Shown here: positions 1-40,348 of the stretch, in pieces | How the letters are laid out: every line of letters starts with the position of its first letter | How positions within the stretch are numbered: the stretch's first letter is position 1 | Origin: an uncultured Oscillospiraceae bacterium | Lineage (GTDB): Bacteria; Bacillota; Clostridia; Oscillospirales; Oscillospiraceae | Direction: 5' to 3' | NCBI GenBank assembly: GCA_947627285.1 | Contig: CANQVL010000024.1 | Coordinates: 1-40,348, forward strand | DNA length: 40,348 nucleotides | Notes under the pieces: model-generated | The model's input: only the letters and a program-made list of their open reading frames with translations | What the model was told of the DNA's origin: nothing | Database searches by the model: none | Program-made: the position numbers and the translations under genes

Positions 1-155
1 AGTATCGACGTGATGGTGGATTTTCCCGAGCCGTTCTCCCCGACAAGACCTCTGATCTCGCCCCGGTAGAAGCTCACATCCACATCACGAAGGGCACGGG
101 TTGGACCGAAATTTTTGCACATATGCCGGATCTCAATAATTCTTTCCTTGCTCAT
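1..155 (-). CDS. Sugar ABC transporter ATP-binding protein, N-terminal fragment
   Basis: Only the first 51 codons lie in the window; the gene runs off the left edge. The protein starts MSKERIIEIRHMCKNFGPTR and reaches a complete Walker A motif, GENGSGKST, at about residues 40-48. The layout (an 'I-E-I-R' strand, 'F-G-x-x-x-A-L-x-D-V', then the phosphate loop) is that of the first nucleotide-binding domain of CUT2-type sugar importers such as RbsA, MglA and XylG, which energise ribose, galactose or xylose uptake at the inner face of the membrane. The start ATG at 153-155 follows a GGAGGGAG ribosome site. It is divergent from the AraC-GH39 gene and shares a 275-base spacer with it, so that regulator may control it. 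The substrate cannot be read from this fragment, and other ABC importer classes are not fully excluded. Confidence 0.85.
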   Translation of the reverse strand, partial: MSKERIIEIRHMCKNFGPTRALRDVDVSFYRGEIRGLVGENGSGKSTITSI

Positions 156-241
156 GACCTCTCCCTCCGCTGAAATGATTGTGCTGTGGATTTTTGGATT
201 TTTTGGTTAATTTGTATGCTGCCGGTCCGTTGCTGAGAATA

Positions 242-270
242 ATTTTATCATTTTGCACGAAAAGCCTCAA
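242..270 (-). promoter_or_regulatory. Probable sigma-A promoter for the sugar ABC ATPase gene
   Basis: On the minus strand a TTGAGG -35 (265-270) lies 17 bases from a TAAAAT -10 (242-247), about 85 bases upstream of the ABC ATPase start. Spacing is ideal and both boxes match consensus well. Seen in the sequence; activity is inferred. Confidence 0.6.
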
Positions 271-349
271 TATCATAAATTTTTATTTTCATGAACAGTT
301 TTTAATGGGGCCTTGCGTCGATTTGTTGACATACTGCACAGGGGGATTA

Positions 350-396
350 AAAAAAGTACATTGACAGTTGAAAAAATGTACATTGTGTGATAGAAT
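350..396 (+). promoter_or_regulatory. Promoter and tandem operator upstream of the AraC-GH39 gene
   Basis: A TTGAAA -35 (368-373) and TAGAAT -10 (391-396) are separated by 17 bases, and the start codon is at 430. Two direct copies of GTACATTG, each preceded by an A-run, occur at 356-363 and 378-385. They are 22 bases apart, about two helical turns, and bracket the -35. That geometry is typical of AraC-family binding sites, so autoregulation or control of the divergent transporter is plausible but inferred. Confidence 0.6.
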
Positions 397-429
397 AACC
401 ACATTATTACCGCAAGGAGGCATGTCCCG

Positions 430-2934
430 ATGGAGGAACGCCACGAGATAATCGCATTTCCGCACAATATGCGCATACGCGTCTTCATGCACGCCATCGG
501 CTCCGTCTCCCGTCACTGGCACAGGAGCCTGGAGCTGGTGTTCCTCATAAAGGGCTCCGCTCACGTCACCGTGGACGAGCGCACATTTTTGATGGGCGAG
601 GGCGATGTGACCCTCATCAACTCCAACTCCATCCACGAGCTCAGCTCCGACAGCGGCGCGACGCTCATCGCCGTGCAGATAAGGCCGGAGATGTTCAGCA
701 TCTCCGGAAATGAGGAGGACATTGAGTTCGACTGCGTCAGCGCGGCGGACCCCGACAAAGGCCGCTTTGACGGCCTGCGCATGTGCATATCCCGTATGCT
801 CCTCGAAAACGTCCGCCGCAGCGTCTCCTCGGACTACCGCAACTACGGCATGGGCTATTGGCTCCTGGCTGAGCTTCTGGAGCACTTTCGCGCCCCCGGC
901 ACGGGAAAGACGCTGGACAGGAAAAAGTACACCCAGCGCCTCACCGCCATCATCGACTACATCGAGGCGCACTACGCCGAAAACTTCTCCCTCGCCGACC
1001 TCGCCGCGTCCCAGGGCCTCAGTGTTCCGTACCTCTCCAGCTTCTTCGCCAAATATATCGGCGTGAAGTTTTCCCAATACTACACCGACGTCAAGCTCTC
1101 TCACGCCAGAGAGCAGCTCACCTCCACCGACGACACCGTGGAGCAGGTCGCCGTGGACAACGGCTTTACCGAGCCCCACACCTTCATACGCGCCTTTAAG
1201 CAAAAATACGGCGAGACCCCAAGCGTATACCGCCGCCAGGCGCAGAAGCGCGGGCCCGAGTCCAATATGGCGGCGGGGCTCAACTATCTGTCGCTGGAGC
1301 CCTCCAATTACCTGACCCTCCTGGAAAAATACGTAAACGGCACGAGCTTCACCCTGCCCCGTCCCGCCTCCTCCCCCGCCCTCAGCCGCGTCGCCCCCGT
1401 AAACGTCACCCGTGAGGGCGTCCCCCTTCGCCACACCTTCCGCCAGATCATCACCGTGGGCAGGGCGCACGACCTTCTGAGCCACGACATACAGAATATG
1501 CTCCGGGACATACAGTCCGCCGTGGGCTTTAGGTATATAAAATTCCACGGGATTCTCGCCGACGACATGATGGTCGTCTCCCGCGCCGCCGACGGGTCGC
1601 TGCAATTCCGGTTCCAGATGATAGATTCTGCGCTCGACTTTCTCCTCTCCATAGGCCTCAGGCCCCTTATTCAGCTGAGCTTCATGCCGGCGGCCCTTGC
1701 CTCCGACCCCGGCAAGACCGTATTTTACAAGCCCTTCAACACCTCCCCGCCCCGGGACATGGCGGAGTGGAATATGCTCATCGAACGACTCACCCGCCAC
1801 CTCATCTCCCGCTTCGGGCTCCGCGAGGTCACAAGCTGGCCCTTCACCGTGTGGAGCGAGCCTGACACACCCCCGGATATGTTCGGCTTTGAAAGCCAGC
1901 AGGACTTCATCGAACTCTTTGAAAACACCTACCGCACGGTAAAGTCCGTCTGCCCGGACATAAGCTTCGGCACGCCGGGACTTTTATATATGCGCCACCT
2001 GGGTGAGCCCAGATGGATCAAGGCGTTTTTCCGCGCCCTTAAAGAGCGCGGCATTGACCCGGACTTCATAAGCCTTCACTACTACGCGGACATCCTCCCC
2101 TCGGAGAAGACGGACCTTCGCGTCATGCACCTTCCCGCCTCCCGCCTTCCCAGGGAGAGCGACGACTTTTCCGGCTTCATCACCGCCTCCCGCGAGCTCT
2201 TTTCCGAACTCGGTCTGGGCGACAAGCCCATCCTCCTCACGGAGTGGAACCTGACTCTCTCCCACCGCAACCTCATTTCCGACACCTGCTTCAAGTCCTG
2301 CTACATCATGAAAAACCTCCTGGAAAACTACGACAGGCTTGAAAGCTTCGGCTACTGGAGCCTCACGGACCTTCTTGAGGAGAACCCCCTGCCGGAGAGC
2401 ACCAACATCTTCCACGGCGGCCTGGGCATTTACACCATGTCCGGCGTGCGAAAGAGCGTCTTTTTCGTCTTCGACTTCGCGAAACGCCTGGGCGACGAGC
2501 TCATCGCCCGCGGCGACGGATATTTCGTCACCCGCAGTCACGGAGGGATACAGATCATAACCTACAACTACGTCCACTACGGCGATCCCTTCGCCTCCGG
2601 CGACGCCCTCGGCGTCACGGACCTGGACCGCTACGCCCCGTTTGATATGTCGCGCCGCCTCACCCTCGAGATCCCCCTGACCGGACTTGAGCCGGTCGAA
2701 TATGTCCTGACCGAGCGGTTCGTCAACTGCGAAAACGGCTCCGCCTTCGACATCTGGGTAAGAAGCGGCGGCCTCCCCTTCTCCCCCGAGGACGCCAGGC
2801 TCTATGCCGGCTCCTGCGTCCCCGCCCTTCGCTCCCGCTATGTCTCCGCCCCCGGCGGAACATACACCTACTCACCCGTTCTCTCCCCCCTCGAGATCCG
2901 CATAGCCACCCTCACCCCCGCCAATCAGCAGTAA
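430..2934 (+). CDS. AraC-family regulator fused to a GH39 glycoside hydrolase domain
   Basis: 834 residues. Residues 1-85 resemble the AraC sugar-binding cupin ('S-R-H-W-H-R-S-L-E-L', 'G-E-G-D-V-T-L-I'). About residues 175-275 form the double helix-turn-helix ('F-S-L-A-D-L-A-A-S-Q-G-L-S', then 'V-A-V-D-N-G-F-T-E-P-H-T-F-I-R-A-F-K-Q-K-Y-G'). About residues 350-720 are a GH39 beta-xylosidase-type barrel. Both family catalytic acids can be placed: E477 in WSEPD (acid/base) and E605 in LTEWN (nucleophile). No signal peptide, so it is cytoplasmic. AraC-GH39 fusions occur in Firmicutes. The GH39 part may sense a xylo-oligosaccharide, or may also hydrolyse it, since the catalytic pair is intact. The start has a CAAGGAGG site 10 bases upstream. 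It lies divergent from a sugar transporter and next to a pentose kinase/epimerase pair, which fits control of pentose or xyloside use. Confidence 0.9.
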   Translation: MEERHEIIAFPHNMRIRVFMHAIGSVSRHWHRSLELVFLIKGSAHVTVDERTFLMGEGDVTLINSNSIHELSSDSGATLIAVQIRPEMFSISGNEEDIEFDCVSAADPDKGRFDGLRMCISRMLLENVRRSVSSDYRNYGMGYWLLAELLEHFRAPGTGKTLDRKKYTQRLTAIIDYIEAHYAENFSLADLAASQGLSVPYLSSFFAKYIGVKFSQYYTDVKLSHAREQLTSTDDTVEQVAVDNGFTEPHTFIRAFKQKYGETPSVYRRQAQKRGPESNMAAGLNYLSLEPSNYLTLLEKYVNGTSFTLPRPASSPALSRVAPVNVTREGVPLRHTFRQIITVGRAHDLLSHDIQNMLRDIQSAVGFRYIKFHGILADDMMVVSRAADGSLQFRFQMIDSALDFLLSIGLRPLIQLSFMPAALASDPGKTVFYKPFNTSPPRDMAEWNMLIERLTRHLISRFGLREVTSWPFTVWSEPDTPPDMFGFESQQDFIELFENTYRTVKSVCPDISFGTPGLLYMRHLGEPRWIKAFFRALKERGIDPDFISLHYYADILPSEKTDLRVMHLPASRLPRESDDFSGFITASRELFSELGLGDKPILLTEWNLTLSHRNLISDTCFKSCYIMKNLLENYDRLESFGYWSLTDLLEENPLPESTNIFHGGLGIYTMSGVRKSVFFVFDFAKRLGDELIARGDGYFVTRSHGGIQIITYNYVHYGDPFASGDALGVTDLDRYAPFDMSRRLTLEIPLTGLEPVEYVLTERFVNCENGSAFDIWVRSGGLPFSPEDARLYAGSCVPALRSRYVSAPGGTYTYSPVLSPLEIRIATLTPANQQ

Positions 2935-2950
2935 ATACGCCTTTACACCC

Positions 2951-2993
2951 AAAAGCGCCCTCTCGAATTCCGTGGAATTCGAGAGGGCGTTTT
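2951..2993. terminator. Bidirectional intrinsic terminator
   Basis: A perfect 15-bp stem (2956-2970 with 2975-2989) encloses a CGTG loop and is flanked by AAAA on the left and TTTT on the right. It sits between the convergent AraC-GH39 gene (+) and the FGGY kinase gene (-) and can end transcripts from both sides. Confidence 0.9.
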
Positions 2994-3016
2994 CACATAT
3001 TCCCATTTGTCAAAAA

Positions 3017-4546
3017 CTATCCCTCGATGAGAGACTGCATTTCATCCAATACTCCGTCGAGGCTTTCCACCACCCTGTTATAGAGGGCGTATTTCCTTTT
3101 GTAGATTTCCGCCGTTTCGGGGTTGGGCATAACAGGCGGCGCGAGCCTTACCATTTTTGACGCCGCCTCCGCCACATCCCGATATTCCCCGACAGCGGCA
3201 GCCGCGGCTATGGCACAGCCCAGCGTTCCGGTCTCATTTGCGTTGACGGTCTCCACGGGGAGCCCGAGCGTATCGGCGAATATGCCGGTCCAGACGCGGC
3301 TGCGTGCCGCGCCGCCCGCCAACCGCACGCTCTCGAAGGGCTCCTCACGGCTGAGGAGAAGGCGGTCAATGTGCGTCTTGTGGCAAAATACGATCCCCTC
3401 ATAGACGCTGCGCAGGAGATGCCGCCGGCTGTGACGAAGGTTCATTCCCACAAAGCACGCACCCGCGTTGGGGTGGACGTTGCTTGCCATAATGAACGGC
3501 AGGAACACGGGCACAAATTCCTCTGGCGGGATGCTCTCGACCCAGCTGTTGAGGATGCCGTAAAAGTCCCTTCCCGCCGCCCTCTCAGCCGCCGTGACCT
3601 CCGGAAGGAGTTGCTTGACGAACCACTCATTATTGCCCGCGGAGGTCGGGCTCGACTCCTCCACCAGATAATATCCCGGCAGACAGAAGGTGCTGTTCAT
3701 GCTTACACTGCCGTCGGTCACAGGCTTGCGGCGGACATATTCGTTTATGGACCAGGTCCCGGCGATGACGCAAAGGCGTCGTTCGTCGGTTACGCCCGTC
3801 GCCAGGGCGCAGGCGTCAATGTCGAACATCCCGCCTATGACAGGGGTCCCCTCCATAAGTCCGCACTGCCTTGCCGCCTCCGCCGTGACAGTGCCGCATA
3901 TCTCCGTTGAGCGGCAAAGCGGCGGCAGTGCCCCGTAAAGCTCCTCCAGCCCGAAAAGCTCAAGAAGTCTCCGGTCATATTCTCCGGTATGCAGGTCAAC
4001 AAGGTTGGCGCCCGAATAATCCGTTATCTCGGCGCGTGATACGCCGGTCATGCGGAAGCGCACATAGTCCTTACATTCAAAGATCCAGCGTATGTTCCGA
4101 AAGCTTTCCGGCTCGTTGTCCCTGAGCCACGCCAACAGCGCCACAGGCTGACAGGACATGATCTTCTGGCACGAGATGGCAAACGCCCTTTCCTCGGTCC
4201 CGTCGCTCCTCCAGCGCAAGGGGTATTGATACGCCCGGTTGTCGGTGGAGCCTATCCCCGCGCGGACCGGGCGTCCGTCCTTTCCCCAAAGGTACAGTCC
4301 CTTGCCATGCCCACAAATGCCGACGCCCGCAATATCCCCGGCGCGGACGCCGGTCTTTTCCAAAACTTCCCTGATGACGCGGCAGTTTGCCTGCCACATC
4401 TCCTCCATGTCCCTCTCCGCGCAGCCCGGTTTGGGAGTGAACGTCTCAGTCGGTGTGACGGCGGCTCCAAGCTCCCGTCCAACGCTGTCATACAGGGCGG
4501 CCTTGGTGACGGTTCCGCCGTTGTCCAGCCCAAGATAAGCCCTCAT
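3017..4546 (-). CDS. FGGY-family carbohydrate kinase, L-xylulose kinase-like
   Basis: 509 residues, the usual FGGY length. The N-terminus 'Y-L-G-L-D-N-G-G-T' is the phosphate-binding strand. 'G-W/C-A-E-R-D', 'H-G-K-G-L-Y-L-W', 'S-P-T-S-A-G-N-N-E-W-F' and 'Y-E-G-I-V-F-C-H-K-T-H' match the E. coli LyxK (L-xylulose kinase) pattern closely. The likely catalytic aspartate is D242 in GGMFD. It would phosphorylate L-xylulose or a related ketopentose in the cytoplasm. I chose the ATG at 4546 because GAGGAGG lies 8 bases upstream; a GTG at 4555 is also in frame but directly abuts that site. The start overlaps the stop of the upstream epimerase gene (ATGA), so the two are translationally coupled. The product would be the epimerase's substrate. 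Confidence is high for the family and moderate for the exact sugar. Confidence 0.88.
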   Translation of the reverse strand: MRAYLGLDNGGTVTKAALYDSVGRELGAAVTPTETFTPKPGCAERDMEEMWQANCRVIREVLEKTGVRAGDIAGVGICGHGKGLYLWGKDGRPVRAGIGSTDNRAYQYPLRWRSDGTEERAFAISCQKIMSCQPVALLAWLRDNEPESFRNIRWIFECKDYVRFRMTGVSRAEITDYSGANLVDLHTGEYDRRLLELFGLEELYGALPPLCRSTEICGTVTAEAARQCGLMEGTPVIGGMFDIDACALATGVTDERRLCVIAGTWSINEYVRRKPVTDGSVSMNSTFCLPGYYLVEESSPTSAGNNEWFVKQLLPEVTAAERAAGRDFYGILNSWVESIPPEEFVPVFLPFIMASNVHPNAGACFVGMNLRHSRRHLLRSVYEGIVFCHKTHIDRLLLSREEPFESVRLAGGAARSRVWTGIFADTLGLPVETVNANETGTLGCAIAAAAAVGEYRDVAEAASKMVRLAPPVMPNPETAEIYKRKYALYNRVVESLDGVLDEMQSLIEG

Positions 4547-5415
4547 GCGCCGCACCTCCTCATCCCCTCGTTAAACCGTTCCTCCATCCACGCCTTTGCC
4601 TCGGTCACCTTGCCCACGTCGTCGCTTCCCTCCGCGTACCACATCTCCATCATATATGGCCCCCGATAGCGGAGCGTCTCCAACCGCGCAAAGCACCCGG
4701 GGAAGTCCACACACCCGCTGCCAAAGGGAACGCACTTGAATTTTCCCTCAAAGCTGTCGGTCACCGCAAGTGTGTCCTTGAGATGGACCGCCACCATGCT
4801 GCCGATACCCTTTTCCAGCTCCTCGGATACGTTGTTTTCAGGCCACGCGCTCAGGTTGCCCAGGTCCGGATACACCCTGTACCATGGGGAAAGCAGCCTG
4901 TTTTCATATGTCAGGTGCTTTGAGATTGAATTCATAAAGGGTGTATCCATTATCTCCATGGCAAGCATTACCTGCTTTTGGCTCGCCGCCTCAGCCGCCC
5001 ATGCCATTCCCTCCCGAAATCGCTTTACCGAGTCGGGGGTGGACGCCTCATAATACACATCATATCCCGCCAGCTGTATAACGCGGATCCCCATCGCCAC
5101 GGCGAAATCCACAGCGCGGAGAAGTATTTCGCGGGCCTTTTCCCTTGTCATAGCGTCGGCGCTTCCAAAGGGATAACGCCTGTGTACGCTCAGGCACATG
5201 GACTGCAGCCCCACGCCGGCTTCATAAAAGCGCCGCCGGAGCTGTTCCACTCTGCCGGGGCTCCAGTAAAGCCGCTCAAGCCTCCGGTCGCTCTCGTCAA
5301 TGCTGATCTCCATAAAATCAAAGCCCATGGACTTCACCTTTTTCAGCCGCCTGTACCAGGTGTCCTTCGGGTCCAGGGCCTTCTCATATAAGCCAAGCAG
5401 ATGTTTTCCCAGCAT
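4543..5415 (-). CDS. L-ribulose-5-phosphate / L-xylulose-5-phosphate 3-epimerase (UlaE/SgaU type)
   Basis: 290 residues, full length for the UlaE/SgbU family. It opens 'G-L-Y-E-K-A-L' and keeps the family motifs 'G-F-D-F-M-E-I-S-I-D-E-S-D-R-R-L', 'M-C-L-S-V-H-R-R-Y-P-F-G-S', 'I-R-V-I-Q-L-A-G-Y-D-V-Y-Y', 'A-M-E-I-M-D-T-P-F-M-N-S-I-S-K', 'Y-P-D-L-G-N-L-S-A-W' and 'V-A-V-H-L-K-D-T'. These include the metal-binding Glu/Asp/His residues of the xylose-isomerase-like barrel. It converts L-xylulose-5-phosphate to L-ribulose-5-phosphate, the step before a 4-epimerase delivers D-xylulose-5-phosphate to the pentose phosphate pathway. It is the first gene of the pair with the FGGY kinase; no 4-epimerase (UlaF/AraD) is present in the window. 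The family assignment is firm. Confidence 0.93.
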   Translation of the reverse strand: MLGKHLLGLYEKALDPKDTWYRRLKKVKSMGFDFMEISIDESDRRLERLYWSPGRVEQLRRRFYEAGVGLQSMCLSVHRRYPFGSADAMTREKAREILLRAVDFAVAMGIRVIQLAGYDVYYEASTPDSVKRFREGMAWAAEAASQKQVMLAMEIMDTPFMNSISKHLTYENRLLSPWYRVYPDLGNLSAWPENNVSEELEKGIGSMVAVHLKDTLAVTDSFEGKFKCVPFGSGCVDFPGCFARLETLRYRGPYMMEMWYAEGSDDVGKVTEAKAWMEERFNEGMRRCGA

Positions 5416-5487
5416 AAGCTCTCCATTTCTCTGCCAATGCAGGTAGTAATAAATCAGCGCGATGTGTTTATGACATCGGCCATGCCC

Positions 5488-5516
5488 TTGCCATTTTCAA
5501 AAATTTCCGATATAAT
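5488..5516 (+). promoter_or_regulatory. Sigma-A promoter for the second AraC regulator
   Basis: TTGCCA (5488-5493), a 17-base spacer and a perfect TATAAT (5511-5516), 25 bases before the AraC start at 5542. An imperfect inverted repeat GATGTG...GACATC at 5461-5477 lies just upstream, between this promoter and the divergent epimerase gene, and could be a shared operator (inference). Confidence 0.75.
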
Positions 5517-5541
5517 ATAGCCGACGGGAGGATGCGGCGAT

Positions 5542-6309
5542 ATGTACGATTTGGTTTTGATCTCAAAAACCGCTGACGATGTGACCGCGGTGGAGGAGCA
5601 CACTCATTCCACCTGGGAAATGTTCTATGTCCGCGTCGGCACAGGGTCATATCATCACGCGGGGCAGGACTACCCCTTTGTCCCGGGCGACATTTTCATA
5701 ACCCGACCCGGAGAGCCCCATTTCGAGACCTCCGAGCTGGGCTACGGGAACTATTTTGTATTCTTCAAGGATTTCTTCTCCTCCCAGGAGCGGAGCTTCT
5801 ACAGGTTCCACGACGCCGCCTCACAGCCTGTTCTCAATCTCCTGCACGTCCTTTACTCGGCGTCAATGGCGGGCAACAGCCACTATCTGTGCTCCTCTGT
5901 TTTTGAGAGCATACATCAGTTCGTGCGGTCCCTTCTGCCGCATACCGCCGCGAACCCATTTGTGGAGGCGCTGAAGGAGGAGATCGAGCAAAATTACCGC
6001 GACCCGAATTACAGGCTCGCCTCCTCAAAGCAGTCGCCCTTCTCCTCCGACCACCTCCGCCGGCTGTTCTTCAGCCAGTTCGGTGTTACGCCGCTCCAGT
6101 ACCTCATCTCTCTGCGGATAAACCGCGCAAAGCTGCTCATCAACGAGCGCAGTCAGACCTCCAGGTCGCTGAAGGAGATCGCCTTCCTCTGCGGATATTC
6201 GGATTATTACTATTTCTCCCGCCAGTTCAAGCAGCAAACGGGATTTTCCCCTCTGGAGTGGTCGCGCCTCTCGCCCTACTATTACAAGCAGGGTCAGGAC
6301 GGCGCTTGA
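5542..6309 (+). CDS. AraC-family transcriptional regulator
   Basis: 255 residues. The N-terminal cupin is clear: 'V-E-E-H-T-H-S-T-W-E-M-F-Y-V' and 'F-V-P-G-D-I-F-I-T-R-P-G-E-P-H-F' at about residues 16-60. The C-terminal AraC DNA-binding domain spans about 150-250 and ends in the typical 'L-K-E-I-A-F-L-C-G-Y-S-D-Y-Y-Y-F-S-R-Q-F-K-Q-Q-T-G-F-S-P-L-E-W' helices. The first helix-turn-helix is less canonical ('L-A-S-S-K-Q-S-P-F-S-S-D-H-L-R-R-L-F'). The start follows GGGAGG and a near-consensus promoter. It is divergent from the epimerase/kinase pair and convergent with the end of the seven-gene GH127 operon, so either could be its target. The spacer to that operon (6310-6359) shows no convincing terminator. 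Confidence 0.9.
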   Translation: MYDLVLISKTADDVTAVEEHTHSTWEMFYVRVGTGSYHHAGQDYPFVPGDIFITRPGEPHFETSELGYGNYFVFFKDFFSSQERSFYRFHDAASQPVLNLLHVLYSASMAGNSHYLCSSVFESIHQFVRSLLPHTAANPFVEALKEEIEQNYRDPNYRLASSKQSPFSSDHLRRLFFSQFGVTPLQYLISLRINRAKLLINERSQTSRSLKEIAFLCGYSDYYYFSRQFKQQTGFSPLEWSRLSPYYYKQGQDGA

Positions 6310-6359
6310 CCCCCCGAAGCCGGCTCCCCCGTCGGTGCCGGTGTATTCTTAATACAGGC

Positions 6360-8219
6360 TTATGAAAGCCCCACCCTTTGCAGTCGGAACGGATTTTCGC
6401 GCGTGAAGGGGCGGGGCTTTATGCCTGTCATGGGGAGCCATGTGGTATACGGACTGCCTGTGGCGCCGGCGGTGTACAGGTCGCAAAGCACCATCTCATT
6501 TGTCCCGTCGCTCACGGTAAACGTCCTCCCCGCCCGCTTCGTCCTCTCGATTTTTCCAAGGCGCAGTGAGTCGGCGTCAAGAGTCGGCAGGGCCTCCACG
6601 TCACGTCCGCGGTCATAGTGCGGGTCCTCGCAGAGGACCATGGGGCCGTAATAGAGGCTCCCCTTCCCCTCAAGCCGTTCCTCGCCCGCCCAGGCCCGCA
6701 GGGACATATCAAAGCGAAGCTCCACTGTGTCCCCCGGACGGAAGCGCCGGCAAAGGTCCACGTATCCGCTTTTGCAGCTCACGGGAGGCTCGCCGTTTAC
6801 CGACAGCGCAGCCCTCTCCGACCAGAACGGGACGCGCAGCTTAATCGTCAGCTCCCTGTCCGGCGCCTCCTCAAAGCACAGTGTGACCCTGCCGTCATAT
6901 GGATAATCCGTCTCCTGGCGCAGGATGAGCCTTCCGGCTGAGAGCGTCAGCTCCGCGCGCTGCGGCTCATAGTAATTCACCACCAGCGCGCCGTCCTCCT
7001 CCATATACGCCCACTGCTCCAAAAGTCCAAAGGCACGTGGGGCGTTGACTGAGCAGCAATTGAGCTCCGGGCTCCCCGGACGGCATTGGAAGGATATCTC
7101 ATGATAGTTGGCGCGTTTATACCCCTCCATGGGCGTATCGTAGGTCGACCAGCGCCCGCTGGGAGAAAACGAGCCCATGCTGCTGTTCAAGGTGCTCAGC
7201 TCCAGCATATCCGCCGCGATGGGATCTCCGGTCAGGCGCAGTATATCGGCTGTCAGCGCCATATACGCCACCACACAGCAGGTTTCCACAGGCCCCTGCC
7301 TGTAAGGACTCCCCACCGCCTGTTCGCAGGTGGAAAAGCCCCCTGTGTTATGTACGTCCGTCGCCGTAATGCTCCGCCATATACGCTCCGCCGCCTGGCG
7401 TAAGTCCTCATCGCCGGTCGCCGCGTACATCTCCAAAAGCCCCTCCACCGGATGGATGCTCTCCCAGCGTGGCTTTGGCATCCTGTAAAACTCCTCTCCC
7501 GCCAGGGCAAGGCGCAGATAGTCCCCCGCGGGCTTGACGGACAGGTCCTCTATCAGCCTTTCGGCAAAGCGCAGATACCTCTCCTCCCCTGTTTTGCGGT
7601 ACAGCAGGGCAAAGACATGGAGCACGGAGAGGTTCATCTCCTCCGAGCCCGTCTCCACCACCCGCGGCTGGCCCTCGCCGTAAAACCGGCTTATAAACAG
7701 CTCGGCGGCGCGCCTTACCGCCGTCAGTGCGGCCTCTGAGCCGGAGGTCTCGTGCCAAAGGAGAAGGGCGTACATGATGTGGTAATGCGCCCAGCTGTCC
7801 CATGTCTCGATGCGCCCCTCCACATCATTGGGATCCAGGGCATATTTCATAGGCCCGCTCCTGCCGGTGAGCTCGCAGTCCTCAGGGAAGATCCCAAGGT
7901 AGCCGTCCTCCCGCTGAAGACCGATGAGCTCGTCTGCAAAGTCCCTTATGCAGCTCCCCAGGCGGGCATCGCCTGTGAGCCTGTATATCTGCACGGCGCT
8001 GGTGAGGTATTTTCCCGCAAACTCCCCTGACCACGCCAGCACCGGCTGCTTCATGGGAAGGCGCGAGTCCCGGATAAGCTCCAATATCGCCGGGTTGCTC
8101 TCCCTTATCCCAAGAAGCCACTGATCCGTGATCCTCCCAATGAGGCCCCCCGTTTCCCCTTTGAGCTCGATTTTTTTCCCGGACAGCGGAGCGAAGCGGA
8201 ATTTCTTTTCATTTGTCAT
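6360..8219 (-). CDS. GH127-type beta-L-arabinofuranosidase homologue (DUF1680), cytoplasmic
   Basis: 619 residues, normal for the family (formerly DUF1680). By comparison with the Bifidobacterium enzyme HypBA1, the catalytic and zinc-binding set is in place: E299 in CEQAVGSP (acid/base), E312 and C314 in VETC, and C388-C389 in LNCC, where the first Cys would be the nucleophile. The fold signature 'W-D-S-W-A-H-Y-H-I-M-Y-A-L-L' of the alpha/alpha barrel is present. There is no signal peptide, so it should act inside the cell on imported arabinofuranosyl oligosaccharides. The ATG at 8219 is preferred because GGAGGG lies 8 bases upstream; the longer frame to 8306 would run back into the preceding gene. 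It is last in the operon, 22 bases after the binding-protein gene. GH146 or another related specificity cannot be excluded. Confidence 0.9.
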   Translation of the reverse strand: MTNEKKFRFAPLSGKKIELKGETGGLIGRITDQWLLGIRESNPAILELIRDSRLPMKQPVLAWSGEFAGKYLTSAVQIYRLTGDARLGSCIRDFADELIGLQREDGYLGIFPEDCELTGRSGPMKYALDPNDVEGRIETWDSWAHYHIMYALLLWHETSGSEAALTAVRRAAELFISRFYGEGQPRVVETGSEEMNLSVLHVFALLYRKTGEERYLRFAERLIEDLSVKPAGDYLRLALAGEEFYRMPKPRWESIHPVEGLLEMYAATGDEDLRQAAERIWRSITATDVHNTGGFSTCEQAVGSPYRQGPVETCCVVAYMALTADILRLTGDPIAADMLELSTLNSSMGSFSPSGRWSTYDTPMEGYKRANYHEISFQCRPGSPELNCCSVNAPRAFGLLEQWAYMEEDGALVVNYYEPQRAELTLSAGRLILRQETDYPYDGRVTLCFEEAPDRELTIKLRVPFWSERAALSVNGEPPVSCKSGYVDLCRRFRPGDTVELRFDMSLRAWAGEERLEGKGSLYYGPMVLCEDPHYDRGRDVEALPTLDADSLRLGKIERTKRAGRTFTVSDGTNEMVLCDLYTAGATGSPYTTWLPMTGIKPRPFTRENPFRLQRVGLS

Positions 8220-8241
8220 AGCGTTTCCCTCCGTACAAACG

Positions 8242-9660
8242 TCACTTTCTCTCCGCCCATTCCTTCTGCATCTCCTTTTCAAGCTTTGGCATGATCTCGT
8301 CAACAATTACCTCCCGTGCCGTCTTTTTACCCGACCACACCTGGTCCAAGGGAGTGTTGATCACCTGGTAGATCGTGGTGTAGTTGTAAAGCTTAAACAT
8401 GTTGTCCCGCACGGCACAGTCACGCATGACGTCGACCACGGCGGTCCTGTATTCATCCGTGTAATATTCTCCGCCGCTCAGCCACTCGTCTATTTTCTCC
8501 TCGTCGGTGTAATAGCTCATGTCCGACGGCATCCACAGCCCCTTTTGTACCTGCCCCATGATGTTGTCCGTATCGTACATATACTCCAGCAGACGCATCG
8601 CCTCCTCCTTGTGCTCCGATTCCTTGAAGACCGTGATTATCGGGCCGGAGGTCAGGACCGTATAGTTTTTCAGCACCGGACCCACCCCAAAGCCCAGGTT
8701 CAGCGTGCCGTTTTCGATATACTTCTTGTACCACAGCAGATTGTACTGACCGGCGTAGCTCATTGCCACCTTCCCCGTGAGGAGGACGTTGTTCCCGCCG
8801 CCTATGGCGCCGCGGGACGCGGGATTCGGCATGACGTGATATACGTTTATAAGGTCCGCGACCATCTGATACGCCTCTATCGTCTCCTCCCTGTCCATCC
8901 AAATCTCGGTCGCGTCACTGTTCAGTATCCCGCCTCCGTTGTTTATCGCCAGCATCTCCGCGGGGAAATCGGATATCGCGTATACCTTTATATGGTCCGG
9001 GTCAAAGCCCTCCTCATCCGGATGCCTGCCGTTCACATCCACCGTCAGCCTTATACACGCGTCTATAAATTCCCCCCACGACCAGGCGTCCTCCACACGC
9101 GACGGGACATCGACGCCCATAGAGGCGCAGTAATCCCTGTCGTAGAAAAGCGTATAGCATTCGGCGATATAGCTGGCGCCCACCGTTCCGTTTGAGGTGT
9201 TGTCAAAGGTCACCGCCTCAAGCCGGCCGCTTATCTGACCGCTTTCGTAAAGCTCGCCCACATCGGCGTACATTCCGTTCTTTGCCCATTTCATAGTGCT
9301 CATTTCCTGCATTTGCCCGATATCCGGCATCGTATGCGTCGCCGCCATGGAGTTGAGCTTTGTCATATACTCCCCCTGGGGGATATACAGGTAGTTGACC
9401 TTTATATCGGGATTGTCCTTTTCAAAGGCGGCAAATATCTCCTCAAACATCTTCCTTTCCTCGGAATCGCCCCAGTTGCAAAACGTTATCTCCGTGACGT
9501 CTTCGCCGCCGCCCGCCTGTTCGCCGCCCTGGGAGCCGCCTCCGCCCTGCTCCACCTGTATGCCTGAGCCCGCCCCGTCCTTTGAGCAGGCCGTCAAAGA
9601 CAACAGCGTCAAAAGGCAAAGGGCCCACGCAAGCCAACGTCTTGGATATTTATTCTTCAT
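8242..9660 (-). CDS. Sugar ABC transporter substrate-binding lipoprotein
   Basis: 472 residues. A lysine-rich start and hydrophobic stretch lead to the lipobox L-T-A-C (Cys at about residue 25), followed by a Gly/Gln-rich linker to about residue 53. The mature protein begins 'E-I-T-F-C-N-W-G-D-S-E-E-R-K-M-F-E-E-I-F', typical of the family 1 extracellular solute-binding fold (MalE/UgpB-like) used with CUT1 permeases. It would catch oligosaccharides outside the membrane and pass them to the two permeases encoded upstream in the same operon. It lies between two GH127 genes rather than next to the permeases, which is unusual. The start is 6 bases after the previous stop with AAGGAG 11 bases upstream. 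Confidence 0.93.
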   Translation of the reverse strand: MKNKYPRRWLAWALCLLTLLSLTACSKDGAGSGIQVEQGGGGSQGGEQAGGGEDVTEITFCNWGDSEERKMFEEIFAAFEKDNPDIKVNYLYIPQGEYMTKLNSMAATHTMPDIGQMQEMSTMKWAKNGMYADVGELYESGQISGRLEAVTFDNTSNGTVGASYIAECYTLFYDRDYCASMGVDVPSRVEDAWSWGEFIDACIRLTVDVNGRHPDEEGFDPDHIKVYAISDFPAEMLAINNGGGILNSDATEIWMDREETIEAYQMVADLINVYHVMPNPASRGAIGGGNNVLLTGKVAMSYAGQYNLLWYKKYIENGTLNLGFGVGPVLKNYTVLTSGPIITVFKESEHKEEAMRLLEYMYDTDNIMGQVQKGLWMPSDMSYYTDEEKIDEWLSGGEYYTDEYRTAVVDVMRDCAVRDNMFKLYNYTTIYQVINTPLDQVWSGKKTAREVIVDEIMPKLEKEMQKEWAERK

Positions 9661-9666
9661 ACGGCA

Positions 9667-11580
9667 TTATTCTCCTTTCTCCGAATCAAATCGTTGGTTC
9701 CAACAGCACGCTCCGCGCGCCAGGCGCGGTGGAACAAGCTGGGAATTATCAAACCATGTGGTGTACCGCGTCCCGCTCTGCCCCGCCGTCGCGAAATCGC
9801 AAAGCGTCACCGTCTCCCCCGCCGCGTTGCGCGCCTTCAACAGCACGGCGGGCGACGGGTATCCCTCCTCGCTGACCGTGAGCTCAGGCGAAAAGCTCTC
9901 CAGGTCCAGAGCCTGAGCCCTCCCGTCCCACTCCGGCTCAAAACGGCTGTCCAATGCCAGGAGGACCGGGCCGCGGTATACCGATATTTGCCCCAGATGG
10001 GTCTTTTCAGCCGCCCAATAGTGCGGGCTCATATCCAGGGAAAGCTCCACGGTGTCGCCGCTCTCCCAGGTCTTTGTGATTTTGTAGTATCCTCCCGCCA
10101 GCGGCTTCTCAAGCCTCTTGCCGTTGACTGAGATCTGCGTGTTCTCGGACCATATCGGCACGCGGATATTCAGGCTGAAGGCTTCCGCCTCCTCCGGCTC
10201 CAATGTCAGCCGTACCGTTCCGTCAGCCGGATAGCCGGTGCGTTGCGTAAGCCGGATGAGATTGCCGGCGGGGGTGGCGGCAACCATCTCGCTTTCCCCG
10301 AAATAGTTGACGTAGATCCCGGTATCGTCGCGCGTAAGCGCCCAGTCGGACAGCGTGCCGATGCCAAGCGCGGCGTTGGACATACAGCAGCTGAATTCCG
10401 GCGCGCCCTGCACCGCCTGCCAGTTCAGCTCCTGGATGGACGCCACCCTGTAGCCCTCCTGGGGCGTGTCATACGTCCACCAGCGCCCCGCCATATCCTG
10501 CGCTCCCAGAACGGCGTTCCAGAAGGTGAGCTCAAGCTCGTCTATAAGGTCAGAGCGCTTAGCCCTGCCTGCCGCCTCAGCCAAAAGATATGCCCAGCTG
10601 ACGTTTCCGCAGGTCTCGGCGCTTCCCGCCTCGTAAGGCGAGCCGACGGCTCCCTCCGCGGTGGTATTGGCGCCCGTACTGCGCCTGTCGGTGAGTATGA
10701 TGCTCTCGACCATATACTGGAGCGCGTCCTCGTAGCCGCTGTCCCCCAGCGCCTCCCCGATCGGTCCCAGCGCCGCCACCTCAAAGACGTTTTCCCAGTT
10801 GTTTCGCAGCGTCTCGCAGTATTCCACGCCGTTCTCCGCCGCGTTTTTATAGTCTCCGCCTGTCCAGCCCCAGGCGAGGATATATTTCTCAAGCAGCTGA
10901 TAGAATCGCGCCTCTCCCGTCTCCAGGTACAGCTGGGCGATCCCGCCTATGGGCATTGTGTCGTTTATTCCCCGCGTCTCCGCCTGCTCGATGTAATAAT
11001 CCCCCAGCCGTATACTCAGCTCCAGCGCCGCCGGACTTGAGCTGGACATGTACCACTCGATCGCTCCGTTCAGCCAGGACGGATTGATCAGTGGGAATTC
11101 CTCGCCCTCGGCGTCATATTCAAGACTGCCGTACTCGTCAAGGCACGCTAGAGCGTCCGCCACTATCCGCTCCATCTTTTCATAAAGGACCGGGTCGCGC
11201 TCCATTTCATAACACCCCGCCGCTCCCCGCAGAAGACACGGAGTAAACATCCCGAACCAGAAATCCACCTGTCCGGCGATGTCGGTCTCACCGTTCTGCC
11301 TCACGGAATCCAGCATAAGCGGGTTGCTCTCATAGGCGTCGTAGAGCCAATTCTTCAGATTCGCGTCAACACGCGCCCCCACATATCCGCCAAAATGAGC
11401 AAGGTACTGCGTGCCCTTTAAGGCCGCGTCTTCCCTGTCCTTCGAGTCCAGCTCCGACAGGTCAAAATAGGCCCCATCAGACGTATCCTCCCGATTTTGC
11501 GCCGCTGCGTTATCGCATCCGCCGGCGAGGAGGCACAGACATATAAGAAACGCCGTGACCCGGATCGCTTTTTTGTTCAT
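9667..11580 (-). CDS. GH127-type beta-L-arabinofuranosidase homologue, lipoprotein
   Basis: 637 residues from the ATG at 11580, which has GGGGAGG 7 bases upstream and overlaps the preceding stop as ATGA. The N-terminus MNKKAIRVTAFLICLCLLAG-G-C is a lipoprotein signal peptide, so the enzyme should sit on the outer face of the membrane. The family residues are present: E309 in EGAVGSP, E322 and C324 in AETC, and C398-C399 in FSCC, the predicted nucleophile and zinc site. The sequence has diverged strongly from its two paralogues (for example F-S-C-C-M-S-N-A in place of L-N-C-C-S). It probably removes beta-L-arabinofuranosyl or similar groups before uptake. Substrate is inferred from the family only. 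Confidence 0.88.
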   Translation of the reverse strand: MNKKAIRVTAFLICLCLLAGGCDNAAAQNREDTSDGAYFDLSELDSKDREDAALKGTQYLAHFGGYVGARVDANLKNWLYDAYESNPLMLDSVRQNGETDIAGQVDFWFGMFTPCLLRGAAGCYEMERDPVLYEKMERIVADALACLDEYGSLEYDAEGEEFPLINPSWLNGAIEWYMSSSSPAALELSIRLGDYYIEQAETRGINDTMPIGGIAQLYLETGEARFYQLLEKYILAWGWTGGDYKNAAENGVEYCETLRNNWENVFEVAALGPIGEALGDSGYEDALQYMVESIILTDRRSTGANTTAEGAVGSPYEAGSAETCGNVSWAYLLAEAAGRAKRSDLIDELELTFWNAVLGAQDMAGRWWTYDTPQEGYRVASIQELNWQAVQGAPEFSCCMSNAALGIGTLSDWALTRDDTGIYVNYFGESEMVAATPAGNLIRLTQRTGYPADGTVRLTLEPEEAEAFSLNIRVPIWSENTQISVNGKRLEKPLAGGYYKITKTWESGDTVELSLDMSPHYWAAEKTHLGQISVYRGPVLLALDSRFEPEWDGRAQALDLESFSPELTVSEEGYPSPAVLLKARNAAGETVTLCDFATAGQSGTRYTTWFDNSQLVPPRLARGACCWNQRFDSEKGE

Positions 11581-13598
11581 CTCCATACCTCCCCTTCCCA
11601 ACGTGACAGCCATTTTTCTGCGCCGGTGCGGACCTCCAGCAGCTCCGGGTCGACCGCCGGCAGCCAGGAGGTGTAATCCGTGCCGGCTTGTCCGGCAGTG
11701 GCAAAATCGCACAGCACAAGGCGCGTCCCGCCGGCACATTCCGCCTCGAGGCATATGACCGGCTCCGGATACGCGGGGACCACCTCCGGCTGAGCGGGCG
11801 AAAGCCTCAGGGTCCCGAGCTCAAGCTGTGGGAGCTCCTCCTTCGGGAGGTTACCGTTGAACCTCTCATCGTAGGTAAGCAGCAGCGGTCCGTAGTATAG
11901 GGATACCTGGCCCGCCCTGTTTTCCTCACCCTGCCACGCGTGTACCGTCATGGCTATATCGAGCCGCACAACATCCCCGCTTTTCCATACGCGCCGGACG
12001 GAGCAATACTCTCCCGCCTTACACTCCACGCTCTCCCCGTTGACGGTGACCGCGCTTCCCTCCGCCCAGGCAGGTATCCTGAGGCGCAGTGTGAATTCCT
12101 CCTCCGCCTCCACGGAAAGCTTAACAGCCACAGCTCCGCCGCGCGGATAATCCGTCTCCTCCTCAATAAGGAGCTTTGCGCCGGAGGGAGTCGTCAGAGC
12201 AAAGCTGCTCTCGCCGTAATAGTTGACGGTAACTCCCCTCTCATCGGTGCCGGCCGCCCATTCGGACAGCAGTCCAAAGCCGTTGGGACCGCTCATGGAA
12301 CAGCAGTTGAGCTCCGGACTCCCCGCCGTCGCCTGGAAGCCAAGCTCTATTGCCGACGCGAGCCTGACCCCCTCGTCTGGGGTGCTGTAAGTAAAGTTCC
12401 TTCCCGAGGCCGCCTGAGCTCCCAACAGCGCGTTCAGCGTGGAAAGCTCCAGCTCGTCCGCCAGACGGCTGTCGCCGGTGAGCCTCAGGGCCTTCGCCGT
12501 CAGCTCCATCCATGTCACAGTGGCGCAGGTCTCCACGGAGCCCTCCCGGTAGGGCGACCCCACCGCCTGCTCCCCGCTCATCATTCCGCCGCTGTTGTGG
12601 CGTTCATATTCGCAAAGCGACCGGTACAGGTTCAAAAAGGCATCCTTATATGACTCATCCCCCGTAAGCTCGTAGACGTCCGCCAGACCCAGCACTGCGT
12701 GCATCGTCTCCCAGCGCTTTTGCTTCAGTCCGTTATACGGTGTCCCCGCCAGACCGCGCCGGTAAAAATCACCGCCGTTTTCCCCCTGCCACGCCGCCAG
12801 GAGGCAGTTCGCGAAATCAAGCCAGCCCTGCTCGCCGGTCATCTCATAGAGCCGCAGATATACAGGCAGTATGGACAGGTTCTTGTCCCCCTCCCTGATC
12901 TCCGAAATGCTGTGTCCGTCGTTAAAATAGTCCGCAATAAAGCGCGCCGCCCCTTTTGCCGTCTCAAAGGCAAGCTCGTTTCCGGTCCTGTCGTACCACT
13001 CCAGCAGTCCGCGGATTATGTGGTAATGGTTCCACATATCCCAGTTTGACGTGTTCATGGTACTGCCGCCGATATCCATCGAGACGCTCCCCAGCATTCG
13101 GTCCCCGCGGAAGAATACGCCAAGGTAACCGTCCCCGCCCTGCGCCTTGGACAGCGCGTCGGTGAGACTGTCGCCGATTTTTTTCAGCTCCTCATCGGGA
13201 TAAAGCGCGTAGACCCTGGCGATCCCCATCAGGTACTTCCCCGGAAACTCCCCGTACCACGCCACCAAATTGTGCTGTATCGCCGCGTCCCGCTGATAAA
13301 AGCGCTCCATCATTCCGGAATTGCTGTAATACGCGGTGTACAGCCAGCGGTTTACCAGGTTCTCGATCCGCTCCCCCATGACGCCCCCAAAGGAGGCGCC
13401 GCGCAGGGCTCCCGCCCTGTCGAACACAGGGTCCTCCAACGTAAGGTAAGGCTGTGAGAAGCTGTCCCACTCAGGCGTTTGAGCCCTATACCCCGCTTCT
13501 TCGCTGTCGCCGTCCTCATTTTCTCCTGTCCGCGCGCCGCACCCGCTCAAAAGCAGCGCAAGAGCCAGCGGCAGACAGCATAATTTTTTAAATTTCAT
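11577..13598 (-). CDS. GH127-type beta-L-arabinofuranosidase homologue, lipoprotein
   Basis: 673 residues from the ATG at 13598, preceded by AAAGGGGGA. The start MKFKKLCCLPLALALLLSGC carries the lipobox L-S-G-C, then an acidic linker. Motifs: 'W-D-M-W-N-H-Y-H-I-I-R-G-L-L' in the barrel, E343 in GEQAVGSP (acid/base), E356 and C358 in VETC, C432-C433 in LNCC. It is closer to the cytoplasmic paralogue at 6360-8219 than to the lipoprotein encoded immediately downstream. It lies 50 bases after the second permease gene and is translationally coupled (ATGA) to the next GH127 gene. Two different surface GH127 enzymes made from overlapping genes suggest that they cleave different linkages of the same polymer (inference). 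Confidence 0.9.
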   Translation of the reverse strand: MKFKKLCCLPLALALLLSGCGARTGENEDGDSEEAGYRAQTPEWDSFSQPYLTLEDPVFDRAGALRGASFGGVMGERIENLVNRWLYTAYYSNSGMMERFYQRDAAIQHNLVAWYGEFPGKYLMGIARVYALYPDEELKKIGDSLTDALSKAQGGDGYLGVFFRGDRMLGSVSMDIGGSTMNTSNWDMWNHYHIIRGLLEWYDRTGNELAFETAKGAARFIADYFNDGHSISEIREGDKNLSILPVYLRLYEMTGEQGWLDFANCLLAAWQGENGGDFYRRGLAGTPYNGLKQKRWETMHAVLGLADVYELTGDESYKDAFLNLYRSLCEYERHNSGGMMSGEQAVGSPYREGSVETCATVTWMELTAKALRLTGDSRLADELELSTLNALLGAQAASGRNFTYSTPDEGVRLASAIELGFQATAGSPELNCCSMSGPNGFGLLSEWAAGTDERGVTVNYYGESSFALTTPSGAKLLIEEETDYPRGGAVAVKLSVEAEEEFTLRLRIPAWAEGSAVTVNGESVECKAGEYCSVRRVWKSGDVVRLDIAMTVHAWQGEENRAGQVSLYYGPLLLTYDERFNGNLPKEELPQLELGTLRLSPAQPEVVPAYPEPVICLEAECAGGTRLVLCDFATAGQAGTDYTSWLPAVDPELLEVRTGAEKWLSRWEGEVWR

Positions 13599-13648
13599 CA
13601 GGTCCCCCTTTGATAAGGCATAAATATGTTTCCGCATCGGCGCCGCCG

Positions 13649-14491
13649 TTATTTCATTCCGCTGAGTATCCTGCCGTTGACGAAATACCGCTGGCAGAAA
13701 AGGAACAGCAGCACCGCCGGGACCGTTGTGGCGACCGCCCCCGCCATTATCACGCCCAGGTTGCTCCCATAGCTTCCGGAGAACTGCTGCATCGCCAGTG
13801 CGAGCGTATACTTGTTCGGGTCATACAGCATGATCAGCGGCCCCATGAAATCATTCCAGCAGCCAAGCACCGTAAACACGGTCACCACCACTAAAGCCGG
13901 GCGGATCAGCGGCAAAATGATGCGCCAATACACCCAGAAAAAGCTCGCCCCCTCAATGTACGCCGCGTCGTCAAGCTCCCGTGGGATGCCCATTATAAAC
14001 TGGCGCAAAAGGAAAATGTTGAACGCCCCGCCGCCGAAAAACGAGGGGATTATCAACGGCCAGTATGTGTTGATAAGCCCGAGCTCATTCCAGATTATGA
14101 ACCCCGGGATCATCGTCACCGCTCCCGGAAGCATCATCGTCGCCAGGCACAGGGTAAACCACAGCTTTTTCCCGGCAAATCGCAGTCTGGCAAACGCGTA
14201 GGCCGCCATACTGCTTGTAAGCACCGTGCCGACGGTCACAGGCACAAGTATCTTCATCGTGTTCAGCGCGTATTTGAAAAACGGAAACTCACCGGAAAAT
14301 ATTTCGCCGTAATTTTCCGCGTGCGGGCTCTCGGACCACATCAGCGGCGGCTGCCGGTATATCTCCCGCAGATCCATCAGCGATGTGCGGATGAGCCAGA
14401 AAAACGGGAACAGGCACACTGCGCTTCCCAGCACAAGGATCAATGTGCATATCCGCCGGATCCGACGGTCATTTTTACTGACTTGTTTCAT
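13649..14491 (-). CDS. Carbohydrate ABC transporter permease (MalG/AraQ type)
   Basis: 280 residues with about six membrane segments. The cytoplasmic EAA loop is visible as 'E-L-D-D-A-A-Y-I-E-G-A-S-F-F-W-V-Y-W-R-I-I-L-P-L-I-R-P-A-L' at about 185-213, which docks on the ATPase. The length, the N-terminal segment 'A-V-C-L-F-P-F-F-W-L-I-R-T-S-L' and the 'Y-F-V-N-G-R-I-L-S-G-M-K' tail are typical of CUT1 second permeases. GAGGTG lies 8 bases before the ATG. The gene begins 11 bases after the first permease gene ends. It should form the membrane channel with that protein and rely on a shared MsmK-type ATPase, because none is encoded here. Confidence 0.94.
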   Translation of the reverse strand: MKQVSKNDRRIRRICTLILVLGSAVCLFPFFWLIRTSLMDLREIYRQPPLMWSESPHAENYGEIFSGEFPFFKYALNTMKILVPVTVGTVLTSSMAAYAFARLRFAGKKLWFTLCLATMMLPGAVTMIPGFIIWNELGLINTYWPLIIPSFFGGGAFNIFLLRQFIMGIPRELDDAAYIEGASFFWVYWRIILPLIRPALVVVTVFTVLGCWNDFMGPLIMLYDPNKYTLALAMQQFSGSYGSNLGVIMAGAVATTVPAVLLFLFCQRYFVNGRILSGMK

Positions 14492-14502
14492 TTTGTTTCA
14501 CC

Positions 14503-15426
14503 TCAGCTTTGCCCCGACTCGTAGAACACCCGGCTCTTGAACACCCTGAAAAACAGCGCGGACAGCACGACTATCAGCAGGAAAAGCATCCACGCCATGG
14601 CGCAGGCGTACCCCATCTGATTGTCCGTAAACGCCTTCAGATACAGGTAATAGGAGAAGAACAGGCTCTTTCCGTTGGGTCCGCCGCCGGTCATCATCAT
14701 AGCCTGTGTAAATACCTGAAGGGAGCCGATCATGCTCATCAGCACGTTGAAAAACAGCACCGGCGAAAGATACGGCAGCGTTACCGTCCTGAACCGCGCC
14801 CAGGCTCCGCCGCCGTCGATAGCCACGGCCTCCAAAAGCTCCGGCGGGACCGACTGGAGCCCCGACAGGTAGATCACTATCGAGCCGCCGCAGGACCAGA
14901 CAGACATTAGGACCAGGGACGGGATAACGGTGGATTCACCCGCCAGCCAGTCGCAGGGCGGAAGCCCCAGGGCGGACAAGATGTTGTTGAACAGGCCGTA
15001 ATCCACATTGAACAGCCAGCCCCATAACAGCGCCTGGGCGACCGCCGGAACGATGGTGGGCAGATAATAGATAGTGCGGAATATCCCCTGGAGCCTTGTG
15101 TCGGTGTTCAGCAGAAGCGCCACCGTAAGGGCGACCAGATTGGAGGAGATCACCGACAAAACGGCATAATAAAGCGTCGCCTTCACCGAGCCCCAGAAGT
15201 AGTAGTCCTCCGTCAGAAGCGACCGGTAATTTCCAAGCCCCACAAACGTCCAGTCGGTCAGCATGTTCCAATCCGTCAGGCTCGCCGCAAGGCTTACAAG
15301 TATCGGCAGCAGCGCGAACAGAAGCAGTCCCAGCAGGGCGGGACCGGCGAAGAGATAGCCGGCGAGGTTCTCTCTTCGCGCCCTTCCGCTCAAATGGGTA
15401 TTTTTCCTTTGCTTTGCCAAGCTCAA
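14503..15426 (-). CDS. Carbohydrate ABC transporter permease (MalF/UgpA type)
   Basis: 307 residues with about six membrane segments. It begins with a basic N-terminus and 'Y-L-F-A-G-P-A-L-L-G-L-L-L-F-A-L-L-P' and has 'R-T-I-Y-Y-L-P-T-I-V-P-A-V-A' and the EAA loop 'E-L-L-E-A-V-A-I-D-G-G-G-A-W-A-R-F-R-T-V-T-L-P-Y-L-S-P', all hallmarks of CUT1 first permeases. The start is a TTG: the codon at 15426 overlaps the stop of the giant surface protein gene (TTGA), with AAAGGAGG only 3 bases away. An in-frame TTG at 15420 has 9-base spacing and may be the real start. Either way the genes are coupled. Confidence 0.93.
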   Translation of the reverse strand: MSLAKQRKNTHLSGRARRENLAGYLFAGPALLGLLLFALLPILVSLAASLTDWNMLTDWTFVGLGNYRSLLTEDYYFWGSVKATLYYAVLSVISSNLVALTVALLLNTDTRLQGIFRTIYYLPTIVPAVAQALLWGWLFNVDYGLFNNILSALGLPPCDWLAGESTVIPSLVLMSVWSCGGSIVIYLSGLQSVPPELLEAVAIDGGGAWARFRTVTLPYLSPVLFFNVLMSMIGSLQVFTQAMMMTGGGPNGKSLFFSYYLYLKAFTDNQMGYACAMAWMLFLLIVVLSALFFRVFKSRVFYESGQS

Positions 15427-18400
15427 TTTCCTCCTTTGCCTCCCCTGCGCTTACCGCGCCATACGGCGATCCCAACACCTCCCGCCGCGACAGCGGCGGC
15501 GGCGCCGACCGCCCGGATCCACACGCCTGATGACCTATGCTCCTCCGGTACAGTATCCGTACCGTCCTGCGCCGGGGGCGGCGCGATGGCGGGAGGTATG
15601 TCCTCCGGCTCCGGTTCCGTCGCCTTCTCGCACCAGAGCCTGACGCCGTCGATGTAATACGTTCCCATTCCGCTGTCAAGGTTCGGATACAGGACCGCGT
15701 AGGAAAGATGTTCAAAATCCATGACCCCGCTGCCGTCTGTCGGGCGGAGCACGGCGGGATTCCCCGCTGTGTCCGTGTTTACCTGCAGCCAGCCCCGGCT
15801 GCTCAGCGCCGAGTTCAGCCCGCAGCTGAGCCATTTTTCCGTTCCGTCGTCAAATTGCAAATAGATGCTGTACTGAAGGAAAAGTACCTCTCCTCCCTCG
15901 GATTTCGCGAAGCAGGTAAAATACCAGTCTCCCCAGCCTACCTGCTTCAGATAGTCTGTAACCACCCAACCCGCGCCGCTGTAGCTGCTCTGCTGATCGC
16001 TCACCTTCAGGCTGAAGCTGCCGGAGTAGCTGTCCTCCTCCGTGCGCTCAAGCCTCGCTCCCTCGCCGTGCGTAAAAAGGTGTCCGGGCGCTCCCGCGTC
16101 CAGGGGATCCTCAAAATCTCCGTCCAGCGGAAAGCTGTCAAATTGGAACGTGGGAGCCTCATATTCGTCCGGTCCCCTTCTCAGGCTTACATCGTCAAGA
16201 TAATAGTCCCCAAGCTCGTTTTCCTTTGTGCACGGGTAAAGCGTGGCCTGCTCGAGCTTTGAGAAATCATGCGTCATTCCCTTTACGCTCCTCAACAGCG
16301 CGTCGCCGCCCGCGTAGTCCGTATTCACCGGGCACCACTCGTCCGGAGTGATATAATACATCGCCGGCGGCTGGAGCCAGTCCTCAGTGCCGTCCTCAAA
16401 CCGCAGATATATGCAGTAATGGAGCATCATGGGCTCGTCCTTTGCCCGGGCATACGCGTGGAAGAAATAATTGCCCCGGCCTTCATTTCGCAGGAGCTCC
16501 GTCACATCCCACCCCGCGCCGGAATACGCCAAGGTGCGGTTGGAAACATGAATGCTGTCAAGTCCCTGATATTTTACGTCGTAGTCCCTGGTGAGCACTC
16601 CGTCGCCGTGGACAAAATAGCTCTCCCCGCCCACGGTCATATCGTCGCGCTCCCGCGCCGGCTCGCCCGTAAGCGACGCCGCGCCGATATAATAATCGCC
16701 CAGCTGTCCCTCCCCCGTGGTGGGGTAAACCACCACGCGCTCAAGCCCTTCAAGCCACGCCCCGGGGATCTCAAACACCCCCAGGACCGTCGTCCAGCTG
16801 CCGCCTCCTATCCTCGCAGAGGCGCTCAGATATTTGCAGTCGGCGACGTCCTCCGAATACCAGAACTCCATATTGTAGGTGAGGTCCGTCTCATCCTCCG
16901 ACCGGGCTTCAACGGAAAGCGTCCACTGAAGATCCTTCGCAAGCGTCCCCAGCGAAGCGGCGGGGATACTCCATGCCGCGCCCTCCCAGACGTTCCGGCG
17001 GCCGGAGACCTTCAGGCTCTTCCCGCCCTTATATTCGGGATCTGCCGCCGAAAGCTGCACGCTGTCGCCCTGGGCATATGGCTGGACGCCGCAAAGAGGC
17101 ATACTTACCGTTTTTCCTGCGGACGGCTTGCTCCCGCCGCCGTCACTCTCCTTTGGCGCGGGCTCGCCTGTGAGCGACACCTCCGCCAGGTAGTAGTCGC
17201 CCAGCTGTCCCTCCCCCGTCATGGGGTAAATCACCACACGGACAAGATTTTCAAGCCACTCCTCCGGTATATTGAACGTGCCAACCAAGTGCGTCCACCC
17301 GTCGGGCCCTATTTTCGCCGTCGTACTCTGATATTTGCAATCCGCCACGTTATCCGAATACCAGAACTCCAGGTTATACGAAAGCTCCATCGCCTCGTCG
17401 CCCCGCGCCTGCATTGAGAGCATCCACAGCCGGTTTTCAAAAAGCTCCCCAAGCGAGGAGGCAGGAATATTCCACGCCGCGCCTTCCCAAATATTCCGGC
17501 GTCCCGCGACCTTCACGCACTGTCCCTCAAAGCCGGCGTCCTCCGCGTCGGACAGCGTCACGCCCTCGCCCTGTGCGTAGGGCTCAGCGCCCAGGACCGC
17601 AAGCTCCTTAACATACTCCGGCGCTTTAGTCCCTGTGAGCGCCACCTCCGCCAGGTAATAATTACCCAACTGTCCCTCCCCCGTCATGGGGTAAATCACC
17701 ACACGGACAAGATTTACAAGCCACTCCTCCGGTATATTGAACGTGCCAACCAAATGCGTCCACCCGTCGGGCCCTATTTTCGCCGTCGTACTCTGATACT
17801 TGCAATCCGCAACGTTATCCGAATACCAGAATTCCAGGTTATACGAAAGCTCCATCGCCTCGTCGCTCCGCGCCTGCATTGAGAGCATCCACAGCCGTTT
17901 TTCAACAAGCTCCCCAAGCGAGGAGGCGGGAATATTCCACGCCGCGCCCTCCCAAACATTCCGGCGTCCCGCGACCTTCACGCACTGTCCCTCAAGACCG
18001 GCATCCTCCGCGTCGGACAGCGTCACGCCCTCGCCCTGTGCGTAGGGCTCAGCGCCCAATATCTCCAGCTCCTTAACATACTCCGGCGCTTCTGTTCCTG
18101 TTAGCTCCACCTCAGCCAGATAGTAATTACCCAGCTGTCCCTCACCCGTCATGGGGTAAATCACCACACGGATAAGATTTTCAAGCCAGTCCTCCGGTAT
18201 ATTGAACGTGCCAACCAAACGCGTCCACCCATCGGGCCCGATCTGCGCCGTCGCTCTCTGGTACTTGCAATCCGTCACGCTATCCGAATACCAGAACTCC
18301 AGATTATACGAAAGCTCCATCGCCTCGTCGCTCCGCGCCTGCATGGAGAGCATCCACAGCCTGTTTTCAGCAAGCTCCCCCAGCGAGGAGGCGGGAATAT

Positions 18401-21047
18401 TCCACGCCGCGCCCTCCCAAGCATTCCGGCGCCCCGCGACCTTCATGCCGGCATTATCCCCATATGCCATATTTCTATCTGAGGACAGCGACACCCTTTC
18501 GCCCTGGGCGTATGGCTTGATCCCGCAAAGCGGCATATTTACCGCCGGCTGTACATTCTGATCCGTAAACACGGGCGGGTCTTGACGCTCCGGGACCGGC
18601 TCGCCTGTGAGTCTCACCGCCCCCAAGTAATAGTCTCCCAGCTGTCCGTCTCCCGTGGTGGGATATATAACTATGTGGTCAAGACTACTCAGCCATTCCT
18701 CGGCTATTTCAAACGTCCCCGTAAGGGCAGTCCACTCGCTGTTGCCGATTTGTGCCGTTGCGTGCTGATAATTATTGCCGCTGCGGGTGAGATACCAGAA
18801 TTCAAGGTTATATGTGAGCTCCATCGCCTCCGCGTCCGCGCGGGCGTCGACGGAGATCGTCCACAGCCTGTTCTCTGTAAGCTCGCCAAGAGCCGAGGCG
18901 GTAATGCTCCACGCCGCCCCCTCCCAGACGTTCTGACGGCCCGTCACCTTTATACAGCTGCCTCCCTCATAGGACGGCTCATCTGTCAAAGAGAGCGTCA
19001 CACCGGCGCCCTGTGAATATATCCCGGCGCCGCAGGGCGACACAGCGTCCCCCTCAGGCATAGCCGCGCCGGTGAGCTCCACCGCGCCGACATAGTAATC
19101 TCCCAGCTGTCCGTCGCCGGTGGTGGGGTAAATAACAATGTGGTCCAGACTTGAAAACCACTCCTCAGGTATCTCAAAGGACCCCGCGAGCCGCGTCCAG
19201 CCGCCGTTCCCGATTTGAGCGGTCACACTCTTATAGTTTTTCTCATCCCTGCCGGAATACCAGAATTCAAAATTATAGGTGAGGTCCATTGACGTGTCCG
19301 CCGACTGCGCCTGCATCGAGAACGTCCACAGACGCTTCTCCGCAAGCTCCCCCAGCGACCCGGCGGGTATGCTCCACGCCGCGCCCCCAAATGTCTCCTG
19401 GCGGCCCGCCGCCCTCACGCTTGCCTTTCCCTCATAAAGCGGCTCCGCCGCCGCGTTCAGCGTCGTCCCGGTCCCCTGTGCGTAGGGCTTCTCTCCGCAC
19501 AGCGTCACATCTCCCATCTGCACGCCTGTGAGCGATACGCTCCCGATGTAATAATCCCCCAGCTGCCCCTCGCCGGTGGTGGGATAAATAACGATGTGGT
19601 CCAGATTCGAAAACCACTCCTCCGGTATCTCAAAGGTCCCGGACAAAAGCGTCCAATCTCCGTTCCCGATTTGTCCGGCAGCGCTTTGGTATTTGCAGTC
19701 GTCTATCGAGTTGCCCGAATACCAAAACTGAAGATTATACGTGAGATCCATCGCCGCGTCCGCCGACTGCGCCCGCATGGAAAGCGTCCACACCCGATTC
19801 CCTGTGAGCTCCCCCAGCGACCCGGCGGGGATATTCCACGCCGCGCCCTCCCAGACGTTCTGACGGCCCGTCGCCCTCATACTTGACTTCCCCTCAAAAA
19901 GCGGCTCCGCCACGGCGGGTATTGTCGCCCCGTCTCCCTGGGCGTAGGGCTTGGCGCCGCAAATCGACATATCGCCGATGGGTATCCCGTTCAGCGACAC
20001 CGCGTCAAGGTAATAGTCGCCGAATTGTCCGTCTCCCGTCACGGGATAAATCACAATGTGAGTGAGATTTGAAAGATACTCATCAGTCATCTCAAAGTCC
20101 CCGCTCAAAAGCGTCCAGCCGCTGTTCCCGATATGCGCGTTAACGCTCTTGTATTTGCAGTTGTTCACGTCATCGGAATACCAAAATTGAAGATTATACG
20201 TGAGGTCCATCTCCCCGTCCGCCGACCTCGCCTGCATCGAAAACGTCCACAGCCGCTTCTCCGCAAGCTCCCCCAGCGACCCGACAGGAATATTCCACGC
20301 CGCGCCCTCATATGTCTGCGCGCGGCCGGATACCCTCAGGCTGCTGTTCCCTTCATATACCGGCTCGTTTACCGCCGGCAGCGTCACCCCGCCTCCCTGG
20401 GCGTAGGGCGCTGCGCCGCACAGGGACATATCGTCCACCGTCACGCCCAGAAGCGACACCTCCGCCAGGCAGTAATCGCTCAACTGCCCCTCCCGGCTCT
20501 GAGGATAGATCACTATATGGTCCAGGTTAACAAACCAATCCTGCGGCACCTCAAAGGTCCCCGCAAGCCTCGTCCATCCGCCGTTCCCGATTTGTGCGGT
20601 AACACTCTTATAGTTTTTCTCTTCCCTGCCGGAGTACCAGAATTCAAAATTATACGTGAGGTCCATTGACGTGTCCAAGGACTGCGCCTGCATCGAAAAC
20701 GTCCATAGCCGCTTCTCCGCAAGCTCCCCCAGCGACCCGGCGGGTATATTCCACGCCGCGCCCTCCCATGGCTGCGCGCGCCCCGTCGCCTTCAGACTGC
20801 CGCTCCCCTCGTAAGACGGGTCCTCGACCATGGAAAGCGCTCCGCCCTGTGCATACGGCTGAACACCGCACAAGGGCATATTGATTTCCGACGGATCCGC
20901 CGCCTGCCTTCCCGGCCCGCTCTCTACCGACGAAGGCTCCCCCTTGACATAGGCCGCGCGGGCGACGCTGACTGCCGGTGAGCACAAGCCTATCAACAGT
21001 GCCATCGCCAGCGAAAAGCCAAATAGACATTTTTTCCAACTACTCAT
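15423..21047 (-). CDS. Giant membrane-anchored surface protein with eleven carbohydrate-binding-like repeats
   Basis: 1874 residues. Residues 1-32 are a signal peptide ('M-A-L-L-I-G-L-C-S-P-A-V-S-V-A-R-A'). Nine repeats of about 150-155 residues fill 57-1469, each opening like 'L-C-G-x-x-P-Y-A-Q-G' and keeping 'Y-E-G-x-x-S-x-x-x-x-G-R-x-x-x-W-E-G-A-A-W-x-I', 'L-T-Y-N-x-E-F-W-Y-S' and 'V-I-Y-P-x-T-G-x-G-Q-L-G-D-Y-Y-L'. Two diverged copies occupy about 1470-1625 and 1640-1809. The repeat pattern resembles CBM4/9- or CBM22-type jelly-roll modules; I saw no catalytic domain. A Pro/Glu linker (1810-1840), one membrane helix (1841-1863) and a basic tail (RGKRRGGKGGN) anchor the C-terminus; there is no LPXTG. 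The start ATG has AAAGGAG 11 bases upstream. It is first in the operon with permeases and GH127 enzymes, so it likely holds polysaccharide at the surface. The ligand is unknown. Confidence 0.85.
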   Translation of the reverse strand: MSSWKKCLFGFSLAMALLIGLCSPAVSVARAAYVKGEPSSVESGPGRQAADPSEINMPLCGVQPYAQGGALSMVEDPSYEGSGSLKATGRAQPWEGAAWNIPAGSLGELAEKRLWTFSMQAQSLDTSMDLTYNFEFWYSGREEKNYKSVTAQIGNGGWTRLAGTFEVPQDWFVNLDHIVIYPQSREGQLSDYCLAEVSLLGVTVDDMSLCGAAPYAQGGGVTLPAVNEPVYEGNSSLRVSGRAQTYEGAAWNIPVGSLGELAEKRLWTFSMQARSADGEMDLTYNLQFWYSDDVNNCKYKSVNAHIGNSGWTLLSGDFEMTDEYLSNLTHIVIYPVTGDGQFGDYYLDAVSLNGIPIGDMSICGAKPYAQGDGATIPAVAEPLFEGKSSMRATGRQNVWEGAAWNIPAGSLGELTGNRVWTLSMRAQSADAAMDLTYNLQFWYSGNSIDDCKYQSAAGQIGNGDWTLLSGTFEIPEEWFSNLDHIVIYPTTGEGQLGDYYIGSVSLTGVQMGDVTLCGEKPYAQGTGTTLNAAAEPLYEGKASVRAAGRQETFGGAAWSIPAGSLGELAEKRLWTFSMQAQSADTSMDLTYNFEFWYSGRDEKNYKSVTAQIGNGGWTRLAGSFEIPEEWFSSLDHIVIYPTTGDGQLGDYYVGAVELTGAAMPEGDAVSPCGAGIYSQGAGVTLSLTDEPSYEGGSCIKVTGRQNVWEGAAWSITASALGELTENRLWTISVDARADAEAMELTYNLEFWYLTRSGNNYQHATAQIGNSEWTALTGTFEIAEEWLSSLDHIVIYPTTGDGQLGDYYLGAVRLTGEPVPERQDPPVFTDQNVQPAVNMPLCGIKPYAQGERVSLSSDRNMAYGDNAGMKVAGRRNAWEGAAWNIPASSLGELAENRLWMLSMQARSDEAMELSYNLEFWYSDSVTDCKYQRATAQIGPDGWTRLVGTFNIPEDWLENLIRVVIYPMTGEGQLGNYYLAEVELTGTEAPEYVKELEILGAEPYAQGEGVTLSDAEDAGLEGQCVKVAGRRNVWEGAAWNIPASSLGELVEKRLWMLSMQARSDEAMELSYNLEFWYSDNVADCKYQSTTAKIGPDGWTHLVGTFNIPEEWLVNLVRVVIYPMTGEGQLGNYYLAEVALTGTKAPEYVKELAVLGAEPYAQGEGVTLSDAEDAGFEGQCVKVAGRRNIWEGAAWNIPASSLGELFENRLWMLSMQARGDEAMELSYNLEFWYSDNVADCKYQSTTAKIGPDGWTHLVGTFNIPEEWLENLVRVVIYPMTGEGQLGDYYLAEVSLTGEPAPKESDGGGSKPSAGKTVSMPLCGVQPYAQGDSVQLSAADPEYKGGKSLKVSGRRNVWEGAAWSIPAASLGTLAKDLQWTLSVEARSEDETDLTYNMEFWYSEDVADCKYLSASARIGGGSWTTVLGVFEIPGAWLEGLERVVVYPTTGEGQLGDYYIGAASLTGEPARERDDMTVGGESYFVHGDGVLTRDYDVKYQGLDSIHVSNRTLAYSGAGWDVTELLRNEGRGNYFFHAYARAKDEPMMLHYCIYLRFEDGTEDWLQPPAMYYITPDEWCPVNTDYAGGDALLRSVKGMTHDFSKLEQATLYPCTKENELGDYYLDDVSLRRGPDEYEAPTFQFDSFPLDGDFEDPLDAGAPGHLFTHGEGARLERTEEDSYSGSFSLKVSDQQSSYSGAGWVVTDYLKQVGWGDWYFTCFAKSEGGEVLFLQYSIYLQFDDGTEKWLSCGLNSALSSRGWLQVNTDTAGNPAVLRPTDGSGVMDFEHLSYAVLYPNLDSGMGTYYIDGVRLWCEKATEPEPEDIPPAIAPPPAQDGTDTVPEEHRSSGVWIRAVGAAAAVAAGGVGIAVWRGKRRGGKGGN
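16641..20879 (-). repeat. Nine tandem coding repeats (about 450-510 bp each) in the surface-protein gene
   Basis: Approximate repeat units on the minus strand: 20430-20879, 19971-20429, 19509-19970, 19044-19508, 18537-19043, 18069-18536, 17604-18068, 17103-17603 and 16641-17102. Units 7 and 8 differ at about 12 of 150 residues by hand comparison and are almost identical over long DNA stretches (around 17230-17400 versus 17695-17865). Units 1 and 4 share a long block ('Y-N-F-E-F-W-Y-S-G-R' through 'N-G-G-W-T-R-L-A-G') although not adjacent. Units 10 and 11 (16131-16640 and about 15620-16130) are related but much more diverged. Confidence 0.9.
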
Positions 21048-21080
21048 GCTTTTTTCCACTCCTTTATAACATAACGCCGC

Positions 21081-21169
21081 CAAATATTGACCAAATGTTA
21101 CAACAAAACGCCTCGGCAAACAAATATTCTGTAACATTTTATATAATTATGGGAGAAATTGTAGGTCAA
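21081..21169 (-). promoter_or_regulatory. Promoter and candidate operator of the surface-protein/GH127 operon
   Basis: On the minus strand TTGACC (21164-21169) lies 18 bases from TATATA (21140-21145), about 95 bases before the start at 21047. Just downstream is a perfect 10-bp inverted repeat, AAATGTTACA (21093-21102) and TGTAACATTT (21130-21139), plus a direct repeat CAAATATT at 21081 and 21121. These straddle the expected transcription start and could bind a repressor or stabilise the leader (inference). Confidence 0.5.
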
Positions 21170-21256
21170 TACAATACATTTTTTTGAGATTATGATGGAC
21201 ATTTCCGATATTGCAAAATTTACCACCGCAAACCCCCGTCACTCCCCCGTCAGCAC

Positions 21257-21289
21257 AAAAAAAAACAACCCGACCTTTTACGGTCGGGT
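21257..21289 (-). terminator. Intrinsic terminator after the MATE exporter gene
   Basis: An 8-bp stem ACCCGACC/GGTCGGGT (21282-21289 with 21268-21275) is followed on the minus strand by TG and a run of nine Ts. It lies 24 bases after the exporter stop codon and separates that gene from the surface-protein operon promoter. Confidence 0.92.
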
Positions 21290-21312
21290 ATTTCTATGTG
21301 CATAATCTTAAC

Positions 21313-22794
21313 TTATCCTGCGGCGTCCCCCGCCTGTTCACGTATCAGCCCCGACGCCTTCCTCCATCTGCCGGACAAAAGGCGCGTGGAAAAGAGTACC
21401 GATCTCAGCACCCAGTCGGAGCACATTCCTATCCAATACCCCATAGCGCCCAGCTCCGGCATCCCCGGGATCCTGTCAGTGGTGAGCAGAAACGCCAGGC
21501 TCACGCGCATGGTGAACATGGACACCACCGCGCAGACCATAACGTATTTCACATCGCTCGTCGCCTTCAGTATGGACGGCGCCGTAAAGGACAGCGGATA
21601 GAGGAAAAACTGGAATATCAGGCAGAACCACAGGCACTGCCGCCCTATCGCCTTCGCCTCCTCCGCGTAGCCGTAAAGCCGCGTCAAAAGCGGCATAAGC
21701 GCCAGTATCGTACCCACGCATATCCCGTTGGCGATATACGATATGACGAACATCCGCTTCATGTAATATTTTACCTGGTCCGGGTCCCCAGCGCCCACCG
21801 ACTGCCCAATCACCGTGAGGCTCGAGGTCCCGACGCCGCTGCCCACCACCGAGGCGAAGTTGTTTATCTGATTTGCTATGGCGTTCCCGTTCGCCTGAAT
21901 GTTGATATGTATAAGCTCCCCCGCCTCGTCAACGCCCGTAATGCTCTTGGCTCCCGTGGCGTAAACCCCGGCGTTGACAAAGGTGTTTGTCATCAGCTTC
22001 CCCAGCTGGAAAAGCGCCGTCTCCACCCCGCTCGGCACAGCCAGCCTCAGAATGCTCCTTATCATCGCCTTGTCAAAGCGGAACCTCTCCAACAGCCTCA
22101 CGCGCACGGCGTTGTCCCTTCCGCCCAGAAGCGCCAGCATGAACACCGCCGGTATCGCCCTGCAAAAGAGCGTTGCGAGCCCCGCTCCCAAAACGCCCAT
22201 ACCCAGCGCGAACAGAAAAACGGCGTTCAATCCCACGTTCACAACGCAGCTTATCGCCGCGCTTGCCATGGTGGAAAAGCTCTTTCTCTGCGCCCTCAGC
22301 AGCGCCGCGCAGGCGTTGAAAAGCCCGATAAACGGGAACGACGCGGCAGTAACGTAAAAATACGTCCTCTGATAGGAGAAGGTCGAGTCGTCCACGTTGC
22401 CGTAAAAGAGCCTCAGTATCGGCTTATTCAGCGCAAGGCACACGCACCCCACCGCCAGCGAGACGCATATAACCAGCATCAGCAGCTGCTTTGCCACCCT
22501 GTTCGCCCGTTCCCTGTCCCCGGCGCCCAAAGCCTGTGAGGTCACGATCGCTCCCCCCGTGGCAAACGCCGAAAAGAGCTGTATGATAAGGTTGTTTATG
22601 TAATCCACATTCCCAATGGCGTTGCTGGCGTTGCTCCTCACCGCCTGGGTCGCGTTCATATTCGAAACCATCAGCGAGTCAAAAAACCCCAGCGACGTGG
22701 AAAATATCTGCTCGATAACGATAGGCGCCACAAGACACAACAGCTGCCTCGCCGTAAACAGCGTATATTTCCTCCCGACCGTCTCCGTCTCCAA
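21313..22794 (-). CDS. MATE-family multidrug/Na+ efflux transporter
   Basis: 493 residues with about twelve membrane segments in two halves, the usual MATE length. Recognisable stretches are 'L-L-C-L-V-A-P-I-V-I-E-Q-I-F' near the start, 'G-G-A-I-V-T-S-Q-A-L-G-A-G-D-R-E-R-A' after the first helices, and the matching 'L-T-V-I-G-Q-S-V-G-A-G-D-P-D-Q' of the second half. It should export cationic compounds in exchange for H+ or Na+. The only workable start is a TTG at 22794 (L-E-T-E-T-V-G-R); GGGAGG lies just 2 bases upstream, which is tight, and no in-frame ATG occurs before residue 40. It has its own promoter (22822-22850) but follows the histidine kinase gene in the same direction. Confidence 0.92.
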   Translation of the reverse strand: METETVGRKYTLFTARQLLCLVAPIVIEQIFSTSLGFFDSLMVSNMNATQAVRSNASNAIGNVDYINNLIIQLFSAFATGGAIVTSQALGAGDRERANRVAKQLLMLVICVSLAVGCVCLALNKPILRLFYGNVDDSTFSYQRTYFYVTAASFPFIGLFNACAALLRAQRKSFSTMASAAISCVVNVGLNAVFLFALGMGVLGAGLATLFCRAIPAVFMLALLGGRDNAVRVRLLERFRFDKAMIRSILRLAVPSGVETALFQLGKLMTNTFVNAGVYATGAKSITGVDEAGELIHINIQANGNAIANQINNFASVVGSGVGTSSLTVIGQSVGAGDPDQVKYYMKRMFVISYIANGICVGTILALMPLLTRLYGYAEEAKAIGRQCLWFCLIFQFFLYPLSFTAPSILKATSDVKYVMVCAVVSMFTMRVSLAFLLTTDRIPGMPELGAMGYWIGMCSDWVLRSVLFSTRLLSGRWRKASGLIREQAGDAAG

Positions 22795-22821
22795 CCCCTC
22801 CCGCGCATAGCATTGAACCGT

Positions 22822-22850
22822 ATTCTACCAAACGCGACAGGATATTTCAA
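22822..22850 (-). promoter_or_regulatory. Sigma-A promoter for the MATE gene
   Basis: Minus strand TTGAAA (22845-22850), 17-base spacer, TAGAAT (22822-22827). The predicted transcript starts about 20 bases before the TTG start codon. Confidence 0.7.
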
Positions 22851-22920
22851 CTGTTATTCTTGCTCTAAAATTCTGCGTTTCTTGCTGTTTTCCCCCGCCC
22901 CGACCCTTTTGCGCCGTTCC

Positions 22921-23814
22921 TCACTCCTCAGGAAGCGCCACGGTCACGCTCAGCCTGCCGCTTTCGTACTTGGCTGATACGTTCCCGTTCATCTGCTCCG
23001 TCAGCGTCCTGGCGACAGCCAGCCCCAGCCCCGTCGATTTTCCCGCGGCGCCCACCGTATAGAATCGGTCAAACAGCCTGCCCACCTGTACCCCGTCAAG
23101 CTTCGACGCCGTGTTCGTAAAAATAACTAAGCCCGTTTCCGACAGTGTAATGTCCAGATCCCCGTCGCTGTATTTTACAGCGTTACTCAAAAGATTCGCG
23201 AACACCCGAACCAGCGCGGAGCGGTCAACCGTCCTGACCACCCTTTTCTCCGGAATACGTATATTCGGGACGATCCCCCGCTCCTTCAGAGCGGTATAGA
23301 AGGAGGCGACGCTTTCCTCCAAAACGCCGCCAACATTCACCGCCTCGCGCCTTTCGCCGCTCCCGGCGGAAAGGACCACGGAATATCCGAAAAGCTCCTC
23401 GGTGAGCTGCGTCAACAGCTCCGCCCTGTTTCTGATGATACCGATATACCGCTCCGCCTTCTCTGTCGTCTCCTCCGCTTCGAGCATATCCAGATAGCCG
23501 CAAATAGCCGTCAACGGGGTCCGCAGATCATGGGAGATATTTGTAACCGCGTTTTTCAGCTCCATATCCCCCTGCTCAAAGCGGTGCCTCGCCTCCCTGA
23601 GCCTTCTGAGCTGTACGTTCAGGCTGTCTGCCAGCCGGCGCATGGTCCTGTCCGAGGAGGAAATGTCAATAAGCGTATTTGTACCGGTCATGAGCCTGTC
23701 GGCAAAGCCGTCCTCTATCTCCCTCGCGGCTCTTCGCAAAGCGCGGACCTTTAAAAGGAGCAAAACGTTGATGACAGCCAAAACGCCGGCAGCCGCCCAT
23801 AACCACATTTCCAT
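22921..23814 (-). CDS. Sensor histidine kinase
   Basis: 297 residues. One membrane helix at about 4-22, no sizeable extracellular loop, then a HAMP-like linker. The H box is 'N-I-S-H-D-L-R-T-P-L-T-A' with the phospho-accepting H95, the N box 'N-L-L-S-N-A-V-K-Y-S', a degenerate F box 'F-D-R-F-Y-T', and the G2 box 'S-T-G-L-G-L-A-V-A-R-T-L'. Kinases with such a short sensor region ('intramembrane-sensing') typically work with ABC exporters that detect cell-envelope antibiotics. It lies 12 bases after the ABC permease gene and partners with the response regulator at 25661-26323. AGGAG precedes the ATG by 7 bases. Confidence 0.93.
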   Translation of the reverse strand: MEMWLWAAAGVLAVINVLLLLKVRALRRAAREIEDGFADRLMTGTNTLIDISSSDRTMRRLADSLNVQLRRLREARHRFEQGDMELKNAVTNISHDLRTPLTAICGYLDMLEAEETTEKAERYIGIIRNRAELLTQLTEELFGYSVVLSAGSGERREAVNVGGVLEESVASFYTALKERGIVPNIRIPEKRVVRTVDRSALVRVFANLLSNAVKYSDGDLDITLSETGLVIFTNTASKLDGVQVGRLFDRFYTVGAAGKSTGLGLAVARTLTEQMNGNVSAKYESGRLSVTVALPEE

Positions 23815-23826
23815 AATGATCTCCTG

Positions 23827-24657
23827 TTACTTTATATTCTTCCTTTTGAAGGCAAACAGTCCCCCCGACGTCGAAATCACAGCAATAAACAGTGACGAAG
23901 CAAGCATACGGACAGGATTTGTTATTTCCAGCCGCCACAGCCTGATTCCCTGTCCCGTGGGCAAAAAGTCAACGATAAAGCTGAATATCTCCCGCTTCAC
24001 TCCGGTGATATAGTTGGGGTTCGGGGAGGGCTCCGCCATTTCAAGCCCGTTTTGGGTTATCAGAACTCCGCTGACCGTTTCCGGTTCGCTGAGACTGTTA
24101 TAGATCACGCTTGCAAAAACCAACAACCCCAAAAACAGCAGTATCGAAACCAGAACAGTCAACGCCTTATTGGACGACAGCATATTGATAACTGTAAATA
24201 TCGCGGAAAAGGCAAGGACAAACATGACGGAGATCAGCAAAAACATGACCAGCCGAAAAACGCCAATTTTCCAAAAGCCAAGCGTCGGAACAGCAGCCAG
24301 CGCGCCAACGAGCCACACTGACATTATGAGCAGTGTCGCCGTAAATGTTGTGATCAAGCCCGCCAGATATATGCTTTCTATTGTATGCCCAACAAAAATT
24401 TTATTTCGGATCGTTCCATCACTAAATTCTGTTCCGAAAAACATACTGCTGAACAATGCGCAGAAGAAGCCAATCAGCAGCGCAAAATGGAAATAATAAT
24501 TATCAATGGAGTATTGGTACTCCGACATATCCATTTCAGCTTGCCTGCACCCATTCAGCATATACACGATCGCGTATACAAGCATCGCTCCCATACAGAT
24601 CCAAAATATTTTGCTCTTCCAAAGCCTCGAAAAATTCGACCTCAACAGCTTATTCAT
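23827..24657 (-). CDS. ABC exporter permease (BcrB/ABC-2 type)
   Basis: 276 residues from the ATG at 24657, which has GGGAGG 8 bases upstream and overlaps the ATPase gene by 8 bases. About six hydrophobic helices: one near residues 15-35 ('W-I-C-M-G-A-M-L-V-Y-A-I-V-Y-M'), one at 62-80, and paired helices through 110-185, plus a last one near the C-terminus. This matches ABC-2-type membrane subunits of bacitracin/lantibiotic-resistance exporters, which have little sequence conservation, so the call relies on topology and the coupled ATPase gene. The gene is visibly more A+T-rich than its neighbours, as is common for such modules. Confidence 0.85.
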   Translation of the reverse strand: MNKLLRSNFSRLWKSKIFWICMGAMLVYAIVYMLNGCRQAEMDMSEYQYSIDNYYFHFALLIGFFCALFSSMFFGTEFSDGTIRNKIFVGHTIESIYLAGLITTFTATLLIMSVWLVGALAAVPTLGFWKIGVFRLVMFLLISVMFVLAFSAIFTVINMLSSNKALTVLVSILLFLGLLVFASVIYNSLSEPETVSGVLITQNGLEMAEPSPNPNYITGVKREIFSFIVDFLPTGQGIRLWRLEITNPVRMLASSLFIAVISTSGGLFAFKRKNIK

Positions 24658-25564
24658 TCGCGCCGCCTCCCACAAGACTCATATAGTAGCTCTCCAGGCT
24701 CTCCTCCCGCTCCCGCGCCGAAATAAGCTCGCAGCCTTCCTTCTCCAGCGCCGCGCTGAGGCGCGATATGTTCACCTTCGCGTAGACGTCGGCTGTGGTG
24801 CCGCTGAGAATTTTATATTCGACCTCCATCTCGTCCAAAACGCGTACCAACGCCCTTGTACTGCTGACCTCCACGCGGACGCACCTTTTGCATACGGCCT
24901 CCAATTCCTCCGCGCTGAGCTCCTTTACTACGCGTCCGCCGTCGATAAAGCCGTAATGCGTCGCAAGCTTCGACAGCTCGTCCAGAATGTGGCTTGAAAT
25001 GAGTACCGTCACCTGCCGCTCCCTGTTCAGCTTTAAAATGAGCTCCCGTATCTCTATGATACCCTGTGGGTCAAGCCCGTTGATAGGCTCGTCAAGAACG
25101 AGAAAGTCCGGGTCTCCCGCAAGCGCGATGGCTATACCCAGCCTTTGCCGCATACCAAGGGAAAAATCCTTCGCCTTTTTTCTTCCGGCGTTCTCAAGTC
25201 CCACAAGCTTCAAAATGCCCGAAATACCGTCAAAGGACGGCAGACCCAATATCCTGTACTGCTGCCTTAGATTCTCCTCCGCCGTCAAGTCCAGATAAAC
25301 GGAGGGCGTCTCCACCACCGCGCCCATTCGCCGCCGCGGCTTAATAATGTCCCTTTGCGTATTTTTCCTTCCGTACAGCGTGTACTCCCCCGACGTCGGC
25401 TCTTGCAAGCCGCAAATCAGCCGTATCAGCGTCGTCTTGCCCGCGCCGTTTTTTCCCACGAACCCGTATATCGCCCCCTTCGGAACGCTCATCGTGAGAT
25501 TCGACAAAGCTTTGACGCCCTTATAGCTCTTCGTCAAAGCGTCCGTCCTGAGAACACAGTCCAT
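24650..25564 (-). CDS. ABC exporter ATP-binding protein (BcrA/lantibiotic-immunity type)
   Basis: 304 residues. Walker A GKNGAGKTT (37-45), a Q-loop near 'C-G-L-Q-E-P', the degenerate signature FSLGMRQR (134-141), Walker B FLVLDEP (154-160) with 'I-N-G-L-D-P-Q-G' after it, and the switch histidine in 'L-I-S-S-H-I-L-D-E-L'. The C-terminal extension with 'E-S-L-E-S-Y-Y-M-S-L-V-G-G' is typical of the BcrA/CcmA-like exporters that clear bacitracin or lantibiotics from the membrane. AAGGAGGT lies 8 bases before the ATG. Upstream is a promoter with four TTTAC repeats, so it is probably induced by the neighbouring two-component system. Confidence 0.93.
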   Translation of the reverse strand: MDCVLRTDALTKSYKGVKALSNLTMSVPKGAIYGFVGKNGAGKTTLIRLICGLQEPTSGEYTLYGRKNTQRDIIKPRRRMGAVVETPSVYLDLTAEENLRQQYRILGLPSFDGISGILKLVGLENAGRKKAKDFSLGMRQRLGIAIALAGDPDFLVLDEPINGLDPQGIIEIRELILKLNRERQVTVLISSHILDELSKLATHYGFIDGGRVVKELSAEELEAVCKRCVRVEVSSTRALVRVLDEMEVEYKILSGTTADVYAKVNISRLSAALEKEGCELISAREREESLESYYMSLVGGGANE

Positions 25565-25595
25565 AAGGACCTACCTCCTTGAATTTGATGCGGAC

Positions 25596-25652
25596 ATCAT
25601 ATCACGGACCGGTAAAGAAACCGGTAAAGGAGCCGGTAAAGAAATCGTAAAG
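25596..25652 (-). promoter_or_regulatory. Activator-type promoter with four direct repeats upstream of the ABC exporter
   Basis: On the minus strand CTTTAC occurs four times (plus-strand GTAAAG at 25612-25617, 25624-25629, 25636-25641 and 25647-25652), spaced 12, 12 and 11 bases; three copies extend to CTTTACCGG. The -10 is TATGAT (25596-25601), and the -35 position 17 bases upstream is poor (CCGGTT) and lies inside the array. A good -10, a poor -35 and helically phased direct repeats are the arrangement used by OmpR-type activators. Confidence 0.7.
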
Positions 25653-25660
25653 ATAGTCCT

Positions 25661-26323
25661 TTATCTAAGTTTAAACCCTATCCCCCAAACCGCCTCTATA
25701 TAGTCCCTCCCGCTCGCCTCCCGCAGCTTCCTCCTCAGATTGCTTACATGTATCTTCAGCGAGCTCTCCGTGCAGTCCGGCGTGTCGTCGCTTATATCCT
25801 CCAAAAGCCGTGACTTTGAGATGACCTGCCCGGGGTTCCTCATAAGCAGCTTCAAAATGGCGTATTCCGTCCTTGTCAGCCTCACCTGGGTTCCGCCTGC
25901 CGTCACCCCATGTGTATCCGCGTCCAAAATCAGACCGTCATATTGAAGCCGCGAGGACGCCGCAGAGCCGTTCTCCCTCAACCGCGCCGAGATCCTCGCC
26001 AAAAGCTCCCTTACCTGAAACGGCTTTGTAACATAGTCCGCCGCCCCGCCCAGAAGGAGCTTTACCTTGTCGTCCAAATCCGCCTTCGCGCTCACCACAA
26101 TGACCGGGACCCCGTTTATCCTTGGCAGTAACTCCTCCCCGGACAGCCCCGGGAGCATCAGATCCAGCAAAATAAGGTCCGGCGCCGTCTTGGAGAGCAG
26201 TAAAAGCGCCTCCGTGCCCGAATAGGCGCGGAAAACACCGTACCCCTCCCCTCTCAGCGCCTCCTCAAGCAAATTGCCGATATGTATATCGTCGTCTATG
26301 ACCAGTACCGTCTTCACACCCAC
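25661..26323 (-). CDS. OmpR/PhoB-family response regulator
   Basis: 220 residues. The receiver domain has the acidic pocket D10-D11-D12, the phosphorylation site D54 in 'L-I-L-L-D-L-M-L-P-G' and the conserved Lys in 'D-Y-V-T-K-P-F'. The C-terminal winged helix (about 125-220) shows 'L-T-R-T-E-Y-A-I-L-K-L-L-M-R-N-P-G-Q-V-I-S-K-S-R-L-L' and 'H-V-S-N-L-R-R-K-L-R'. The start is a GTG at 26323 (a second GTG at 26317 is possible) with GGAAGGG upstream. It ends just before the TTTAC repeat array, which is its most likely binding site, and partners with the histidine kinase at 22921-23814. It begins 17 bases after the MmcQ/EVE-like gene, so it may be transcribed from the yitT promoter. Confidence 0.94.
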   Translation of the reverse strand: MGVKTVLVIDDDIHIGNLLEEALRGEGYGVFRAYSGTEALLLLSKTAPDLILLDLMLPGLSGEELLPRINGVPVIVVSAKADLDDKVKLLLGGAADYVTKPFQVRELLARISARLRENGSAASSRLQYDGLILDADTHGVTAGGTQVRLTRTEYAILKLLMRNPGQVISKSRLLEDISDDTPDCTESSLKIHVSNLRRKLREASGRDYIEAVWGIGFKLR

Positions 26324-26340
26324 ACGCCCTTCCGTTTATA

Positions 26341-27105
26341 TCACCCCAGCGCCTCCCTCAGCGCCTCCGGCACCCCTCTCGGTCCTCTCACCGCGTAGAT
26401 CCCGTACTCCCTCCCCAAAACCTCAAACGTAAACCTGTCCGACTTGTAGCGCTTCACAAGCCTTATCCTCATCACCGCGGACATCCTCACCTCGCCGTTG
26501 TCAAATTTATAAGGTATATCCGTCCTCGTCACCCTGCATTTATATAGTATCGCCGAGACCGGCGCGGCCACATAGAGAAAGACCGTGTCCCCGGTCTTTA
26601 TCCCCTTCCCCTGCTTCCAGTTTATCTCCTTCGACTCCTCAAACGCCCTTTGCACGTCGTAATATTTGGGATTGGCGGGGACCAGCCACTCCTTCGGCGC
26701 CCTGAGAGCCTGCCTGGTCTGAGCCGACGCCGTGGCAAAATAGCTCTCCTCCAGCCACCTGCAGATCTCCTCAAACCCCACCGTCCCGTCCAGCAGTATC
26801 GAAACCCAGTTCCCACTGCTTATGTGGTAGCCCCTGAAAAAGCCCTCCTCCCGCGTGAGCAGATCCGCCAACAGCGGGTCCCCCATCTTCACGTTCAGAA
26901 TCTCCACGCTCTCCCCGCTCTCAAGCCCCAGCTTCGACCCTGGAACGTCCATAAAGAGCGCGAACCACTTCCCGTTGTCCCCGTGCCTCAGCACAGCGTA
27001 ATTGGGATACCTCTCCCAAAGATACTCCTCCCTCGCCCCGTACCTTCTCCCCGCGTATTCAACGATCCTGTCCCTCATCGCTCCCGCCGCCTTCTTTCCT
27101 TCCAT
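26341..27105 (-). CDS. MmcQ/YjbR-like protein with a C-terminal EVE-like domain
   Basis: 254 residues. The N-terminal half (about 10-135) has the MmcQ/YjbR (CyaY-like) pattern: 'Y-G-A-R-E-E-Y-L-W', 'Y-A-V-L-R-H-G-D-N-G-K-W-F-A-L-F-M-D-V', 'H-I-S-S-G-N-W-V-S-I-L-L-D-G-T-V'. The C-terminal half (about 143-250) starts 'E-W-L-V-P-A-N-P-K-Y-Y-D' and has 'G-I-K-T-G-D-T-V-F-L-Y-V', resembling the PUA-like EVE fold that binds modified bases in RNA or DNA. The function of the fusion is unknown. It lies 10 bases after yitT, likely in one operon. An alternative start at the ATG at 27078 is possible. Moderate certainty for the EVE part. Confidence 0.7.
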   Translation of the reverse strand: MEGKKAAGAMRDRIVEYAGRRYGAREEYLWERYPNYAVLRHGDNGKWFALFMDVPGSKLGLESGESVEILNVKMGDPLLADLLTREEGFFRGYHISSGNWVSILLDGTVGFEEICRWLEESYFATASAQTRQALRAPKEWLVPANPKYYDVQRAFEESKEINWKQGKGIKTGDTVFLYVAAPVSAILYKCRVTRTDIPYKFDNGEVRMSAVMRIRLVKRYKSDRFTFEVLGREYGIYAVRGPRGVPEALREALG

Positions 27106-27115
27106 AACGCCGCGT

Positions 27116-28009
27116 TCACTCCCTTCCCTTTCTCACGATCCCCGCCACGTTCTGCAGGGAGATAAAGGCGTTCCTGTCTATGTCCGTCACCAGCTTCTTG
27201 AGCTTGTTTATCTGAAAGTGGTTCACAATGAAATAGATTATCTGCTTCTCGTCCTTTGAGTATCCCCCCATGGCGTTGACGATGGTGCCCCCCGCCTTGA
27301 ACTGCTCATTAAGCGCCGCGCATATCTGCTTTGACTTGTTTGTAACGATCATGGCGCACATGGACCTGTCGAACCCCTCCACCAGAAAGTCCACGGTCTT
27401 TGACCCCACAAAATACGTGACGATGGAGTAAAGCGGCAGTATCCAGCTGTGTATCACCGTCCCGCAGACTATGTATAGCACCGTGTTGAATGCCATAACA
27501 AACGTCCCGATGGACACGCCAATCCTTCCGGCAAATATCACCGACAGCACATCTATCCCGTCTATCGCCCCGCCAAAGCGTATGGTCAGCCCGCTGCCGA
27601 TTCCCGAGATCACCCCGCCGAACACCGCGCACAGCAAAAGATCCGTCCCCGCCAGCGGCGACACAAAGTCCACGTCCACCGGCAAAACGTACATTATGAG
27701 GTACGAGACCAGCGAATATACCCCTATCGCGTACAGCGAGTACACCGTAAACGCGGCTCCCTGCCTCCTCAGCCCGAAAATAAACACCGGCAGATTCAGC
27801 ACCAGCAAAAACACCGACAGCGACAACCACTCCGGCGTCACCTGGTCCAGCAGCATGGAAAGCCCCGAGATCCCGCTGTCATACAGCTTCACCGGATACA
27901 GGAACATCGACACCCCAAACGCGTTCACCGTCCCCGCGACAGTCAAAGCCAAAAAATTTCCCGCCCGGATCTCCCCAAGCTCCCTCATCAATCCCTCAAC
28001 TCTCCTCAC
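27116..28009 (-). CDS. YitT family membrane protein
   Basis: 297 residues with five or six membrane segments in the first 205 and a soluble C-terminal domain. The N-terminus 'N-A-F-G-V-S-M-F-L-Y-P-V-K-L-Y-D-S-G-I-S-G-L-S' and 'G-G-A-I-D-G-I-D-V-L-S' are typical of the YitT family, and the tail 'I-V-T-N-K-S-K-Q-I-C-A-A-L-N-E-Q-F-K-A-G-G-T' is the DUF2179 domain. The transported compound of this family is not established. The start is the GTG at 28009, about 25 bases from a good promoter; an in-frame ATG at 27988 is an alternative. Confidence 0.93.
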   Translation of the reverse strand: MRRVEGLMRELGEIRAGNFLALTVAGTVNAFGVSMFLYPVKLYDSGISGLSMLLDQVTPEWLSLSVFLLVLNLPVFIFGLRRQGAAFTVYSLYAIGVYSLVSYLIMYVLPVDVDFVSPLAGTDLLLCAVFGGVISGIGSGLTIRFGGAIDGIDVLSVIFAGRIGVSIGTFVMAFNTVLYIVCGTVIHSWILPLYSIVTYFVGSKTVDFLVEGFDRSMCAMIVTNKSKQICAALNEQFKAGGTIVNAMGGYSKDEKQIIYFIVNHFQINKLKKLVTDIDRNAFISLQNVAGIVRKGRE

Positions 28010-28041
28010 CTTCCACCTCTCCCTTCAAAAAACATACCCCC

Positions 28042-28070
28042 ATTCTACCACACTCCCGCCCCCACATCAA
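28042..28070 (-). promoter_or_regulatory. Sigma-A promoter for yitT and probably the genes behind it
   Basis: Minus strand TTGATG (28065-28070), 17-base spacer, TAGAAT (28042-28047). Because yitT, the MmcQ/EVE-like gene and the response regulator gene are separated by only 10 and 17 bases, this promoter probably drives all three. Confidence 0.7.
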
Positions 28071-28093
28071 CCTCCCACTCTCCAACTTAAATC

Positions 28094-28124
28094 ATTTTTC
28101 CGACGACATGCGCGTCGGAAAAAT
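28094..28124. terminator. Hairpin with terminator shape upstream of yitT
   Basis: A perfect 12-bp stem ATTTTTCCGACG/CGTCGGAAAAAT (28094-28105 with 28113-28124) with a 7-base loop. On either strand the stem ends in a short A/T run. It lies upstream of the yitT promoter and could stop read-through from the right; no gene on the left would need it. Confidence 0.55.
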
Positions 28125-28143
28125 CACCTTTGCGTCAATGGAA

Positions 28144-28369
28144 CCCCCGGCTATGCCGGGGGGCAAAATGGGCTTTAGCTAAAAGCATCGAGCGAAGCGA
28201 GCGACTATAATATCAGGTTACGAATACAGACACGTCACAAACAAGCGGATAAGCCCGTTTACGGGTCGTAGGGCAAGTGATGCAAGCGACAGAAATTCAG
28301 TGCGTCTTGAGACGCTTGCCGGTAAAAGGCCCTTTTAGGGCCAAATCAAGCCTCCGGCTTAGCCGGAGG
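28144..28369. ncRNA. Hairpin-rich non-coding element, possibly an IS200/IS605-derived RNA or mobile remnant
   Basis: No convincing reading frame. The strand holds a chain of stems: CCCCCGGC/GCCGGGGG with loop TAT (28144-28162), CCCG/CGGG with loop TTTA (28254-28265), GGCAAG/CTTGCC (28272-28277 with 28315-28320) enclosing GCGTCT/AGACGC (28302-28315, sharing one base), GGCCC/GGGCC (28328-28342), and CCTCCGGC/GCCGGAGG with loop TTA (28351-28369), followed by TTATGACT. Two similar GC hairpins at the ends, a nested stem between them and the TTATGAC tail recall IS200/IS605 ends and TnpB-type guide RNA scaffolds. That resemblance is from memory and unproven; no tnpA or tnpB is present. Confidence 0.4.
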
Positions 28370-28405
28370 TTATGACTTGTTTTGCAAGTGTGCGCCCATA
28401 TGGGG

Positions 28406-28433
28406 TCCCCACGCAATCATGATTGCGTGGGGA
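28406..28433. repeat. Perfect 28-bp palindrome
   Basis: The sequence TCCCCACGCAATCA is followed directly by its reverse complement with no loop. It lies in a G+C-rich non-coding stretch (about 28380-28530) that also carries GCCGC/GCGGC and a CGCGCGCCGCGCG run. A DNA-level site or an interspersed repeat end is more likely than an RNA hairpin, given the absent loop. Confidence 0.7.
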
Positions 28434-28529
28434 GAGGAGGAGCGAAGCCTGCGCCTGAGCCCTGCCGCTTGCGGCGGGGCGAGGTTAAGCGGCTTCAGCG
28501 ACGACGAGGGCGCGCGCCGCGCGACAGCA

Positions 28530-28575
28530 GAAAAAATTTCCGGAAATGTCCGCAGACATTTCCGGAAATTTTTTC
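28530..28575. repeat. Long hairpin, 21-bp perfect stem
   Basis: Positions 28530-28550 pair perfectly with 28555-28575 around a CGCA loop. The stem ends in a run of six A on one side and six T on the other, so it could act as a bidirectional terminator. It lies only 12 bases from the next hairpin, which already terminates the Glp-like operon. Confidence 0.7.
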
Positions 28576-28586
28576 GCACGTCCCCC

Positions 28587-28627
28587 TTAAATTTTAGAAA
28601 AAGGCAAAGCCTTTTTCTAAAATTTAA
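28587..28627 (-). terminator. Terminator hairpin overlapping the DUF1667 stop codon
   Basis: A perfect 19-bp stem (28587-28605 with 28609-28627) with an AAA loop. On the minus strand its core is AAAAAGGC-TTT-GCCTTTTT, the form of an intrinsic terminator, and the TAA stop codon (28624-28626) lies within the stem. Confidence 0.8.
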
Positions 28628-28962
28628 AGCCTTCGTGTCGCCACCACCTTAACACCCGTCCCGCACACGTCGTCGATCACGGTGTCGCCGACCCTCACGG
28701 GCGCGCGCAGCGTCACCCCGTCCAGCGCCGCCATGACGTCGCGTATCCTCTCCTTGGGAACGGGCGCCGCCGTCTTCACGGGACAGCGCGGGATCTCCGC
28801 GCCCTCCACCCTGACAGTGGATGTCACGGTCCTTGTGGGGTGCGTAAGCTCCGCCTTTGCGTACTCCGCCCCCCTCGGGCAGAAGTTCCCCGTCACGTTG
28901 AGCCCGTCGTCAACCTTCAACCGGCACCCCCTGGGGCACACGATACAAATAAGCTCCCGCAT
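28624..28962 (-). CDS. DUF1667 small cysteine-rich protein of the Glp-like operon
   Basis: 112 residues from the ATG at 28962, which has GGGAGG 7 bases upstream; the GTG at 28968 overlaps the preceding stop (GTGA) and is a weaker choice. It carries 'I-C-I-V-C-P-R-G-C' and 'G-N-F-C-P-R-G', four cysteines that could hold a metal or Fe-S cluster, then 'H-P-T-R-T-V-T-S-T-V' and 'P-V-K-T-A-A-P-V-P-K'. This is the DUF1667 family, found with GlpA-like and FAD/NAD oxidoreductases in anaerobes and probably a redox partner of them. The biochemical role is not established. Confidence 0.92.
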   Translation of the reverse strand: MRELICIVCPRGCRLKVDDGLNVTGNFCPRGAEYAKAELTHPTRTVTSTVRVEGAEIPRCPVKTAAPVPKERIRDVMAALDGVTLRAPVRVGDTVIDDVCGTGVKVVATRRL

Positions 28963-28964
28963 AC

Positions 28965-30212
28965 TCACGCCTCCCTCACAAATACCCTTATCTCCTCCGG
29001 CTCGCCGCCAAGGAGCTTCACCGGCACCGATATGTTCTCCATCTCCCCAGGCGAGAGCCTGTCGCGCTTGAAGCGGCAGACCTCCCGCCCGCCGGCTTCA
29101 ACCACAATCTCCGCCTTTCCGTATATCCTGTTGACCCGGAAGAACACGCTGAACGCGTCCCCTGCGTTTTGGAGCCTCACCCTCTGCGGCACGGTGTAGC
29201 TCACGCCGTCCCCGTTTTTAATCGGCACTCCCTTCCCCTCCGCCGGACCCTCCAGCACGTATTTTGCCGCCGCGGTCCCCGCCCTTTGGCTCTCCTTCGT
29301 CACAAAATCCACCAAATCATGCACGTGCGCCACGTTCCCGCAGGCGAAAACACCGGGTACGCTCGTCTCCATATTCTCATAAACCGCCGCGCCCTTTGTC
29401 CTGGGGTCCATCTCTATCCCCGCCCGCTCCGTGAGCTCGTTTTCGGGAATGAGCCCCACGGACAGCAAAAGCGTGTCGCAGTCAAAAACCATCTCGGTTC
29501 CCGGTATGGGATTGCGCCGCGCGTCAACCTGGCTCACCACCACCTGCTCCACCCTGTCGCGCCCTCTTATGTCCGTGACGGTGTGCGAGAGGTAAAGCGG
29601 TATGTCAAAGTCCTCCAGGCACTGCACAATGTTCCTTGTCAGCCCTCCCGAATATGGCATGACCTCCACACACGCCAGCACCTTCGCCCCCTCCAGGGTC
29701 ATTCTCCGCGCCATAATGAGCCCTATATCGCCGGAGCCCAGTATCACCACGCGCTTGCCGGGCATCCAGCCCTCCACGTTCACATACCTCTGCGCCGCTC
29801 CCGCGGTGTATATCCCGGCGGGGCGCGTCCCCGGTATGGCGATCGCCCCCCGCGTCCTCTCCCGACAGCCCATGGAGAGTATCACCGACCGGGCCTCCTC
29901 GATCCTGTAACCCGTTTCAGGCCCCGTCATGTGTACCCGCCTGTCCGGGGTCACGTCCAAAACCATGGTGTCGGTCCTGACCTCCACCCCCGTTTCGGAC
30001 AGAAGCCGGGCGAACCTGTGGGCGTATTCGGGACCCGTCAGCTCCTCCTTGAAGTAGGTGAGCCCAAACCCGTTGTGGATGCACTGGTTGAGTATCCCCC
30101 CAAGCTCCCTGTCCCGCTCGACTATAAGAATATTCCTAAGCCCCGCGTCCCAGGCGGCGCACGCCGCCGCCATTCCCGCCGGACCTCCGCCCACAACTAT
30201 AAGGTCATACAT
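28965..30212 (-). CDS. FAD/NAD(P)-binding oxidoreductase of the Glp-like operon
   Basis: 415 residues. FAD-binding fingerprint 'L-I-V-V-G-G-G-P-A-G-M-A-A-A' at 4-17, the flavin-region motif 'G-G-I-L-N-Q-C-I-H-N-G-F-G', a second nucleotide fold 'V-V-I-L-G-S-G-D-I-G-L-I-M-A-R-R' near 154, and 'V-P-G-V-F-A-C-G-N-V-A-H-V' near 288, which marks the pyridine nucleotide-disulfide reductase-like class. In anaerobic Clostridia this protein is encoded between a GlpA-like dehydrogenase and DUF1667 and is thought to pass electrons from that enzyme. It overlaps the upstream gene by 8 bases and the DUF1667 gene region by tight coupling. Confidence 0.92.
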   Translation of the reverse strand: MYDLIVVGGGPAGMAAACAAWDAGLRNILIVERDRELGGILNQCIHNGFGLTYFKEELTGPEYAHRFARLLSETGVEVRTDTMVLDVTPDRRVHMTGPETGYRIEEARSVILSMGCRERTRGAIAIPGTRPAGIYTAGAAQRYVNVEGWMPGKRVVILGSGDIGLIMARRMTLEGAKVLACVEVMPYSGGLTRNIVQCLEDFDIPLYLSHTVTDIRGRDRVEQVVVSQVDARRNPIPGTEMVFDCDTLLLSVGLIPENELTERAGIEMDPRTKGAAVYENMETSVPGVFACGNVAHVHDLVDFVTKESQRAGTAAAKYVLEGPAEGKGVPIKNGDGVSYTVPQRVRLQNAGDAFSVFFRVNRIYGKAEIVVEAGGREVCRFKRDRLSPGEMENISVPVKLLGGEPEEIRVFVREA

Positions 30213-31641
30213 TCTCTCCGCCCCCCTTCGTCTCGTTAAAAAGAAGCCTCATTCCCGCTCTGTCCTGGACCACCTCTCCGGGCGTTATCCCCAGCTCGCG
30301 GGAGAGTATCTCCACCACCCTGGGGGCGCAAAATCCCCCCTGGCACCTGCCCATTCCGGCGTTTACCCGCCGCTTCACCCCGTCCACGGACACAGGCGGT
30401 ATGGGCGTACGCAGACAGGCGAGTATCTCCCCCTCCGTCACAGTCTCACAGCGGCATATCACCCGCCCGTACTCCGGGTACATGGCGACAAGGTCCTCCC
30501 GCTCCTCCTGACTGAGCTCTTTAAACCGCAGACGCCTGCGGAAAAATACAAATTCGTCCTTCCTCCGAAGCTCCAGCCCCGCGCCCCTCAAAAGCTCCGC
30601 CGCGTACTCCGCGATGGCGGGCGCCGAGGTGAGCCCCGGCGAGCATATCCCCGCAAGGTCCAAAAATCCAGGAGCGGCAAAGCCTATCCTGAAATCGTCA
30701 AAGCCCGTGTTGGCGCGAACTCCCGCGAAATTCCTTATGGATTTTGAAAAATCCACCCCCGGCACGGAGAGCCTCGCCGTCTCCTTCACAAACTCAAGTC
30801 CCCCCGCCGTAGTCGCGAGGTCGTGCCTGTCCGACCCCTCGGCGTTGGGCCCCACAATGAGGTTCCCGTGTACCGTGGGCGACACCAGCACGCCCTTCCC
30901 CTTTTCCGAGGGGCACTGGAAGATGACGGAATTTACCCGCGTCCCCTCCGACTTGTCAAGGAGGTAATATTCCCCCCGGCTGGGTTTGACCTCAAAGCTG
31001 TGGGGCGCCGCCATGTCGTGGACGGTGTCCGAGTCCACCCCCGCGGCGTTTATGACGTACCTCGCCTGGATGTACCCCTTGTCCGTGTGGACAGTCCAGA
31101 AGCCGTCGCCCCTCGAAAGCCCCGTGACGGCGGTGTTGAGCCTCAGCTCCGCGCCGTTTTTCACGGCGGTCTCGGCAAAGGCAAGGCACATCTCCCAGGG
31201 CGAAACAATGGCGGCGGAGGGCGCCCAAAGCGCCGCCCTAACAGTCCCCGCAAGCTCCGGCTCGCGCCTTCTCGCCTCGTCGCCGGATATTATCTCAAGC
31301 CCCTCAACGCCGTTTTTTACGCCCCTGCCGTAAAGCTCCCTCAGCGTCTCCTCGTCCTTTTCGGAAAAGGCTACAACCAGCGAGCCGCACTGCTTATAGG
31401 GCACGTCCAGCTTCTCGCAGTATTCCTTGGCAAGCGCCGCCCCGCGCACATTGAGCCGCGCCATGAGCGTCCCGGGCTTCGGGTCGTACCCCGCGTGAAG
31501 TATGGCGGAGTTAGCCTTCGTCGTCCCCACAGCCACATCGTTCTCCCTCTCCAGCACCGCCACGCTGACCTCATACCGCGCCAGCTCCATAGCCGCCGCC
31601 GCACCAATAACCCCACACCCAACAACCGCCACATCAACCAC
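30205..31641 (-). CDS. GlpA-like FAD-dependent glycerol-3-phosphate dehydrogenase with BFD-type [2Fe-2S] domain
   Basis: 478 residues from the GTG at 31641, with AGGAG 10 bases upstream; an ATG at 31659 lacks any ribosome site. N-terminal 'V-A-V-V-G-C-G-V-I-G-A-A-A-A-M-E-L' binds FAD. 'T-T-K-A-N-S-A-I-L-H-A-G-Y-D' and 'S-R-G-E-Y-Y-L-L-D' fit the DAO/GlpA/LhgO fold. The C-terminal part has 'V-I-C-R-C-E-T-V-T' and 'G-M-G-R-C-Q-G-G-F-C', four cysteines of a BFD-like [2Fe-2S] domain. It probably oxidises glycerol-3-phosphate, though a 2-hydroxy-acid substrate cannot be excluded. No glpK or glpF is nearby. Confidence 0.88.
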   Translation of the reverse strand: MVDVAVVGCGVIGAAAAMELARYEVSVAVLERENDVAVGTTKANSAILHAGYDPKPGTLMARLNVRGAALAKEYCEKLDVPYKQCGSLVVAFSEKDEETLRELYGRGVKNGVEGLEIISGDEARRREPELAGTVRAALWAPSAAIVSPWEMCLAFAETAVKNGAELRLNTAVTGLSRGDGFWTVHTDKGYIQARYVINAAGVDSDTVHDMAAPHSFEVKPSRGEYYLLDKSEGTRVNSVIFQCPSEKGKGVLVSPTVHGNLIVGPNAEGSDRHDLATTAGGLEFVKETARLSVPGVDFSKSIRNFAGVRANTGFDDFRIGFAAPGFLDLAGICSPGLTSAPAIAEYAAELLRGAGLELRRKDEFVFFRRRLRFKELSQEEREDLVAMYPEYGRVICRCETVTEGEILACLRTPIPPVSVDGVKRRVNAGMGRCQGGFCAPRVVEILSRELGITPGEVVQDRAGMRLLFNETKGGGENV

Positions 31642-31679
31642 AAAAACCACTCTCCTCATTTTGTAATATTCTAAATATT

Positions 31680-31708
31680 AGTATCCCTTTTTTGAGACAT
31701 TTTGTCAA
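31680..31708 (-). promoter_or_regulatory. Sigma-A promoter of the Glp-like operon
   Basis: Minus strand TTGACA (31703-31708, perfect), 17-base spacer, GATACT (31680-31685). It lies about 40 bases before the GTG start, back to back with the SLH gene promoter. Confidence 0.75.
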
Positions 31709-31746
31709 TACTTATTGAAAAATAAAAACGACATCACAATTGCCAC

Positions 31747-31775
31747 TTGCCATTAAATGAAAAATGTAGTATCCT
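31747..31775 (+). promoter_or_regulatory. Probable promoter of the SLH protein gene
   Basis: TTGCCA (31747-31752), 17-base spacer, TATCCT (31770-31775), 31 bases before the start at 31807. The spacer region between the two divergent promoters is A+T-rich. Confidence 0.6.
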
Positions 31776-31806
31776 GTTCTTAACCTGCTATATGGAGGAA
31801 CCGGCA

Positions 31807-32901
31807 ATGAAATTTAAAGCCATACTTGTAAAAATCCTCGCAATCGCTCTGGTTTTGTCCTCAATACTCGGCACGGCGTATGCCGGAAGCGCGAATTCCG
31901 GCGAAAGCGCCCTTATCTTCTCCGACGTTTCTGAGGACAATTATTATTACGAAGCGGTCATGTACATGACCGCAAAGGGCATTTTGCACGGTACGACTAC
32001 GCCAGTCAACGGCGTCGGAGAATACACCCCGGAAAAGGAAATGTCAAGAGCGGAGTTTATTTCCGTTGTCACAATGATTTATTACGGTTCGGATGTTGAC
32101 TTCCTTCCAAAGGCTCCGGGAGCCGCGTGGTATGCCAACTATTACACCGTCGCCCTTGAAAAAGGTATAATAACCGAGGTCGCAATGCCGGACGACAGTG
32201 TGACGTTGAAGCAGGGCTGCACACGGCAGGAAATGAGCATGATAATTGTAAACGCGTTGAAGAACGCAACGGGCGAGACCGCGGACAGATTGGTAAGCAC
32301 ATCCAAAATAGCCGACTGGGACAGCATAGGGACATATTATAGGGACTACGTAAGGATCGCTTATTCAATGGGTATTTTGACCGGCGTGGACTCCAAAGGA
32401 ACATTCAACCCCAAGGGGACATTAAATAGAGGTCAAGCCGCCCTCGTCCTTTATAAGATGATGGAAAAGTCAGAGCGTTCTACTCCTAATTTTGACGTTG
32501 TGGAGTCAACGATTGTGGACGGACATCAGGAGTTTGTAGAGGGTTCAAGACACAATGAGTGCAAAGAGGGAGACGTTGTTATAAAGGCTGATGGCACAAG
32601 AGTAGTCCTTGAGAAGAAATGGGGTATCCTTGGAGCAGGTCAGGGCGTAGATATTTGGACGGGTGTTGTTGCTCCTAATACTGGATTAGAATATGTAGTA
32701 GGTGATATGTGGACTGATGGCTCCCCAATCCTCATGGATGACCGCGGTGAAACTCATACGGGTATGGAATGGCTTACAATTAGTGAGCAAGCTCATCCTG
32801 GTATGGCGGGTATAACGACAGGAACAGAGGGCGAAGTATATAATATTTGGTTTATATATCACGAAGGATTTGGATGGGGTTATTATGGTCCACACAGATA
32901 A
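31807..32901 (+). CDS. Secreted S-layer homology (SLH) domain protein
   Basis: 364 residues from the ATG at 31807, with GGAGGA 8 bases upstream. Residues 1-27 are a signal peptide ending A-Y-A-G. Three SLH domains follow at about 38-95, 98-160 and 167-222, with the usual 'F-S-D-V', 'A-V-x-Y-M-T-A-K-G-I-L-H-G' and 'T-L-N-R-G-Q-A-A-L-V-L-Y-K-M' elements; they bind secondary cell-wall polymer and fix the protein to the wall. The last 130 residues are unlike anything I recognise and are rich in Gly, Trp and Tyr ('G-W-G-Y-Y-G-P-H-R' end). By hand count, a 120-base sample of the SLH part is about 52% G+C and of the C-terminal part about 47%, against about 70% in the start of the next gene. Confidence 0.9.
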   Translation: MKFKAILVKILAIALVLSSILGTAYAGSANSGESALIFSDVSEDNYYYEAVMYMTAKGILHGTTTPVNGVGEYTPEKEMSRAEFISVVTMIYYGSDVDFLPKAPGAAWYANYYTVALEKGIITEVAMPDDSVTLKQGCTRQEMSMIIVNALKNATGETADRLVSTSKIADWDSIGTYYRDYVRIAYSMGILTGVDSKGTFNPKGTLNRGQAALVLYKMMEKSERSTPNFDVVESTIVDGHQEFVEGSRHNECKEGDVVIKADGTRVVLEKKWGILGAGQGVDIWTGVVAPNTGLEYVVGDMWTDGSPILMDDRGETHTGMEWLTISEQAHPGMAGITTGTEGEVYNIWFIYHEGFGWGYYGPHR

Positions 32902-32954
32902 TTAGAGGTGAGATTTAGATTTATATTAAATCAAAGCGCCTGAGGAGGATAAAT

Positions 32955-35372
32955 ATGGAAGAATTTGAACGTACACACCGAAACGCTGTGAGGGCGCTGG
33001 GGGCGGACTGCACCGTGCTTTTGCGCTCTGACGGCGCGTTTCCGCTGGACGCGCCCTGTGACGTCGCCCTGTATGGCAGCGGAGCGCGCCGAACGGTCCC
33101 CGGCGGCACCGGCTCCGGCGAGGTCAACACCCGCTTCAACGTGAGCGTGGAGCGCGGGCTGGAGGGCGCGGGCTTTCACGTCACCACAAAAAGCTGGCTC
33201 GCCGACTACGACAGGGCATACGCCGCCGCCCGGAAAAAATTCATCTCCCGCGTGAAGGCGGAGGCAAAAAACGCGGGGATCAACCCCATCTCCTACGCCA
33301 TGGGCGCTGTCATGCCCGAGCCTGAGTATTTTATTCCCCTCACCGGCGCCGGCGACACGGCGATATACGTGCTCTCCCGCATCTCCGGCGAGGGCTCCGA
33401 CCGCCGCCCCGTCCCCGGCGACATACTCCTCACCCGCACCGAGGCGCGGGACATAAACCTCCTTCAAAATAAGTACAGGCGCTTCCTGCTGGTCCTCAAC
33501 GTGGGAGGCCCCGTGGACCTGTCGCCGGTCCCCAATGTAAAAAATATCCTGCTCCTCTCCCAGCTGGGCTCCGTCACCGGCGAGGTCCTTGCCGACATAG
33601 TTCTGGGCAAGGCGACCCCCTCCGGCAAGCTCGCGGGCACCTGGGCGGCCTGGGATGACTACTGCAAGGAGGGCGATTTCGGCGGCGTTGACGACACCCG
33701 CTACCGCGAGGGCATTTACGTGGGCTACCGCTATTTTGAATCTGTGGGCAAAAAGCCCCTCTTCCCCTTCGGCTTCGGCCTCTCCTACACAAGCTTCAGG
33801 CTGAGCGATACGGCCGTCGATGTGGCGGGCGAAAAGGTCACCGTCTCCGCGACGGTGGAAAACACCGGCTCCCGCCCCGGAAGGGAGGTCCTACAGGTCT
33901 ACGTCTCCGTACCGGAAGGCAGGCTCGACCAGCCCGTAAAGGCCTTTGCCGCCTGGGAAAAGACGCGTCTTTTGGCGCCCGGCGAGAGCCAGCGCCTCAG
34001 CGCCTCCTTCTCCATGTCGGAGCTTGCGTCCTACGATGAGCGCCTTTCCGCCTGGGTCCTGGAGCCCGGTATGTACGTCGTCCGCGCCGGCACGAGCTCG
34101 GCTGACACCTCCCCCGCCGCCGTGCTGGGGCTCGACCGGGAGGTCATGGTGCTCAAGGCAAAAAAATGCTGCTCCGGCGCGGATTTTGAGGACTGGAGGC
34201 CCGAGTCTCCGAAAAAGCGGGAGATCCCCGCGAGCCTGCCCGTCATACGTCTTGACGCCGACAGGATCCCCCAAAAGACCGTTGAATATTTGCCGCACCT
34301 CACCTCCGACCCCTCAGCCGAGGAGCTTTCCGACGGGGAGCTGGCGTATATGGGAATAGGCTCCTTCGACCCGGACGGCGGGCTTAAAAGCGTCATAGGC
34401 TGTCAGGGCTCCACCGTCGCGGGCGCGGCGGGCGAGACGACATCAAAGCTCCGGGGTTTCCCCTCTCTCGTTATGGCAGACGGGCCGGCGGGCCTGAGGC
34501 TGACGCCCAGGTTCTACCGCGACGGCAAAACCGCCTACGGCGTGGGCGCAGGTATGCCCGCAAGCTTCCTCGATTACATACCGCCCGTGGGCAGGCTGGC
34601 GATTCGCCTCATGACCAAAAGACCGCCCAAGGGCGCTGTTATCCATGAGCAGTACGCCGTGTCGATACCCATCGGCTCCGCCCTCGCCCAGAGCTGGGAC
34701 AGGGAGCTTTTGGAGGCCTGCGGCGATTTGGTGGGAGACGAGATGGAGCGCTTCGGCGTCCACCTGTGGCTCGCCCCCGCCCTAAACCTGCACCGGGACA
34801 TCCGCTGCGGCAGGAACTTTGAATATTACTCCGAGGACCCGCTTTTGACAGGCCGTACCGCCGCCGCCATCACACGCGGCGTCCAAAAGCACGCCGGGCG
34901 CGCCGTCACGGTGAAGCACTTCGCCGCCAACAACCAGGAGACGAACCGCTACTTCTCCAACAGCCTCATAAGCGAGCGCGCCCTTAGGGAGATGTACCTT
35001 CGCGGCTTCGGGATATGCGTCCGCGAGGCGCGTCCCAAGGCGGTAATGACCTCCTACAACCTCATAAACGGCGTCCACACCTCGGAGAGCCGGGAGCTCA
35101 TCGAGGACATACTTCGCTGTGAGTTCGGCTTTGAGGGCGTGGTCATGACCGACTGGGTCATGGAGGGTCAGGAGAGCATGGGAACAAAGCACCCCTGCGC
35201 CCTCTCCCCCAACGTCGCCGCCGCGGGAGGGGACCTCTTTATGCCGGGGTGCCAATCGGACTACGACGCGCTTTTGAAGGCCATAGGCTCCGGCGCCGTC
35301 TCCCGCGAGCAGCTCCGCGCCAACGCCTCCAGGGTCATCTGGCTCATACGCGAACTTACCGGAATGGTCTGA
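32955..35372 (+). CDS. Glycoside hydrolase family 3 beta-glucosidase/xylosidase with swapped domain order
   Basis: 805 residues, no signal peptide, so cytoplasmic. The order is reversed relative to most GH3 enzymes: the alpha/beta sandwich domain comes first ('G-S-G-A-R-R-T-V-P-G-G-T-G-S-G-E-V-N' at about 36-53, catalytic acid/base E146 in SGEGSDR), then 'F-P-F-G-F-G-L-S-Y-T-S-F' near 270 with a fibronectin III-like domain (about 280-360), then the TIM barrel (about 455-805) with 'M-A-D-G-P-A-G-L-R', 'L-A-P-A-L-N-L-H-R', 'V-K-H-F-A-A-N-N-Q-E-T' and the nucleophile D733 in VMTDW. Ruminococcus albus and Butyrivibrio glucosidases share this layout. GAGGAGG precedes the ATG. It lies 53 bases after the SLH gene and may be co-transcribed. 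Confidence 0.94.
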   Translation: MEEFERTHRNAVRALGADCTVLLRSDGAFPLDAPCDVALYGSGARRTVPGGTGSGEVNTRFNVSVERGLEGAGFHVTTKSWLADYDRAYAAARKKFISRVKAEAKNAGINPISYAMGAVMPEPEYFIPLTGAGDTAIYVLSRISGEGSDRRPVPGDILLTRTEARDINLLQNKYRRFLLVLNVGGPVDLSPVPNVKNILLLSQLGSVTGEVLADIVLGKATPSGKLAGTWAAWDDYCKEGDFGGVDDTRYREGIYVGYRYFESVGKKPLFPFGFGLSYTSFRLSDTAVDVAGEKVTVSATVENTGSRPGREVLQVYVSVPEGRLDQPVKAFAAWEKTRLLAPGESQRLSASFSMSELASYDERLSAWVLEPGMYVVRAGTSSADTSPAAVLGLDREVMVLKAKKCCSGADFEDWRPESPKKREIPASLPVIRLDADRIPQKTVEYLPHLTSDPSAEELSDGELAYMGIGSFDPDGGLKSVIGCQGSTVAGAAGETTSKLRGFPSLVMADGPAGLRLTPRFYRDGKTAYGVGAGMPASFLDYIPPVGRLAIRLMTKRPPKGAVIHEQYAVSIPIGSALAQSWDRELLEACGDLVGDEMERFGVHLWLAPALNLHRDIRCGRNFEYYSEDPLLTGRTAAAITRGVQKHAGRAVTVKHFAANNQETNRYFSNSLISERALREMYLRGFGICVREARPKAVMTSYNLINGVHTSESRELIEDILRCEFGFEGVVMTDWVMEGQESMGTKHPCALSPNVAAAGGDLFMPGCQSDYDALLKAIGSGAVSREQLRANASRVIWLIRELTGMV

Positions 35373-35389
35373 TTTCGTTTTACGTTGGC

Positions 35390-35418
35390 ATTATACCACC
35401 GAGTTAAGTATTTGTCAA
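35390..35418 (-). promoter_or_regulatory. Consensus sigma-A promoter facing the 3' end of the GH3 gene (antisense)
   Basis: On the minus strand TTGACA (35413-35418) and TATAAT (35390-35395) both match consensus in all six positions with an ideal 17-base spacer. Transcription would start near 35383 and run into the GH3 coding sequence on the opposite strand. No credible minus-strand protein gene follows. The rest of 35373-35501 is A+T-rich and holds two direct AATATTGC-like copies near 35473-35489. Confidence 0.7.
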
Positions 35419-35501
35419 GCATTATTTTAGTAATTCTAAGTTTTCCGCAAGATTTACAATGTATTTTTACGTAATATTGCAAATATTGCGAAGTACAGGG
35501 T

Positions 35502-36113
35502 CTATTTTCCCCGGAAAAATTCGCCTATATTGGCGATTATTTCCATAAGCTTGAACCTTATCACATAGCCGCCGGAGTCGGCGGTTATGAGCTTAAAATC
35601 GTCCTCGGAAAGTCCGATGGCTGCGGCGGTGGCATCGTCCAGCTCGCCGCTGCCGCAGATGGGCGGAAAGACGACGCACCACCAGTTGTGGCCCTGGGCG
35701 GAGCCGATTTTCACCCGCAGGGAGAGGTATTCCCCCGCCGGAAGGGAGAAGGTGCCGTACTCGGTGGTGGGGAAGCTCTCGCGGCACAGCGTCGTCTCCA
35801 CGTTATAAGAAAAGCCTTGCGAGGCAAGGGTTTTCTCGGCGGCGGCGGTTATTTTCCCGGTGTTCTCACCGATTATCTCCCGCGCCCTTTCAGCGTCCGT
35901 GACGCCCGAAAGAAGCGGCTCCAGCTCCTCCAAAACCGCGTCCCGCACCCGCAGCTTCACCTCCTGGTCGGCGTCGGAATCGGAATTTGCCACCACATGG
36001 AGCCGCACAAGCTTGGCGGAGAGGGCTTTTGCCTCGTGATTTACACCAAAACCGCACAGAAACACGGCTAAAACGGCAAGAATTAACGCAATTTCAAACC
36101 TTTTGAGCTTCAT
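35502..36113 (-). CDS. spoIIR: Stage II sporulation protein R
   Basis: 203 residues. An N-terminal membrane segment (about 8-24) serves as a signal for export, and the family core 'L-V-R-L-H-V-V-A-N-S-D-S-D-A-D-Q-E-V-K-L-R-V-R-D-A-V-L' is unmistakable, with 'G-E-Y-L-S-L-R-V-K-I-G-S-A-Q-G-H-N-W-W-C-V-V-F-P-P' later. SpoIIR is made in the forespore, crosses into the intermembrane space and activates the protease SpoIIGA, which processes pro-sigma-E in the mother cell. The upstream promoter (36161-36190) resembles a sigma-F site, as expected. GCGAGG lies 5 bases before the ATG. The presence of this gene shows a sporulating lineage. Confidence 0.96.
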   Translation of the reverse strand: MKLKRFEIALILAVLAVFLCGFGVNHEAKALSAKLVRLHVVANSDSDADQEVKLRVRDAVLEELEPLLSGVTDAERAREIIGENTGKITAAAEKTLASQGFSYNVETTLCRESFPTTEYGTFSLPAGEYLSLRVKIGSAQGHNWWCVVFPPICGSGELDDATAAAIGLSEDDFKLITADSGGYVIRFKLMEIIANIGEFFRGK

Positions 36114-36133
36114 AAGTACCTCGCGAAAATAAT

Positions 36134-36176
36134 AAATCGGGCAATGACAGCGCGTGACACTATCATTGCCCGATTT
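36134..36176 (-). terminator. Terminator of ispE overlapping the spoIIR promoter
   Basis: A perfect 14-bp stem (36163-36176 with 36134-36147) around a 15-base loop, followed on the minus strand by a T/A-rich tail (TTATTATTTT). It lies 14 bases past the ispE stop codon. Confidence 0.8.
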
Positions 36177-36190
36177 GATTTAAGTTATAC
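36161..36190 (-). promoter_or_regulatory. Candidate sigma-F promoter for spoIIR
   Basis: On the minus strand GTATA (36186-36190) is followed after exactly 15 bases by GGCAATGATA (36161-36170). This fits the Bacillus sigma-F pattern GYATA - about 15-16 - GGNNANANTR at all but one fixed position. The -10 lies within the first arm of the ispE terminator stem, so a transcript started here would lack the complete hairpin. spoIIR is a known sigma-F target. Confidence 0.65.
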
Positions 36191-37075
36191 TTACCTTTTA
36201 AGCTTTTTTATGGGACAAACCGCGAAGGTTTTGCCGTAGGATGTGAGGTCAGCTTCGCGGGCGTCGGCGAGGGTGGGGAAAACTCCGAAGACGGCGGAGC
36301 CGGTTCCCGTCATTGTGACGAAAGCGGCGCCGGAGTCCAGGAGGGCACCTTCCACCCCCTCCACGACCCCCCTCTGGAGGGATGGAAGAGCCTCTTTGAA
36401 AACGTTTCCAAGGGGCCCTGGGACCCATTCGGACCCCATTTTAGCGTGGTCTGAAAGCAGGGCGTTCAAAAGGGCGTCGGTGTTGGTGGAATTGACGGAT
36501 CCCCTTTTGTCCAATTCGGCGAACAGCACCGGAGTTGAAACGGAGAAGTCGGGCTTTACTATGAGTATGCCGCAGTCGGGAATGGGCGGCAGGTCCGTCA
36601 AGACCTCTCCCCTGCCCTCGGCAAGCGCCGTGCCGCCGTAGAGACAAAAGGGCACGTCGGAGCCCAGGTCGAGGCACATACCGTAAAGCTCTCCGTCCGT
36701 AAGATCCGTCTTCAGAAGCGCGTCCATGGCGCGCAGGACGGCGGCGGCGTCGGAGCTCCCTCCGGCAAGGCCGGCTCTGTCGGGGATGCGCTTTGTTATG
36801 TAAATCTCCGCTCCCAGCTCGCCGGACAGTCCCGCGCGCTCAAGGAAAAGCTTTGCCGCCTTGCCCGCAAGGTTTTCGCAGTCAGTGGGCAGGTCCGGGA
36901 GGTCGGTCCTCACGCGTATCTCCGGTGTGTCCGTAATGGTTATGTTAACCTCATCGCACAGGTCCACGGACTGCATGACGGTCCTCAGGTCGTGGTAACC
37001 GTCACGCCGGCGGGCGAGAACGTCGAGTGAGAGGTTGAGCTTGGCAAACGCCCGCTCCTTCATGTGCCGCGTCAT
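36191..37075 (-). CDS. ispE: 4-diphosphocytidyl-2-C-methyl-D-erythritol kinase
   Basis: 294 residues, the normal length. It opens 'A-F-A-K-L-N-L-S-L-D-V', has 'R-R-D-G-Y-H-D-L-R-T-V-M-Q-S-V', the GHMP-kinase ATP loop 'I-P-D-R-A-G-L-A-G-G-S-S-D-A-A-A', and the late 'M-T-G-T-G-S-A-V-F-G' motif. It phosphorylates CDP-methylerythritol in the MEP pathway of isoprenoid synthesis. The ATG at 37075 overlaps the aminotransferase stop (ATGA); a second ATG at 37063 is possible. Being third in an Lrp-aminotransferase operon is unusual company for ispE. Confidence 0.96.
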   Translation of the reverse strand: MTRHMKERAFAKLNLSLDVLARRRDGYHDLRTVMQSVDLCDEVNITITDTPEIRVRTDLPDLPTDCENLAGKAAKLFLERAGLSGELGAEIYITKRIPDRAGLAGGSSDAAAVLRAMDALLKTDLTDGELYGMCLDLGSDVPFCLYGGTALAEGRGEVLTDLPPIPDCGILIVKPDFSVSTPVLFAELDKRGSVNSTNTDALLNALLSDHAKMGSEWVPGPLGNVFKEALPSLQRGVVEGVEGALLDSGAAFVTMTGTGSAVFGVFPTLADAREADLTSYGKTFAVCPIKKLKR

Positions 37076-38247
37076 TGATTTTTCAGCCTTTCAAGGAACG
37101 CCGCAAGGCGCGAGAGGGCCGTTTCTATGTTCTCCACGGAGGAGGCGTAGCAGATGCGGGCAAAGCCCTCTCCCCCCGCGCCGAACGCCGTACCGGGGAT
37201 TATCGCCACCTGCTCCTCCCGCAAAAAGCGGGTGCAGAACTCGTCGCTCGTGAGCCCGAAGCCGCCTATTTTCGGGAACATGTAAAACGCTCCCCTGGGC
37301 TCAAAGCACTCGATGCCAAGCCTTCTGAGGCCTGTGAGGAGAAGCTTCCGGCGCTTGTCGTAGCTTTCGCGCATTAGCTCGATGTCGCCGTCGCCGTTGT
37401 TCAGCGCCTCCACTGCGGCGTACTGGCTGGTGGTGGGGGCGGACATTATGCCGTACTGGTGGATCTTCAACATCTGCTTCAAAATGGGTGCGGGACCGCA
37501 GACGTAGCCCAGCCGCCAGCCGGTCATGGCGTAGGCCTTGGAAAAGCCGTTGACAAGAAGCGTGCGCTCGTAAAGCTCCGGTATATTGCAGGGTGAGACG
37601 TGGTGCTGACCGTAGGTGAGCTCGGCGTATATCTCGTCGGAGAGGACCATTATATTTGTGTCCCGCAGTACCTCGGCTATCGCCCGGAGGTCCTCAAGCT
37701 CCATTATCCCGCCGGTGGGGTTGTTGGGGTACGGGAGGACCAGGAGCTTTGTGCGGGGGGTGACGGCGGCGCGAAGCTCCTGGGGGGTGAGCCTAAATTC
37801 GTTTTCCGCCTTTGTCTCCACGTAGACGGGGACGCCGTGCGCCATGGTCACCAGCGGTCCGTAGCAGACGAAGCTGGGCACGGGGATTATCACCTCATCG
37901 CCGGGGTTCAGCATCGCCCTGACGCACAGGTCTATCGCCTCTGAGCCGCCGACGGTGACGAATATCTCGTTTGAGGGGTCGTAGCTTATGGAGAAGCGGC
38001 GTTTGAGATATTGGGATATGGCGGAGCGAAGGCGGCTGAGGCCGGCGTTGGAGGTGTACTTGGTGAAGCCCTGCTCCAGGGAGTAGACGCCCGCCTCCCG
38101 TATGTGCCAGGGGGTGGTGAAGTCGGGCTCCCCTATCCCCAGGGATATGGCGCCCTTCATTGTGTCAAGGATGTCGAAAAACTTGCGTATGCCGGAGGGT
38201 TGGAGGGCGCGGACGTTTTCGGACATCAGGGAATCGTAATCCATCAT
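37072..38247 (-). CDS. Class I/II PLP-dependent aminotransferase
   Basis: 391 residues. Fold-type I motifs are all present: 'S-L-G-I-G-E-P-D-F-T-T-P', 'Y-P-N-N-P-T-G-G' with N176, D204 in 'L-S-D-E-I-Y', the PLP-lysine K237 in 'N-G-F-S-K-A-Y-A-M-T-G-W-R-L-G-Y', and R366-type carboxylate-binding Arg in 'F-A-R-I-C-Y-A'. It belongs to the AspC/PatA-like subgroup that acts on aspartate, aromatic or N-acetyl-LL-diaminopimelate substrates; the exact one cannot be read. The start ATG overlaps the lrp stop (ATGA), so the regulator and enzyme are coupled, as is common for Lrp/AsnC-aminotransferase pairs. Confidence 0.94.
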   Translation of the reverse strand: MMDYDSLMSENVRALQPSGIRKFFDILDTMKGAISLGIGEPDFTTPWHIREAGVYSLEQGFTKYTSNAGLSRLRSAISQYLKRRFSISYDPSNEIFVTVGGSEAIDLCVRAMLNPGDEVIIPVPSFVCYGPLVTMAHGVPVYVETKAENEFRLTPQELRAAVTPRTKLLVLPYPNNPTGGIMELEDLRAIAEVLRDTNIMVLSDEIYAELTYGQHHVSPCNIPELYERTLLVNGFSKAYAMTGWRLGYVCGPAPILKQMLKIHQYGIMSAPTTSQYAAVEALNNGDGDIELMRESYDKRRKLLLTGLRRLGIECFEPRGAFYMFPKIGGFGLTSDEFCTRFLREEQVAIIPGTAFGAGGEGFARICYASSVENIETALSRLAAFLERLKNQ

Positions 38248-38723
38248 ACGAACAGCGACCGCTCCTCCTGCTCAGGCTCCACCAAGAAAGCCCTGTGCTT
38301 ATCCTTGTACCGCTTCATTATGAAGTGGGTGGCGGTGCTTGTCACGCCCTCGATGGGGGCGAGCTTTTCGGAGACGAAGCGGGAGACCTCTCTGAGGGAT
38401 TTGCCGGTGACGATGACGGAGAAGTCAAAGCTGCCGGACATGAGGTAGAGGCTCTCCACCTCCTCATATTGGTATATCCTGCGGGCGATGCGGTCATAGC
38501 CGTCGTCGCGCTGGGGGGTGATCTTAACCTCGATAAACGCCGTGACGCTCTCCTCGCTGGTCCTGTCCCAGTCCACGAGGGTGGTGTAGCCGTTGATTAT
38601 GTGCTCCTCCTCGCAGCGCCTGACGGTGTCGCGCACATACTGCTCGTCCTTCCCCGTCATCGCCGCTATCTGCGAGACAGTGTACCGGCTGTCCTCCTCC
38701 AGGAGCTTTAATATCTCATTCAT
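38244..38723 (-). CDS. Lrp/AsnC-family transcriptional regulator
   Basis: 159 residues. The N-terminal winged helix ('L-L-E-E-D-S-R-Y-T-V-S-Q-I-A-A-M-T-G', 'V-R-D-T-V-R-R-C-E-E-E-H-I-I-N-G-Y-T-T-L-V-D-W') and a C-terminal RAM domain ('A-F-I-E-V-K-I-T-P', 'Y-L-M-S-G-S-F-D-F-S-V-I-V-T-G') that binds amino acids. It probably senses an amino acid linked to the coupled aminotransferase and controls its own operon. GGAGGT lies 7 bases before the ATG, with a promoter further upstream. Confidence 0.95.
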   Translation of the reverse strand: MNEILKLLEEDSRYTVSQIAAMTGKDEQYVRDTVRRCEEEHIINGYTTLVDWDRTSEESVTAFIEVKITPQRDDGYDRIARRIYQYEEVESLYLMSGSFDFSVIVTGKSLREVSRFVSEKLAPIEGVTSTATHFIMKRYKDKHRAFLVEPEQEERSLFV

Positions 38724-38756
38724 GGTCGTACCTCCATAACGGTTTTACTTTAAGGC

Positions 38757-38785
38757 AGTATATCACAAACAAAAGGGTTTGGGAA
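38757..38785 (-). promoter_or_regulatory. Sigma-A promoter of the lrp-aminotransferase-ispE operon
   Basis: Minus strand TTCCCA (38780-38785), 17-base spacer, TATACT (38757-38762), 33 bases before the lrp start. No other promoter is evident before ispE. Confidence 0.65.
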
Positions 38786-38841
38786 TAGGGAGATGGGATA
38801 AAAAACACATTTTTCATCTCCGGCGCTTGTCAAGGGAACGA

Positions 38842-38878
38842 CAAAAACGGGAGCGAGCCGTCATGGGCTTGCTCCCGT
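38842..38878 (-). terminator. Intrinsic terminator of the DUF4143 ATPase gene
   Basis: A 13-bp stem with one G-T pair (38866-38878 with 38847-38859) and a short loop, followed on the minus strand by TTTTTG. It lies 19 bases past the ATPase stop codon. Confidence 0.9.
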
Positions 38879-38897
38879 ACATTATAATAATATAGAA

Positions 38898-40172
38898 TTA
38901 GAACAGCTCACACCGTTCCAGAAGGAAATCAAGAAGGTTACAGTGGAAAATCCCGTTGCCGTCGTAGTAGTTGTGGGAAATATCCAGGCGGATGACGGTT
39001 TTTTTGAAAAAGTCCTTTGTCAGAAGCAGGGGGCCGATCTCCGCGTCCGCCTTGTTTTCCGTATCCACGCGGAGGGCGGATTGAATATAGATCCGTTTAT
39101 CGGCGTCGTTGACCACAAAATCAATTTCCTTTTGCGCGTTTTGCCCATTTGAGCGGTCAGCCACCACGCCTATATCCACGCTGAAGCCTCGACGCAAAAG
39201 CTCATTGTAGATGATGTTTTCCATCAAATGTCCGGGGTCGTATTGCCTGTAATTCAGCCTGGCGTTTCGCAGTCCTGTGTCGGTATAATAATACTTACCG
39301 GGAAATTTGAAATAGGTTTTTCCTTTTACGTCGTATCTGCGCGCCTGAGAGATCAGGAATGAGTCCATGCTGTGCCGCACATAACTCGCAACCATCGTGG
39401 GATTGACCTTTTCGTTTTTCATGCTTGAAAGGGCATTAGCAATGTTGGTGGGATTCGTCAGAGAGCTGATTTGAGAAGCGAGAAAATCCAAAATGTCGCA
39501 AAGCAGGTCCTCCCGCTCGATCCCGTTCCGCTCCACTATGTCCTTTATATACAGCTCCCGGAAGAGGTTTGTGAGATACTCCTTTTTGTCCTTTTCATCC
39601 GTCAACGCGGTGACCCTGGGCAAGCCGCCGTATAGCATATACTGCTCCAACGCCTGCCGCTCGTCGCCGCCCACCGCGGAGTAATATTCCCTGAAGGACA
39701 GCGGATAGACATGGATCTGCGAAGCCCTGCCGCGAAATTCCGTGGCAATGTCGCTGGAAAGCCCCTTGAAATTGCTTCCGGTGACGTAGACATCCAGATT
39801 CTTATAGGCTTTCAGCTCGTTCAGCATATCGTAGACCGCGACCTCGATACCGCCGTTTTCCCGGTCGATCACCTTGCCGGTCAGCTGCACCTCGTCGATA
39901 AAAAGGTAAAACTGCTTTTTGCTGTCCGCCGTGACGATGGATTCCACGTATTCGCATAATACAATGGGATTCCGATACCTGTAATACCGGCGCTGGTCCA
40001 GCTCGATTTTGACGATTTGCTCCTCGCTTACGCCGTGCTCCAGAAGATATTGATAAAACAGGTCAAAAAGCAATACGGATTTCCCGCACCGCCGGATACC
40101 GGTGATGACCTTGATTTCCCCGTTCCACATATTGTGGACGATGCGATCCAGATAGAAATCTCTGCTTATCAT
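38898..40172 (-). CDS. AAA-family ATPase with C-terminal DUF4143
   Basis: 424 residues from the ATG at 40172, which has GAGGTG 6 bases upstream; the in-frame GTG at 40181 forms part of that site. Walker A GIRRCGKS (25-32) and Walker B 'F-Y-L-F-I-D-E-V-Q' (D93-E94), then sensor-like 'V-Y-V-T-G-S-N' and 'E-F-R-G-R-A', and a C-terminal nuclease-like DUF4143 region with 'Y-Y-Y-T-D-T-G-L-R-N-A-R-L' and 'Q-K-E-I-D-F-V-V'. This large family is widespread in gut anaerobes and archaea, often in variable regions; its role is unknown and links to toxin-antitoxin or defence functions are only suggested. Codon use is less G+C-rich than in neighbouring genes, consistent with transfer. Confidence 0.93.
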   Translation of the reverse strand: MISRDFYLDRIVHNMWNGEIKVITGIRRCGKSVLLFDLFYQYLLEHGVSEEQIVKIELDQRRYYRYRNPIVLCEYVESIVTADSKKQFYLFIDEVQLTGKVIDRENGGIEVAVYDMLNELKAYKNLDVYVTGSNFKGLSSDIATEFRGRASQIHVYPLSFREYYSAVGGDERQALEQYMLYGGLPRVTALTDEKDKKEYLTNLFRELYIKDIVERNGIEREDLLCDILDFLASQISSLTNPTNIANALSSMKNEKVNPTMVASYVRHSMDSFLISQARRYDVKGKTYFKFPGKYYYTDTGLRNARLNYRQYDPGHLMENIIYNELLRRGFSVDIGVVADRSNGQNAQKEIDFVVNDADKRIYIQSALRVDTENKADAEIGPLLLTKDFFKKTVIRLDISHNYYDGNGIFHCNLLDFLLERCELF

Positions 40173-40219
40173 GGCTTTCACCTCGAATTTACGTCGTGGG
40201 CGACGGTACTTTTATGTAC

Positions 40220-40248
40220 AGTATAGCAGATGGCTCGGAGAATATCAA
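40220..40248 (-). promoter_or_regulatory. Sigma-A promoter of the DUF4143 ATPase gene
   Basis: Minus strand TTGATA (40243-40248), 17-base spacer, TATACT (40220-40225), about 48 bases before the start codon. Confidence 0.75.
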
Positions 40249-40300
40249 GGACACGCGGAGAAGTTTTAAAAGGCTCAATCGCAAAGCGAGCTTCCACTTT

Positions 40301-40340
40301 GCAAAAGTAAGTTCCAGACCGGAGAGATTCGCAAAAGTAA
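40301..40340. repeat. Direct repeat of GCAAAAGTAA at the right edge
   Basis: GCAAAAGTAA occurs at 40301-40310 and 40331-40340, 30 bases apart, and a related ATCGCAAAGCGAG lies at 40279-40291. Multiple short terminal repeats of this kind are seen at the ends of IS21-like elements, but the window stops before any gene can confirm that. Confidence 0.45.
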
Positions 40341-40348
40341 CCGCCGAA

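Follow-up and report, generated by a model that had tools for sequence, protein, structure and literature searches.

A predicted Gram-positive polysaccharide-utilization locus combining a CBM22-like surface array, distant GH127-family proteins and a UlaE/FGGY module

Organization of the gene cluster

The window, a stretch of 40,348 nucleotides, corresponded to contig C24 of G000, a 2.81-Mb genome with a completeness of 98.7%. ORF calls and Pfam searches placed seven co-directional genes on the minus strand, from 21047 down to 6360 (Table 1). The original prediction of seven genes in one direction with small overlaps or gaps agreed with these calls, and the junctions ranged from -10 to about +50 bases. 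In the order of transcription, they measured -4, +11, +11, -10, +6, and +22 bases; the third would be about +50 if the GH127 lipoprotein b starts at its internal Met, and the fourth -4 if the GH127 lipoprotein c starts at its second Met. The start of the GH127 protein a was located at 8219, and that of c at 11586 or 11580. The binding lipoprotein, which had been listed ahead of the two lipoprotein GH127s, was actually the sixth gene, behind both.

Between the MATE-gene terminator and the array gene, only a 9/12 promoter-like match was observed; the region 5000-23000 contained 16 promoter-like sites, compared with 9.1 +/- 3.0 in shuffled sequences. Since a strong terminator and only this one match precede the array gene, co-transcription is likely, and the seven genes would likely form one transcription unit.

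Read by eye, the array protein began with a signal-peptide-like N-terminus and had, near its C-terminus, a hydrophobic stretch with Lys/Arg residues behind it, whereas no signal peptide was seen in a. Lipobox-like motifs were likewise found by eye in b (LSGC), c (AGGC), and the binding lipoprotein (LTAC). In Pfam, each permease contained BPD_transp_1 once, and the binding lipoprotein matched SBP_bac_1/8. The nearest PDB entry of the binding lipoprotein was 5f7v (9.2e-18), and the second-best was 6rjy (4.4e-17), which is arabino-oligosaccharide-binding. The ATPase partner of the two permeases would be supplied from elsewhere in the genome.

Table 1. Positions of the operon, the adjoining module, and a gene family found beside related kinases
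Feature	Position	Strand	Evidence
CBM array, 1874-aa surface protein: signal peptide, CBM22-like repeats (9 type-A + 2 type-B), Pro-rich linker, C-terminal TM anchor	15423..21047	-	Pfam, repeat comparison, AF2 model
CUT1-type permease 1, TTG start	14503..15426	-	BPD_transp_1 9.5e-14; UgpA/GlcT-like below NCBIfam cut-off
CUT1-type permease 2	13649..14491	-	BPD_transp_1 1.3e-17; UgpE/GlcU-like below NCBIfam cut-off
GH127-family lipoprotein b	11577..13637	-	PF07944 3.6e-42, PF20736 1.5e-20; PDB 4qjy 2.3e-32; lipobox LSGC
GH127-family lipoprotein c	9667..11586	-	PF07944 1.6e-15, PF20736 3.3e-24 (longer frame)
ABC solute-binding lipoprotein	8242..9660	-	SBP_bac_8 3.2e-22
Cytosolic GH127-family protein a, 619 aa	6360..8219	-	PF07944 1.4e-40 (longer frame)
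Intrinsic terminator between MATE gene and operon	21268..21289	-	8-bp stem + T-run
AraC-type regulator, divergent from UlaE/FGGY pair, convergent with operon	5542..6309	+	Pfam
UlaE-type L-ribulose-5-phosphate 3-epimerase	4543..5415	-	TIGR00542 358.7 bits vs cut-off 272.15; PDB UlaE 3cqh 7e-85
FGGY carbohydrate kinase	3017..4555	-	FGGY_N/C; best PDB match AI-2 kinase 5ya0
AraC-type regulator fused to GH39-like domain	430..2934	+	Pfam; partial AryK-model match far below cut-off
397-419-aa family members (other loci)	L118 2438-3631, L121 12308-13567, L131 280-1473, L132 271-1461, L155 3-620

Surface array of CBM22-like repeats

The first gene had been described as encoding an 1874-residue anchored protein with eleven repeats and no catalytic domain. 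The repeats were real (n = 11), and no catalytic domain scored above the Pfam cut-off. Nine repeats were of type A, with 52-89% pairwise identity, and the two C-terminal repeats were of type B, with 20-29% identity to type A and 39% to each other. The array matched Pfam CBM_4_9 (6e-61). Modelled with AF2 (pLDDT 91.6), a single repeat formed a beta-sandwich whose best structural matches were CBM22 modules, and similarity to CBM22 was also detected at the profile level (4xup, 7.4e-12; 1dyo, 8.1e-7). The predicted carbohydrate-binding fold of the repeats, for which a check against CBM families had been proposed, was thus supported by model, structure match, and profile.

Residues W53, Y103, Y134, Y136, and E138 were taken to form the xylan-binding cleft of CBM22. 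An aromatic residue was present at W53 in 11/11 repeats, and a tyrosine at Y103 in 9/11 and at Y136 in 11/11, whereas Y134 and E138 were kept in 0/11. Compared with the CBM22 xylan-binding modules of C. thermocellum Xyn10B and P. barcinonensis Xyn10C, the array therefore shared the fold and the aromatics at W53, Y136, and mostly Y103, but differed in the absence of Y134 and E138 and in its low identity to CBM22 structures (13-20% in the Foldseek rows). The repeat family was rare, being found in 2/394 genomes of the order. From sequence and model, the array is predicted to bind polysaccharide and would hold a glycan at the cell surface.

Two other loci, L065 (6691-9838) and L081 (7340-9989), contained secreted-looking paralogue pairs directly ahead of a GH127 lipoprotein. 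CE2_N-like matches were found in three of these four proteins, which may be analogous surface binders.

GH127-family proteins

The PF07944 catalytic and PF20736 middle domains exceeded both cut-offs in a, b, and c. The nearest solved structures, 4qjy, 5mqo, 6ex6, and HypBA1 (3wkw), were all distant, whereas a canonical GH127 of the same genome, located at C19, matched 4qjy at 8.6e-195 and 3wkw at 3e-141. HypBA1 numbering was carried over through this canonical protein. Residues were compared in a MAFFT alignment of 86 proteins, mostly obtained from a clade-selecting pattern scan; because the search patterns select this clade, the counts describe the clade and not GH127 at large.

In this alignment, the Zn/Cys site was kept, with E338 and C340 in 86/86, C417 in 84/86, and C418 in 85/86 proteins, a, b, and c included. 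The H142 column was occupied by Trp in 78/86, and the column of H270, presumably a sugar-pocket residue of HypBA1, was a gap in 79/86, with a, b, and c among them in both cases. The canonical C19 GH127 keeps both histidines. For the second carboxylate, Glu322, phmmer aligned E356 of b with the glutamate of 4qjy and 6ex6, and the 86-sequence MAFFT alignment put them in different columns. The available source text on HypBA1 describes Cys417 as the nucleophile and a Zn(Cys3Glu) site. H142 of HypBA1 is in contact with O5 of an arabinofuranose-mimic inhibitor (PMC10728902). Compared with HypBA1 (3wkw) and the GH127 of PDB 4qjy, proteins a, b, and c therefore had the Zn ligands and Cys nucleophile in common but carried Trp for H142, lacked H270, and belonged to a distant clade. 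Since the Zn/Cys site is kept and H142 and H270 are lost, the catalytic chemistry is likely conserved and the sugar specificity is likely altered relative to HypBA1.

In alignments, c kept the catalytic Glu and Cys, while the HYHI wall and other stretches were deleted. It is nevertheless under constraint (dN/dS 0.10 vs G005, the sister genome) and therefore represents either a modified enzyme or a pseudoenzyme with a binding role, not a product of decay. In the tree, b and c grouped with the lipoprotein of L069 (support 0.896). Relatives of a were distributed over several phyla, and the clade extended from Clostridia to Planctomycetes and Bacteroidia.

Cytosolic relatives of a in L065 (12863-14596) and L081 (5588-7330) had the catalytic Cys replaced by Ser, one of them with both cysteines lost, and are possible pseudoenzymes. 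A second GH127-like gene of G000 was accompanied by two permease-like genes (C13, 20001-40000; L041), and three proteins neighbouring it had no Pfam match at 0.001.

Conservation and distribution of the operon

The exact seven-gene layout was found only in two sister genomes, G000 and G005 (2/34 of the genus). G005 keeps the gene order, with 95-100% amino-acid identity. Against G005, in one genome pair with few changes per gene, dN/dS amounted to 0.19 in the array, 0.03 in the binding lipoprotein, 0.00 and 0.13 in the two permeases, and 0.27, 0.32, and 0.10 in the GH127 proteins a, b, and c, respectively. The seven-gene region is under purifying selection in the sister genome. GH127 b-plus-a pairs were found in L065, L069, L081, and L083. 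The search for the same gene order in other genomes, suggested with the original prediction, therefore gave a divided outcome: an anchored CBM-like protein lies directly upstream of a GH127 lipoprotein in L069, by a weak match, but the full layout is confined to the sisters.

Synonymous divergence from G005 was 0.03-0.08 in six operon genes (6360-15426), 0.11 in the array, and 0.15-0.16 in the flanking GH3 and SpoIIR genes; the lower values of the six genes perhaps reflect recent exchange. An SLH-domain protein (31747-32901, plus strand) was 80% identical to its G005 counterpart, and the adjoining GH3 protein 95%.

Arabinose as a possible released sugar

The original prediction proposed a beta-L-arabinofuranoside system, acting on arabinan, arabinogalactan, or Hyp-arabinan and delivering L-arabinose. 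The arabinofuranosyl target is supported by the retained Zn/Cys site and weakened by the Trp at H142, the missing H270, the absence of AraA, and the UlaE and FGGY genes of the adjacent module. A search for AraA (PF02610) gave no match in the draft assemblies of G000 and G005, although 16/34 genomes of the genus carry it. The two carriers are sisters and drafts, and the C19 cluster lies near a contig end, so that AraA may have been missed. Furthermore, AraA was present in some kinase carriers among the GH127-clade genomes, with strong matches in 3/14, so that its absence does not define the system. None of the genes of the locus was identified as an aldose isomerase. In the 27 proteins of the window that were scanned, no Pfam match to GH43 or GH51 exceeded the cut-off, and none of the Pfam matches was named GH121. 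The L-arabinose pathway does not need a UlaE 3-epimerase, and this was also counted against arabinose.

In favour of arabinose, the binding lipoprotein has an arabino-oligosaccharide-binding protein as its second-best PDB match, the genome has a canonical GH127 and AraD (at C19), and several relatives with this GH127 clade have AraA. In addition, the characterized GH127/GH146 enzymes compared in the available part of one study were almost all beta-L-arabinofuranosidases, BT1003 excepted (PMC10850190). Taken with the evidence against it, delivery of L-arabinose is a rather doubtful reading.

The C19 region (30000-44729; L040) was itself an arabinose-type cluster, with the canonical GH127, an FGGY kinase, and AraD but without AraA, and contained transketolase and transaldolase genes by eye. 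In L139 of a relative, AraA lay inside a comparable cluster.

The AraC/UlaE/FGGY module

The locus seems to extend beyond the operon into the AraC/UlaE/FGGY module, from about 21.2 kb to about 0.4 kb. The FGGY kinase matched 12 NCBIfam families, all below cut-off (XylB, 220 vs 380 bits; AI-2 kinase, 194 vs 528), with no L-xylulokinase model among the matches; from sequence, we infer an L-xylulose-type pentulokinase. The fusion of an AraC-type regulator with a GH39-like domain is possibly a sugar-sensing regulator of the locus. Relatives of the other AraC protein, 30-36% identical, adjoined UlaE/FGGY in L118, L121, and L122.

A pattern scan for the GH127 clade in one genome per species (84,980 species) gave 67 loci, one of which was the sister genome. 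UlaE and/or FGGY were present in the fetched stretch of 3/66 other loci (L069, L075, and L093) and in none of the remaining 63/66. In L075 and L093, both from Bacteroidia, GH127, UlaE, and FGGY were arranged in one gene row, with UlaE and FGGY 55-63% identical to those of the window; the row of L093 is interrupted by a second GH127 and a GH32 gene and is followed by AraD. L069, a 5.7-kb contig from rumen Clostridia, contained the end of a CBM-like protein, a GH127 lipoprotein, AraC (reverse), a relative of a, and the start of UlaE (41% identity over 88 aa). The CBM-like protein, cut by the contig start, had one repeat (E 6.5e-5, weak) and a TM-like tail. No ABC genes were seen in this contig, which is cut at both ends, and a second, separate contig of the same genome begins inside an FGGY gene, followed by AraD.

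For linkage in 3/66 loci, the chance expectation was 0.08 (P 8.5e-5) at the observed kinase prevalence and 0.35 (P 0.005) with one kinase copy in every genome, assuming 2.5-Mb genomes, in a test posed after the matches had been seen. FGGY orthologues (E <= 1e-110) were found in 14/60 GH127-clade genomes examined (6/10, the ten being partly chosen for gene content, plus 8/50), compared with 7/394 of the window's order, its own genome included; 46/60 had none at this threshold. The Fisher p value for 14/60 vs 6/393 was 2.5e-9, with taxonomy uncontrolled and with overlapping sets, the genome of L064 being in both (G496 and G272, same place). Six further genomes of the order carried FGGY (G100, G101, G102, G272, G381, and G449). 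At 1e-20, a GH127 match was lacking in G100 and G102, whereas G101 had only a weak one; G272 contained a relative of a (L064).

It is unlikely that the module is merely an unrelated neighbour, with the operon acting alone on some furanoside. The convergent AraC gene that separates the units, the occurrence of the module in G100 and G102, which lack a GH127 match, and the 63/66 clade loci without it nearby are consistent with that arrangement, but relatives of a are independently linked to UlaE or UlaE/FGGY in L069, L075, and L093.

A conserved family of 397-419 aa, 68-73% identical, was located upstream of FGGY in other Clostridia, with UlaE between in 3/5 cases (Table 1). One member had no Pfam match and two had no NCBIfam match; the family could be a sugar isomerase. 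A GH32 protein of L093 (6362-8638) was related to a fragment in L158 (1-754; 39% over 225 aa), and these relatives, from Bacteroidia and a Clostridia-group genome, respectively, adjoin UlaE/FGGY/AraD.

Proposed function of the locus

The operon and the module probably constitute one Gram-positive polysaccharide-utilization locus for capture, trimming, import, and entry at L-xylulose 5-phosphate. The TM-anchored array would retain the glycan at the cell surface through the avidity of its eleven modules, and the GH127 lipoproteins, the enzyme-like b and its altered paralogue c, would trim furanosyl residues. Oligosaccharides would be imported by the binding lipoprotein and the two CUT1-type permeases, and the cytosolic a would release the monosaccharide. 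The FGGY kinase, UlaE, and AraD, the last encoded elsewhere, could then convert the sugar through L-xylulose 5-phosphate and L-ribulose 5-phosphate to D-xylulose 5-phosphate, with the locus under AraC-type control. The capture-trim-import-finish layout of the original prediction is supported at the level of predicted functions. Computation established the gene content, the folds, the catalytic residues, the conservation, and the repeated linkage to UlaE/FGGY; the enzyme activities, the identity of the glycan, and the sugar entering the kinase are those that we infer.

More tentatively, the target may be an unrecognized furanoside-rich glycan, captured as a polymer by the array, from which a GH127-like clade of new specificity releases a sugar entering as L-xylulose. 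In the boldest form, the sugar would be a ketofuranoside needing no isomerase, in view of the GH32-type ketofuranosidase relative that adjoins UlaE, FGGY, and AraD in both L093 and L158.

It is improbable that the locus targets a different furanoside of GH127 type, for instance an anhydrosugar or the aceric acid of an RG-II side chain, and that its kinase module acts on some unusual pentose. The sole NCBIfam match at 1e-5 of all three GH127s is aceric acid hydrolase, and the accessible text of one source includes this enzyme and 3,6-anhydro-D-galactosidases in GH127 (PMC5698469), but the scores are 125-136 bits vs a cut-off of 950, and no recognized RG-II-specific family was found among the 27 window proteins. 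Equally improbable is an array serving mainly as an adhesin for plant fibre or mucus, with loosely related GH127 and ABC genes. The protein is indeed non-catalytic, repetitive, anchored, and of a repeat family rare in the order, but its gene overlaps a permease gene by 4 bases and a similar GH127 pairing occurs in L069.

In Bacteroides, the surface glycan-binding role is given to SusD/SGBP proteins. If the single-locus reading is right, the locus adds a Gram-positive example in which a surface array without catalytic function is dedicated to this role. A widespread GH127-like clade with only distant solved structures could then be tested directly, since the sugar it should release is predicted by the kinase and epimerase alongside. 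The prediction that the GH127 clade has a new specificity and supplies L-xylulose metabolism is plausible and testable. Not every PF07944 protein should be named an arabinofuranosidase.

Comparison with described systems

In E. coli, the UlaE/SgbU route with an L-xylulose kinase is found with ascorbate/L-xylulose uptake genes. The window module resembles this route in its UlaE-type 3-epimerase, with kinase and AraD partners in relatives, but lies beside a glycan locus instead of such uptake genes.

The original prediction knew of no described system with this layout; two related systems, B. longum BLLJ_0208-0213 and a Roseburia gpPUL, had in fact been described. As outlined in the available source text, BLLJ_0208-0213 comprises a solute-binding protein, two permeases, a GH127, a GH121 that carries CBM32-type domains and is probably anchored in the membrane, and a GH43 (PMC7263609). 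This B. longum Hyp cluster (HypBA1 GH127, HypBA2 GH121, HypAA GH43, and ABC importer) shares with the window the binding protein, two permeases, an anchored CBM-type surface protein, and an intracellular GH127. However, its surface protein is described there as an enzyme (GH121), whereas that of the window consists of eleven non-catalytic CBM22-like repeats. The window adds GH127-family surface lipoproteins and the UlaE/FGGY module and has no GH43 partner over the cut-off among its 27 proteins.

The Roseburia gpPUL (Ros-8) contains GH51, GH127, and an ABC transporter, and a gpPUL is defined, in the text available, by a polysaccharide-degrading enzyme, a carbohydrate transporter, and a transcriptional regulator in one locus (Sheridan et al., PMC5320581). 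The window locus fits this gene-content definition, with all three present, and resembles the gpPULs of Roseburia and Eubacterium rectale in combining enzyme, ABC transporter, and regulator. In those loci, polysaccharide binding is expected, as far as that text describes, through the CBMs of enzymes (PMC5320581), whereas a dedicated non-catalytic array would serve in the window. The locus is best read, from its sequence, as a known kind, a Gram-positive polysaccharide-utilization locus whose logic nearly matches that of the B. longum Hyp cluster, and it differs from known loci in the dedicated CBM22-like array, the distant-clade GH127 surface lipoproteins, and the UlaE/FGGY pathway end.
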